A stretch of DNA of 64,000 nt, from assembly GCA_026874595.1 (NCBI GenBank), contig CM049307.1, positions 96,260,330-96,324,329 of the forward strand, read 5' to 3'. This document shows, one piece after another, positions 1-64,000 of the stretch (position 1 is its first letter; each line of letters opens with the position of its first letter). The DNA is from Sipunculus nudus (taxonomy: Eukaryota > Annelida > Sipuncula > Golfingiida > Sipunculidae). The notes under the pieces were generated by a model. That model was not told the origin of the DNA and made no database searches. It worked only from the letters and a program-made list of their open reading frames with translations. The position numbers were made by a program, and so were the translations under genes.

Positions 1-275
1 GTAATGGTTAAAGTGCTTGGCTCATGATCAAGAGGTCATGAGTTCAAATCCTGATAAGACCCCAACCATGCCAAGACCCTTAGGCAAGGTCCCAACCGCA
101 AATGTGCCTCTGTCCACCCAGCAGTAGATATGGGTACCAGTAAATACTGGGAAGGTAACCTGTGATGCACAAGTACCCATACAGGAGGAGTTTAACTCCT
201 AAGTAAATTATTGCTACAGAATCTGGGATAAGCTTCGGCCTGAAGAGCCAGTTATGGGCTCAGTTGTAAAAACAC
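1..275 (+). repeat. tRNA-derived SINE, 5' end cut by the window
   Basis: The first 60 bases look like the body of a tRNA. There is an A-box-like TGGTTAAAGTGCTTGG near base 6 and a B-box-like GAGTTCAAATCC near base 43, the arrangement of an internal RNA polymerase III promoter. A non-tRNA body follows to about base 275, with paired motifs such as GGGTACC and GTACCC. This is the head-plus-body layout of a SINE rather than a functional tRNA gene. It may belong to one of the molluscan SINE families with a conserved central domain, but the family is not assigned. The 3' limit is approximate. Confidence 0.65.
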
Positions 276-3200
276 AACAGACAATACCTTTAATCTATCT
301 TATGTTATGAGCTTATTTTGGCTGAATAACCATCACAAGCACACAGGCTTAACATCTCCAGTTCACCTGTTTATACACTGTTATGGTTCCGTGTGTGAGT
401 AAACACAGTCCATGTATCTGTTTACCATAACAAGACTGCCTGACCAGAGGTTCAATATTGCACTCTGGTGACAATTCCCACACAAGGAGAATAAACATGA
501 AAGAAGATACACTGAAGAAACACTGGTTGGAAGCTTGTAAAATCATGATTTGTAAAGTTGTGTGGTATAGCCATCAGATGCATGAATGCATGCATGCTAT
601 GTTTATTTTGTTTTGGCTACTGATCCCCCTTATGGTAAAATCTTTTTTTCCATTTGTGCACAGGAGAAAGCAAACAGTTTCAGATTGAAATATTGACATA
701 TGCCATTGTATTTTAAGGAGAATACATCATATTTCATGTATATTTAACTAGCTGATACACCCGGTATACCAGGCTTTTTACCGCGGTTTGGGAGATATAT
801 TTACTGAGATATTGAATATTTGCTTATTTTGTATTATAAAAGTTAAAAGAAAATATAGACTTTTAGTGGGATACTCTCGGAATGTGATATGTACAAATAA
901 TTTTTTACTGTTATTTTGTGGCCCTGTGCTCGTGGCAAAAATCATATCCTTGTATGTTTACTTTGAAGACCTGGTCAGTGATGGTTTACATTGCGAACCG
1001 GAATGAGACACGGAGGCATACTGTGTTTCGTTGATATTTGACTGGTTTCTATTGTTGGACGTATAAAGAATAGGTTGATGTGAGGAACATATAAAAGATT
1101 TATTAAATGTACATTGCAAGGAATCTGTTCCTGAAGAAGAAAATATAAGTATGCAGTGGGTTCGTATCCCATTTTCAGCCACCACAACCTTTTTTCATCG
1201 TATCAGACAAATTTTGAGGCCTGAAACCCCCGACACCACCCCAACCCTGTTCCTGAAATTGGGACCTTGAATTAGGTTTTGTCATCAATCCTTCTGGGTT
1301 GAACTCTCCATTTCATAAAGCACAAGTGTTTTTCTCTTTAACTGACCACACACGTGTGTCAAATCCCTCACTGAAAGCAAGCCTTATTCATATGAACAAT
1401 AGTCTTTTGTGTTAGAGGTTAAGTGACCTTGATGTATGCATTCTGGTGATTGCCGAAGGCAGTTCGGCTGTGCTCGGTAAAAAAAACCGGAAAAATCAGT
1501 CAAAATTATATGTATATTAAAAATTATTTATTTTCATATCGCCTATGTCACTGCGGGGATAATAACCTTTAAAATGATGTATGGCACAATATTGTACACA
1601 ATGCGGTTTAGAGAACATTGCGAACAAATGTGAACTGAATTCCATTTAATATATATTTTATGTGAATAAATTTCTTTAACATTTATTCCCTAGTCCTTGG
1701 ACATTGGAACAACAAGATAATATCCTGAGTCTCTTCACAGACACTTAGAGGACATTGTATCATCAATTCAGTGGTCCATAAACTGACCTCTGACATCACT
1801 CCATACTCATATCTACATATGGCCCAGGTACATGTGTAAGTCCAGTATGAGGTCACTTGAGATCACCCCACACTGGTCATGCAGTCAGTGACCTAAGAAA
1901 ATAAACATGAACATGTGATGCCAATACTTAAACACAACATACAACTTCTTTTAAAATACTGTTATATCACACAGAAAATATGCAAGATGAAATAAAATAT
2001 GAGTCAGTCAGCTATTTTCCTCTTTATATGGGTCTGAGCTTCACATTTACACAGTCAATCATCTCATTCACACTCCAGTGCCATATTACTCATATCACAG
2101 TAACTGCCCGCCTGATGACCACAAGCCATTAATAAGACCACTCTGTCAACATGACTACACTTTTATTTATAACCTTTGATTGATATATTCCCAGGGCTTT
2201 CTGAATAGGAAGAAACTTTGAAGAGTCCAGGATGCCCAGGCAAAAAAAATGTTATGGAGTCCCATCAGAGTTTAGAGTGTCAAAAAAATAACATTGTAAT
2301 TGTATTATTATTTATAAAAAAATACATTCATTAAAGAAAGGAATGAAATATTTATTCATATGAATCCAACAAAAGATTAATACCTTAATAAATTAAAGAA
2401 CAAATATGACAGTGTACATGGCAGACAATGTCCTGTGTATCCTGTGTTTGCATTGTTTTTTTTTTTTTTTTACAATTTATTACCTCATAAAGCTCATATT
2501 TGATGCATGTCTTTGCTTTGTTAAATGTAGTGGACATTAATCTTTCAACTCAACCCAGTCATGGCATGCTTCAATATTTATTCATCCCATTGAATCGCAA
2601 ATAATTATTCAAAGACCAGTCATTATTAATCCAATAACTGACAAAGCTTAGTTTACATGTTCACATGTACAATTCTAAATATCTGAACTGGTCAATTAGT
2701 GCAAAGGGGGTCAGCATTCCTTGAATGGTGAATAGCTGGAGCAGTCCATTTTTTTTGGGGGGGGGGGGCCAGGTTGATTTACCATCCACACCTAGGAAAG
2801 TACTGGTTAACATACTGCTTGTCCAAAGATGTGTGCTTTAATCAGCTCTGAGTGATGATGCCATGATCAGCTGATCAAGGACACCTGACAATTGGTCTGA
2901 GTGCCATCCACAGCTGTCTGCCTCATCCAGATTGAGTGTGATCCAATGAACTAAAGTGATTATTTGTCAATACTGTGGTTCTACATCACGTACCAGTTAT
3001 AATGGATGTTGGTCTGACACGCAGTAATGTAATTACGCTGAGCACAAGATCTCCTAGTGGAGAGAATGCTAACAAGATCTGCAGACAGACGTACAGTTCA
3101 GATAATTATATCTGAGTCATCTGAGAAGGCATCGACCATTGAATTTTTATAATCTGACTGCACACGTGCTTCATATGATTACAGCAAGTAGTTTTGCTTA

Positions 3201-6200
3201 CTCCAGTGTTGTTTTATGGCTCTGAAATTTTAAAGGTAATTAATTCATGGGACCACACTGGAATTACCACATTTAGTTTGCATCTGTAGATTAAGGCAAA
3301 TCATTTATATCAGGTTCTTCTGTTAGATACAATAATGAGCAACTAATATTATAACAAACAGGGTGTCATTAAAATTTGGCAATATTTTCATAGATTGTCA
3401 GATAAGTTCCTAAAAAGAAAGCCACAATAAAGGAAAGAGGCATATGCCATATTAACTGCTGAGTGTTTTTGAGAAACTGGGGATAAACATTCAGAGTTCA
3501 TGCAATTAGGGCATGGGAATACATCACAATGGTATAGAACAAGGAGGACATCATGCAGGAGAGAATCAATTCATGGAGAGATTCTGGTGGAAAGAGGAAG
3601 TAAATCAGTAAAATTTAGAGCAAAATAATGCTTTTTTAACAATTATCCCAGAATTATAGAAGGAAGCTTTTAGTGCTGCATCATGCAGCTGCCATGCAAG
3701 GTGAGATAAGACACACAGTTGTCAAAAATACTGTTGGTAAAACCGTCCAAGTCTGACATGTATTTATCACAGCTAGAACACAGCCCAAACTGTTTCACAT
3801 CAACGCATCTATGTTAATATTACCACAAAGGAGTTCCTGTCCTTTATCTATGTGTGGCCTTTTTCAGATACACAGCAGATATAACCTTTATATTATACAC
3901 ACTTTGTATCAATTCTAGGAGTGCTGGGTGTGGCATCTTCCATCTAACAAGGCTAGACATTCATGCCAATGTATAAGAATAAGGGAAATATGAGATAGTA
4001 AACCACCTGCATGTATTTACATAAAGGTAATAGAAACTTTTGATGCTGTCTTGCTGTCCTGAATGCTAACATTTGACATGTGACCAGCCATCGGTAACCT
4101 TACCTTACTGGTATCTTTCTGGGTCTTAAATGGAGGGTATACATTGTGAAGCAAGATAAATGGGATCAGGAAGGGTCATCCAATGGGAACAATTATATTT
4201 AAGCCAAACCTGGATCATTACTTATTAAAAAGTTTATAAGTTTCTTTCAAATATCAAGATTGTGATATCACAAAACCAAGTATGGAAATTAATTCAATAA
4301 ATTTTCTAAAAAATGAACACAAGTGAAAACATACCAGCTTTGGATGTAATAAATGGTATACACATCCTGCAGGTATGTTTACTACGCAATGATTGAGCAT
4401 TGTCCCTGAACTGGTACAGGTAAACAGTTGCTGTTGCTGAAACACTGAGGCTGTCTGGTCTGTACACAGCAGTTCATGAATGCTGGACCAGTAATGCCAG
4501 GCCTGTACACAGCCCTGATAAAGCTGTAACAGTTTGCAGTTATTGCTGCTGCAAAGCAAGCTTTATGACAAAAACAGAGACAACTATAACAATAATGTTG
4601 TTTTTATGTATTTTATTGTATCTGCTCCTGAATGTTTAGTTTCCGTAGCTTACCTTACAATGTACTCATATGCTGCAACCCACACATATGTGTTTTGTGT
4701 GTTTTGTTATTGTAAGTTGACTGTTTCCTGTCAGGTGCAGCAACTAAATGGTTTTTCAATTACCCCAACTATCCAAATGTAACCTATGCCAACCAATCAT
4801 GGTTTAATTAAAGTAAACAAACTATGTACCATGTCTTTCACATACTGTTACCTCCAATAATATTCTGACATGATCAACCTCATGACCATAAGAATCCCAC
4901 TTCCTGATATCAGAGTACTATCACATCCCAAAACAGTAAGGTGTACCTTGCATGTCTATCAGAGCCATTTAGTGGTCAGTCTTTGGCACCAAGTATTTAA
5001 GAAGAAATGTCTGCACATCAAAATTCCTCGAGTGTACTTTTATTTGTAAACAGACAGCTGAATTATTCCTCATATTGGAGTCATACATCTGCATTTTGAT
5101 CTCCATGACTTGACTTGTGACATCCAGGTTTTAGTGAACCCAAAATGGCAGCTTCCAGAGCAGTTTTGTTAAACTAAGATAAGGGCACAAGGTCGCGGCA
5201 TGAAATTATTCAAAGGACAGCATTCAGGCAAGAATTTTAGCTGCAGAATTTAGTGGCAAAGAGAACGCAATTATGCGGCTATGACCAAAACTGCAAGTTA
5301 TAGTAGCTAGGACACAATGGAAGAATGATGGTTCCATGAAAAATGGACAAGATGCAAGTTATTGAGTTATATATTATCAACAAGAGAAAAATAACATAAA
5401 ATATTTGACAAACATCCCAAATCAATGATACAAAAATTAAATCATGTTTGATGTACAATATGCAAGCAAGATGGTCTGTTGTACCATAAATTTACCAAAA
5501 ATGCAGATCAAAATTTCCTTAAAAAATTCTTCAGTAAAATTTGACACTGTAAAAACTGTAGGGTGTATGATATGGTTCTAGAACTATTATAGGCATCAAT
5601 AACCAGCCAAGGTCCTGGTGTTTAATCATTATTTATCTTTAGGCTGGCCCATCAAGCATCCTCACATTCAAGCAATTAAGTAATCAGAGAAATGACCACA
5701 CTGACCAGTGGTCAGGTCAAGGATTGTTAGGGTAATCAATACCAATATAGGGACACATTAAGTGCACTTGTCACTTAACTCTAAATAACTAGTGTGTGTA
5801 AGGCCTGGTATCTTTTCGAGGCCTAAGTCTGCGGTACTTTCTATACATTTACAGGCCTTGATTCAATCACCATGGCTGTTATTAAAATCATGAAATATAG
5901 ATGGGACACAATGGTGAATTATTGTAATTACGCAAAAGTAAAATATTTTTCATTTATCCTAAACAAGCTTAATTAAAGAGTCATCACTAAAAGATATCAG
6001 TACATGATAAATCTTTATTTTATAGCCACAGACCTATGTACAGACATTATATAATTTATATTGCAGTAAATCTTTAAGGAGAAACCCTGCACATTAAACG
6101 ACATATATAAATTATAATGCCTGAACATGATACTGTTACAACCAGAGTCATTATTTTTAACTACCATTACTAACATTACAACAGGTAAAGCCCAGTCCTT

Positions 6201-9200
6201 TGTCACAGCGTGTCTTGGCTGTCTTCACTTGAGTATAACACTGAGACTCTCATCGTGATTAATGCTGGTGTACTTCAAACTTTCACTGGGAACTGTACTC
6301 GTACTAGTACTTCAGGACACAGAGGTGTCTTTTGTTGTGATCAGTTGTGTTTGCTTCCAACAGAACAGTATCACTGGCTATAGGAAATTGTGACAGTAAA
6401 TGTTAAAATATCTTGCACAAAATGCTTTAGCACAGGATAAGAATTAATGATACTGACTTTTGCAACTGCCATCATTAATATGTGCATAATATGTCTATAC
6501 CTTTCAAACCGAAGACCCTTCTTGAAAGTGTACCATAAATATTTTATAATTTGGTCAAATTCCATCCCACAAATCTGATCATATCATATCCTCGCTGTAA
6601 GTTGTACACAGACTGATACATAGACAACACTTATGCACACGAGTACAATTTCAGTGGTCTTCCTTTCTCATGGTGGCACGGGGGGGGGGGGGGGGGGGGG
6701 GGGCTAACAAATTAAGGTAAAGATGTTTCTCTCTTATGAATGGTCACAATAGTACTCGTACATCACACTTCTGTTGCTTCACACTACATCACATGGATAA
6801 ATATATATGGCCACTTGAAATGATGCCACCAAGGTTGACCAAGATAAACACCATTCTGCCAGCACAAAGTAAATATATTTATTTCATACTATTTTAAATT
6901 ATCATAAATCGCCACATTACCTAATTTGTTAAAAACAAATGTGTGGTGGAAAATAAAATAAATTTGAAAGAAATATCATGAACAATTAGGTGGACAGGGG
7001 TGTTGGAATAGAGTACAACCTTAGGTAATTTAATATGAACACTCTGGTGGGCTTTAGAAGAAAGGTGTGACATTTTACATAACACGGGAGTCTGGAGATG
7101 AACACATCACCAGTGTGAATAATACCTTGCATCTGTTTTTTTTTCAAAATTCCTGGTATTCACTGTCTGACATCATCATTAACGCTTGTTCCACTTATCT
7201 TAAGACATGATCTACAGACTCATCACAGTCCACAGTGGTATTTATTTGTGTGGGTTTTATTTTTTTTCTAAGTTAAAAAACTCTAGGTGAAACTCAGTTC
7301 ACAGAAGATAATCATTACTGAAAGAGTATAGAAAAAAAATTATTTCCTTGAGTATATTAGTATAATACCTTTGTTGCATATAGAAAGGTCAATGCCACTT
7401 TGTTCAGGACAGGTTTTCCATGAGCAGAGTTTAAATTTCAGAGTTTATACGGTACAGGAAAAAAGCCCCCTCAGAACAGCATAGTTTTGACACTTGATGA
7501 CCAAAAACATTTCTAAGGCTTGACTATGGAGGAGTTGTGGGACAAGAATTCAGAGCCACCACCACCAAATATAATATGGATAAACTTAATATATCATGAA
7601 GGGAAAGGGAGAATCAAAAGACTAAAAAATTTTATTTTTCTTCTGCCTCATGTTCAACTGTTGCTGTCACCATGCCATCAGGTAACATTTCCTAGTTTGT
7701 AAGTTAAAACTGGCCACTTAACAGTCTCATGCATCATCAATTGTCACAAAAATTTTAAAAAAAATGAGCACACTAATAGGTGTGCAAATGAATATGCAAA
7801 TGAGGCCCATTAAATCAACCAGACACCAACTGGACTTTCTCCTGGTCAAAGTTACATTCCTGTTTACATAAACCAATACAGGAATTTATACTTACTTGAA
7901 CTCAGACTTTGTCCAAGCAGAACTGATCATTTTATTTCATAACAGTTTGTTGACTGTGACACATTTACCGTTTTGCATTTTTTATCAGAAGCTACCTTGA
8001 TGGTACTGAACTGAGATATTTGTTGACACTCTAGCTGTAAGGCACAGCTTGTAGTGACTCTTGTGATAATTCCCATATTAACCAGGTTTGATTTATGGTT
8101 AACCTGACATAGTTCCGTGACAAATGCTGGCTTTATTCACAATCAGAGCTATAGTACACTACAGAGACAGTGAGACAAAGCTTGTGACACAGCTGTCTAT
8201 AAACACAACATTTAGGCATTTTATTTTCAGTATACTGCTACTTTCAGGTCAATGACAACAATAAAAAAAGGATGTGCAGACCTTGTAGTTTTGTGACTCT
8301 CTAAAAGATCTAAAATATTCTGAAAACATACATATCCTGAGCAGAAATCTCAAAGTGTATTACTGTATTTTCTTGATCAGACACCCGACTCGTGTGATCA
8401 TGATCTTCTGAGTGTATCCGTCCTTATATGGACAATAAATCTGTGCACAAATGTTTGTGCATAAAATCTTAAAATTGACCTGAAGGAATAAACAACTAGT
8501 GGAAATTATTGTTCATTATGAGATAATGTAAAAAATATTATATGATATTTTTAATTTACAGCTAATATAAAAGATATGTTACAATTCATAAGATCAATTC
8601 ATTGCATATTGGCATTTGAAGCTAAAGGCATACAGATATATATTAATATTTTGCTGAGACTACAGTATATAGGAGTGTTCATCAATGGAGATGCTACTAG
8701 ATGGGACTAGTTCTATCTAGGATAACTCTGCTATCACATATATAAAAAAATTTAAACCCTCTTGAATAAAAAGCCTATTGTCACTATCCTGTTATAAGCC
8801 CACAGTATGGTTATTCTTTTATTGGCAATAGTGCTGTCTTGTTTGTACTTAAAATTACCAGCAGAAGTGTATCAGTAACATAATTACATAATGGCATGCA
8901 GAGGTGGAGGCTTCAGAATATGATTTGGGATACAAGCAAAAACTAAGAGAGAAGTGTGTTTATACAGACAGCTTGAAGTAGCATTGTTTTTGTCTAATTT
9001 TTCTTACCATGGTTTAATTAATAGTCTGAATAAAGTGTTCCTCACTTTTAATTTGTTGAGCATATTTCTTAATGCATTCAGCTGTAGAACTATAAAAAAT
9101 AATTAAACTACAAGTCATATGTTATGGTAACTAAAGTTTTAGACAGTTAATGGCAGTTTTAAGCAGGTTATAACCTATTTTAGGCAGTTAAAAGCAAGTT

Positions 9201-9785
9201 TTAGGCAATGCCCTGCCTGAAAAAGGTTTTGGGCAGCCTAAAACCCAACCCCGCACATGGGCTTTTATTTTTTAGATCCTGCATTTAAACAAAGCAGTCT
9301 TCTATTTAAGGCCGACTTTATTGAAAAAATATCAGACTCGACTGACGAAAGCAAAAAAAAACAAGATGTGGAGATAATCAACCTGCCAGTTACTACTTTG
9401 GGACACAATTGAAAACATTGCGGGTAAATGGATTGTGTTTACAAAATATCCCAGGATGTCAGAGGGATATGGGACACACACAATTTCTGCAATAGTGTAT
9501 CAAAATAAGAATTTACTGAGAATCACAACCCAGGCTTTTGCGGTTCTCCACAAGAATCACACTGAGCAAAAAGACTCACAATTAAGAGTATGAGTCTGCT
9601 GGTTAGGGTTTGTTGGTGTCAATATCTGCCACTCACAATGCACTAGGGTTTCTAAATACATCAGTGGCATGGATATAAGTGTAGTGAAGAGAGTAATGTA
9701 ATCTGTTCAAATGTGTTGGACAAAAAATGTTTCAAGAAAATACATAAATGTGGCTGTTTTTGTGGTAAAGATTGCATGGAATCAG
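276..9785. other. Gene-free AT-rich tract
   Basis: No exon with credible splice sites and coding character was recognised on either strand. Open frames here are short (about 60-100 codons), have no recognisable motif and lie in AT-rich sequence. The tract holds homopolymers (T-run 2455-2471, G-runs near 2757-2768 and 6680-6703) but no repeat family could be bounded. It may be intergenic or the intron of a gene outside the window. Confidence 0.55.
6680..6703 (+). repeat. Poly(G) run of 24
   Basis: An uninterrupted run of 24 guanines follows TGGTGGCAC. Such a run can fold as a G-quadruplex, and its exact length is prone to sequencing error. Confidence 0.9.
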
Positions 9786-9788
9786 TAA

Positions 9789-9922
9789 TCTGAAGTTGCA
9801 AACCGCCATTTGCTAAACTTAAGATTCCTCTGACTTGCCACCAGATGTCCTTGTTGAATGTATCTGGATTATTTTGGTAGGTCAAAGCCCCCCACATGTT
9901 ATAAACATGGATAAACAAAACA
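9789..9922 (+). repeat. Dispersed ~130-bp repeat, copy 1
   Basis: This shares a degenerate block (GCAAAC..., CTGACTTGCCA, CCTTGTTRAATG, TCTGGATTATTTTGG, CCCCCCACATGTTATAAA) with sequences at about 12058-12168, 15293-15403 and 39892-40010. The shared order of motifs identifies one dispersed family. No coding capacity or terminal structure was found, so its class is unknown. Confidence 0.6.
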
Positions 9923-10240
9923 TACAACCTGTGTACCGTGGGATCAGCATTTTCTGACCTATTTAAAAGGATTTAAGGGTTTCTCTTTAGTCAATAGACA
10001 GACATCAGATATAAATACTGACCCTTTTAAATAAAGTGGTGTAATGAAAACTGTTTGAAGCCACCACATTAGCAGGATTCAAAACATTTAGTCAAAACAT
10101 TTGATAATAATTGGATTGCCATGTCAATGCTTAAATTTAATTGCCCCTGCCAGGAGGGTATACATTCAGCCCTGTTTGTGTGTGTGTTTGTTAACAACAT
10201 AACTTTCCAAATCATGAATGGAATTTCATTTCTTTTTCAG

Positions 10241-10353
10241 GGCATTCCAGGAGGGGGCCATTGAAGAATGAATTAGATTTAGGTCTGGATCTGGCGCTTG
10301 TTTGGGATTCAGGAAAGTCATCAAAAAAATTTCCACCAATGTACAGTCAATAA
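10241..10353 (+). CDS. Possible terminal exon or exon fossil, unit 1
   Basis: A good acceptor (TTTCTTTTTCAG, ending at 10240) precedes a frame that is open for 37 codons and stops at TAA 10351-10353. The deduced peptide is polar, includes GLDLALVWDSGKSSKKFPP and ends PMYSQ. An upstream partner exon was not found and the protein is not recognised. It may be a last coding exon, a pseudo-exon or chance, so confidence is low. A twin copy is in unit 2. Confidence 0.25.
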
Positions 10354-10410
10354 TGCATGAATGAACCTGGGAACATTGGCATAATAAGTTAATGTAAACA
10401 AATGACGGAG

Positions 10411-10717
10411 CAGGGTTGTTATTTTTCCCGGGAAAAACTAGTTTTTCCTGGTCAGTGGGAAAAACCCGGGATTAATTGGGAATAACTGGGGAAAACTGGT
10501 TAGTACCGGGAATTACTGGGGAAAATGTCTGTGCATACAGGTAGGAAACCAAGCACCCCATTTTTATGCTACTGTGCCCAAAAGGATACCAGGTTTCATG
10601 TCTCTCCATCTGCTGGTCTCTCCTTTTATAAGATTGTTAGAGGTTTTTCCCATAACCCACTTTGAGAGATTTTTCCAAAGCTGGTAAATACCGCACTGGG
10701 AAAACTTAACAACCCTG
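10411..10717. mobile_element. hAT-type MITE with 8-bp target duplication, unit 1
   Basis: The element starts CAGGGTTGTTATTTTTCCC and ends with an imperfect inverted copy, GGGAAAACTTAACAACCCTG. It is flanked on both sides by the 8-bp direct repeat TGACGGAG (10403-10410 and 10718-10725). A CAGGG terminus with an 8-bp target duplication is the signature of the hAT superfamily. At 307 bp with no open frame it is a non-autonomous MITE. The interior repeats ACTGGGGAAAA-like motifs. Confidence 0.85.
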
Positions 10718-12057
10718 TGACGGAGGCTTGCATTCCTTTGAGTGCAGATTACTAGTTCCTTCTAAAACAATTGGAAATCATTTTGCATTTGCTTTTTGAA
10801 AAGATTTATTATTACAGAGAAATGTCAATGTATATCTATATGGCTGTGTGCTGTTATAAACCACAGATAAATGTACATCATACAATGTTGGCACAGTTCA
10901 ACTTCAAATTTCAATTGGCATTACGCAAAAGCAGATCCAAGGGGTCTGAATCCCCTTTTCAGCTGCCACAACCTTTTGTAAAGGGTTTAAACCCTTTTTT
11001 AAGGGGTTTTTAAAGATTTTTTCATAAGTCTTCCTGGGTTGAACCACTCCTCCAAATCCTGGACCAATCCCTGTTTTGTAAACATATAAGGTGGATAACA
11101 GCATTTAATTAGCACCAGTAATATGAGTTTTTAAACCAGCTCACAGCATAGCTATACATGTTCCTAACACATGGTGTGCGTGTGGTGGGATGGCTATTCA
11201 TGTTCATACCACACGGTGTGGGTGTGTATGTGGGGGAGAAGGCTGTAGTTTTTTTTTTTCATAATTAGGGACTGAGATGTTTTTTTTTTGGTCTTGAGTA
11301 GTAATGGACCATAATAACATGCAATGATACACAACTCTAATGAAATACTGAATACATCATAAGCAACTCTCTCAAATTTCCTTCTCCTCTGGCATATTTG
11401 ATGAATAACATAACCTCAATTATTTGGTAACCATAGCTTGAGAAGAAAGCCAGGTTGATCAGCTTGAAGCCAGCTATTCACCTACCCTTATTGTTAAGTT
11501 TATGTGATATATCTGGCTTATTGTGCATACATATAAATAAACTGTAGGTAATTCCTCTTAAGAAAAGTTCTTAAAATGCATCTTTGATGGATGTATGAGC
11601 TTGAATGTACAAGCAGTTAATAAACACAGCAATGTTGACCAATACCCCTTTAACACAAAATGTTTTCAAACCAATTTGGGCAATGTTGCTTGGTGCGTTC
11701 ACATGGGCATTAAGCACCGATGCGTGTGATGTACATTTTGCATGTGGAACAATATATCAACATGCTGACATAAGAATTCTCACTTGCACTGTGACTGAGT
11801 TGCTGCTTGAAAACTGGGTCCAAACCATTCTACAGCGTTGATACAACACTAAAGCAAAGCAGTTAAAACAATTCGCATTCAAAACAGGTTTGCAACCACC
11901 TCCTGTGCTTGATCCAAAATGCTTTGGCCAAAAGGGTTTGAAAACAATTTGGATTGCTGTGTGAAAATTAATGTGCATTCAAAACGATTTGAAACCAGTT
12001 TGCATTTGCCATGTAAAAGGAGCTAGTAAACTACAAGTTATAAAACAATGTTTGTGA

Positions 12058-12168
12058 AACTCTGGTTTGCCTGACTTGCAGCCACATATCCTTGTTACAT
12101 GTGTCTGGATGATTTCGGCACTGCCCCCCCCCCCCTCCAATGTTATAAATGTTATAAACACTTGGATA
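12058..12168 (+). repeat. Dispersed ~130-bp repeat, copy 2
   Basis: This is the same family as 9789-9922. It has CTGACTTGCAGCCACATATC, CCTTGTTACATGTGTCTGGA, a C-run and TGTTATAAATG in the same order. It lies inside duplication unit 1. Confidence 0.55.
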
Positions 12169-12974
12169 TACATGTGATATATGTCATAAATAACATGATC
12201 TCAGGGCATATTTATCATATTCTCACTGATGATTTATAATGTAAATTTACTCACTTTTAATTGTTATTTTTCTTGTAATTATTTTGCTTTAAAGATTAAA
12301 GCCAAATAATTACATGAAAAGTAACAATTTTAAAATTAGAAAAAAATAATATTTGTTTATCAATGTTTTAATAAATAATATTTCAAACTATTTTTAAAGT
12401 ACATACTTATGTAACTGGCATATAAATATAACAATTAAATAAACAATATATATATATTTATATAATTTCATTAAACATGTTAATAAGAGAATGCTTCATA
12501 ATTGCTGGTAATTATAAGATTATATATTCAATGTATAACAATATATATGGTTATAAAAAATAGTATAATTATATTTTTATTGTCATCTAGTCTTTCTGCA
12601 TGCTTTAACATGCAACAGGCTAAAAACATACCCACAAATTTGTATGTACATAGCACAGCTTATTTAACGTGGTTGTTAATGGAGAGATCTGAGGCTTCAA
12701 TGGTAGGCCCTACACACGCCATGGGAATTCAGTATTAGCAATGTTATTTGATGGCGTGCATGTTTGTTGACGTTGGGATATTGTAAATAGTATAACTGGG
12801 AACATACACCACATCAACTTATCATCCAATGCTTTTCTAGATGACATCAATAGTAAATTAACCTGCTGTAGCCCGTACAGTGTGGGGGCCCTGGCATAAT
12901 GACCATGCATGTATTAAAACATGATGCACTGAACATAGCAAGGTGATGCCAGCACAAACCCCGCCCATACCTAC

Positions 12975-13163
12975 CTTAGATGGAGCAGTCTGGCTTTCCT
13001 CTGGTCCACGGTATCTTATTTCTGCCATGACTTTGGGTCTATGGCTTAGATTTGTGATAAATTTGGCTGTTATTCCCAAAATACGGGCCTTCCTCTCGCA
13101 GAGCACCTCACCGCTTGCCTGGGCAAGGAAATCGATTTCTACTTGTAGTTCTACAAGTCTCCG
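12975..13163 (-). CDS. Internal coding exon of an unidentified gene, unit 1
   Basis: On the minus strand, an acceptor (CCACGTAG) is followed by 189 nt open in one frame. It ends at the donor TCTAAG|GTAGGT and is phase 0 at both ends. The 63-residue peptide is hydrophilic and looks coding: an acidic, helix-prone start (RRLVELQVEIDFLAQASGEV), a basic middle with RKARILGITAKFITNL, and an end PEESQTAPSK. Codon use and the clean splice sites make it more convincing than other frames nearby. I do not recognise the family. A possible next exon follows a CTACAG acceptor at about 12870 but soon loses coding character. The overlapping plus-strand frame at 12943-13260 is read as its antisense shadow. 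Confidence 0.5.
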
Positions 13164-13475
13164 CTACGTGGCAGCACTGACAATGTTACGGTTGGGGAGC
13201 AACACAGACAATCCGGTGTCGTGGTGTTTATATGCTGTCAATACAAATACAGCTCAATGAATAATATAGGTCTATACTTGTTTAGACAAGGAATTCCACC
13301 TTATCCCTTAACACGTGGCAAAAACAGTGTGTTTAACTATGACACTTACGCTGAGTCAGGAAAAAATTGATCATATATGGGTAATATGATATCATGTATA
13401 TTTTTATATCGCCACGTAAGAAATCAATCACCTTTCTGCAAATTGTAATGGAATGGAATTTCATTTCTTTTTCAG

Positions 13476-13588
13476 GGCATTCCAGGAGGGGGCCATTGAA
13501 GAATGAATTAGATTTAGGTCTGGATCTGGCGCTTGTTTGGGATTCAGGAAAGTCATCAAAAAAATTTCCACCAATGTACAGTCAATAA
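13476..13588 (+). CDS. Possible terminal exon or exon fossil, unit 2
   Basis: This duplicates the segment at 10241-10353, with the same acceptor, frame and TAA stop. No difference from unit 1 was noticed. If it were a real last exon, the duplication would give the parent gene two alternative ends. Confidence 0.25.
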
Positions 13589-13645
13589 TGCATGAATGAA
13601 CCTGGGAACATTGGCATAATAAGTTAATGTAAACAAATGACGGAG

Positions 13646-13952
13646 CAGGGTTGTTATTTTTCCCGGGAAAAACTAGTTTTTCCTGGTCAGTGGGAAAAAC
13701 CCGGGATTAATTGGGAATAACTGGGGAAAACTGGTTAGTACCGGGAATTACTGGGGAAAATGTCTGTGCATACAGGTAGGAAACCAAGCACCCCATTTTT
13801 ATGCTACTGTGCCCAAAAGGATACCAGGTTTCATGTCTCTCCATCTGCTGGTCTCTCCTTTTATAAGATTGTTAGAGGTTTTTCCCATAACCCACTTTGA
13901 GAGATTTTTCCAAAGCTGGTAAATACCGCACTGGGAAAACTTAACAACCCTG
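13646..13952. mobile_element. hAT-type MITE, unit 2 copy
   Basis: This is the 3,235-bp-offset copy of the MITE at 10411-10717, with the same termini and the same TGACGGAG on both flanks. It arose by segmental duplication, not by a second insertion. Confidence 0.85.
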
Positions 13953-15292
13953 TGACGGAGACTTGCATTCCTTTGAGTGCAGATTACTAGTTCCTTCTAA
14001 AACAATTGGAAATCATTTTGCATTTGCTTTTTGAAAAGATTTATTATTACAGAGAAATGTCAATGTATATCTATATGGCTGTGTGCTGTTATAAACCACA
14101 GATAAATGTACATCATACAATGTTGGCACAGTTCAACTTCAAATTTCAATTGGCATTACGCAAAAGCAGATCCAAGGGGTCTGAATCCCCTTTTCAGCTG
14201 CCACAACCTTTTGTAAAGGGTTTAAACCCTTTTTTAAGGGGTTTTTAAAGATTTTTTCATAAGTCTTCCTGGGTTGAACCACTCCTCCAAATCCTGGACC
14301 AATCCCTGTTTTGTAAACATATAAGGTGGATAACAGCATTTAATTAGCACCAGTAATATGAGTTTTTAAACCAGCTCACAGCATAGCTATACATGTTCCT
14401 AACACATGGTGTGCGTGTGGTGGGATGGCTATTCATGTTCATACCACACGGTGTGGGTGTGTATGTGGGGGAGAAGGCTGTAGTTTTTTTTTTTCATAAT
14501 TAGGGACTGAGATGTTTTTTTTTTGGTCTTGAGTAGTAATGGACCATAATAACATGCAATGATACACAACTCTAATGAAATACTGAATACATCATAAGCA
14601 ACTCTCTCAAATTTCCTTCTCCTCTGGCATATTTGATGAATAACATAACCTCAATTATTTGGTAACCATAGCTTGAGAAGAAAGCCAGGTTGATCAGCTT
14701 GAAGCCAGCTATTCACCTACCCTTATTGTTAAGTTTATGTGATATATCTGGCTTATTGTGCATACATATAAATAAACTGTAGGTAATTCCTCTTAAGAAA
14801 AGTTCTTAAAATGCATCTTTGATGGATGTATGAGCTTGAATGTACAAGCAGTTAATAAACACAGCAATGTTGACCAATACCCCTTTAACACAAAATGTTT
14901 TCAAACCAATTTGGGCAATGTTGCTTGGTGCGTTCACATGGGCATTAAGCACCGATGCGTGTGATGTACATTTTGCATGTGGAACAATATATCAACATGC
15001 TGACATAAGAATTCTCACTTGCACTGTGACTGAGTTGCTGCTTGAAAACTGGGTCCAAACCATTCTACAGCGTTGATACAACACTAAAGCAAAGCAGTTA
15101 AAACAATTCGCATTCAAAACAGGTTTGCAACCACCTCCTGTGCTTGATCCAAAATGCTTTGGCCAAAAGGGTTTGAAAACAATTTGGATTGCTGTGTGAA
15201 AATTAATGTGCATTCAAAACGATTTGAAACCAGTTTGCATTTGCCATGTAAAAGGAGCTAGTAAACTACAAGTTATAAAACAATGTTTGTGA

Positions 15293-15403
15293 AACTCTGG
15301 TTTGCCTGACTTGCAGCCACATATCCTTGTTACATGTGTCTGGATGATTTTGGCACTGCCCCCCCCCCCCTCCAATGTTATAAATGTTATAAACACTTGG
15401 ATA
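15293..15403 (+). repeat. Dispersed ~130-bp repeat, copy 3
   Basis: This is the unit 2 counterpart of 12058-12168, differing by one noted substitution (T at 15351 for C at 12116). Confidence 0.55.
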
Positions 15404-16209
15404 TACATGTGATATATGTCATAAATAACATGATCTCAGGGCATATTTATCATATTCTCACTGATGATTTATAATGTAAATTTACTCACTTTTAATTGTT
15501 ATTTTTCTTGTAATTATTTTGCTTTAAAGATTAAAGCCAAATAATTACATGAAAAGTAACAATTTTAAAATTAGAAAAAAATAATATTTGTTTATCAATG
15601 TTTTAATAAATAATATTTCAAACTATTTTTAAAGTACATACTTATGTAACTGGCATATAAATATAACAATTAAATAAACAATATATATATATTTATATAA
15701 TTTCATTAAACATGTTAATAAGAGAATGCTTCATAATTGCTGGTAATTATAAGATTATATATTCAATGTATAACAATATATATGGTTATAAAAAATAGTA
15801 TAATTATATTTTTATTGTCATCTAGTCTTTCTGCATGCTTTAACATGCAACAGGCTAAAAACATACCCACAAATTTGTATGTACATAGCACAGCTTGTTT
15901 AACGTGGTTGTTAATGGAGAGATCTGAGGCTTCAATGGTAGGCCCTACACACGCCATGGGAATTCAGTATTAGCAATGTTATTTGATGGCGTGCATGTTT
16001 GTTGACGTTGGGATATTGTAAATAGTATAACTGGGAACATACACCACATCAACTTATCATCCAATGCTTTTCTAGATGACATCAATAGTAAATTAACCTG
16101 CTGTAGCCCGTACAGTGTGGGGGCCCTGGCATAATGACCATGCATGTATTAAAACATGATGCACTGAACATAGCAAGGTGATGCCAGCACAAACCCCGCC
16201 CATACCTAC

Positions 16210-16398
16210 CTTAGATGGAGCAGTCTGGCTTTCCTCTGGTCCACGGTATCTTATTTCTGCCATGACTTTGGGTCTATGGCTTAGATTTGTGATAAATTTG
16301 GCTGTTATTCCCAAAATACGGGCCTTCCTCTCGCAGAGCACCTCACCGCTTGCCTGGGCAAGGAAATCGATTTCTACTTGTAGTTCTACAAGTCTCCG
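16210..16398 (-). CDS. Internal coding exon of an unidentified gene, unit 2
   Basis: This is the unit 2 copy of the exon at 12975-13163, with no difference noticed in sequence, frame or splice sites. If both are spliced into one transcript they give a duplicated, in-frame 63-residue segment, because the exon is phase 0 on both sides. Confidence 0.5.
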
Positions 16399-16715
16399 CT
16401 ACGTGGCAGCACTGACAATGTTACGGTTGGGGAGCAACACAGACAATCCGGTGTCGTGGTGTTTATATGCTGTCAATACAAATACAGCTCAATGAATAAT
16501 ATAGGTCTATACTTGTTTAGACAAGGAATTCCACCTTATCCCTTAACACGTGGCAAAAACAGTGTGTTTAACTATGACACTTACGCTGAGTCAGGAAAAA
16601 ATTGATCATATATGGGTAATATGATATCATGTATATTTTTATATCGCCACGTAAGAAATCAATCACCTTTCTGCAAATTGTAAATTGTGGACAGGTTAAG
16701 GGTATTAATATAGAC

Positions 16716-16718
<3 letters not shown>

Positions 16719-16765
<47 letters not shown>
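16719..16765. repeat. (TA)n microsatellite
   Basis: About 23 TA dinucleotides lie just past the end of the 3.2-kb duplication. A second run of similar length lies at 16919-16965. Open frames here encode only alternating Tyr and Ile and are not genes. Confidence 0.95.
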
Positions 16766-16767
<2 letters not shown>

Positions 16768-16916
16768 TATATTTTGTTTAAATGAACGATGGAAGATTTA
16801 TCAATTAAAATAACAATTAGGGTAATAAGAATGCAGACAGCATTTATTAACTTCTATTTTATCAACATATATATGCACGGAGAAGTATTATAATTAAAAA
16901 GAAATTAAAGATATAG

Positions 16917-16918
<2 letters not shown>

Positions 16919-16965
<47 letters not shown>
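16919..16965. repeat. (AT)n microsatellite
   Basis: About 23 AT dinucleotides, 150 bp downstream of the previous TA run. Confidence 0.95.
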
Positions 16966-16966
<1 letters not shown>

Positions 16967-17214
16967 TAAACAAATTGACAAAATTCAAATAATTTTATAA
17001 ACATTCTGTCAGCATAAATTAATCGGGGACATCAGTAAATTTAAAAAAAGAGGTTTCTTCATATTTTTATTTTAACATCATGGTTATGAACCAAATATAT
17101 TTTTATTTTAAAAATCATCAAGGCCTACAGGCCTAATGGGAACCTGTTTGGGAGTATGAATGGAGGTTTATTTTTAAAATTTAATATTGATCCTCTTATG
17201 TTCTACATATCTAC

Positions 17215-19235
17215 CTTAGTCATTATGATTTCAGCAAAATGGACGTTTCGGACCTGCAAGTTTCGGACTAGGACATTTTAAAACTAGGTTGAATAAGTCA
17301 GGATATTTCGGATATGTACTTTTTGGCAGGGAGGATTACTGGGACAGATGAACGGACAATTTGGCAGCATGGTTTTGGAGAAGAACATTTTTAGTGTTTT
17401 TTAGCTTCTTCTCTATAAAATCTCAGAAATTGCAGTTGACAAAGAAATAAGTAAAATCCGATAGAATTTTTTAGATGACATTTTTTTTTGCAAAAAATTT
17501 GGTGATGCTAGCTCCTGCCCTTTTTGAGATAGCTATGGCGCATGACGGACGACGGAAGACGGACGTTGCAACACCATTTGGTAAGCTCACAGATTGGCTA
17601 AAAATGCAAACCAAGTTTTTCAAACAGATGAAAGATTTAGTTCCAATAGTTCTAATCTGGGCATTCTGCGTCTAGACGATGTGTCTATATGTCTAGACGA
17701 TGTGTCTAGACGTCTAGAGACATTGTCTAGACACCAGAAAGAGCCAGGTCAGTTGCCATGGTGATGTCTGGACCCCCTGGTTGAACTGAGTGACCTCTTG
17801 ACTTGACTGCTGAAACACGGCATGTTGTCAAATCTGTTTTCAAACACAGAAAGCTTTTTTTCAACTGGCTACACTGCTTTTATAAAGCTGCATTTACCCA
17901 ATCTATTCTTATAAAACTGACAGAACCCTACCATAGAATAATTCTTGTAAAGTTTTAACCAATCAGCTCCAAAGTTTCATCATAAAACAGTGTATAAGCT
18001 AGAAGAGTGTAAAATTACATTTTTGCTTGTAAAAAACCAGATCAATGTAGGTGGAGCCACCAATACCTCAATTTTTAGATATGACTTACGTGACAAACAT
18101 TGACATAAAATTTCGTTTCTGAGATTTGAATTTTAGTATGCTTTTTTGGACAGACGACTAAGTTCAACCTTCTGTAACTCGGCCAAATATCTCCGAACTG
18201 GAACCATTCGAACATACTTGAGAAAGATTGTTCCGGGGATTATTTCTGTGAAATATTGGAAAATTTGGCTGGACAGTTTCGGAGAAGAAGATTTTTATAT
18301 CTTTTTTAACTTTCCTGTATAAAATCTAAGAAAATTACTGAATCAAAACCATTTGAACAAATTTGAATTATCAACATCTAATGATCATTCATGTGTGAGA
18401 TTAAAGGATTTGACCCAGATCTTTGTAGCCACTGAGCAGAAATGGGCTCCTATAAAATTTGACTACATTCAGCTTCCCATAACTCGGCCAAAAGTCATCG
18501 AACAGAGACCATACGAAAGAACTTAAGAAAGCACTACGCTATTAGTATTTCTGTGCAATATTAAACAATTTGGCTTTACGCTTTCAGAGAAGAAGTTTTT
18601 GTAGCCCTATGTATGCTTGGGCACCCTTGACCCCCGTATAAAAAGACAAATGCAGGTAACGCCATCAAAACCTCAATTTCAGATATGACTCAAGTGACCA
18701 ACACCAACATTAACATAAAATATGATGATGATAGCTCCAGCTTTTTCTGAGATTGTAATTTTAGCATGCAAAAGATTAAGTACAACTTCCTGTAACTCGG
18801 TCAAAAATCACCGAACTGAAACCATTCGAACAAACTTGAGAGGGATTGTTCCAGGGAACATTTCTGTAGAATATTGGACAATTTGGCTGGACAGATTCAG
18901 AGAAGAAGATTTTTAAAGGTTTTTAACCTTTTTCTCTATAAAATCTAAATAAATGCAGATACCCAGTAATAAGCTCTAGGCCACCAGGTTTCACGTGTGA
19001 CTAATTCTTACATGTAATTTGGAGCTGCTTGCTCTGATGGTTTCTGACTTACAGCCATTGAAGGCGGACAGCCAACCATGGACGGCGGACGGACGACGCC
19101 GCGCCATCGCTACGCTCCCGAGGCAGCGGAAATCTTGCGCTTCTAAAGAAGCAACTTATAGAAAGTAGCCCTATAGGTAAAGCGCTGTGTAAAGAGCGAA
19201 CGCCATCGCATAAGCTCACAAGGTTCGCTAAACAA
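17215..19235 (+). repeat. Diverged tandem repeat tract with GACGGACGACGG motifs
   Basis: At least three diverged copies share the motif order: CTGTAACTCGG or CATAACTCGGCC, a stretch around GAACTGAAACCATTCGAAC, GAGAAAGATTGTTCC, TTTCTGTGAAATATTGG, AATTTGGCTGGACAG and GAGAAGAAGATTTTTA. Clear copies lie at about 18168-18300, 18470-18600 and 18785-18915, with an older one near 17290-17420. Stretches such as GACGGACGACGGAAGACGGA (about 17544) and GGACGACGCCGCGCCATCGC (about 19091), followed by AAGCTCAC, resemble the ends of a dispersed molluscan-type repeat. No protein was recognised. Confidence 0.6.
17665..17737. repeat. Cluster of GTCTAGAC palindromes
   Basis: The 8-bp palindrome GTCTAGAC, or its core TCTAGA, occurs about five times in 70 bp. 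The order gives overall dyad symmetry (GTGTCTAGAC on the left, GTCTAGACAC on the right). It could extrude as a cruciform or be bound by a dimeric protein. No known element was identified. Confidence 0.7.
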
Positions 19236-19507
19236 AATAATAATAACCATGCGCAATGAGATATTTGAGGAAAACAAATACACCAGAAATTAATGGACTT
19301 CTTATTATTGAAGCGTCATCGTCGGAATATGCTAAAATCATAAAAAGGTTCAAAGTCCTTAACCTACTTTAAATATTTGACCAAACTCAGCGATTTGATT
19401 TATATGACAAGTTATAGATTTTCCACTTTATAATTAAAGCAAGCTATTCACCTACCTAATCTTTAGAACTTGTGTGATTTCTGACTTACCCTGCATGCAT
19501 ATTAACG

Positions 19508-19612
19508 AATAAACGCTTGGACCGGTCCGGTCCATAATTTTGGGATGGACCGGACCGGACCGCTAACACCGGACCGCTTATCCCTGGACCGGACGGGCCA
19601 GTCCGGACCGCT
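19508..19612. repeat. GGACCGG-rich inverted and direct repeat patch
   Basis: In about 100 bp, GGACCGG and its complement CCGGTCC occur many times in both orientations (for example GGACCGGTCCGGTCC and GGACCGGACCGGACCG). The patch is GC-rich against an AT-rich background and strongly self-complementary. It may be the end of an unrecognised transposon. Confidence 0.65.
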
Positions 19613-22600
19613 TCCTAATGTTTGAAGGTTTAAACTAAACTGATGACTTTATGGATTTAGTTTCAGACAACAAATCGTGTTATGAACAAGAAACACTCTC
19701 AAAGAAAAACTCTTCAGCTACGTAAAATTTATTTGAAGCAATGGCAGCTGCAATAGTATAATTATATACACGCGTATTATTTTAAATTCCCCCCCTCTGA
19801 GTAACAGTAAAGGGTCATTTTTTATTATTAACGTATAATTGAAGTGACATGTACAGCATGACAGATCAGAAGGCTCATACTTTTCCTCTGTATATCACTG
19901 TGTATCACAGTATAACAAGGCCAATTTCAATACGTTGAATTCATTAAATATATTTTAAATATATCAAAATATTAACATTAGTTTAATAAGTTTTCTACAT
20001 ATCAAATCACACTTAAACCACGACATAACTAATCAGCTTTAATGTCAGCCCGCATCCATCCCCATCCAGCAAATTCTTCTTTATCAGCTGTCCCCACACT
20101 GCACAATTTGATTTATATTCTATTTTTATGAGATTCCCTTCGTGTCCCAAGTTATTTTGTTAACAAACAAAACCACACACGAACGGAGGTGAACGCATAC
20201 CCTCCTGGCGGAAGCAATTGAAACCAACCCCATTCAATGGTGTTAATGACAACAGGGAATATATGGCGTAAAACCCTACAGATTACAGTTCGTTCATTTT
20301 GACTAAATCAGTTACCAAACATTCGGCTATACCTCTTGCAATGCTTGAAAACTTTAACGGTGTGAATATGCCCTTTTATTCAAAGAAACAACTTTAAATA
20401 CACAATTTCAATTCTTTTAACCAGTTTGATAACGGACAATTTACATGGCGCTCTTGGTCTCAAACAAACAGGTACAATCTCGTCCATTTGCAAAATACGT
20501 TAATCATTTAAAATGTCGTTTAGTTCATCAATTAGTCATTTGTAATAGGAACGTATCTGTCTCAGTAATAACGGCATCTTGTTGTGCAAGGTGACGTCAT
20601 CCAGTACAAATGCTTACTTGTTATTAAATATGATGGAGTTAAAGAAATATTATTCATGACACGTTTATTAATATGTGGACCATACAGTATCTTCCCGACC
20701 GTAAACATTATTTTGGACTCTCAGAACTTTTATTCAGGATATGTAACTAGTAGCGTTTCAACGTTCTTGAGGACATGAAGTGATATGCGCATACGTCTTC
20801 ACTGTACAAAGATTTGACGAACGAGCGAATGATGTCAAGATATTTAATAGGCCTATCAAAAATCAATTCCTGGCAATACATTAAACACAAGCATGCATCG
20901 TCTTTTTTTACAATAAGATGCAAGTTAAAATTGAGAAAAAGTATTATACTAGTAAAAACCGCGTGCATAAAAAAACAACATTTTTTAAAGTTAGACACAT
21001 TATATAAATGTCTGTTGTATAATGTAATATTAAAACATTATGTATTATAGCATAAACAAAGTATGTACATTTAGAAAGTTCAGATGATCTTCATAACACA
21101 GAACTTCAAAAGAGCTACGTATATGTGTATTGTGTCTGGATGAAGATCCCTGTAATAATTGCTTATATAAACCATTCTAACTTATAAATAAGTGTACATG
21201 TAATAGAATAAACTCGTCCAATCAGCTAAACAAAATCTGCACAGGATATGAAGTATTCATATTCTCAAAAGAATGCACAGCCAGGAATGCTAAGTACATG
21301 TACAGTCGGATAAAACGGTTACTATCGGATAATACACTGAAAAATCCTCACATATTCCTAATGATAACTTTAAGGGAAACATCCAATTATATATAGATGT
21401 ATTATTGAAAATTATAAATTTGACATATATCAATGACCTAGTACATGTAGTAATCACGAGTTAAAAGATAAACATCATAAAAATACAAGATACATTGTAT
21501 ACCATGATAAGACTATCACTGGTCATCTCAGTCCCATTACAATAAAATAAGTTTTTGAAAATGAACTTAATGGATTAATGTAGATATACATCAATATATT
21601 AATTTTAAGAAGGGATAAAACATCAAAACAGTTTATAATACAACAGTTGCAGCATGTACATGTACCCTTGAGCATTTTATGACACCTGAGTCGAAGTAAT
21701 TAACCATTTAAAAAAAATTCATTTTATTCATTTATTATATATATATAAATTTTATGCGAGATCCATTGTCAGTATGGTGTTAGGGTGCAGTGGTTGTATA
21801 ATTCTCCAACATTATATAAACTTCCAGTAAAGTTTAATACTGTTTTGGATAGCTTACCTATCCCAATACAGTAAAATAATCACATGAATGTTCATGATTT
21901 CATCATATTTTGCATTTAGTACTCGGGGGGGGGGGGGGGTGGTTTATTGTTTTTGTCATGCTCTGTATATTTTTGCCACTTGTTATTTTTGTCCTTACTA
22001 AGTACTTTGGCTATCCAACCACAATGTTGAAATATTGGTCCCTTACAAATTTATCATTCATACATGTATTTTCTGTAAAACATATACAACACGTAAGATA
22101 TGTAATGTTGATAAACAATTAATATATATATATTTGCATATAGTTGTATTATATCAATGTTCATGTGGTTTTAAAGACATCCTTTTGACCAAGCTCCAAA
22201 AGGTGGTAAATTCCTATAAAATTGAGTAAAAAGGTTGATTAGCAGTGCACATCAGGTGGTATAAATACTATCAACAATATCATTCTAAAATACAGTATTA
22301 TAAAACACTGAATAAATCATATAAGTGGAGATCTTGGTTAAATATATATTTGTAGTTCATATATAGAGTATATATATGTACTCTCAACCAACAACCTTTT
22401 TTTATGCATGACACCTGTTGACTGCTCCCTGCAAAAAATCCTGGATCCGCCTGGAACACTTATTTAAAAACAATGTATACATGAACATTACATCACTGTA
22501 TTTCTACATATATGTCATAGAAATACACAAATTTATGCATTAGCAGCTGGAATCTCTCTAAAACAGAGTGATATGGTATGTATTAGATCAATAAGTTTCT

Positions 22601-23004
22601 GTTCACTCTCTATAACTGAATGGTAAACTTGAGCTGTTTTACACTGAGCATATGCTTGTAAATATAAAATATACACAATTTCCTACTACATTTATGATTT
22701 ATACTAGCATATTGCCTGTTTTCATGTAATGCATTTAGTTTCTGATGGTGCTGTAATTGCCCCTTAGTGATATAATTTCAAAATTCTCTTAGTACACACT
22801 TGGCATTAGTACTGAAACTTCAAGACCAAAAATGGGCCTATCTCAGGTGTTGACAAAAAGTAAACATGACAATCTGTGGCGTCAATTTTTCTTCCAGGGG
22901 TGGGTGGGGGGGGGATGACCTGCAGACACACACACACATATTTTTATATATGTTACCTTTTTAGAGTTAGTATGACACACATATATAAAATCTAATATAT
23001 ATAC
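19613..23004. other. Gene-free AT-rich tract
   Basis: No exon or bounded repeat was recognised. The tract contains a G-run near 21925-21939, short AT microsatellites and a CA/TA patch near 22925-22950. Open frames are short and without motifs. Confidence 0.5.
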
Positions 23005-23139
23005 TTACCGTATTTACTCGTGTATAGGACGACAAATTGGTTCCCAAATTTTGGAGGGCTTAGTGGGGGGGTCGTCCTATTATCGGGTACAAGTTTTTCA
23101 GTCACCTGAAGCTCACCGAAAATGATAAACAAGATACCG

Positions 23140-23760
23140 GTAAGTATATCAACCAGTGCTGCGTCGGTAGAACACAAGCCTTAAAACGTCCGTACACAGA
23201 TTCTAGTAATGACATGTATTTATTTTCTTTTTTTATGTGTCTGATATAATGTTTATAAAGCATATCATATGTTTTATTACAAGAAGAACGTATGATGTTT
23301 ATCCTTCTCACGTTACTAAATTTGTCATATCAGCAGCGTAGTATGCATGACTTGTGTTCACAAGCGGGCCGACATGTAACCTCCCCGCAAATACCCCCGG
23401 CCCAACCATAAACTATAAACATTCCCCAAAAAGGCACGCTGATATGCATATCGTCGGCAGTGTAATAATTACAAATTTTAAATCGTGTATGTCGATCGTA
23501 TTTTTTACATATTTTTATCTTGTCATGGTTTAATATTCCGTATTACTGAAAAAGAATATACAAAATTGTGGTCGTCCTTCGCTTTCGCCAAGCGTCCAGA
23601 CGGGTAACCTAAACGACACCGGTCACGCCCAGTTCAACGATAACCTAATAAATTCCATTTTCATTCTCCACATGAAATCAGTTATATAAAAATCGTTATC
23701 AAAGCAAATTGGTTCCAATATAAATAATATATTTAACAAATCTCGCTGATAAACATACAA
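23140..23760 (+). repeat. Internal direct repeat A of the TIR element
   Basis: This matches 24009-24605. Shared landmarks include CATGACTTGTGTTCACAAGC, GGGCCGACATGTAACCTCCC, AAAAAGGCACGCTGATATGC and GTCGTCCTTCGCTTTCGCCA. The copies differ by scattered substitutions and small indels, so the duplication predates recent spread. Confidence 0.85.
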
Positions 23761-24008
23761 CATTAAGAAAGTATGATTAATTATCACGGAATATAATTAA
23801 TGTAGCGCACATGTTTGGTTAAACAAACGAGTAAACAACTCATCAGTGACAGCTTTGATCACCTTGTGATGACGGTCACCAAAAGGACAAGGGCACGGAT
23901 TACCTGATCAGTGGAGGTTTCAGGTGTGAGAATCCCCTTTGATATGGTGGTTTCTCTCGGCTTGCCTAAATCAAAGAGACCTTATTCAGTTGACTGTGAA
24001 AGCTGCCG

Positions 24009-24605
24009 GTAAGTATCGCCCACTGATGCGTTGGTAACAAACAAGCGTGTTTATTTAAGAAATGTATTTATTATTTTCTTTATTTTGTCTGATATTATGT
24101 TTATGAAGCACATCACATGTTTTATTTTAAGAGAAACGTGTGATGTTTGTCCTTCTCACTTTACAAAATGTGTCATACCAGCGGCGTAGCATGCATGACT
24201 TGTGTTCACAAGCGGGCCGACATGTAACCTCCCCGCAAATACCCCTGGCCCAACAATAAACTATAAACATTCCCCAAAAAGGCACGCTGATATGCAAATC
24301 GTCCGCAGTGTAATAATTACAAATTTTAAATCGTGTATGTCGATCGTATTTTTCACATATTTTTACCTTGTCATGGTTTAATATTCCGTATTACTGAAAA
24401 AGAATATACAATATTGCGGTCGTCCTTCGCTTTCGCCAGGCGTCCTGACGGGTAACCTAAATGACACCGGTCACGCCCAGTTCAACGATGAGCTAATAAA
24501 TTCCATTTTCATTCTCCACATGATACCAGTTGTATAAAAATTATTATCAAAGCAAATTGGTTCCAATATAAATAATATATTTAACAAATCTCGCTGACAA
24601 ACTTT
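24009..24605 (+). repeat. Internal direct repeat B of the TIR element
   Basis: This is the partner of 23140-23760, with the same order of landmark motifs and a similar GGTAAGTAT start. Confidence 0.85.
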
Positions 24606-25080
24606 GACAATATTTAATTGTTTATAAATAGTATTAAAAATACTTTCATAGCATCACAGCTTTTGAATTTTTTATCATTTTGTTTAGTCAGTTTAGGCAA
24701 CCACAGAAATGCATCAGTGCTTAATTCAGTGCCTAATTTATTTTTATCTGGTGTTTCTTATGACATCATTTTGAATTTTATATACACATTCTTTTATATA
24801 TTTAATAAAATCCTGTTTTGGTCTGTTCCATCATACATTTCCTTTTAACTTTCCTATTTTCACTTTTTTACTAATAAAAAGAAATATACCACTGAACATT
24901 TGAAGAATGAAATGTTATAATAGCCAAGTTTAATCATGGGTTTACATGATCATGACACATAGTGATTCAGTAGCTGACAGGTCCATGGTGCTAAAAAATA
25001 ATTTGTACCCAAATTTGTGGCTTAAAATTGGGGGGTCGTCTTATACACGGGGTCGTCCTATACACGAGTAAATACGGTAA

Positions 25081-25751
25081 TCAAATTTCAAATATATTAA
25101 AATTTATTTTAAGGTTTAAGAAAATATGGACTTATGTTTTATAAGTATGAGTTAATTCTATACCAGGTTTAGATATTATATTTCACAGTAAACTTGTAAA
25201 TGGAACCAAAGTCCATAATTCTATCTATTAACATTTTTCATCTAGAATATATAAATATTATTCTCTGAATAGTTGGGGGGTGGGGCAGATAATACTGACC
25301 ATTTACCCCTTGCTAAGAAGTCGGGGGGGAGGGGGGGCAGGGAGATAGATATCCCCATCCCCTTTTATTGAGGCCCTGTTGTCAATGAACTTCTATGTAG
25401 AATTTTCTGTTAATTTAACAATGGTACGATGAGTCTTTGCATGTGGATTATACATATACACTAAGTATGCAGTTCACACAGATGAAAAAATGCCATCAAG
25501 AAATCTATATAAATATCAAATGCAAAAAAATATCATGGTGCTCATCACACTCTTTAACCTTATTGATCAATAAGTCTTATCAAACATTTATCACTGAAAC
25601 ATACTGCAGTAACCCCTGTTTTCAAGCAGATTTTTCATATTGATATATCCCCACAGCGTAGAACATATCTGGCTAAATTCCTTTATCAGTTCACCAACAA
25701 TATACTGATATATATATATTTACTGTATGGTGGGTAAAATAAACCTTGATT

Positions 25752-25808
<57 letters not shown>

Positions 25809-26579
25809 TTGTAATAACTTCTTTCCTCCTGTCTAAGGCAGGCAAATACATGAGGAGAAAGGCATTTTTCATTTTATATCAATCTGTTGGACTGTTGGAA
25901 AGGTGAAATCCCAGATCTTTCCCACATCACAAATAATGTAATATGCACAAAAAAGAAAATATTCCTTCGCATAATGGTATCTTGGAAACCATCAGCTGCC
26001 CTGGTAACATGCCCTTATATGGCTTCACAGGTTGATGAAATCAAAGATTGCAGAGCAATAGAGCCATAATAGAGCAAAATATATCAGCTGGTCTAAATCC
26101 CATCCCCATTCTTATTTTGTAAGGAAACGGGTTATTGGCCAATTTGTTATTTTACCTTGGCCTAAATGCAATCACAACATACAAAACAGATGATAGCCAA
26201 GTGTTGCCTTTCTGACGCACCCTCCTCACGTGACATTTATACACTGCAGTTGTCCAAATCTCCTCTCATCTAATCGCTGATTTGTATAGCAAGGTTCTCT
26301 GGGTTCGTACACCAGGGTGTGCACAGAGTAAATAATTGTTATCAGACCATGGTTTCACATTGTGCATCCAGCTCCAAATTTTAAACATGCGGCACCCGCT
26401 CTCATTGCACCATAACAACAAAGGTTAACCGTTCCGCAGGAATCTCAAAACTGATGTGGCAGATTGAAAGTCTGATATGGTGATAGGATGCACCTATAGC
26501 GGAAACACAAATATTCCTCTGGTAAGGGAAAACAAGATTTATGCCTTGGAAAGGCAGGTATTTCTAAGAATTACAAACC

Positions 26580-26664
<85 letters not shown>

Positions 26665-26723
26665 AATAGCACCTCTGTATAGGAATCTCTTTACCATAAG
26701 CAAAAATCAACAAAATGATATGT

Positions 26724-26762
<39 letters not shown>

Positions 26763-27782
26763 TACATTGCAGATTCAGGATTCATGACAAATAAACATAC
26801 TAATCAAAATAAAAATCAATTACTTAAAATCATTTTCAAGCAAAAATGTCTATGATAATTGCAATATCACACGTCAGATTTACAATTGGTCTTCATGAGT
26901 AGTTGCACATCACAAAACCGTGATGTCTTTTGTAAAGTATGCTGTGGTTTTCTTTTATTCGTGAGGTTTTTAATATCACAATTTTTCACGAATGAAACTC
27001 TCAAGGGGAAAAAGATGTCTGATCAACTTAGATGAACAAGAGGGATTGATGCAGCTGTACAAACAGATTAGTTATCACACCTCTGGAAATAACCTTACCT
27101 GAAATTACAGCCTCACCAATATAAAGCCAACCACAGTATATATAATAACTGAGTCACAAAAGGATACCTCAGCAAAAAATTAAGATATAAATTCTCATAT
27201 ATCCCGGAGAGCACAAAACAGTTTTAAGATTTTACAAGGATGTATGATACAACTGAGTGCGTCTGAGTCACATGATTTTTTAACATAATATTAAATATTT
27301 ATAATATTCATAAGTCTTTGCAGATTACAAAAAATAGTTGGTCACATGATACAACCAAGTCATACATGATGAATACTGTACAATTTTAAGGTAGGATTTT
27401 ATGCATAAGCAGTACATATGCCTTAAGTATGCATATGCAGCTACAAATCTGACACATTATTTTCACTTGGTCTTTGGAGTGATTCCATATATCCATATGT
27501 ATGTGTATATATACTTATGCATATGCAAGACATTTCAATCGCAAACTGTAGGGATTGTAAACACATATGAATGGTAATGTGGGGGGGTGGGTAGGTTTCC
27601 ACATTTTGATGTCAGTGTTAGTGTGTTCCTCTTGAAAAATAACTTCTCTACTCCTGCAGAGCTTTACTAAATCCCTAGGTTTGCTGCAAATGTACTGCAT
27701 ATGCATATAAATTCATGAAATCACAGGTGTTCATTTTCTAGCTGCCTACTTTAACTGCATACACACCTATAGAATGCTGACT
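25081..27782. other. Gene-free tract with long microsatellites
   Basis: No exon was recognised. The tract holds (TA)n runs at about 25755-25805, 26581-26660 and 26729-26758 and G-runs near 25325-25340. Its right part may be the 3' untranslated region of the minus-strand elongase gene that ends at 27783. A definite polyadenylation site could not be chosen. Confidence 0.5.
26581..26660. repeat. (TA)n microsatellite, ~80 bp
   Basis: About 40 uninterrupted TA dinucleotides, one of the longest such runs in the window. Confidence 0.95.
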
Positions 27783-28358
27783 TTAGTCTGAGGCTTTTTT
27801 ACTTTTCTTTGATTTTGGTGCCAGGTATGCGTGATAGTAAAAATTTGAGAAGAGTGATGTCATGCCCAAACCATACAGTAACCCGTACACACAAAATCCA
27901 TGATATGCATACCCTATACCCCCATATACAAAATCAATTAGAAACTGTATTATTTGTATTTCTGTCAACCTCTGTTTCCATGGTAAAGTATGGTTTGGCC
28001 AATAGGCTGATAATGCGTAATAACTATACAACACCACATGTACAAATGAATTTAAGGCAAGAATAACGGAAATAGCGGGCCACGGATAATGGTGGTAGGC
28101 GAGGTCACTGAGTAGTAACATGGAGGCGTGGTGGTATATGTGTAAAAATGAGATCTGTCGCCGACGGTGGCGTAGCACCATGAACACAGTATCCAAGAGC
28201 TCCACATTTTTAGTCAGCCAATACAGCAGGAAGTATGGTTTGAGAATTGCACTGTCTGTCTTGTCGTAGATATGGTGGTTTGACCATATACCTGCAACAA
28301 ACCCTATTCCAGTCACCACACTCAATCCGCTACACACCACATTGTAGATTATCAGAAT
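27783..28358 (-). CDS. ELOVL last coding exon
   Basis: The acceptor TGTTTTCCAG is followed by ATTCTGATAATC (ILII). The exon is open for 191 codons to the TAA at 27785-27783. It carries the histidine box, the other conserved elongase motifs and the lysine-rich C-terminus. Confidence 0.93.
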   Translation of the reverse strand: MLIIYNVVCSGLSVVTGIGFVAGIWSNHHIYDKTDSAILKPYFLLYWLTKNVELLDTVFMVLRHRRRQISFLHIYHHASMLLLSDLAYHHYPWPAISVILALNSFVHVVLYSYYALSAYWPNHTLPWKQRLTEIQIIQFLIDFVYGGIGYAYHGFCVYGLLYGLGMTSLFSNFYYHAYLAPKSKKSKKASD

Positions 28359-29278
28359 CTGGAAAACATAGCATCATGGACTGTATAATACCACTTAAAT
28401 GAAAAAGTGACTGGAAAAACCTGAACAACAGAACATCATATATTCTTAATAAAGCTTTAACAGAATGAGGATATGCACTCGTGTGACTGCTGCCTTATTG
28501 AAGCCACTCAAAATGCCCAGGTATCTGTTGAATAATGAGTTAAATTCATTTTTGTTTTGTTAATTAAAGTATAAATATTTCATTCAATACAACAGAGCAC
28601 TGTTACAGTATTTTTTTGCAGAACCAAAATCAGATGTAATACAGATACTGTGGAACCCGACATTACAACCACCTTTAGGACTGAAAATAGTGGTCATACT
28701 TTGGGGGATCGTTGTATTTATGAAATTCTTAGTTACCTGGATCATGTATTTGGGACCAAGAAAAATGGTCATAATTGTGGGGTAGTACCTCACCTTCATC
28801 CCCACCTTACGACCACCCATACAATTAAGACCATTTTTCTTGGTCCCGAATATATGATCCAGGTAACCAAGAATTTCACAAATACGACAACCCCAAAATT
28901 ATGACTTCTTTTTTCAGTCTCAAAGGTGGACATTATTGTGGGTTCTGCTGTGCTTGTAGGAGAAAGCAGTTACTGAATTATGATCAGACAGCCGTTCTGA
29001 AAGAATCCTCTGTGAAATTAATTGTCATCCCACAGTCTTGCCATCTAATATTTATATGTCAACTTCATTTATTAATAATAATGACGATGATCATATATGT
29101 CATAAAAAACACATTAAGAACACTCACAGGTCTGAGGTTGAGAGGTTTTGTTGATTTCTGCCACACACCAGACAGCCCCACCATCAATAAGTAAATACAA
29201 AATGTAGGAAAGGAGGTCAGTCCAAACAGCAGTACGGAGAAGTTGTAGATCTGGGTGATGCTGACAGCCATGATGCTC
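27783..29278 (-). CDS. ELOVL-family very-long-chain fatty acid elongase
   Basis: This is a 3-ketoacyl-CoA synthase of the ER membrane that condenses malonyl-CoA with a fatty acyl-CoA in chain elongation. Two coding exons (29271-29128 and 28358-27783) join in phase 0 and give 239 residues from the ATG at 29271, slightly short for a family usually of 260-320. Visible motifs: KPLNLRP followed by ILIIYN at the exon junction (residues 43-54), KNVELLDTVF (98-107), the catalytic histidine box HIYHH (121-125), NSFVHVVLYSYY (151-162), TEIQIIQF, and a lysine-rich tail KSKKSKKASD typical of ER residence. Several hydrophobic segments fit a multi-span protein. HIYHH with RRRQISFLH before it is unlike the HVFHH of ELOVL1/2/4/5/7 as I know them, so the subfamily is left open. 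An acceptor TTATTTTAG lies 7 nt before the ATG, so 5' exons exist upstream. Confidence 0.93.
28649..28946. mobile_element. Foldback MITE inside the ELOVL intron
   Basis: Two arms of about 100-120 bp are imperfect inverted repeats. The left arm (about 28649-28767) contains GTTACCTGGATCATGTATTT and GGGACCAAGAAAAATGGTC. The right arm (about 28824-28946) contains the complements, ATATATGATCCAGGTAACC and GACCATTTTTCTTGGTCCC. A loop of about 55 bp separates them. The start TGTGGAACCCGAC and the end GGGTTC-like sequence are inverted. There is no coding capacity, and it is probably a non-autonomous DNA element. Confidence 0.7.
29128..29278 (-). CDS. ELOVL first recognised coding exon
   Basis: The exon follows the acceptor TTATTTTAG and starts GAGCATC then ATG. 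It encodes 48 residues (MAVSITQIYN ... KPLNLRP) with a first membrane segment, and ends at CCT|GTGAGT in phase 0. PTFCIYLLMVGLSG aligns with the first membrane span of elongases. Because the frame stays open from the acceptor, the true start could lie further upstream. Confidence 0.85.
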
Positions 29279-29569
29279 CTAAAATAATATGTTTTACATC
29301 AACTGTAAGCAGTGTCTACACTCTTAAGCAAGAGTCTGTACAAAGATTTAAAATCATAGCATTTTTAATTAGAAATATGCACTGTTAGGAATGAAGGCCT
29401 CTGCCATGTATATGCATTCACTTATTCAACCAAAATTCCCAGCTCATTCATGCATTAAGTGACTCTACATTTGTGAATATTCCTTGATGATGTTTCTGAA
29501 TCCAGGCCATGCACCAGATCCACACCAAAATCTAAATGATTATTCCTTGGCCCATTCCCAAAAAGTACT

Positions 29570-30540
29570 AAAAATCACATGAGATTCCATTCAGGAATTT
29601 TATGTTGTGAGCAAACATACACACACATGGAGACTAGAATGAGGTTTTTTTTACAATCCAAAAACAGATATGTCTCCCCTTCCTATGGGTCTCCCATCCC
29701 TAAATTTGAGGGAAAAAGCACAGGCTACTTCAAAAGTCACAGATTTTCTATTCTGGCTGATTCTACCTTGAAGATGAAGTCAAGGTCACCAATTTTTGCA
29801 CACTTCCAAGATTTTTGAAGAAACAATCATTGTTTTTTTTTTAATTTGAAGAAAAAATTTAGGATATTTCAAAAGTTATGGGGTTAATAAAGTATTTCTA
29901 TTTTGGGGTAGTTGACCTTGATGGTCAAGGTCACCAGTTTTCGAAATCATCTAAGTATTGGTAGAAAAAATTTTAAATTCGAATTTCATGAAAATATACT
30001 GAGTGGGTCCAAAGTTACAGTGTCCACAAATATTTTCTGGCTGATTTGACCTTGGAGATCCAGGGAAAGGTCATCAGTTTTCGATCTCATCAAAGAACTT
30101 GGGTGAAACAATTGGTGTTCCAAATTTGAAGAATAAATGTTCAAAAGTTATGGGGTTCACAAAAATTTCTATTTCGGCCTATTTGACCCTGATGGTGAAA
30201 GTCAAGGTCACTGATTTTCAAACTCATCAGATTTACTGGTAGAAACAATTTTATTTTCAATATTCATGAAAATATACCAAGTGGTTCAAAAGTTAAAATG
30301 TTCACAAATAATTTCTATTTCAGCTGATTTGACCTTGAAGATCCTGCTCAAGATCACCAGTTAATGAACTTTTCAAAAATATTTGTAGAAACAATTTAAA
30401 CTTCAAGTTTCATGAAAATATGTAAAGTTGTCAAAGGTTATTGCCTTCACAACAAATGACACAGATGATGGCTGCTAACAACAGACCAAATACTATGTTT
30501 CTATCCGCCCCCGTCCCCCCGGGACAGTGGGAGGGGAGAC
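29570..30540 (+). repeat. ~145-bp tandem repeat with TTGACCTTG / AAGGTCA motifs
   Basis: Five diverged copies share GGCTGATTTGACCTTG, a CAAGGTCACCAGTTTT-like stretch, GAAACAATT and TTCATGAAAATAT. The key motif falls near 29755, 29905, 30040, 30180 and 30325. The tract ends with ACAGATGATGGCTGCTAACA and a C/G-rich CCCCCGTCCCCCCGGGACAG (about 30508). No protein was recognised. Confidence 0.75.
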
Positions 30541-31875
30541 ATAATGAAAGCATATCCTTCTTCAAACTACCTTTGATTTAAACTTTTGTGAATGTACTTT
30601 TATATTTAATTTTATATTTAGCATGTTAATAAACTGAACTAAACACTTTATAACTAGTTATTAGCTATATTTTAACAGTTTCAGCTTAGCTGTTGGGTCA
30701 TACTCTCACAAGGGACAACTGGTAATATGATCTGGATCCATGAAACAGGATCCATGGGAAGACAGAAGGATTTAGAAAGGGGGTATGGTGCACCCTGGCC
30801 CAGGAAAACATGTGTGCTGGGAACTCCAGTAGACTTTATACATTTAAGTATTGCATGCATAAATGGGGAAATAAATCATGCCAGCTTTTTTCGGTATTAA
30901 GCATGCATTTTTTTTCTATTTTATAATATTTTGAGTCGAAAAAGGGGGAGTGCGGGTTTCTATTATTGACAAAACCGAAATCAAAGTAATCACCTGATTT
31001 ATAGCACAATGACTGCATTGCTCTATTAACCCTTTACTGTTTACAAGCCACTAAAGAGCACTCTAAATGGGCAACTAGAATGGCATGATATGTATAGATT
31101 CTTTCAGGACAAAAATATTGCATATTATTTCTAAGTTTCAATGATTTTCAATAATCTTTAGCATACCCTCTTACTGGGAACTGTTGAAAATTTGATAAAG
31201 ATACAAAAAAAAGCTTGAAAAGATATGGCTGTTAGTGTAAATATAAATAGTGTCAGAATTTTTCGGAAATCTAAAATAAATGTAAACAGTAAAGGGTTAA
31301 TTAATACATATATCCAGATGATGTGTATAGTGTTTATATATATAGGCTGATAATACCCATACAGAAGGCCTGTGTAATGAATATACATGCTACCTTATAT
31401 GTATTTCTACACCTTTATCTATACATATTGTTCCTAAAGAATTTTTTTATCATTATTTACATTTTTTCCAATACAGTGGAATCTGATTAGACCACCTGTG
31501 TATTCAGATCACCCTGTGTGAATGAAAGCATTGACATCTGTTATAACTGTCCTGTCTTATAAGACAAATGAATTAAACCACTTTTGGCCAGTACCACTAG
31601 TGGACTTACCACACTGGTTTCACTGTGTATCAACATAACTAGAAATTCAAGACTGTATTATAAACTTACTTCATGAAATGAATCAAATGATTAACTTTTT
31701 GTGGAGGTTTTTTGCAGATTCAGCTTTCTTGATAGTCTGTGGACAGAGCCTGTACTACTCTTCTGAATAAAACAGATAACCTTCCTAATGATCTATTCTA
31801 CACATACAGTACCTGCAATGTATACAATGTGGTTGTTTACAATAGTTGTACCATTCAATGACACTTAATGCCTAC

Positions 31876-31963
31876 CTGTAGTTCAAACTCCTGGGCGAAA
31901 GCAAAATCAATGCATTTCTTCATGCAGTCCACTCAATCTAAACTTGATTCAGTTATGCAGCCC
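31876..31963 (-). other. Probable 5' exon of the ELOVL gene
   Basis: On the minus strand, an acceptor (TATTTTATTGCAG) and a strong donor (CTACAG|GTAGGC) delimit 88 nt. The exon contains an ATG at 31923 opening 16 codons (MKKCIDFAFAQEFELQ) to the donor, with a stop upstream in the same frame. If spliced directly to the exon at 29278, this frame does not match the elongase frame. It would then be an upstream ORF overlapping the elongase start, or an unseen exon lies between. The gene assignment rests on strand and position. Confidence 0.4.
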
Positions 31964-32744
31964 CTGCAATAAAATACATTAGTGGTATGCCCATCAGTCA
32001 ATTATATTGATGACTGGTCGTTTTCTTTCAAAAATAGGTTAAATCAATTGCATTTTCGCATAATCAATAAAAAACAATCATGTATGCACATCCAAAGAAG
32101 TCATTTCATCCTGATAAAGTATTCTTATTCTGTCACAGATATAAGAAAGAGAACGCACAATATAGCAAACAGCATTAAAACTACATCTTGTGCTACGAAT
32201 CAAGTGTCAAGAATACTTGGCCATTACCTTGACATCTCAGCGTCATGTACAAGTCAAATTGAATTCACTCAGTCAATATTATTTTTGGGTATAATTCTTT
32301 ACAACATATTTCACAGTAATACAGATCATATATAAAATAACTGATTAATAATAATCACTGGCTATTTCTAATTTTTAATCACTGAATATAATTTTATAAC
32401 CGAATCTTAACACTAATATATATATATATATATAAATATATATACATATGGTTACTACTGATACTACACTTCCAGATGATTAGATTTACATGATTATTTT
32501 TATGATCTACCTATAACAAAAAAATTCATGAACTTTTTCACCATAACGTCAGATAAAAGAGCACAATCTGTGGTTGCCATGATTCATAAAAACAACTTAC
32601 TAATTTACCAATAGAGGGAGAAGAGAGGGCAATTGATATAGACATTAGACAGCCTGGAAAGAAATTTTCATGAATTTTTCATGACTTTTTGGCACCTCCA
32701 CCAAAAAAAGAAATAACTAGCTTTTAAGTACTAAATTTTAAAAT

Positions 32745-33625
32745 TAACAAGTGACCCATGGGTCATGACGCTCAGCTGACAAGCATGACCTGTATTTAAA
32801 GCCTTCCAAAACACCTGTCCTGCTATGGTATCAAAGGGAAAGCATAACAATAATTGCATAACTATAACATTATATGTGAACTGTTAGATTACTATTTAAG
32901 TGAAGGCCTTATATCAATTAACTGAGTGAAACTGGAAAACATTTTTGCTTTAAAATGCATCCTCAAGCTTTCAAAGAAGTGGGTCCTGTGACCTTGACCT
33001 GTGACCTTGACCTCAAAATAATTAGGGTTTTTCCCCTGTTGGCAGGTGGGCTGCATGTGACAGATGGAAGGTTTGGGATGAAAGGTTTAGCTCAAAGTTC
33101 GTTCAAAATGGTTTTCTAAGAAGTGGGTCCTGTGACTTTCACATCTAACCTTGAGACCGAACAATAAATAATGTTCTTTCCCTGTTGGCTGATGATCCAT
33201 ACTTGGAAGATGGAAGGTTTGGGATGAAAAGTCTGACTTGAAATGCATCCACATCTTTTTTCAAGAAGCTGGTCCTGTGACATTGACCTTTGACCCTAAG
33301 ACCTAAATATCAAAAGGTTTGTTCCTCTATTGACATGTAAGGTTTGGGATGATTATTTTGGCTATAAGAATTAATTCTGGGAGGTGCAAACACACCCCGT
33401 AACTCAGAGAATATAGGTCACAGTAACCTAATTTCAGATCTGCAAGGAGATCTTTTTAGAACCTCTAAGACTGCATAGGGTTTATGCATCTAGCCCTTAC
33501 AGTTACAATTTGTGCCCTGCTAACGGCCAGATGGCTGGCTGGACGGACAGCCCGAAGGACGACGGACAAAGACCCATCCCTATAGCACAGCATGACTTAA
33601 AGTCAGCTGAGCTAAAAATCACTGA
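32745..33625 (+). repeat. Composite dispersed repeat with ~143-bp tandem core, copy 1
   Basis: Three tandem copies share AAGAAGTGGGTCCTGTGAC, a run of TGACCT motifs, CCCCTGTTGGCAGG-like sequence and GATGGAAGGTTTGGGATGAA (periods begin near 32976, 33119 and 33264). A shared 3' module runs from GGAGGTGCAAACACACCCCG through GGCTGGACGGACAGCCCGAAGGACGACGGACAAAGACCCAT to CAGCTGAGCTAAAA. The same module ends the copy at 34340-35470, so both are one composite family. Frames reading through it are repeat shadows. Confidence 0.75.
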
Positions 33626-34339
33626 AACTGCACTGACAAAAGGATTTCTAAGGTGGCTAACTGGCAGACATAATGGATTTCTGACAAGTCTGACATTTGA
33701 TATCACACATCCTCCAATAAGAGACCAAACTTGTAGCAAATTCTCCAAAGGATGCTACAGTAATGAATGTCCAAAACAATTCAAAAGGCATTTTCAGGCC
33801 CTCATATTAGATTTATAGATATGCAAATGTAAAAAGTGTAAGTCCAATATTTTTTATTATTACTCTGCTTTTCAATGGGATCAGCAGGGTAGGTAAACTG
33901 TAAAACCTGAAAGAAAAGAAATGCAGTAAGCATGACTAAAAGTCTTGTAATAAAAAAAGCCATCCTAAATCCAGGTACACATCCACATATTATGAGAACA
34001 AACATTTGCTTTTATATCTGGTGATTTATATAAAAATATTCAGATATCTAGGAAACTAAGTTTATTGCTATGATTCCATAAAATAAACTGCAAAATGTTC
34101 CCATCATCTTATAAATCAGTAGCTAAACCTTAATACTATACTCTCACAGTCTTAATGCCTGGTTGAAGCATTCCGGCAACAGTGTTTTGTTATGCAGAAA
34201 TGAGGTACTTATCACTCAGCCTTATCACTTAATAGCCTGATACAAAAGGGAGTCATATGTCACCAGTGTCACTCACAATTACAGCCACACGGTGAGATGT
34301 ACCAGCTGGAGTGCAAGCTTATATATACAAGAAAAATAG

Positions 34340-35470
34340 AGATGGTCTACAAAATAAGTTGACCTGACCTATGACCTTGGCCTTTTGCCCACATATCAAC
34401 TGGATTCTTTCTAAATAATGGGTAACTACTAACCAATTACATCTGTCCAGGTGTAATTACTTGGCAACCAATGAGTGAATAACTTAGACCTGCAACCTTT
34501 AACCTCCTGACCAGCTGACCTCAAAATCAATTAGTTATTTCTTCATGCAAAAAGACCCATAAATATGAAGTTTGAATCACATTCAGTGATGCATAGATGT
34601 GGCATATGTGAAAGACTGCAGGTTTGGGTTGAACAGTTTCACTTGAAATATGTTCACAAGCATTTAGAACAATATTTTGACCTTGACCTTTGACCTTTTG
34701 AACTCAACATCAATAGGCTTCTTCCCCTATTGGTAGGTAAGCCATATATGACAGATGGAAAGTATAGATTGAAAAGTTTGCCTGAAAATGACTCCACGCA
34801 AGAAGAGGGTGCTGTGAACTTGACCTTTGACCTCAAAATCAACAGGTCTTTTCCCCTGTTGGCAGAGAAGCGATATCAGTGCTGAAAGGTTTGGAATGAA
34901 AGGTCTAGCTTGAAATGTGTCCACAACCTTTTCAAAGAAGTGGATCCTGTGACCCTGACCTTTGACCTTGTGACCTCAACATCTATAGGATTCTTCTCCC
35001 ACTTAGTAGGTGAGCTATATGTGAAAGATCAAAGAATTGGGATGAAAGGTTTGGATTAAAATGCATCCACAGGCTTTTCAAAGAAGTTGGTTCTGTGACC
35101 TTGACTTTTGACCTGGTGACCTCAAAATAATTATGGTTCTTCTCCTGTTGGTAGGTGAGCTGTATGTGAAAGATGGAAGGTTTGGGATGAAAATTTTGGC
35201 TAAAAGAATTATTTCTGGGGGGTGCAAACACACCCCATAACTTCGAAAATATAGGTCACAGTGACCTAATTTCAGGTTTGCAAGGAGATCTTTTTAGAAC
35301 CACTAAGACTGCATAGGGTTCATGGCCCTAGCCCCTACGGTTACGATTTGTGCCCTGCTAACGGACGGCCGGCCGGCCGGATGGCCGGCCGGCCGGACAG
35401 ACGGAAGGACAACGGACAAAGACCCATCGCTATAGCCCAGCATGACTGATAGTCAGCTGAGCTAAAAAAA
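34340..35470 (+). repeat. Composite dispersed repeat with ~143-bp tandem core, copy 2
   Basis: This has the same organisation as 32745-33625 but more core copies (landmarks near 34660, 34799, 34937 and 35080). It ends with the shared module containing GGCCGGCCGGCCGGATGGCC and CAGCTGAGCTAAAA. Perfect TGACCTTTGACCT sites lie at 34684-34696, 34821-34833 and 34956-34968. Confidence 0.75.
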
Positions 35471-35519
35471 TTCATGACTTTTTTCAAATGTATAGGAACC
35501 CTGATATATATAAAATATA

Positions 35520-35531
35520 AATATATATATA

Positions 35532-35587
<56 letters not shown>

Positions 35588-35592
35588 TATAA
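35520..35592. repeat. (TA)n/(TG)n compound microsatellite
   Basis: TATATA, then GTGTGTGTGTGTG, then about 30 bp of TA and ACACACA. Open frames here encode only Tyr/Ile/His/Thr repeats. Confidence 0.9.
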
Positions 35593-36055
35593 GTGGTGTG
35601 CTTAACACATGACTGCAGACCTTGTGATTCGTAATTACAATAGGTTTTTACATACTTGAAATATATTTTGGAAATATGAATACATTTTCCGTTCCCCATT
35701 TTAATTTTTGGAAAAACAAATTTTCGAAAATTCAGCATTGGGATACGGCGTTCTACTGAATATGAATACAAAGTAATGAACAGCATCAAAACAGAACCTT
35801 GGCCAGCCTGAACAATCATCCGACAGCAAGTGGACCTTGGATGCAGGTAGATTGATGGTTTTATTATGAAATTTTTATTTTAATACTGATCCATGTACAT
35901 GTCAGCCTTAGATTAATACTGGGGTCAATATTTTAGGTACTGTAGTATACTGAGTACATTTATAATATACAGGTTATAAATACTGAATAATAATCAATTA
36001 TCAGTTTTTTTTATCTTTCAATCATCTATTATGATTTTAAAACCAATTCCTACCC

Positions 36056-36060
<5 letters not shown>

Positions 36061-36107
<47 letters not shown>
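36061..36107. repeat. (AT)n microsatellite
   Basis: An uninterrupted AT run that directly abuts the left end of the foldback element. Confidence 0.95.
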
Positions 36108-36111
<4 letters not shown>

Positions 36112-37065
36112 AAGGTAGAGATTGCGATCTGGTAGATTCAGAGTTTCTACTGGGAGAAACTACGATCAGAGTCTCTGCTTGTAGAAACCATGATCGGAGT
36201 CTTTACCAGTAGAAACTCCGATCCCACTGGTAGAGATTCTGATCGTGGTTTCTACCAGTTGAAACTGCGATTGATCATTACACAAGTAATTAACACCTTA
36301 ACTGTGACAGCTTCCACACCTTGTGAGTTGTTTGGTTACAAGAACATACATTAAAGGTAAAACATTAAAGGTAAACATTTCACACCTTATCAATACTTGC
36401 CTGTTATCTTTCCCAATTGGCGAATTATTTTGTTAGAAGAACAAACATCAAGGGTAATAATTTTACAACATAATGGTTCCTTGCCTGTGACATATTTTAA
36501 ATAAATAGGAAATAAATTCACAGATTTTTTAAGGGGAAAAGGCATAAGAAATAAAGTCAAAATTTTTGAAGAAAATTCATAAATTTAACATTTATATAAA
36601 TATATAATATTATTAAACAACCACAGAAACTGATTTTGGGATTTGCACCAACAGAGTTCCTATCTGTAGAACTGAATTCCTACAAGTAGGATCGCATGTT
36701 TACTGGTTGGCTTATCATTAACTGAAGTTCCTGCCAGTAAGATTGCAGTTTCTACTGGCCTGGTAGGATCGCAGTTTCTACTGGTTGGCCCTTCAGTAGA
36801 ATTGAAGTTCCTACCAGTAGGATCACAGTTTCTTCAGGTAGGAACTGTGATTGTAGTCTCTACCAGTATAGTATCAGTAGAATTGAAGTTCCTACTAGTA
36901 GAATTGGAGTTCCTACTGGTAGATACCACGATCAAAATCTCTACCAGTAGGATCGGAGTTTCTACTTGTAGAAACTCTGATCGTGGTTTTACCAGCAGAG
37001 ACTCTGATCGTAGTTTCTACTGGTAGAAACTCCAATTCTTCCAGATCGCAATCTCTACCTTGACA
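36108..37065. mobile_element. Foldback element with 25-bp perfect TIRs and arrayed CTACYAGTAGAAAC motifs
   Basis: The ends are perfect inverted repeats of about 25 bp (TGTCAAGGTAGAGATTGCGA inward on the left, TCGCAATCTCTACCTTGACA on the right). Both arms hold many ~25-30-bp subrepeats of the form GATC, GAGTTTCTAC, NAGTAGAAAC, in both orientations (36120-36280 and 36650-37045). An unrelated ~370-bp centre separates them. No transposase is encoded. The element lies between an (AT)n run and a (TC)n/(AT)n run. The superfamily and target duplication are not determined. Confidence 0.8.
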
Positions 37066-37066
37066 A

Positions 37067-37069
<3 letters not shown>

Positions 37070-37126
<57 letters not shown>
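37070..37126. repeat. (TC)n(AT)n compound microsatellite
   Basis: About 15 TC units followed by about 13 AT units, immediately right of the foldback element. Confidence 0.95.
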
Positions 37127-37539
37127 GGTATAGCTCTGTATATTTATCAGCTCTGTAGTCGAAGTGCAGGTAAAGAGGAAGAGTGACTTTCATAAAGACA
37201 AACTTACTCATTATCACACAATGATAAAAAAATATGTCTTTCTGAAAGGTATGCATGGCGTCTTTCCTCAATATCTTATACCATATATAATATACAAGCA
37301 AATCAGTTAAGATGAATTAGATTTTATAATAATGATTGTTCATATCTAGAATGTTTGCATTTCACATAACCTAAAACATTTAATATGTAACGTTATAATT
37401 ATAAATTGAGTAAGTTAATAAATTAGTAAATTAGAGAAAATAATAAATTATTCAATTAATAAAAATTTATATATATTTATAAATTTAAATTATGCTAAAC
37501 ATAAATTTACTGAGATCATCTGCACACTGGCCTTAACAC

Positions 37540-37860
37540 TCAACCAGCGCCCCCGCCCCCCGCGGAACACACCCACTTATCACTTATGCTGATGAATATT
37601 CATGTCGGACTTGGTTGGTTGTGAAAATCCGATGGTCATAAAATGCACATATATTGAAGCAAAACGGAAGGATGCGTGCACAGTTTCGCATGCACAGGTG
37701 TCGCTTGATTATGTAAGGATTCTATTTTTAATGACAATGGCAAAAAGAAATTAATATGAACCCGAATTTACCTGCCAAAATACTCACCATGCCGTTTTAC
37801 CTGAAGATTGAACATCTGAGTAACGAGTGCGAGTAAAGCGTCACCTAGTGTTCAGTTAGA
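37540..37860. promoter_or_regulatory. Probable head-to-head promoter of ELOVL (minus) and NDC80 (plus)
   Basis: This stretch is less AT-rich and has more CpG than its surroundings (for example CGCCCCCGCCCCCCGCGG at about 37546). On the plus strand a strong donor (GACGAGACAG|GTGAGT) lies at 37948/37949. On the minus strand two donors (CTTCAG|GTAAAA at 37801/37800 and GGCATG|GTGAGT at 37788/37787) face the other way. First exons of both genes would thus start within about 150 bp of each other. No TATA box was assigned. Promoter activity is inferred from these divergent donors and the CpG content. Confidence 0.45.
37801..37850 (-). other. Candidate non-coding first exon on the minus strand
   Basis: A minus-strand segment ends at CTTCAG|GTAAAA (37801), or alternatively at GGCATG|GTGAGT (37788). 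It could be the untranslated first exon of the ELOVL gene, whose next visible exon is at 31963-31876. The transcription start is unknown and the outer limit is arbitrary. Confidence 0.3.
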
Positions 37861-37948
37861 GTTCTACTAGAGAACGGGGATTCCGGAAATGAACCTCGTT
37901 CTGAAATAAAAACGAGCGGGGCTTTCAAACAAGTTGTTGACGAGACAG
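37860..37948 (+). other. Candidate non-coding first exon of NDC80
   Basis: The sequence before the donor GACGAGACAG|GTGAGT lacks a long frame and holds one short ATG frame (ATGAACCTCGTTCTGAAATAA). The next exon starts at 40339 after ATTCCAG and holds the NDC80 ATG nine bases in, so an upstream non-coding exon is required. This is the best nearby candidate. Its start is arbitrary. Confidence 0.45.
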
Positions 37949-38786
37949 GTGAGTTCTCATTCAATCATGTTGATTGATCGTCACCATTAGTTACTGTTTC
38001 ATGATACTCTTGTTTACTTTCCAGTCAAATTTCAGGGTTCCCCATTAAAGGTTGAAATAATTAAGCAATGTTTAGACAAGGAAATTCAAATCAGAATCGG
38101 AAGGGATGTTGTCAACGTAACTTCTGTTCTGAAAATGGGATTCAGTCTCAAAACTGTAAAACGTCAAATTGAAAAAAAATTGGAATAAATGTAGAAAGTA
38201 ACGTTTGTTATGCGACATTAGAAATAATCCACAAATGACTAAAGAGATCTGGATATAGTCATGAATATTTGTGAAGGAAAAGTTAGGGATCGCACTTGAA
38301 CTGTACAACTGCAACTGCACTACAGTAACACTAACAGTGGGATGTAGTCTACAGACTAACGTTACAGGTTTTAGCCACTGTGCTTCCTCTTATCTGGCCA
38401 ATCAAGGGGCTGCATGTATGACTGGAGACTGGATTGAGCAGGGCTACCAGGATCATTAAGAGTGGGCTGAGACTGGTACCAGCCTCATAGTCCGAGCTCA
38501 TCTGGTCACATTTCATAATTTAAGGTGGTGCCACTTTCACAAAAAATACCAGGTTTTCTCATCAGGGGCTGAAACACTGCTTCAGTATGAGACTGCATGG
38601 CAAGGGTGCTTAGTGGTGGATGACTGTTTTTACAGCTATTAACTGAAATAATCTAATTAGGGTACTATGTTAATTTAAATTGTGTGAATGAATTGGAGAG
38701 ATAGAGAGAGAAATGGAAAGATCTATACAGAATGGATTGAAATGGAAGAGATCAAGAGAGATTACCTGTACTTAACCCGATTTATT

Positions 38787-39454
38787 CAGACTCAATATTA
38801 TTTGGCCCTGCCATGTATATATTATATATATATTGAGTCTGATAACCATTCAATGAGAGTTTCTACTATACAAGTCTGAGACCACACACCAACCAATGGC
38901 TTAGTAACCAGTGTCAACAGGTGTTACTATTACCCATACCAGCGCGTCACTCTTCAAAGTTGGCCAGTTTAAACAAAATGTAATAAATTTCTGGCTCTTA
39001 GTCGGTTGAGTCAGCGAGGCTTTCAGTGAGGTATTCACAATATTACATATAAATATGACTAACCTGTACTATGTAGGCCGTATATAATTTTGTATCATAA
39101 TTTGAAGTTAGCTTATACAACATGATAAAGTAAATTATATTGCAAAAGTCCTTATACGGCTGTTCTTCTCTGTCCCTACTAAATTTGCTGATAAGCCTCT
39201 GGTTAAAAGTACAGTAAATGTTTAAAAATGATGATCAAAGTTTATTTTTAGTTGCTTTCAAAATCATGAAACACATACCTATTGGTGTAATTTACTGTAA
39301 AAACGGTGTTATCCTGTGTCTTGTTGTTAGGCAGTTAACAGGCTGTCAAAGAAGATGCAACGGATCCATTGCGTATAACCTGGCTTATATTTTAGAAACT
39401 CACTGCATCACTATGGGACTCAATATATGGCAGGGCCAAATAATATTGAGTCTG
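38787..39454. mobile_element. MITE-like element with inverted, self-folding ends
   Basis: The left end CAGACTCAATATTATTTGGC (continuing CCTGCCAT) recurs inverted at the right end, ATGGCAGGGCCAAATAATAT then TGAGTCTG, a perfect 28-bp match. Each end is also a small hairpin, since the left end is followed at 38830-38841 by ATATTGAGTCTG. ATT flanks both sides and could be a 3-bp target duplication. The interior is non-coding. Confidence 0.6.
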
Positions 39455-39891
39455 ATTAAGAGGGTAACTTGACTCATGTATAAATTGTAACTTTATGTTA
39501 AGTATGCATGAAATTATTGGCACTTTCAAGAAAATCTACTTTAATTCGCTAGTGGACCACTCCGCTTGCATAGAAACATACATGGTGGCAAGAAACATAG
39601 GAAGAGCCACATTTTTTCTTTTATTTTACTGAAATTTACTAACATCCATTTTGCTAAAATTGTTTTTATTTTTCTAAAAAGTGGAATTTAATACTTAAGT
39701 AAGAATTGAATCGAGAATTAAGTCAAAGGTAAAAAATCGATAATTGAATCAATTCTAAGGGCCCTCACAATTTACAGGCCTAATGGAAGTATAGCCTTAC
39801 ATTGAGAGAATAACTGCCCAGATTAGTGTCTAACCAATATCAGTGAATTCAGTGTGCACAGAAGTCACAATTCTATTATATATATGCAGAA

Positions 39892-40010
39892 GTTGAATGG
39901 TCACCAGTTGCAAACTCTGGTCCATCTGACTTGCCATCACACACCCTTGTTAAATGAGTTCAGATTATTTTGGCGGGCCCCCACATGTTATAAATGTGGA
40001 TATAAACAAA
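39892..40010 (+). repeat. Dispersed ~130-bp repeat, copy 4
   Basis: This is the same family as 9789-9922. It has GTTGCAAACTCTGG, CTGACTTGCCATCACA, CCCTTGTTAAATGAG, GATTATTTTGGCGGG and CCCACATGTTATAAATGTGG in order. Confidence 0.6.
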
Positions 40011-40338
40011 ATGAGCGAATTGTGTATGGTGGAATCACCTTTTTTTTCACTCATTTTTATAAAAGCTTCATTTGATAATCTTTAGGTAGTGGACATCAGA
40101 TATCTAAATAAACCTAGTGTCATATCGACCCTCTGGCGTTATGACCAGATTACTGGCGCCAGAGTGTCATTACATCTAAATCTGAGGAACGCATTATAAG
40201 GCCTTATGAAGATGAAAATATTTTTCGCATTTCTGACAACACTTCATGGCCTATAAGTACACTGTCAATCAACATAAACCAGACCAATCATTAGCATTTT
40301 TTGTGTTCTTTCTAATAATACCAAACCTGTAATTCCAG

Positions 40339-40417
40339 GCTGTGGCCATGAATAGAAAGTCAAGTTCAAGACAATCGTTACGTGTCATTTCTGACAATCC
40401 TGTCGCAGGAGGAAGTC
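40339..40417 (+). CDS. NDC80: NDC80 coding exon 1 (residues 1-23)
   Basis: The acceptor TAATTCCAG is followed by GCTGTGGCC and the ATG at 40348. The donor is AGTC|GTAAGT, phase 1. It encodes the start of the basic tail (MNRKSSSRQSLRVISDN). Confidence 0.85.
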
Positions 40418-43400
40418 GTAAGTATCTAAATTATATGCAAGCTTTCATATAAATATTTAATTGTAATTAATTCCCCCAGTGTAAAGGGTAGATGCTTTAT
40501 ACTCAATTTTGCAAGTATGCCAACTGTCTGAAAAACTGTTAGATTCTAATGATAGACAAATTTGTAATTGTAGAGGATAAATGAGATTTTGGAAGCTATA
40601 TTTATTTTATTTGTTTTATGTCTTTATTTATCCATTTAAAATCAAAATAGAAGTCAGTGAAAATGTCTGTTATGGTTGGCTGGTGGTATAAAATCAAACG
40701 ACACAGCAATTTAAGTTTAAAATCACCAAAAAGCCAAAAAGTTATTACTAAGCCAAAACACATACTGCCAGTCTATTGGTTAAATGTGATTGCCAGAGTG
40801 ACTTGTCGGAGTACCATCTTATGAGATACAGGCATATCCGCCAAGTAACTAATGACTTTACTAACAGCTTGATAGTGGCCACACTCATCCCCTTCAGGCA
40901 CCAGAGACTAAGTGAAGTTCTTGCTCCTTGCCCCAGGACAGCCTACTTTACCGATATAGGGTAGCTTATCAATGGGTAAGTGCTCTGATATCTTACACAT
41001 TGAATCTGCTGATGTATCCTGTCTCTCCAGGTGGGGCAAACAGGCTCTCATTTGGTGGACGTTCCTCGCTAGGCGGGCGATCATCCATCGCAGGCGGGAG
41101 ACTCTCAGTGGCAGGAAGTCATGCTCCCTCTAAACTCAAGAGGAAAAGTCAAGACAAGAAAACGACCCCAAGTAAAAGGTACAGCATACCAAGTCAATTA
41201 TAGGAAACTTTAAAAAAAATTTACAGTGTGTGACCAAGAGAGCTTAACTCTAGAAAATGCCCAAATTTTCAGTTATTTATTTTCCAACTCAATACAGCCT
41301 CTTTACAATCTAAACAATGGTGTATTAACTTTTTTGTAATTACTGATTTTATTGCACTGTTTATAATTAATCATTTACATTTTAATGTGCTTCAGTGCTT
41401 TTCTCAGTTTCAGCGCTTTCTTTATAATAATAGTATTTAGGCCAGTTTTAACACTGACCTTTTCACAATTACAGATATTATGTGTGGACTTTGTTTAAAC
41501 CAGTGGACACAGTGTCAGATGATTTCAGTTATATTCTCTCATGTCAGTATTTAATTGGCATGAAATGAGTATAATATGAGGCCTTGTTACCTTCCTTCCA
41601 ATACACTTGTTTCTTAGTTTTTAGCTCAGCTGACTGTAAGTCATCTGAGCTATAGTCGTGGTCCGTCGTCCCGCCATTAACAGGGTACATTTTAAAACCT
41701 TGGGCCTACATATCCAAAATGTTGCATACCTTTAGATGTCCCAAAATTCTCCTACCATACCGAAAATTGGGTCTTAAGGACTTCGTTCCTTCGAGATAAT
41801 AAGGAAAAACACCCGTTTTTTTTTTTTTTTAAAAAAGCCATTGTTACACTTTAAGGCTGCCTTATATCAAAAACAATGATCTGTTTTTGATCATATTTAG
41901 TATTCAAATTCTTCCATACATTTTCTATGAACATATCAAAATTTAGGTCAGTATTGGGTATTATTTTGAAGTTATGGGCCCAAGTATAATGCAATTTTTA
42001 AAAAATCAGGAAATATATTTACTCACCTAACATGAGAATTGCTGAAGCTGGAGACTTTTTACAGGAATTTAACTTTATTTAATCAAGATTCATTTGTTTA
42101 CCCATATTTAGATCTGAATTTCGCAAATTTTTCAAGTTATTATCATAAATAAAAAATCAATACCTTAAATTTTGTCCAACTTTGGCAATGGCACATTTTT
42201 TCCCAGTAAGCACTGTTTATTTTTTACAGCATATATACATAAGGATTTCATCTTTTAAAATCTGAAATTTCAAAGGAATTGATTGAAAAGAGTAGCTTTT
42301 ATTCAAGTTTTCATACACCATGTCAAATGTTGTTTACATCTAGCCCACCTAGTAACACAGCCTTCACTTGCATTATGTAATCCACCCCAGGCAGCTTGCC
42401 TTGGCCCAGCTTGGCCACTACTAGCAGGCTTCCACTCTGCCCTGCACTTCCCCCCCCCCCCCCCCCCCCCCAGATGGTGCATAAACTTTTCTTTTATTCT
42501 TGGCTATGCTACATTTTAGATTTTGAATTGTACCACCAGGGTTACAATGATTAAAGTGCACATTTGATTGTGTCCACAAAGTGGTGTATTGCTATGAAAG
42601 TGTGGATGTTTATCAGATAAGTAAATTCTTACTTCAGAAGAGTAAAAACTTCACCAGATGTGAAATTGACTATTAATTCCAGTAATAAATTATAGCCGAG
42701 ATAGTAATTAGCACAATGATTTTCTTTGTCCCTCATTCAACCTTCAGTGTGTATATTTTATTTGAAAAGATGTTTTTATTTTATCAAATTTACTGAATCT
42801 TTTATTTTATTTCAGTGAATAAAATTAAGCATGTACTGAAAACTCCAATGTGCAAAACTTTTAAATAGTGATTCAAGGAATAATCTTGTAGATGCCATGG
42901 TGTGGCATTATTTTCTTTTAATTTCAGTTTAAACATTTGTGATTTAAAAATAATAAAATATATGTGTATGCATAATATGACCCAATATGAGCTACACTCT
43001 GGATAAATAATGATTCCAACTTAGAATTCTAATATATTAACTTATATTTTCAGTTTTTTTTATTACAAATTTATAAAACTTTTTAATAAAAAAAAATGAA
43101 TCAGATAAAAACTTAATGGAAAAAGTTGCTTATATATAAACTTAAATGCATTATTCCCTTGAAAGTGAAATAAAGGTATTAGTCCATTCTGTCAACTTGC
43201 ATGTCCATCCGTAAATTTTTTCATATGCATCACAGTATCTCAACACTTTTACTGATTTTCTTCATGACAGTCTTGTCAGAGTATTAGTTTGCAATCATAT
43301 ATTTAGAACTTTACTATAACCAAGTAGGAAGGCCCCTTTCCTCTTAGGTTCTCATATGCTTATATAAAGGAAAAACAGTACAATAGAATATTTTGCATTT

Positions 43401-46400
43401 GCAAAAATTTCAAACTTCACATGAGCGCCGTGACCCATGGGTCCCTTGTTTTCATTTATTTTCATGTTATTCAGTTATGTTTATTTTACTCTAATTTTTA
43501 CATCATTGTTATTTGAATACTACCTTGTGTTTGACCAGATGTCAGTGTAAGTCATGTGACCACATGTTTTGCTCAGGGCCAGTGGATCCCATCATGGAGC
43601 GTACAACCAGGCCGGCATCCTGAAAGATCCTCGACCAATCAACAGCAAGCTCTTCAAGGACAGGAATATAGCGGAGTTAGTTGAGGTAGGTTTAAGTCCT
43701 ATGTCCATATGTGCACATACTATGAGTGACTAGTGTATATAGTATATCATGTGCTGTCTACAGTATGCCAAATCAGGATAGTTGCCGGATTAAGCTGACA
43801 TCCACTAAATTGACTTTTAAGATACTGGTTATCTCATTTTTTGTGAGGGTTTCAAATTTGCAAAGCCAGCTAAAGGGAAATTATCACAAAAATTAAACCA
43901 CCTTGAATGAGACCCCTCATCTACATTGATGAATAGTCCTTTAAACTGAAGCCTCATTGCATCTGGTGTAAGTTATCTGTGCCCCTTGAAGTACAGAGTT
44001 AAAGGAAAAAGATTGATATAATTAATGCATCTGGTGTAAGTACTGTAAATTCTCTATTATAAGCTGCACCCAGACTTTTCTGTTTCCTATCCTTGATAGA
44101 TTGAGTAAAAGAAGATCTGGTAATATGTGCCCCTGGCATTACAGAGGGAAAGAAAATAAATTGATATTATAAATGATAATGCAATTTTCAGGTTTTCTGT
44201 AAATCAAAGATTCACACATCTAGGGTGGCAGTATGTCGTCAGTTTCATTCTGGGGTGGTGCTTCACTTTAACACAGTGATGTCACACATGGCCCCAGTAA
44301 CACTCAGGGTAGATCATTCAAGTATTCATTTCACCACTTAGAGCTATCTCTCAAATTAAGATTCCATTTGTGATGTTTTTCAGTTCCTCAGCAGCAGTGG
44401 TTATTCCAATCAGTTATCACCCAAACTGCTTCAAGCTCCACCGACCAGAGATTTCATCAAAATATTTGAGGTGAGTGAGAAAGTCATTTTCCAGTTACCT
44501 AGCTGGTGGCAATAAGAATGGGCCAACCTTTTCTAGTCCCTCATCTGAGTTACATACAAAAAATTACAAAATAGAGACAGTTTTTTATATGCCCTTCTTA
44601 TAAGCAATATGGTATACCCACGGTCCATTCATCTATCTGTCAGCTAACTTTTAGTGTTCTTAACAGCGCTTCAGTGGATTTTGACAAAACTTACCATAAC
44701 TACTTACCAATAAATTATCTTGCCAAAGTTAAATTATAGGCAAAGTCAATTCCTATTTAATGAGGTCAGAAATTACCAGGCTACTTTGTGGTGTTGTGTT
44801 GATAACTTACCAGGGATATGATCGATTTTGATGACACCAAACAGAAATATTAACCAATATAATACCTATATAAGTTTGATTCACAGCAAAATCTTTGCAT
44901 ATTAAATAAGGCCAGAAGTCACCAGACTTTGGTAGGGCCATGGTGACTTTCCAAAAATATGATGGATTTTCATGAAATTCATTAAAATATTTACCAAAAT
45001 TGCCAAAATATTTAAATATTTAGATTCTCACCCATGCATATTTAATGAGGTCAAAGGTCACAAGATATATGACTGGCGTATCAGGTATCCTTGCAGTGGT
45101 CTTCTTATACCAATGCAAATATGACTTTTTGGACAGGCATAATTTCTTTAAAATATTCAGAGAAACTGTATTAGAACAGTAAAGAATGTGTAAAATTAGA
45201 CTGCATAACAATTGATAGATGCATTAACAATTCACATAATAAGTAAGCTGGTGGGACAGGATTTTTGTAGCCGTTAGAGTTTTGTTGGTATAAACCCAGT
45301 TCTTTGATGTTTGATGTAGTATAATGTGATAAAAGGCTTCCTAAGTCTACTGAACAGAACACTCCCTGGTCAAGGATTACCTGTATCTTAATGTATATAT
45401 TTCAAATGATTTTCATGAATACACACACACACATGTATTATGATACATTTAACTTTCTCTTTCTTTTTTTCTTGCAGTTCATGTTTTCGTTTCTGCACAG
45501 TTCTTACAAAACTACAACAAAACATGAAGAAGAGATCCCAAAGATATTTAAGGAGGAGCTTCAGTATCCATTCACCATCTCCAAAGCCTCAATGTACACC
45601 GTCGGTAGTCCTCATACCTGGCCTCACCTCCTAGCTGCTCTCAGCTGGTTAAGGGAACAGATACAGGTAAGAAAGTCCCTCTGATGTGCACCGTCAGTAG
45701 TCCTCATACCTGGCCTCACCTCCTAGCTGCTCTCAGCTGGTTAAGGGAACAGATACAGGTAAGAATGTCCCTCTGATGTGCACCGTCAGTAGTCCTCATA
45801 CCTGGCCTCACCTCCTAGCTGCTCTCAGCTGGTTAAGGGAACAGATACAGGTAAGAATGTCCCTCTGATGTGCACCGTCAGTAGTCCTCATACCTGGCCT
45901 CACCTCCTAGCTGCTCTCAGCTGGTTAAGGGAACAGATACAGGTAAGAATGTCCCTCTGATGTGCACCGTCAGTAGTCCTCATACCTGGCCTCACCTCCT
46001 AGCTGCTCTCAGCTGGTTAAGGGAACAGATACAGGTAAGAAAGTCCCTCTGATGTGCACCGTCAGTAGTCCTCATACCTGGCCTCACCTCCTAGCTGCTC
46101 TCAGCTGGTTAAGGGAACAGATACAGGTAAGAAAGTCCCTCTGATGTGCACCGTCAGTAGTCCTCATACCTGGCCTCACCTCCTAGCTGCTCTCAGCTGG
46201 TTAAGGGAACAGATACAGGTAAGAAAGTCCCTCTGATGTGCACCGTCAGTAGTCCTCATACCTGGCCTCACCTCCTAGCTGCTCTCAGCTGGTTAAGGGA
46301 ACAGATACAGGTAAGAAAGTCCCTCTGATGTGCACCGTCAGTAGTCCTCATACCTGGCCTCACCTCCTAGCTGCTCTCAGCTGGTTAAGGGAACAGATAC

Positions 46401-49400
46401 AGGTAAGAATGTCCCTCTGATGTACACCGTCGGTAGTCCTCATACCTGGCCTCACCTCCTAGCTGCTCTCAGCTGGTTAAGGGAACAGATACAGGTAAGA
46501 AAGTCCCTCTGATGTGCACCGTCAGTAGTCCTCATACCTGGCCTCACCTCCTAGCTGCTCTCAGCTGGTTAAGGGAACAGATACAGGTAAGAATGTCCCT
46601 CTGATGTGCACCGTCAGTAGTCCTCATACCTGGCCTCACCTCCTAGCTGCTCTCAGCTGGTTAAGGGAACAGATACAGGTAAGAATGTCCCTCTGATGTG
46701 CACCGTCAGTAGTCCTCATACCTGGCCTCACCTCCTAGCTGCTCTCAGCTGGTTAAGGGAACAGATACAGGTAAGAATGTCCCTCTGATGTGCACCGTCA
46801 GTAGTCCTCATACCTGGCCTCACCTCCTAGCTGCTCTCAGCTGGTTAAGGGAACAGATACAGGTAAGAATGTCCCTCTGATGTGCACCGTCAGTAGTCCT
46901 CATACCTGGCCTCACCTCCTAGCTGCTCTCAGCTGGTTAAGGGAACAGATACAGGTAAGAATGTCCCTCTGATGTGCACCGTCAGTAGTCCTCATACCTG
47001 GCCTCACCTCCTAGCTGCTCTCAGCTGGTTAAGGGAACAGATACAGGTAAGAATGTCCCTCTGATGTGCACCGTCAGTAGTCCTCATACCTGGCCTCACC
47101 TCCTAGCTGCTCTCAGCTGGTTAAGGGAACAGATACAGGTAAGAATGTCCCTCTGATGTGCACCGTCAGTAGTCCTCATACCTGGCCTCACCTCCTAGCT
47201 GCTCTCAGCTGGTTAAGGGAACAGATACAGGTAAGAATGTCGCTCTGATGTGCACCGTCGGTAGTCCTCATACCTTGCCTCACCTCCTAGCTGCTCTCAG
47301 CTGGTTAAGGGAACAGATACAGGTAAGAATGTCGCTCTGATGTGCACTGTTGGTAGTCCTCATACCTGGCCTCACCTCCTAGCTGCTCTCAGCTGGTTAA
47401 GGGAACAGATACAGGTAAGAATGTCCCTCTGATGTGCACCGTCAGTAGTCCTCATACCTGGCCTCACCTCCTAGCTGCTCTCAGCTGGTTAAGGGAACAG
47501 ATACAGGTAAGAATGTCCCTCTGATGTGCACCGTCAGTAGTCCTCATACCTGGCCTCACCTCCTAGCTGCTCTCAGCTGGTTAAGGGAACAGATACAGGT
47601 AAGAATGTCGCTCTGATGTGCACCGTCAGTAGTCCTCATACCTGGCCTCACCTCCTAGCTGCTCTCAGCTGGTTAAGGGAACAGATACAGGTAAGAATGT
47701 CGCTCTGATGTACACCGTCGGTAGTCCTCATACTGGCCTCACCTCCTAGCTGCTCTCAGCTGGTTAAGGGAACAGATACAGGTAAGAATGTCCCTCTGAT
47801 GTGCACCGTCAGTAGTCCTCATACCTGGCCTCACCTCCTAGCTGCTCTCAGCTGGTTAAGGGAACAGATACAGGTAAGAATGTCGCTCTGATGTGCACCG
47901 TCGGTAGTCCTCATACCTGGCCTCACCTCCTAGCTGCTCTCAGCTGGTTAAGGGAACAGATACAGGTAAGAATGTCGCTCTGATGTGCACCGTTGGTAGT
48001 CCTCATACCTGGCCTCACCTAGCTGCTCTCAGCTGGTTAAGGGAACAGATACAGGTAAGAATGTCGCTCTGATGTGCACCGTCAGTAGTCCTCATACCTG
48101 GCCTCACCTCCTAGCTGCTCTCAGCTGGTTAAGGGAACAGATACAGGTAAGAATGTCCCTCTGATGTGCACCGTCAGTAGTCCTCATACCTGGCCTCACC
48201 TCCTAGCTGCTCTCAGCTGGTTAAGGGAACAGATACAGGTAAGAATGTCGCTCTGATGTGCACCGTCGGTAGTCCTCATACCTGGCCTCACCTTCTAGCT
48301 GCTCTCAGCTGGTAAAGGGAACAGATACAGGTAAGAATGTCCCTCTGATGTACACCGTTGGTAGTCCTCATACCTGGCCTCACCTCCTAGCTGCTCTCAG
48401 CTGGTTAAGGGAACAGATACAGGTAAGAATGTCGCTCTGATGTGCACCGTCGGTAGTCCTCATACCTGGCCTCACCTCCTAGCTGCTCTCAGCTGGTTAA
48501 GGGAACAGATACAGGTAAGAATGTCGCTCTGATGTACACCGTCGGTAGTCCTCATACCTGGCCTCAACTCCTAGCTGCTCTCAGCTGGTTAAGGGAACAG
48601 ATACAGGTAAGAATGTCGCTCTGATGTGCACCGTCGGTAGTCCTCATTCCTGGTCTCACCTCCTGGCTGCTCTCAGCTGGTTAAGGGAACAGATACAGGT
48701 AAGAATGTCACTCTGACGTGCACCGTCGGTAGTCCTCATACCTGGTCTCACCTCCTGGCTGCTCTCAGCTGGTTAAAGGAACAGATACAGGTAAGAATGT
48801 CACTCTGACGTGCACCGTCGGTAGTCCTCCTACCTGGCCTCACCTCCTGGCTTCTCTCAGCTGGTTGAGGGGACTGATACAGGTAAGAATGTCACTCTTA
48901 CGTGCGCCAGAATTATACCTTCCAGAGTAATATATCCTTACCATCCTCTACAGAATTATATCCTTCTTCATATAGTTTTATGAAATACTTGTATTGATCA
49001 AACAACTGTTCACAAATGCATGTTTCTTTTAATACAGGATAAAGCTGAAATTATAGGCATTTATATAAGGCTTTCTGATGAAGTTTGTTGCCCCTTCCAT
49101 GCTGTTTTAATCTTTAATGAGAATTTTCTTATTTACATTTTCCTTCTCATTAATAGATTTTTTTTGGTGGTTACTATAGTATGTCTTTGTTGCAATGTTG
49201 AGCAGGGACAAACATTCTTGTGCTAAGTGTAAATACACGAGTTATAAGCTGATCGTAGGTAGAATGCATATGCTTTTTACTGTCATCTACACCCTTTTTG
49301 CCACTCAGTTAGGTGCTTTAGTGTTGCACAGTATGCAAACAGCAGCAAGTGTCCAAAATAAGTTCCATCGGTCAATTTTTTTATATTCTTCACTGATTTT

Positions 49401-52400
49401 ACTTTAGATCAAACATTAAGTGAGCAGACGATGGACACATTAATGTAAAGTATTACATCCAGCCTTAATGTTGTTTCTCTACATCTTGTAGCACACTCAG
49501 AGTACCGACGTAGAGAAGCTGCTGTTTCCTGGATACTCCTCTGATGATGTATTTGAATCCCAGCCAGACTCAAAGGTAAAGTAAATATATGAGGATATAG
49601 TTGACTATAAATGTAAATTAATATCTCAGGAGATAATTGGCTATTAATGTCAGTTAATATCTGAGGGGATAGTGGTCTTAATAATTAAGCTAAATATATG
49701 TGGAGATAGTAGAGTATTAATGAAAATTAATATCTGAGGAAATAGAGGTCTAAGGTAAATATCTGAGGAGATAGTGTGCTGTTAATGTAAATAACTGAGA
49801 GGACAGTGTGCGGTAAATATCTATGGAGATAATGTATTATAAGAGTATGATATAAAAGTAAACATCTTAGTTAGTGTGATGTTGATGTTAATATCTCATT
49901 AGGACAAAACCTGCTTTAAGTTAATGTCTGAGGAGATGGCATTTCTTTTAAATTTAAGGTTGTAGTAAATACCTGGCTGAATTGTTATTACCTGTAGTTA
50001 TCTGTATGCTTGCAGATCATGCTCTGGGCTGTTATCACCTGTATTTACATGTATGATTGTAGACCATGCTCTGGGTTGTTATCACCTGTATTTACCTGTA
50101 TGCTTGTAAACCATGCTCTGGGTTGTTATCACCTGTACTTACCTGTATGTTAGTAGACCATGCTCTGGGTTGTTATCACCTGTATTTACATGTATGTTAG
50201 TAGACCATGCTCTGGGTTGTTATCACCTGTATTTACCTGTATGATTGTAGACCATGCTCTGGGTTGTTATCACCTGTATTTACCTGTATGTTAGTAGACC
50301 ATGCTCTGGGTTGTTATCACCTGTATTTACCTGTATGATTGTAGACCATGCTCTGGGTTGTTATCACCTGTATTTACCTGTATGATTGTAGACCATGCTC
50401 TGGGTTGTTATTACCTGTATTTACATGTATGTTAGTAGACCATGCTCTGGGTTGCTATCACCTGTATTTACATGTATGGTTGTAGACCATGCTCTGGGTT
50501 GTTATCACCTGTATTTACCTGTATGTTTGTAGACAATGCTCAGGGTTGTTATTACCTGTATTTACCTGTATGTTAGTAGACCATGCTCTGGGTTGTTATC
50601 ACCTGTATTTACATGTATGATTGTAGACCATGCTCTGGGTTGTTATCACCTGTATTTACATGTATGATTGTAGACCATGCTCTGGGTTGTTATTACCTGT
50701 ATTTACCTGTATGTTAGTAGACCATGCTCTGGGTTGTTATCACCTGTATTTACATGTATGTTAGTAGACCATGCTCTGGGTTGTTATCACCTGTATTTAC
50801 CTATATGATTGTAGACCATGCTCTGGGTTGTTATCACCTGTATTTACCTGTATGTTAGTAGACCATGCTCTGGGTTGTTATCACCTGTATTTACCTGTAT
50901 GATTGTAGACCATGCTCTGGGTTGTTATCACCTGTATTTACATGTATGATTGTAGACCATGCTCTGGGTTGTTATCACCTGTATTTACCTGTATGTTAGT
51001 AGACCATGCTCTGGGTTGTTATCACCTGTATTTACCTGTATGTTTGTAGACAATGCTCTGGGTTGTTATTACCTGTATTTACCTGTATGTTAGTAGACCA
51101 TGCTCTGGGTTGTTATTACCTGTATTTACCTGTTTGTTTGTAGACCATGCTCTGGGTTGTTATTACCTGTATGTTTGTAGACCATGCTCTGGGTTGTTAT
51201 CACCTGTATTTACCTGTATGTTAGTAGACCATGCTCTGGGTTGTTATCACCTGTATTTACATGTATGGTTGTAGACCATGCTCTGGGTTGTTATCACCTG
51301 TATTTACCTGTATGATTGTAGACCATGCTCTGGGTTGTTATCACCTGTATTTACCTGTATGTTAGTAGACCATGCTCTGGGTTGTTATCACCTGTATTTA
51401 CCTGTATGTTTGTAGACAATGCTCTGGGTTGTTATTACCTGTATTTACCTGTATGTTAGTAGACCATGCTCTGGGTTGTTATTACCTGTATTTACCTGTT
51501 TGTTTGTAGACCATGCTCTGGGTTGTTATTACCTGTATGTTTGTAGACCATGCTCTGGGTTGTTATCACCTGTATTTACCTGTATGTTAGTAGACCATGC
51601 TCTGGGTTGTTATCACCTGTATTTACATGTATGGTTGTAGACCATGCTCTGGGTTGTTATCACCTGTATTTACCTGTATGTTTGTAGACAATGCTCTGGG
51701 TTGTTATTACCTGTATTTACCTGTATTTTAGTAGACCATGCTCTGGGTTGTTATCACCTGTATTTACATGTATGATTGTAGACAATGCTCTGGGTTGTTA
51801 TCACCTGTATTTACATGTATGATTGTAGACCATGCTCTGGGTTGTTATCACCTGTATTTACCTGTATGTTAGTAGACCATGCTCTTGGTTGTTATCACCT
51901 GTATTTACCTGTATGTTTGTAGACAATGCTCTGGGTTGTTATTACCTGTATTTACCTGTATGTTAGTAGACCATGCTCTGGGTTGTTATTACCTGTATTT
52001 ACCTGTTTGTTTGTAGACCATGCTCTGGGTTGTTATTACCTGTATGTTTGTAGACCATGCTCTGGGTTGTTATCACCTGTATTTACCTGTATGTTAGTAG
52101 ACCATGCTCTGGGTTGTTATCACCTGTATTTACATGTATGGTTGTAGACCATGCTCTGGGTTGTTATCACCTGTATTTACCTGTATGATTGTAGACCATG
52201 CTCTGGGTTGTTATCACCTGTATTTACCTGTATGTTAGTAGACCATGCTCTGGGTTGCTATCACCTGTATTTACATGTATGGTTGTAGACCATGCTCTGG
52301 GTTGTTATCACCTGTATTTACCTGTATGTTTGTAGACAATGCTCAGGGTTGTTATTACCTGTATTTACCTGTATGTTAGTAGACCATGCTCTGGGTTGTT

Positions 52401-55400
52401 ATCACCTGTATTTACATGTATGATTGTAGACCATGCTCTGGGTTGTTATCACCTGTATTTACATGTATGATTGTAGACCATGCTCTGGGTTGTTATTACC
52501 TGTATTTACCTGTATGTTAGTAGACCATGCTCTGGGTTGTTATCACCTGTATTTACATGTATGTTAGTAGACCATGCTCTGGGTTGTTATCACCTGTATT
52601 TACCTATATGATTGTAGACCATGCTCTGGGTTGTTATCACCTGTATTTACCTGTATGTTAGTAGACCATGCTCTGGGTTGTTATCACCTGTATTTACCTG
52701 TATGATTGTAGACCATGCTCTGGGTTGTTATCACCTGTATTTACATGTATGATTGTAGACCATGCTCTGGGTTGTTATCACCTGTATTTACCTGTATGTT
52801 AGTAGACCATGCTCTGGGTTGTTATCACCTGTATTTACCTGTATGTTTGTAGACAATGCTCTGGGTTGTTATTACCTGTATTTACCTGTATGTTAGTAGA
52901 CCATGCTCTGGGTTGTTATTACCTGTATTTACCTGTTTGTTTGTAGACCATGCTCTGGGTTGTTATTACCTGTATGTTTGTAGACCATGCTCTGGGTTGT
53001 TATCACCTGTATTTACCTGTATGTTAGTAGACCATGCTCTGGGTTGTTATCACCTGTATTTACATGTATGGTTGTAGACCATGCTCTGGGTTGTTATCAC
53101 CTGTATTTACCTGTATGATTGTAGACCATGCTCTGGGTTGTTATCACCTGTATTTACCTGTATGTTAGTAGACCATGCTCTGGGTTGTTATCACCTGTAT
53201 TTACCTGTATGTTTGTAGACAATGCTCTGGGTTGTTATTACCTGTATTTACCTGTATGTTAGTAGACCATGCTCTGGGTTGTTATTACCTGTATTTACCT
53301 GTTTGTTTGTAGACCATGCTCTGGGTTGTTATTACCTGTATGTTTGTAGACCATGCTCTGGGTTGTTATCACCTGTATTTACCTGTATGTTAGTAGACCA
53401 TGCTCTGGGTTGTTATCACCTGTATTTACATGTATGGTTGTAGACCATGCTCTGGGTTGTTATCACCTGTATTTACCTGTATGTTTGTAGACAATGCTCT
53501 GGGTTGTTATTACCTGTATTTACCTGTATTTTAGTAGACCATGCTCTGGGTTGTTATCACCTGTATTTACATGTATGATTGTAGACAATGCTCTGGGTTG
53601 TTATCACCTGTATTTACATGTATGATTGTAGACCATGCTCTGGGTTGTTATCACCTGTATTTACCTGTATGTTAGTAGACCATGCTCTTGGTTGTTATCA
53701 CCTGTATTTACCTGTATGTTTGTAGACAATGCTCTGGGTTGTTATTACCTGTATTTACCTGTATGTTAGTAGACCATGCTCTGGGTTGTTATTACCTGTA
53801 TTTACCTGTTTGTTTGTAGACCATGCTCTGGGTTGTTATTACCTGTATGTTTGTAGACCATGCTCTGGGTTGTTATCACCTGTATTTACCTGTATGTTAG
53901 TAGACCATGCTCTGGGTTGTTATCACCTGTATTTACATGTATGGTTGTAGACCATGCTCTGGGTTGTTATCACCTGTATTTACCTGTATGATTGTAGACC
54001 ATGCTCTGGGTTGTTATCACCTGTATTTACCTGTATGTTAGTAGACCATGCTCTGGGTTGTTATCACCTGTATTTACCTGTATGTTTGTAGACAATGCTC
54101 TGGGTTGTTATTACCTGTATTTACCTGTATGTTAGTAGACCATGCTCTGGGTTGTTATTACCTGTATTTACCTGTTTGTTTGTAGACCATGCTCTGGGTT
54201 GTTATTACCTGTATGTTTGTAGACCATGCTCTGGGTTGTTATCACCTGTATTTACCTGTATGTTAGTAGACCATGCTCTGGGTTGTTATCACCTGTATTT
54301 ACATGTATGGTTGTAGACCATGCTCTGGGTTGTTATCACCTGTATTTACCTGTATGTTTGTAGACAATGCTCTGGGTTGTTATTACCTGTATTTACCTGT
54401 ATTTTAGTAGACCATGCTCTGGGTTGTTATCACCTGTATTTACATGTATGATTGTAGACAATGCTCTGGGTTGTTATCACCTGTATTTACATGTATGATT
54501 GTAGACCATGCTCTGGGTTGTTATCACCTGTATTTACCTGTATGTTAGTAGACCATGCTCTTGGTTGTTATCACCTGTATTTACCTGTATGATTGTAGAC
54601 CATGCTCTGGGTTGTTATCACCTGTATTTACCTGTATGATTGTAGACCATGCTCTGGGTTGTTATCACCTGTATTTACCTGTATGTTAGTAGACCATGCT
54701 CTGGGTTGTTATCACCTGTATTTACCTGTATGTTTGTAGACAATGCTCTGGGTTGTTATTACCTGTATTTACCTGTATGTTAGTAGACCATGCTCTGGGT
54801 TGTTATTACCTGTATTTACCTGTATGTTTGTAGACCATGCTCTGGGTTGTTATTACCTGTATGTTTGTAGACCATGCTCTGGGTTGTTATCACCTGTATT
54901 TACCTGTATGTTTGTAGACCATGCTCTGGGTTGTTATTACCTGTATTTACCTGTATGTTAGTAGACCATGCTCTGGGTTGTTATCACCTGTATTTACCTG
55001 TATGATTGTAGACCATACTCTGGGTTGTTATCACCTGTATTTACCTGTATGTTTGTAGACAATGCTCTGGGTTGTTATTACCTGTATTTACCTGTATGTT
55101 TGTAGACAATGCTCTGGGTTGTTATTACCTGTATTTACCTGTATGTTTGTAGACAATGCTCTGGGTTGTTATTACCTGTATTTACCTGTATGTTAGTAGA
55201 CCATGCTCTGGGTTGTTATCACCTGTATTTACATGTATGATTGTAGACCATGCTCTGGGTTGTTATCACCTGTATTTACCTGTATGTTTGTAGACAATGC
55301 TCTGGGTTGTTATCACCTGTATTTACCTGTTTGTTTGTAGACCATGCTCTGGGTTGTTATTACCTGTATGTTTGTAGACCATGCTCTGGGTTGTTATCAC

Positions 55401-58400
55401 CTGTATTTACCTGTATGTTAGTAGACCATGCTCTGGGTTGTTATCACCTGTATTTACATGTATGGTTGTAGACCATGCTCTGGGTTGTTATCACCTGTAT
55501 TTACCTGTATGTTTGTAGACAATGCTCTGGGTTGTTATTACCTGTATTTACCTGTATGTTAGTAGACCATGCTCTGGGTTGTTATCACCTGTATTTACAT
55601 GTATGATTGTAGACAATGCTCTGGGTTGTTATCACCTGTATTTACATGTATGATTGTAGACCATGCTCTGGGTTGTTATCACCTGTATTTACCTGTATGT
55701 TAGTAGACCATGCTCTTGGTTGTTATCACCTGTATTTACCTGTATGATTGTAGACCATGCTCTGGGTTGTTATCACCTGTATTTACCTGTATGATTGTAG
55801 ACCATGCTCTGGGTTGTTATCACCTGTATTTACCTGTATGTTAGTAGACCATGCTGTGGGTTGTTATCACCTGTATTTACCTGTATGTTTGTAGACAATG
55901 CTCTGGGTTGTTATTACCTGTATTTACCTGTATGTTAGTAGACCATGCTCTGGGTTGTTATTACCTGTATTTACCTGTATGTTTGTAGACCATGCTCTGG
56001 GTTGTTATTACCTGTATGTTTGTAGACCATGCTCTGGGTTGTTATCACCTGTATTTACCTGTATGTTTGTAGACCATGCTCTGGGTTGTTATTACCTGTA
56101 TTTACCTGTATGTTAGTAGACCATGCTCTGGGTTGTTATCACCTGTATTTACCTGTATGATTGTAGACCATACTCTGGGTTGTTATCACCTGTATTTACC
56201 TGTATGTTTGTAGACAATGCTCTGGGTTGTTATTACCTGTATTTACCTGTATGTTTGTAGACAATGCTCTGGGTTGTTATTACCTGTATTTACCTGTATG
56301 TTTGTAGACAATGCTCTTGGTTGTTATTACCTGTATTTACCTGTATGTTAGTAGACCATGCTCTGGGTTGTTATCACCTGTATTTACATGTATGATTGTA
56401 GACCATGCTCTGGGTTGTTATCACCTGTATTTACCTGTATGTTTGTAGACAATGCTCTGGGTTGTTATTACCTGTATTTACCTGTATGTTTGTAGACAAT
56501 GCTCTGGGTTGTTATTACCTGTACTTACCTGTATGATTGTAGACCATGCTCTGGGTTGTTATTACCTGTGTTTACCTGTATGATTGTAGACCATGGTCTG
56601 GGTTGTTATTACCTGTATTTACCTGTATGTTTGTAGACCATTCTCTGGGTTGTTATCACCTGTACTTACCTGTATGATTGTAGACCATTCTCTGGGTTGT
56701 TATTACCTGTATTTACCTGTTTGTTTGTAGACCATGCTCTGGGTTGTTATTACCTGTATTTACCTGTATGATTGTAGACCATGCTCTGGGTTGTTATTAC
56801 CTGTATTTACCTGTATGATTGTAGACCATGCTCTTGGTTGTTATCACCTGTATTTACCTGTTTGTTTGTAGATCATGCTCTGGGTTGTTATAACCTGTAT
56901 TTACCTGTTTGTTTGTAGACCATGCTCTGGGTTGTTATTACCTGTATTTACCTGTATGATTGTAGACCATGCTCTTGGTTGTTATCACCTGTATTTACCT
57001 GTTTGTTTGTAGATCATGCTCTGGGTTGTTATAACCTGTATTTACCTGTATGTTTGTAGACCATGCTCTGGGTTGTCATCACCTGTATTTACCTGTATGA
57101 TTGTAGACCATGCTCTGGGTTGTTATCACCTGTATTTACCTGTATGATTGTAGACCATGCTCTGGGTTGTTATTACCTGTATTTACCTGTATGATTGTAG
57201 ACCATGCTCTGAGTTGTTATTACCTGTATTTACCTGTATGATTGTTGACCGTGCTCTGGGTTGTTATTACCTGTATTTACCTGTATGATTGTAGATCATG
57301 CTCTGGGTTGTTATTACCTGTATTTACCTGTATGATTGTTGACCGTGCTCTGGGTTGTTATTACCTGTATTTACCTGTATGATTGTAGACCATGCTCTGG
57401 GTTGTTATTACCTGTATGATTGAAGATCATGCTCTGGGTTGTTATTACCTGTATTTACCTGTTTGTTTGTAGATCATGCTCTGGGTTATTACCTGTATTT
57501 ACCTGTTTGTTTGTAGATCATGCTCTGGGTTGTTATTACCTGTATTTACCTGTTTGTTTGTAGACCATGCTCTGGGTTGTTATTACCTGTATTTACCTGT
57601 ATGATTGTAGACCTAGCTCTTGGTCGTTATTACCTGTATTTACCTGTATGATTGTAGACCATGCTCTGGGTCGTTATCACCTGTATTTACGTGTATGATT
57701 ACAGATCATCTTTGACTACGTTGTGGAATGTTACAAGGCATTCATGTCAGGAGATGACACATTTGAGGAACAAGAAGAACAGCTGTCTCAGCAGCTTAGT
57801 GAGTTATTATTTTAATTTTTTAATGATTTAGCGGTCCTCTACCACATTTATTGGCACGACAATATTTACAGTAAATCCTGACTGATAAAGATGGCCTAAT
57901 AAGGTGGCAGCTTGCCTTCAGTGTGTGACACAGGCACCCTGCAACAGACCTGCTTTTGTTTTCCTGTATTTGCACAATATGGATATTTTGATATTTTCTG
58001 TATTGATATTTTAAAATAGAAATCCTACATGCTTGTTCTCAGTTTTCTATGTTGAGTTCACTATGATGACCGGTATATTTTCCTTGCATTTAAATAAAAA
58101 TTATTTAAAAATTGTTTGTTTGCAAACTGTTTTACATGTACATATCATCAAGTCAAGTTTTATGGATCACAATAGTAGACTTGTACCTAGTGTTATACTG
58201 GTAGTGCTGTATCTCATCCATTCCAGTTCTACTTGATCCCATTATTAGACTTGTACCCTGCATCATATTATTCTAGCACAGCTTTTACTTTATGGCCTGT
58301 TCCAGCTATCTCAAACTCTGGCTGTAGCCAGTGAAATGATGAAAGCAGGGATTGTTTTGCCGATCAAGAATTGGTACCTTTTTCCCACAGGGGGAGGGGG

Positions 58401-61400
58401 AGGGCAGGGAATTTTTTTTTGGTCTGTTAAACTAGAATATTAAGGAAAATTAATAAAATGTTTTCTTTCATTTACAAATGTTTTCAGAGAAGAATGGAGC
58501 ACTAGAAGATATGGAGAATTTGATGAAAGAGAATGAACGTCTTAGACAAGAACTGGAAAGTGTCCAGGCAGAAAAGGTAAGACACAATAAAGGCTAATAT
58601 AATGTGTACACAACAGGCACAACAACTTAAGAGCGGACCAAACCCACAAGTGTTTTTTTTATACGTCCGTCTATAATGGGAAGTATTATACTGTTCCCAC
58701 GGTCAGTCTGTCTATCCATCCTTTAACTTTTAGTGTCTCCATGATAACTTTCCAGGGTTTTCTTGGATTACCATAAAACACCATAACTATTAACCAATAG
58801 GTTATCTCACCAGAGTTCAATTATAGGCTGCATCCATACATCTTTAATGAGGTCAGAGGTCAAAAGCCTACTTTTCTTCTTTTACCATTTCTCAGCTCCC
58901 TTTCTGAGCATTTCCACCAAACAGCCTTTACAGGTGCTATAAGTGTATTATTCTTTACATATGACTACATTTGGTATTGGGAATGTTTGCATTCAACAGT
59001 TAAAATTCTTTACTTTTTAGAATGCTATCTGGTTACAGCTTCAATTAACACCCATAAAAGCAGGATATAATTAATTTTCTTTGAATGGTATGTGGTCTAT
59101 TATTAAAGACACAGGACTTAATAAGTTAGAACTCTTGTTTTTTATAATCACTGGTATACAAGATGGGACCATATGCACACACATATTCTGGGGATGGGTG
59201 GTTACAGTCATTTACCTTTCCAGATTTGTAACTGACATATCCGATTTCTAACATTTAAAATGATAGGAAGCTAGCAACCAGCGGCTACACGATTTGAAAG
59301 ATGAGTTAGCAGCAAAGACGAGGGATATAACAGGTTACGACACATACATAGATCAGATGAAATCAATCGTGTGGCGTCGTAACCAGCAGCTGGCAGCTCT
59401 CGAGACTGAACATCAAACTTTAAGTGAGTGATTCAACTGGTGTTGATATTTGATTAAATAATTTTTTTTTAAAAATAAATTGCACTTTGGCAAGCATTCG
59501 AGACATAGACATGATCATTAAATGTGGTTTGTTTTTATGATGTTTTAGAACAAGTTGTAATTTCATGATCAGTCATCAATAAAATTAATAGTCAGTTAAC
59601 CTTTACCAGCCGATCATCAGAATTAATCTGTTATTTAGGAGTGGGATATTTTTTACCAGATATGTATGGACCTGTGTATCACCTCAACTGATATATAGGC
59701 CTCGCATTAGCTTACACATTTTATGATTCTATAGCCTACATGTTGTATAATTGTAAACCCAGGCATGAATTTATTATTAAACATAGACTTTAACTTGAAA
59801 ACATTCATTTTCTCAGCACAAGGCCTAAGTTATGTGCAAAACTTTATCCATTATAACACTGCAAATTAATCATTGGGTCATTTGCATCAACTGACCAATC
59901 AAAGAAGTTAATTGATAAAGGGCCCATTACTATTATTTCAAATAAAGACTCTTAGTACTGGTGGAGGTATGTGCTCTTTGAGTGCTGTCTGACCTTTGAC
60001 CTTTATGTTCACAGATGAGGAGCTCGCAAGCCTGCAGAAGGACCTGAAACACAAACAACATATCTTACAAACACAGAAGCTGTCACAGGAAGACATCAAA
60101 CGCATCAACCTGGAGCGAGAGGAGCTGACCAGGCAGATTACGGCCATGGAACGCGATCTTGGAAATGTAAAGAAAATGGTGTGGGATAAGGAGATGAAGG
60201 TCACAAGTGCACGTAACGATGTAAGTCAACGTAACGGTCAACCAGCATAGTGGACAAATACCGTTATTGTGATTTTTTTTGTATAAACAGTAAAACCATG
60301 TCATCTCAGTCTTAACTCAAAGCTTCAATGCTTGTGAAGTTAAATGGAAGCAATTTTTGTCAGAATGAGTGTGATTTAATTTTGCAAGGGCTTTTAAGAT
60401 TATGATTTTGAGTATTGTAATTTGTTTCATGCAATTTCTCAAACAAAACTTAACTGTGTTATTAAACTGCCTTTATTATATGATCTTTCTTTGTGTTAAA
60501 CCCTGTGCAGCTGTTGTAGGATAATCTTCACACAATAGGTAACTTATGAATGAAGAATGGACTATAATTTCTTTTCCTGATTCATATAGAAAATGTCCAG
60601 TGACTTTCTTTCTAAAATGTTTGCTGCCATTTTATATATTCTAACTTACAGTTCCATAGTTCGTTCATAACTGCATGCATCATTCTTAACAAGCAGTTCA
60701 CTTGGTAATTAATACTTAGAATATATGATGCAATTTAAATTCACAGATTTTGGAATGGTTCATAACCCAAAATTACCTGTAGGTTGCTGACAAGAAGTCA
60801 TGCAGGCATCTTGTTCTTGCCTCTTCTCTGTGGCTAAGGGTCCAATCACCACTGAACCAACCACAAATATATTCTCACCTTGAAATGGTCTTCCAAATGC
60901 TGTTGTGTCAAATAAAAAAAAAATTATAAAAGTGTTCATATGCTGCCATCTTTTGTACACACCAAAACATGGATGTCAAAAGTCTGATGACAGAAATAAT
61001 TATTTGGTTTCAGTAATGTAGTATTTTTAAAATAAAGTTCCAGTGTTATTACATGCATATTAAAGCAAGGTTACTGATTCAATAGAAATTTCTTGTAAAT
61101 GTTTGTTAAAATAGTCTTTAGCAGTAAATGTGAGGTTAAAAACCTACTCATGCGACTATACAAGGCCACGCTGAATTCAATAGTTAATGAATTAAAAATT
61201 ATTGTTCAAGTTGTCATAACATTATTTGAGTCTTCAGTGACACGGAAATTTGTCACACTGAATCATATACTGTACTTATTGTAGATAAATGATACTGTGA
61301 TAATAGTAACATGTCTGTATTATTCTCCACAGCTGGACACAAAATGCAGCGAATACAACAATATCGTAGAACAGCTCCTTCTGCAGCTTGGCAAGGACCC

Positions 61401-62046
61401 CACAAACTCGGACCTGTACATGTCACCAGCCACAATCCAGAACAACGTTCACATTAACAGTACAATCAAGGTAAGCTAGTGCCACAGTGATAAGACCAAG
61501 ATAAAATGTTAACCTTTGCATTTTATGAACAGTCTTGAGATACCATGAATTAGTCCCAGACATTAGCATTATTTTATTAGTAAATTTCCTGTTTCTTTTC
61601 CTGGTTTCTAAAAATACACTCAGGGTTTTCAAGTGTCTTTGAACAGCAAAGCATTTTTTGCACTCGCTGTTATTTAAAGGATTCAATTCTCTCTTCTCAG
61701 TGAGGAATATTCAAATTAAAATTTGAAATTTTTAAATCTTTTGAATTAATATCAGTGTCACTCACTGATACTAATTAATACTGCTTTGAAACTATAATGA
61801 AATAATTTTGAAACTGGATTATTTATTCCATGCATCAGATGTCAGAAATAATTATTGATATTTTATTTTCCAGTTGTAACCTGCATTGAATTGGCAGCCA
61901 GGAAACATTGGGTGTGTTGATATATCAGTTGATAATAAATTTTGTTTCCCTTTCAGCCAGCATTAAACACGCTGTTAACACAGGCCAAACAACAGAAGAA
62001 TGCTTCAGAAGAGGCAAAGTTCAGGGCCACAGAGGAACTTGATCAG
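40348..62046 (+). CDS. NDC80: NDC80/HEC1 kinetochore protein, 3' part outside the window
   Basis: NDC80 is the microtubule-binding subunit of the Ndc80 complex (with NUF2, SPC24, SPC25) at the outer kinetochore. Twelve coding exons with GT-AG introns and consistent phases give 487 codons. The vertebrate protein is about 640 residues, so roughly 150 remain downstream. Domains: a basic Ser/Arg-rich tail (1-95), then KDPRPINSK and a calponin-homology domain (about 95-235) with [20 protein letters not shown] and LLAALSWLREQI, then FMSGDDTFEEQEEQLSQQL and a long coiled coil (about 250-415). A loop-like LGKDPTNSDLYMSP follows near 430, then coiled coil resumes. The start is the ATG at 40348 in a Met-Asn-Arg-Lys context. 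Coding exons are 40348-40417, 41031-41178, 43577-43685, 44384-44470, 45478-45666, 49492-49575, 57705-57798, 58488-58576, 59267-59423, 60015-60220, 61333-61470 and 61957-62046. The introns on both sides of coding exon 6 are huge minisatellites. Confidence 0.96.
41031..41178 (+). CDS. NDC80: NDC80 coding exon 2 (residues 24-72)
   Basis: Acceptor CTCTCCAG, donor AAAAG|GTACAG, phase 1 to phase 2. It encodes a Gly/Ser/Arg tail with repeated GGRSS and RLS motifs, ending KKTTPSKR. Together with exon 1 this is the Aurora B-regulated tail. Confidence 0.9.
41630..41800 (-). repeat. Inverted member of the CAGCTGAGCTAAAA repeat family in NDC80 intron 2
   Basis: TTTTTAGCTCAGCTGACTGTA followed by TCGTGGTCCGTCGTCCCG is the reverse complement of the module ending the repeats at 33625 and 35470. 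The inner end is not defined. Confidence 0.5.
42450..42471 (+). repeat. Poly(C) run of 22
   Basis: An uninterrupted C-run within NDC80 intron 2, a likely site of length error. A frame across it encodes only a proline run. Confidence 0.9.
43577..43685 (+). CDS. NDC80: NDC80 coding exon 3 (residues 73-109)
   Basis: Acceptor TTTGCTCAG, donor GTTGAG|GTAGGT, phase 2 to 0. It encodes ILKDPRPINSKLFKDRNIAE, the family motif (KDPRP) that opens the calponin-homology domain. Confidence 0.95.
44384..44470 (+). CDS. NDC80: NDC80 coding exon 4 (residues 110-138)
   Basis: Acceptor GTTTTTCAG, donor TTTGAG|GTGAGT, phase 0 at both ends. It encodes FLSSSGYSNQLSPKLLQAPP followed by TRDFIKIFE, matching the conserved LQAPS-x-KDFLKIF block of animal NDC80. 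Confidence 0.96.
44590..45080 (+). repeat. Dispersed repeat in NDC80 intron 4, related to 58655-58875
   Basis: This shares CCCACGGTC, TAACTTTTAGTGT, AACTTACCATAACTA or ACACCATAACTAT, ACCAATA, ATTATAGGC and TTTAATGAGGTCAGA with the sequence at about 58655-58875. It also has two or three internal diverged repeats with GAGGTCAGAAATTACCAG and AAGGTCACAAG. Confidence 0.6.
45478..45666 (+). CDS. NDC80: NDC80 coding exon 5 (residues 139-201)
   Basis: Acceptor CTTTTTTTCTTGCAG, donor ATACAG|GTAAGA, phase 0 at both ends. It encodes the core of the calponin-homology domain, including EEEIPKIFKEELQYPFTISK and [20 protein letters not shown]. The last ~76 nt and the donor are the founder of the 92-bp array that fills the next intron. 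Reading on into the intron meets TGA after five codons (VRKSL), so only this first donor keeps the full protein frame. Confidence 0.97.
45590..48895 (+). repeat. 92-bp tandem array of an exon tail plus 5' splice site, 36 copies
   Basis: The 92-bp unit holds about 76 nt of exon 5 (from TACACCGTCGGTAGTCC to AACAGATACAG), the donor GTAAGAAWGTC and a short CCTCTGATG link. Donor positions step by exactly 92 bp from 45667 through most of the array, with 1-bp and 3-bp deletions near 47733 and 48018. There are 36 units including the real exon end (35 extra). Units near the exon are almost identical. Those at the 3' edge (48600 onward) carry more substitutions. The array fills 3.2 kb of the 3.8-kb intron. 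Each unit also has a pyrimidine-rich CCTCACCTCCTAGCTGCTCTCAG that resembles an acceptor. Confidence 0.97.
49492..49575 (+). CDS. NDC80: NDC80 coding exon 6 (residues 202-229)
   Basis: Acceptor ACATCTTGTAG, donor CAAAG|GTAAAG, phase 0 at both ends (84 nt). It encodes HTQSTDVEKLLFPGYSSDDV plus FESQPDSK, the variable end of the calponin-homology domain. It lies between the two splice-site arrays. Skipping it would keep the frame. Confidence 0.9.
49576..49945 (+). repeat. Degenerate minisatellite at the start of NDC80 intron 6
   Basis: Around eight diverged units share TTAATATCTGAGGAGATAGT-like sequence (variants AAATATCTGAGGAGATAGTG and AAATATATGTGGAGATAG), spaced unevenly at about 35-60 bp. 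It starts directly at the donor of coding exon 6 and is unrelated to the 92-bp and 47-bp arrays. Confidence 0.7.
49984..57704 (+). repeat. 47-bp tandem array ending at an NDC80 acceptor, ~160 copies
   Basis: The unit reads GTAGACCATGCTCTGGGTTG, then TTATCACCTGTATTTACCTG, then TATGATT, 47 bp. A 37-bp variant lacks one ATTTACCTGT block. Each unit contains GATTGTAG|ATCATG or GTTTGTAG|ACCATG, which resembles the true acceptor of coding exon 7 (GATTACAG|ATCATC at 57704/57705). The last, diverged unit is the real 3' splice site. Units at both edges differ most (for example TTGCAGATCATG at about 50012), and the middle is nearly uniform. It occupies about 7.7 kb, nearly all of the intron. Frames reading through it (MLWVVITCIYLY...) are repeat shadows. 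Confidence 0.97.
50450..54057 (+). repeat. 1,803-bp higher-order duplication within the 47-bp array
   Basis: The order of variant units (37-bp forms, GACAATGCTCAGGG, GTTGCTATCACC) repeats with an offset of 1,803 bp (landmarks at 51053/52856, 51419/53222, 51926/53729). 1,803 equals 36x47 plus 3x37. A shorter period of 366 bp (7x47+37) is seen at 51053/51419 and 53729/54095, and another of 1,155 bp at 54743/55898. Confidence 0.85.
57705..57798 (+). CDS. NDC80: NDC80 coding exon 7 (residues 230-260)
   Basis: Acceptor GTATGATTACAG, donor CAGCTTA|GTGAGT, phase 0 to 1. It encodes IIFDYVVECYKAFMSGDDTF followed by EEQEEQLSQQL, matching the conserved CYxxFMSGxDxF motif between the calponin-homology domain and the coiled coil. 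Confidence 0.96.
58488..58576 (+). CDS. NDC80: NDC80 coding exon 8 (residues 261-290)
   Basis: Acceptor ATGTTTTCAG, donor GAAAAG|GTAAGA, phase 1 to 0. It encodes charged heptad-like coiled coil (NLMKENERLRQELESVQAEK). Confidence 0.93.
58655..58875 (+). repeat. Dispersed repeat in NDC80 intron 8, related to 44590-45080
   Basis: This has the same ordered motifs as the intron 4 copy, including CCCACGGTCAGTCTGTCTAT and TTTAATGAGGTCAGAGGTCA. Confidence 0.6.
59267..59423 (+). CDS. NDC80: NDC80 coding exon 9 (residues 291-342)
   Basis: Acceptor AAAATGATAG (weak pyrimidine tract), donor TTTAA|GTGAGT, phase 0 to 1. It encodes coiled coil with RLHDLKDELAAKTRDITGYD and QLAALETEHQTL. Confidence 0.92.
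60015..60220 (+). CDS. NDC80: NDC80 coding exon 10 (residues 343-411)
   Basis: Acceptor TATGTTCACAG, donor AACGAT|GTAAGT, phase 1 to 0. It encodes coiled coil with LSQEDIKRINLEREELTRQI and VWDKEMKVTSARND. These fit the family pattern around an IxRINxERxEL block and a W-x-E-E/K-x-K block. Confidence 0.95.
61333..61470 (+). CDS. NDC80: NDC80 coding exon 11 (residues 412-457)
   Basis: Acceptor TATTCTCCACAG, donor ATCAAG|GTAAGC, phase 0 at both ends. It encodes LDTKCSEYNNIVEQLLLQLG, then a non-helical KDPTNSDLYMSPATIQNN that corresponds in position to the NDC80 loop interrupting the coiled coil. Confidence 0.93.
61957..62046 (+). CDS. NDC80: NDC80 coding exon 12 (residues 458-487)
   Basis: Acceptor TTTCCCTTTCAG, donor GATCAG|GTCAGT, phase 0 at both ends. 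It encodes PALNTLLTQAKQQKNASEEA plus KFRATEELDQ, the coiled coil after the loop. Later exons are outside the window. Confidence 0.92.
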
Positions 62047-62228
62047 GTCAGTATGTTGTACGGGTGTGAGTCAGACCAGACACTATGCAGTTTCTCTCCT
62101 GCGATCGTCTATGGTTTCTCTTGCACTGCACTATCATAAAATTTTATGCCAGCCTCATGTGCTGCCCTTTCCTAGGATCTAGGATATCAAACTATATACA
62201 GACAAGTTCTGGTTAACTTTGAACTTCG

Positions 62229-62320
62229 ACCTATTTTTATGCCCCCGCCACAAAGTGGCCGGGGCATATAGTTTTACCCATGTCCGTCATTCCGTCATTC
62301 CGAAATGAAACAGTTGTACA
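62229..62320 (+). repeat. Hairpin-headed start of a dispersed repeat (ATGCCCCCGCC)
   Basis: TATGCCCCCGCCACAAAGTG followed by GCCGGGGCATAT forms a strong hairpin (TATGCCCC...GGGGCATA). It is followed by CATGTCCGTCATTCCGTCAT and leads straight into the 180-bp tandem units. Confidence 0.7.
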
Positions 62321-63041
62321 GACTTTTTTTCGCAATGCCTGCAGATATTGGCCTAATTTTTGGTGTGTTGGCAGATAATGACCAGTTACATATCGAGTTC
62401 GCGTTTCGTCCCGGTTGACCTACTTTTGACCGTTTTACAGCTCCTAAACTTAGAAAATTTTTATGAAAAATAGAAATTTTCATGACAAATACACATGTAC
62501 GGACTTTTTTTCGCAATGCCTGCAGATATTAGCCTGAATTTTGGTGTGTGGGCAGATAATGACCAGTTACAGATCGATTTCGCGTTTCGTCCCGGTTGAC
62601 CTTCTTTTGACCGTTTTACGGCTCCTAAACTTAGAAAATTTCATGAAAAATAGAAATTTTCATGACAAATACACATGTACGGACTTTTTTTCGCAATGCC
62701 TACAGATATTGGCCTGATTTTTGGTGTGTGGGCAGATAATGACCAGTTACAGATCGAGTTCGCGTTTCGTCCCGGTTGACCTACTTTTGACCGTTTTACG
62801 GCTACTAAACTTAGAAAATTTCATGAAAAATAGAAATTTTCATGACAAATACACATGTACGGACTTTTTTTCGCAATGCCTGCAGATATTGGCCTGATTT
62901 TCGGTGTGTGGGCAGATAATGACCAGTTACAGATCGAGTTTGCGTTTCGTCCCAGTTGACCTACTTTTGACCGTTTTACGGCTCCTAAACTTAGAAAAAT
63001 TCATGAAAAATAGAAATTTTCATGACAAATACACATGTACA
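62321..63041 (+). repeat. 180-bp tandem repeat, four copies
   Basis: Units starting GACTTTTTTTCGCAATGCCT lie at 62321, 62502, 62682 and 62862. Shared inner motifs are ATAATGACCAGTTACAGATC, GCGTTTCGTCCCGGTTGACC and AATTTTCATGACAAATACAC. The copies are very similar. It lies in the NDC80 intron after coding exon 12. Confidence 0.92.
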
Positions 63042-63718
63042 GCCGTTTTTAGCCCTCAGCTCATAGGCTGATGGGCTATTGTCATCACCCAAGCTGTCCG
63101 TCTGTCCATCTGTCTGTCCGGTGTCTGTCCGTCCGTCCGTTCCGCGTCTGTTAACTTTTACCTTGTGAGCGGGATATCTCTAAAAGGATTCACCGTTGGA
63201 ATTTTATTTCATCAGTGAAGATGTGTATCGATAAAATCTCTGTCAAGTTCGAAGATGGGTGACATTGACCCATTTTTCTACATTTTAGAGATGTTTATAG
63301 AAAAACACTCAGAAGTTTATATCTCAGGAACCATTGTGTGGATTTTCACAAAACTTACTATGATCATTGGGACTGATGGTCTGTATGTGCTGCACAATTT
63401 TGGTGGTGCCACCTGCAATTTCTGATTTTTTAATGAAATTTTATCGGATTTTTTCAATTTTGGCCTTTTGTACAGGATATCTCCAAAGGTATTCAACACA
63501 GGAACTTCATTTCTTCAGTGCTATTGCATTATATTTACAAAATCTTGGTCAAGTTCAAAGATGGGTGATCTTGACCTACTTTTCAAGGTCACAGAGCTTA
63601 GTATAGAAAAAAACTTAGGCGCTTATTTCTCAGGAAGCATTTGGTGGATTGTTATGAAACATGGTATATACCTCTCCAATTTAAATTTGTAAATGATTAT
63701 CAACTTTTGCTAATATTT
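63042..63718 (+). repeat. Second dispersed repeat between blocks of the 180-bp array
   Basis: This begins CAGCTCATAGGCTGATGGGC, then TCCGTCTGTCC repeats. It holds two diverged internal copies with GATATCTC, AAAGATGGGTGAC or GATCTTGACC, and TATATCTCAGGAACCATTG or TATTTCTCAGGAAGCATTTG. Sequence on both sides is 180-bp repeat, so it appears inserted. Ends are not sharply defined. Confidence 0.6.
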
Positions 63719-64000
63719 TAGTTTCGCAATACAATGCTTACAGATACTGGCCTAATGTTAGGTCTGTGGGCGCATAATGACCACTTACAGATCGAGTTCG
63801 CGTTTCGTCCAAGTTAACCTATTTTTCACCATATGACAGATCCTGAACATAGAAAATATCATGAAAGACAGAAATTTTCATGAAAAATGCACATATATGG
63901 ATTTTTTTTCACAATGCCTGCAGATACTGGCCTGATTTTTGGTGTGTTGCTTGATAATGACCCTTTACAGATCGAGTTTGCATTTTGCCCATGTTGACCT
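63719..64000 (+). repeat. Diverged continuation of the 180-bp repeat, cut by the window
   Basis: TTTCGCAATACAATGCTTAC, GATCGAGTTCGCGTTTCGTCC and AATTTTCATGAAAAATGCAC show older copies of the same unit. A second copy begins near 63900 and runs off the window. Confidence 0.8.

Follow-up and report, generated by a model that had tools for sequence, protein, structure and literature searches.

Splice-site-spanning minisatellite arrays, probably tolerated, in the NDC80 gene of Sipunculus nudus

We propose that the three tandem arrays in the NDC80 gene of Sipunculus nudus are splice-site-spanning minisatellites ("mirages") that are tolerated by the gene, with the exon-adjacent sites winning by exon definition and stray choices going to nonsense-mediated decay (NMD); we put the probability of this reading at about 70%. 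The arrays, which lie in a 64-kb window and, like all features given here, are read on its forward strand, are probably tolerated rather than selected. As their anatomy shows, a 92-bp segment comprising an exon tail and its donor was duplicated in tandem and expanded to 36 donors, a 47-bp segment with the acceptor expanded to about 166 copies in the adjacent intron, and an older array of 36-bp units begins at the donor of the intervening exon. The gene would work because the spliceosome would define exons from their outer ends: the pyrimidine-rich acceptor of the 189-nt exon would pair with the nearest donor, later donors and earlier acceptors would rarely be used, and the resulting transcripts would be degraded by NMD.

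The exon from which array 1 departs (positions 45478 to 45666; 189 nt, 63 codons) encodes the end of the CH domain, as seen from its match to Pfam PF03801 (Ndc80_HEC, E = 3.3e-18), its PDB matches to human Hec1/NDC80 and the splice sites read at its ends. It is called exon 5 here, and the next two coding exons are called exon 6 (49492 to 49575) and exon 7 (57705 to 57798), labels that follow the numbering of the original prediction; exons upstream of 43577 were not found. Tandem Repeats Finder (TRF) places array 1 at 45592 to 48905, with a period of 92, 36.1 copies and 97% matches, and the array takes up 3239 bp of its 3825-bp intron. Its units span the exon-intron boundary, each joining 75 nt of exon tail to a 17-nt link with the donor, and the array begins at the true end of exon 5 with a partial unit, the last 75 nt of the exon. 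The donor CAG|GTAAGA is found 36 times between 45664 and 48888, the first (45664 to 45672) being the real one, with spacings of 92 bp in 33 of 35 cases and of 91 and 89 bp in one case each. CAGGTAAGA has 36 occurrences in the 64-kb window, all of them inside array 1. The original prediction of a repeated unit of exon tail and donor, starting at the real exon end and keeping its donor in all 36 cases, is borne out; its count of 36 units running into the intron includes the real donor, and the intronic copies number 35.

Arrays 2 and 3, which adjoin array 1 and were absent from the original prediction, lie in the next intron. Array 2 (49982 to 57697) consists of about 166 units, 47 bp long except for 11 of 37 bp and one of 44 bp, each with an end resembling a 3' splice site, and leads into the true acceptor at 57704. 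Its last unit (57658 to 57704) holds this real acceptor, GATTACAG, and array 2 therefore also spans a boundary. The acceptor AG is intact in 163/166 units, and the AG columns vary about as little as the adjacent columns. Exon 7 begins with ATCATC, and ATCAT follows the AG in seven of the 166 units, which lie in the outer portions on either side of the array. Array 3 (49576 to 49818), recognized by TRF and alignment scores, begins exactly at the GT of the exon 6 donor and is built of diverged 32- to 36-bp units that keep splice signals poorly. A further copy at 49917 to 49951 has an alignment score just above that of shuffles, and two more, at 49816 and 49853, score at chance level. In total, 7959 of the 8129 bp (98%) of the intron between exons 6 and 7 can be read as copies of its own two ends.

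Within array 1, the near-exon units are nearly uniform and the far-end units diverged, the pattern of a minisatellite that is growing. Unit 10 is identical to the last 75 nt of the exon, which differ at 2 sites from most other units and at 8 from unit 36; units 2 to 18 deviate from the exon at 0 to 2 of 75 sites and units 34 to 36 at 4 to 8. This homogenized interior and diverged far edge are what is described for mirages, where concerted evolution acts inside and excludes the edge. Units 12 to 18 are identical, so that the sequence shifted by 92 matches itself exactly over 647 bp, and array 2 contains a perfect self-match of 1832 bp, offset by 1803 bp, which stems either from recent duplication of a block or from duplication in the assembly. 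Such perfect stretches would be expected if the copy number were a product of assembly and the true unit counts were far below 36 and 166, but units 19 to 36 show many differences confined to single copies and two variants in length, arranged without periodicity, a pattern that a simple loop in the assembly would fail to produce, and array 3 is old and diverged. We therefore consider an assembly artifact unlikely.

Only the first donor of array 1 together with the last acceptor of array 2 is computed to keep the reading frame. As the original prediction stated, an in-frame TGA (45682 to 45684) follows the first donor, and translation of the transcript from each of the 35 later donors ends at it, 74 to 3198 nt ahead of the next junction. 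A premature stop triggers NMD when it lies more than 50 to 55 nt ahead of a junction, and the stops from the 35 later donors thus sit where NMD is expected. A stop codon is likewise met before the end of exon 8 from 163/163 earlier array 2 acceptors as from 35/35 later donors. NDC80 transcripts would accordingly use the first donor. A long reading frame through array 1 was considered and rejected, the largest stop-to-stop frame at the site ending at 45684; in-frame inserts from array 2 were rejected as well, since the inserted length would preserve the frame for 58 of the 163 acceptors, yet all 163 run into a stop within exon 8 or earlier.

The original prediction went on to suggest that the array tunes NDC80 output. 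As a regulatory device, the later donors would compete with the first, unproductive transcripts would go to NMD, and array length would set the output. The 35 later donors are indeed identical over 9 nt and all yield NMD-type transcripts, and the exon tail is alike around every donor, so that position alone favours the first. The donor 9-mer is invariant in 36/36 copies, the most diverged unit included, but its conservation is not significantly beyond that of the rest of the unit: among 35 units, 23 of 92 columns are variable and 0 of 9 in the donor (P = 0.065). In addition, use of the second-unit donor in human ABCA7 was reported as low and independent of array length (PMC5954066), and amphioxus mirages were reported without disturbance of splicing (PMC3087553). 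What stands of the prediction is that a coding transcript needs the first donor and that later ones give NMD-type transcripts; the tuning of output is unsupported, and a regulatory role of this kind is improbable.

Tolerated mirages have precedents. In amphioxus, the term was given to minisatellite tandem duplications across 5' or 3' exon-intron boundaries in Adh3 and the globin genes BflGb6 and BflGb9, with similar repeats in PGBD5 and normal RT-PCR products (PMC3087553; PMC3902484). They share with the NDC80 arrays the spanning of the boundary, AG/GT in most copies (in NDC80, donors in 36/36 units of array 1 and acceptor AG in 163/166 of array 2), a homogenized interior and a diverged edge. 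The two globin cases described are small (6 and 3 units in two haplotypes of BflGb6, one duplicate in BflGb9), compared to 36 and about 166 units in NDC80, and, unlike them, NDC80 bears arrays at three splice sites spread over two adjacent introns. In amphioxus, both variation in length and normal splicing were measured, whereas the NDC80 arrays are known here from the DNA of one assembly. The VNTR in intron 18 of human ABCA7 has a 25-bp unit that starts with the exon 18 donor and about 12 to 427 copies (PMC5954066). Like array 1, it starts at the real donor, which heads each unit, and use of a later donor shifts the frame. In the parts of that report drawn on here, no exon tail is given for the ABCA7 unit, whereas each array 1 unit carries 75 nt of exon, and no acceptor array comparable to array 2 is described; an effect on splicing was measured in ABCA7 only. 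There, the donor one unit on was used in 2 ± 1%, unchanged with array length, and skipping of the next exon did change. By analogy, an effect of array length in NDC80, if any, would more likely be skipping of exon 6 (84 nt, 28 codons, phase 0 on both sides), which preserves the frame, than choice among the 36 donors. Internal tandem repeats in human segmental duplications are also minisatellites at exon-intron boundaries, able to create new introns, but they average about 4 copies of 30 bp and belong to paralogues of recent origin, with coding or splicing changed in some of them (PMC2812944).

Given the amphioxus mirages, of the same structure, and the 12 to 427 donor-bearing units of ABCA7, the original statement that no example of such scale had been described does not hold and the kind of repeat is not new; the NDC80 arrays belong, as a large example, to a class that is known but has received little study. 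Among the matches listed, judged by titles and abstract openings, the mollusc literature offered nothing on splice-site arrays, and the literature on splice-site repeats listed nothing closer than the precedents cited. As ordinary tolerated mirages, the NDC80 arrays would extend the phenomenon to another gene, at a size far beyond the two globin cases described. They also constitute a natural experiment on splice-site choice: of 36 identical donors with the same exon tail and about 163 acceptors, one each keeps an essential gene readable, and counts of junction reads would show directly how far position alone (exon definition) decides.

The motif CAG|GTAAGA might also act as acceptor and donor at once. 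In such a recursive-splicing ladder, joining donor i to the CAG of unit j would remove whole units and rebuild the donor, leaving the mRNA unchanged after any number of steps. CAG|GT is present at every unit boundary, and duplication of AG|GT segments is the accepted model of intron gain (Rogers model; potato RdRp; PMC4974935), in which, as described there, the duplicated segment contains splice-site letters and its copies can therefore act as new introns. In NDC80, by comparison, an existing intron is lengthened and no new intron is shown. The 22 nt ahead of each CAG|GT (CTGGTTAAGGGAACAGATACAG) are, by inspection, purine-rich and make a poor acceptor, and the better pyrimidine stretch, located in a more upstream part of the unit, would fail to restore the exon end; an AG|GT after a good pyrimidine tract was not seen in array 1 by inspection. 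We regard this collapse at the RNA level as very unlikely.

Three of five minisatellite arrays have a splice junction in an end unit, compared to random-placement probabilities of 9e-5 in the window and 7e-4 in the gene span, values that are post hoc because the arrays were chosen after looking. In this test the donors of the last two exons were placed one base too far downstream, with hardly any effect. The excess over random placement means that chance minisatellites fail to explain the location at splice sites; it suggests that minisatellites may form there above the chance rate, which bears on intron growth and intron gain. The invariance of the donor 9-mer (36/36) and the non-random 3/5 placement count against the tolerated-mirage view. 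A more far-reaching model would have minisatellites arise at splice sites themselves (three sites in two neighbouring introns each seeding an array, 98% of one intron being copies of its own ends), with 36 donors facing 168 ten-nucleotide complements and the arrays jointly determining how often the 84-nt exon is skipped in frame, as a length-variable switch in a kinetochore gene; we hold this, too, to be quite improbable.

Least probable of all, and barely credible, is that the 10- to 12-nt complementarity of the donors with array 2 or the upstream intron is functional, the pairing hiding donors or looping out the middle exon. ATACAGGTAA occurs 36 times, always in array 1, and its complement TTACCTGTAT 168 times in array 2 and once at 45377, where TTACCTGTATCT in the upstream intron (45377 to 45388), a lead only, is the exact 12-nt complement of AGATACAGGTAA across the real donor. 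A shared 10-mer has a P of 0.0037 in shuffled units (one orientation), the array 1 donor alone among 8 donors tested has a complement of more than 8 nt within 1 kb, and the 12-bp helix reaches a mean probability of 0.96 in a 361-nt fold. But the analysis was post hoc, and by duplex energy the pairing ranks only among the best 3.7% of background windows and the best 15% of shuffled units. As the fold takes in more of array 1, the probability of the helix at donor 1 falls to 0.34 and then to 0.01, the donors pairing instead with ACCTGG in the units, and the fold of the exon region has a z of −1.39, with 12 of 100 shuffles as good.

Three splice sites of the NDC80 gene carry large-scale tandem arrays of a known kind, the minisatellite that spans an exon-intron boundary (termed "mirage" in amphioxus). 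The DNA is animal-like (GC content, 36.6%), and the gene, which encodes a kinetochore protein, lies on the plus strand from position 43577 or further upstream. The exon at 45478-45666, delimited by splice-site reading, codes for a 63-residue part of the NDC80 CH domain, with matches to Pfam Ndc80_HEC (E = 3.3e-18) and to human Hec1 from the PDB (E = 6.3e-21). The remaining exons, all on the plus strand, were located with a human NDC80 query and splice-site reading at 43577-43685, 44384-44470, 49492-49575 (84 nt), 57705-57798, 58488-58576, about 60015-60220, and about 61957-62046. When the located exons are joined, the frame is open through the exon at 58488. With the same query and splice-site reading, neither the first exon nor the gene end was found in the window, and exon numbers are therefore those of the original prediction, with 45478-45666 as exon 5. 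In the intron past the exon at about 61957-62046, a 180-bp unit is repeated four times (62315-63040), away from splice sites.

Tandem Repeats Finder (TRF) and a motif count confirm the 36 donor-bearing 92-bp units originally predicted at the end of exon 5, and the structure is larger than described, as two further arrays follow. The donor array (array 1; 45592-48905, period 92, 36.1 copies, 97% matches) accounts for 3239 bp of its 3825-bp intron. CAGGTAAGA has 36 copies in the 64-kb window, all within array 1; the first is the real donor and the other 35 are intronic, with spacings of 92 bp (33 times), 91 bp, and 89 bp. By TRF, tandem repeats account for 7959 of the 8129 bp (98%) of the intron that follows the 84-nt exon (49576-57704). 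The 3′ end of this intron is an acceptor array (array 2) of about 166 units of 47 bp, a copy number that, like the 36 of array 1, is the value of one assembly. The spacing is 47 bp in 153 of 165 cases, 37 bp in 11, and 44 bp in one. Every unit closes with a stretch that resembles a 3′ splice site, with an intact AG in 163 of 166, and the real acceptor, GATTACAG followed by ATCATC, is the end of the last unit. ATCAT, the first letters of the exon, follows the AG in 7 of the 166 units, which sit in the outer regions at either end of the array (50018 and 56874-57519). An exact self-match of 1832 bp at a shift of 1803 bp (50426-52257 versus 52229-54060) is either a recent block duplication or an assembly duplication. 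TTACCTG, which resembles the 5′ end of U1 snRNA, occurs once or twice per unit (49982-57697) and would give the transcript many donor-complementary sites.

Array 3, with diverged 36-bp units, occupies the 5′ end of this intron; it begins exactly at the donor GT (49576) and extends to 49745 and then from 49751 to 49818 (TRF). Among nine local matches to its unit, six score at least 42 and one 37 (shuffle maximum, 34), and the last two (27 and 25) do not exceed chance; the donor is poorly retained. In three of five conspicuous long-period arrays of the window, the end unit carries a splice junction. At least three such arrays were obtained under random placement in 9e-5 of trials (whole window) or 7e-4 (gene span), but the test was post hoc and the five arrays were picked by us, and therefore, the splice-site bias is a lead that a genome-wide scan could follow.

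As originally predicted, use of a later donor would truncate the protein: all 35 reach the TGA at 45682-45684, 74 to 3198 nt ahead of the exon junction, and nonsense-mediated decay (NMD) is expected for a stop at such a distance. Each of the 163 earlier acceptors leads to a stop ahead of the end of the 58488 exon, including 58 where the extra length alone would keep the frame. Skipping of the 84-nt exon keeps the frame, with a loss of 28 residues. From these reading frames, a later donor or an earlier acceptor is predicted to be destructive and exon skipping to be silent to NMD.

All array 1 donors share the same sequence for 75 nt upstream, and the first may be set apart by its distance from the acceptor of its exon, which is pyrimidine-rich (TCTTTCTTTTTTTCTTGCAG). 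Under exon definition, the donor closest to the strong acceptor would win, and in the following intron, the acceptor closest to the downstream donor; the true donor and the true acceptor are indeed both exon-adjacent. A different lead is pairing of the array 1 donor core with complements in array 2 or the upstream intron. The core ATACAGGTAA (36 copies, array 1 only) is the exact complement of TTACCTGTAT, which has 168 copies in array 2 and one at 45377 in the upstream intron, where the complement extends to 12 nt (45377-45388), exact to the real donor and about 290 nt upstream of it. No other of the eight donors tested has a complement of more than 8 nt within 1 kb, and a 10-mer is common to shuffled units in one orientation with P = 0.0037. 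However, the duplex energy lies only within the best 3.7% of the background and 15% of shuffled units, and the probability of 0.96 for the 12-bp helix is confined to a short fold and falls, for donor 1, to 0.34 and then 0.01 as more of array 1 is included. Most array 2 units have ACCTG, and the last, real unit has ACGTG. Exon definition would be the simplest reading of site choice.

A regulatory role for the arrays is possible but unsupported, and this includes the proposed tuning of NDC80 output: among units 2 to 36 of array 1, 23 of 92 columns vary and none of the nine donor columns does, which is not significant (P = 0.065). The AG columns of array 2 vary about as little as adjacent columns, so that AG retention would be no evidence of selection. 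Unit 10 of array 1 is an exact match to the 75-nt exon tail; most other exon-side units have two differences, TAC to TGC in the Tyr codon and GGT to AGT in the Gly codon of the SMYTVG motif, that would change both residues and suggest that the coding form was retained in the exon copy as the intronic copies drifted. Relative to the exon, units 34, 35, and 36 carry 4, 5, and 8 differences in 75 sites, which points toward an old far edge and a recently homogenized or expanded exon side.

For mirages, Adh3 data and RT-PCR from amphioxus suggested that regular splicing is undisturbed (PMC3087553), and PGBD5 and troponin C are further lancelet genes (PMC3902484). Related work describes tandem repeats at the borders between exons and introns in duplicated human genes (PMC2812944) and intron gain through tandem duplication (PMC4974935). 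The human ABCA7 VNTR has a 25-bp unit, the first two bases of which are the exon 18 donor, and about 12 to 427 units (PMC5954066); the scale of array 1, for which the original prediction knew of no described example, is thus not without precedent. In that VNTR, retention of one unit was 2 ± 1%, independent of length, and skipping of the in-frame exon 19 rose strongly with VNTR length (PMC5954066). The exon between the NDC80 arrays is likewise in frame, and by analogy, if array length matters, skipping of the 84-nt exon would be the first place to look.

Elsewhere in the window, a tandem duplication of ~3.2 kb (10196-13474 and about 13431-16709; shift, 3235 bp) is identical at 1194 of the 1196 bases compared (12065-13260 versus 15300-16495). 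On the minus strand, a 196-residue frame at 27783-28373 matches fatty-acid elongases of the ELO (GNS1/SUR4) family (Pfam, E = 9e-40).
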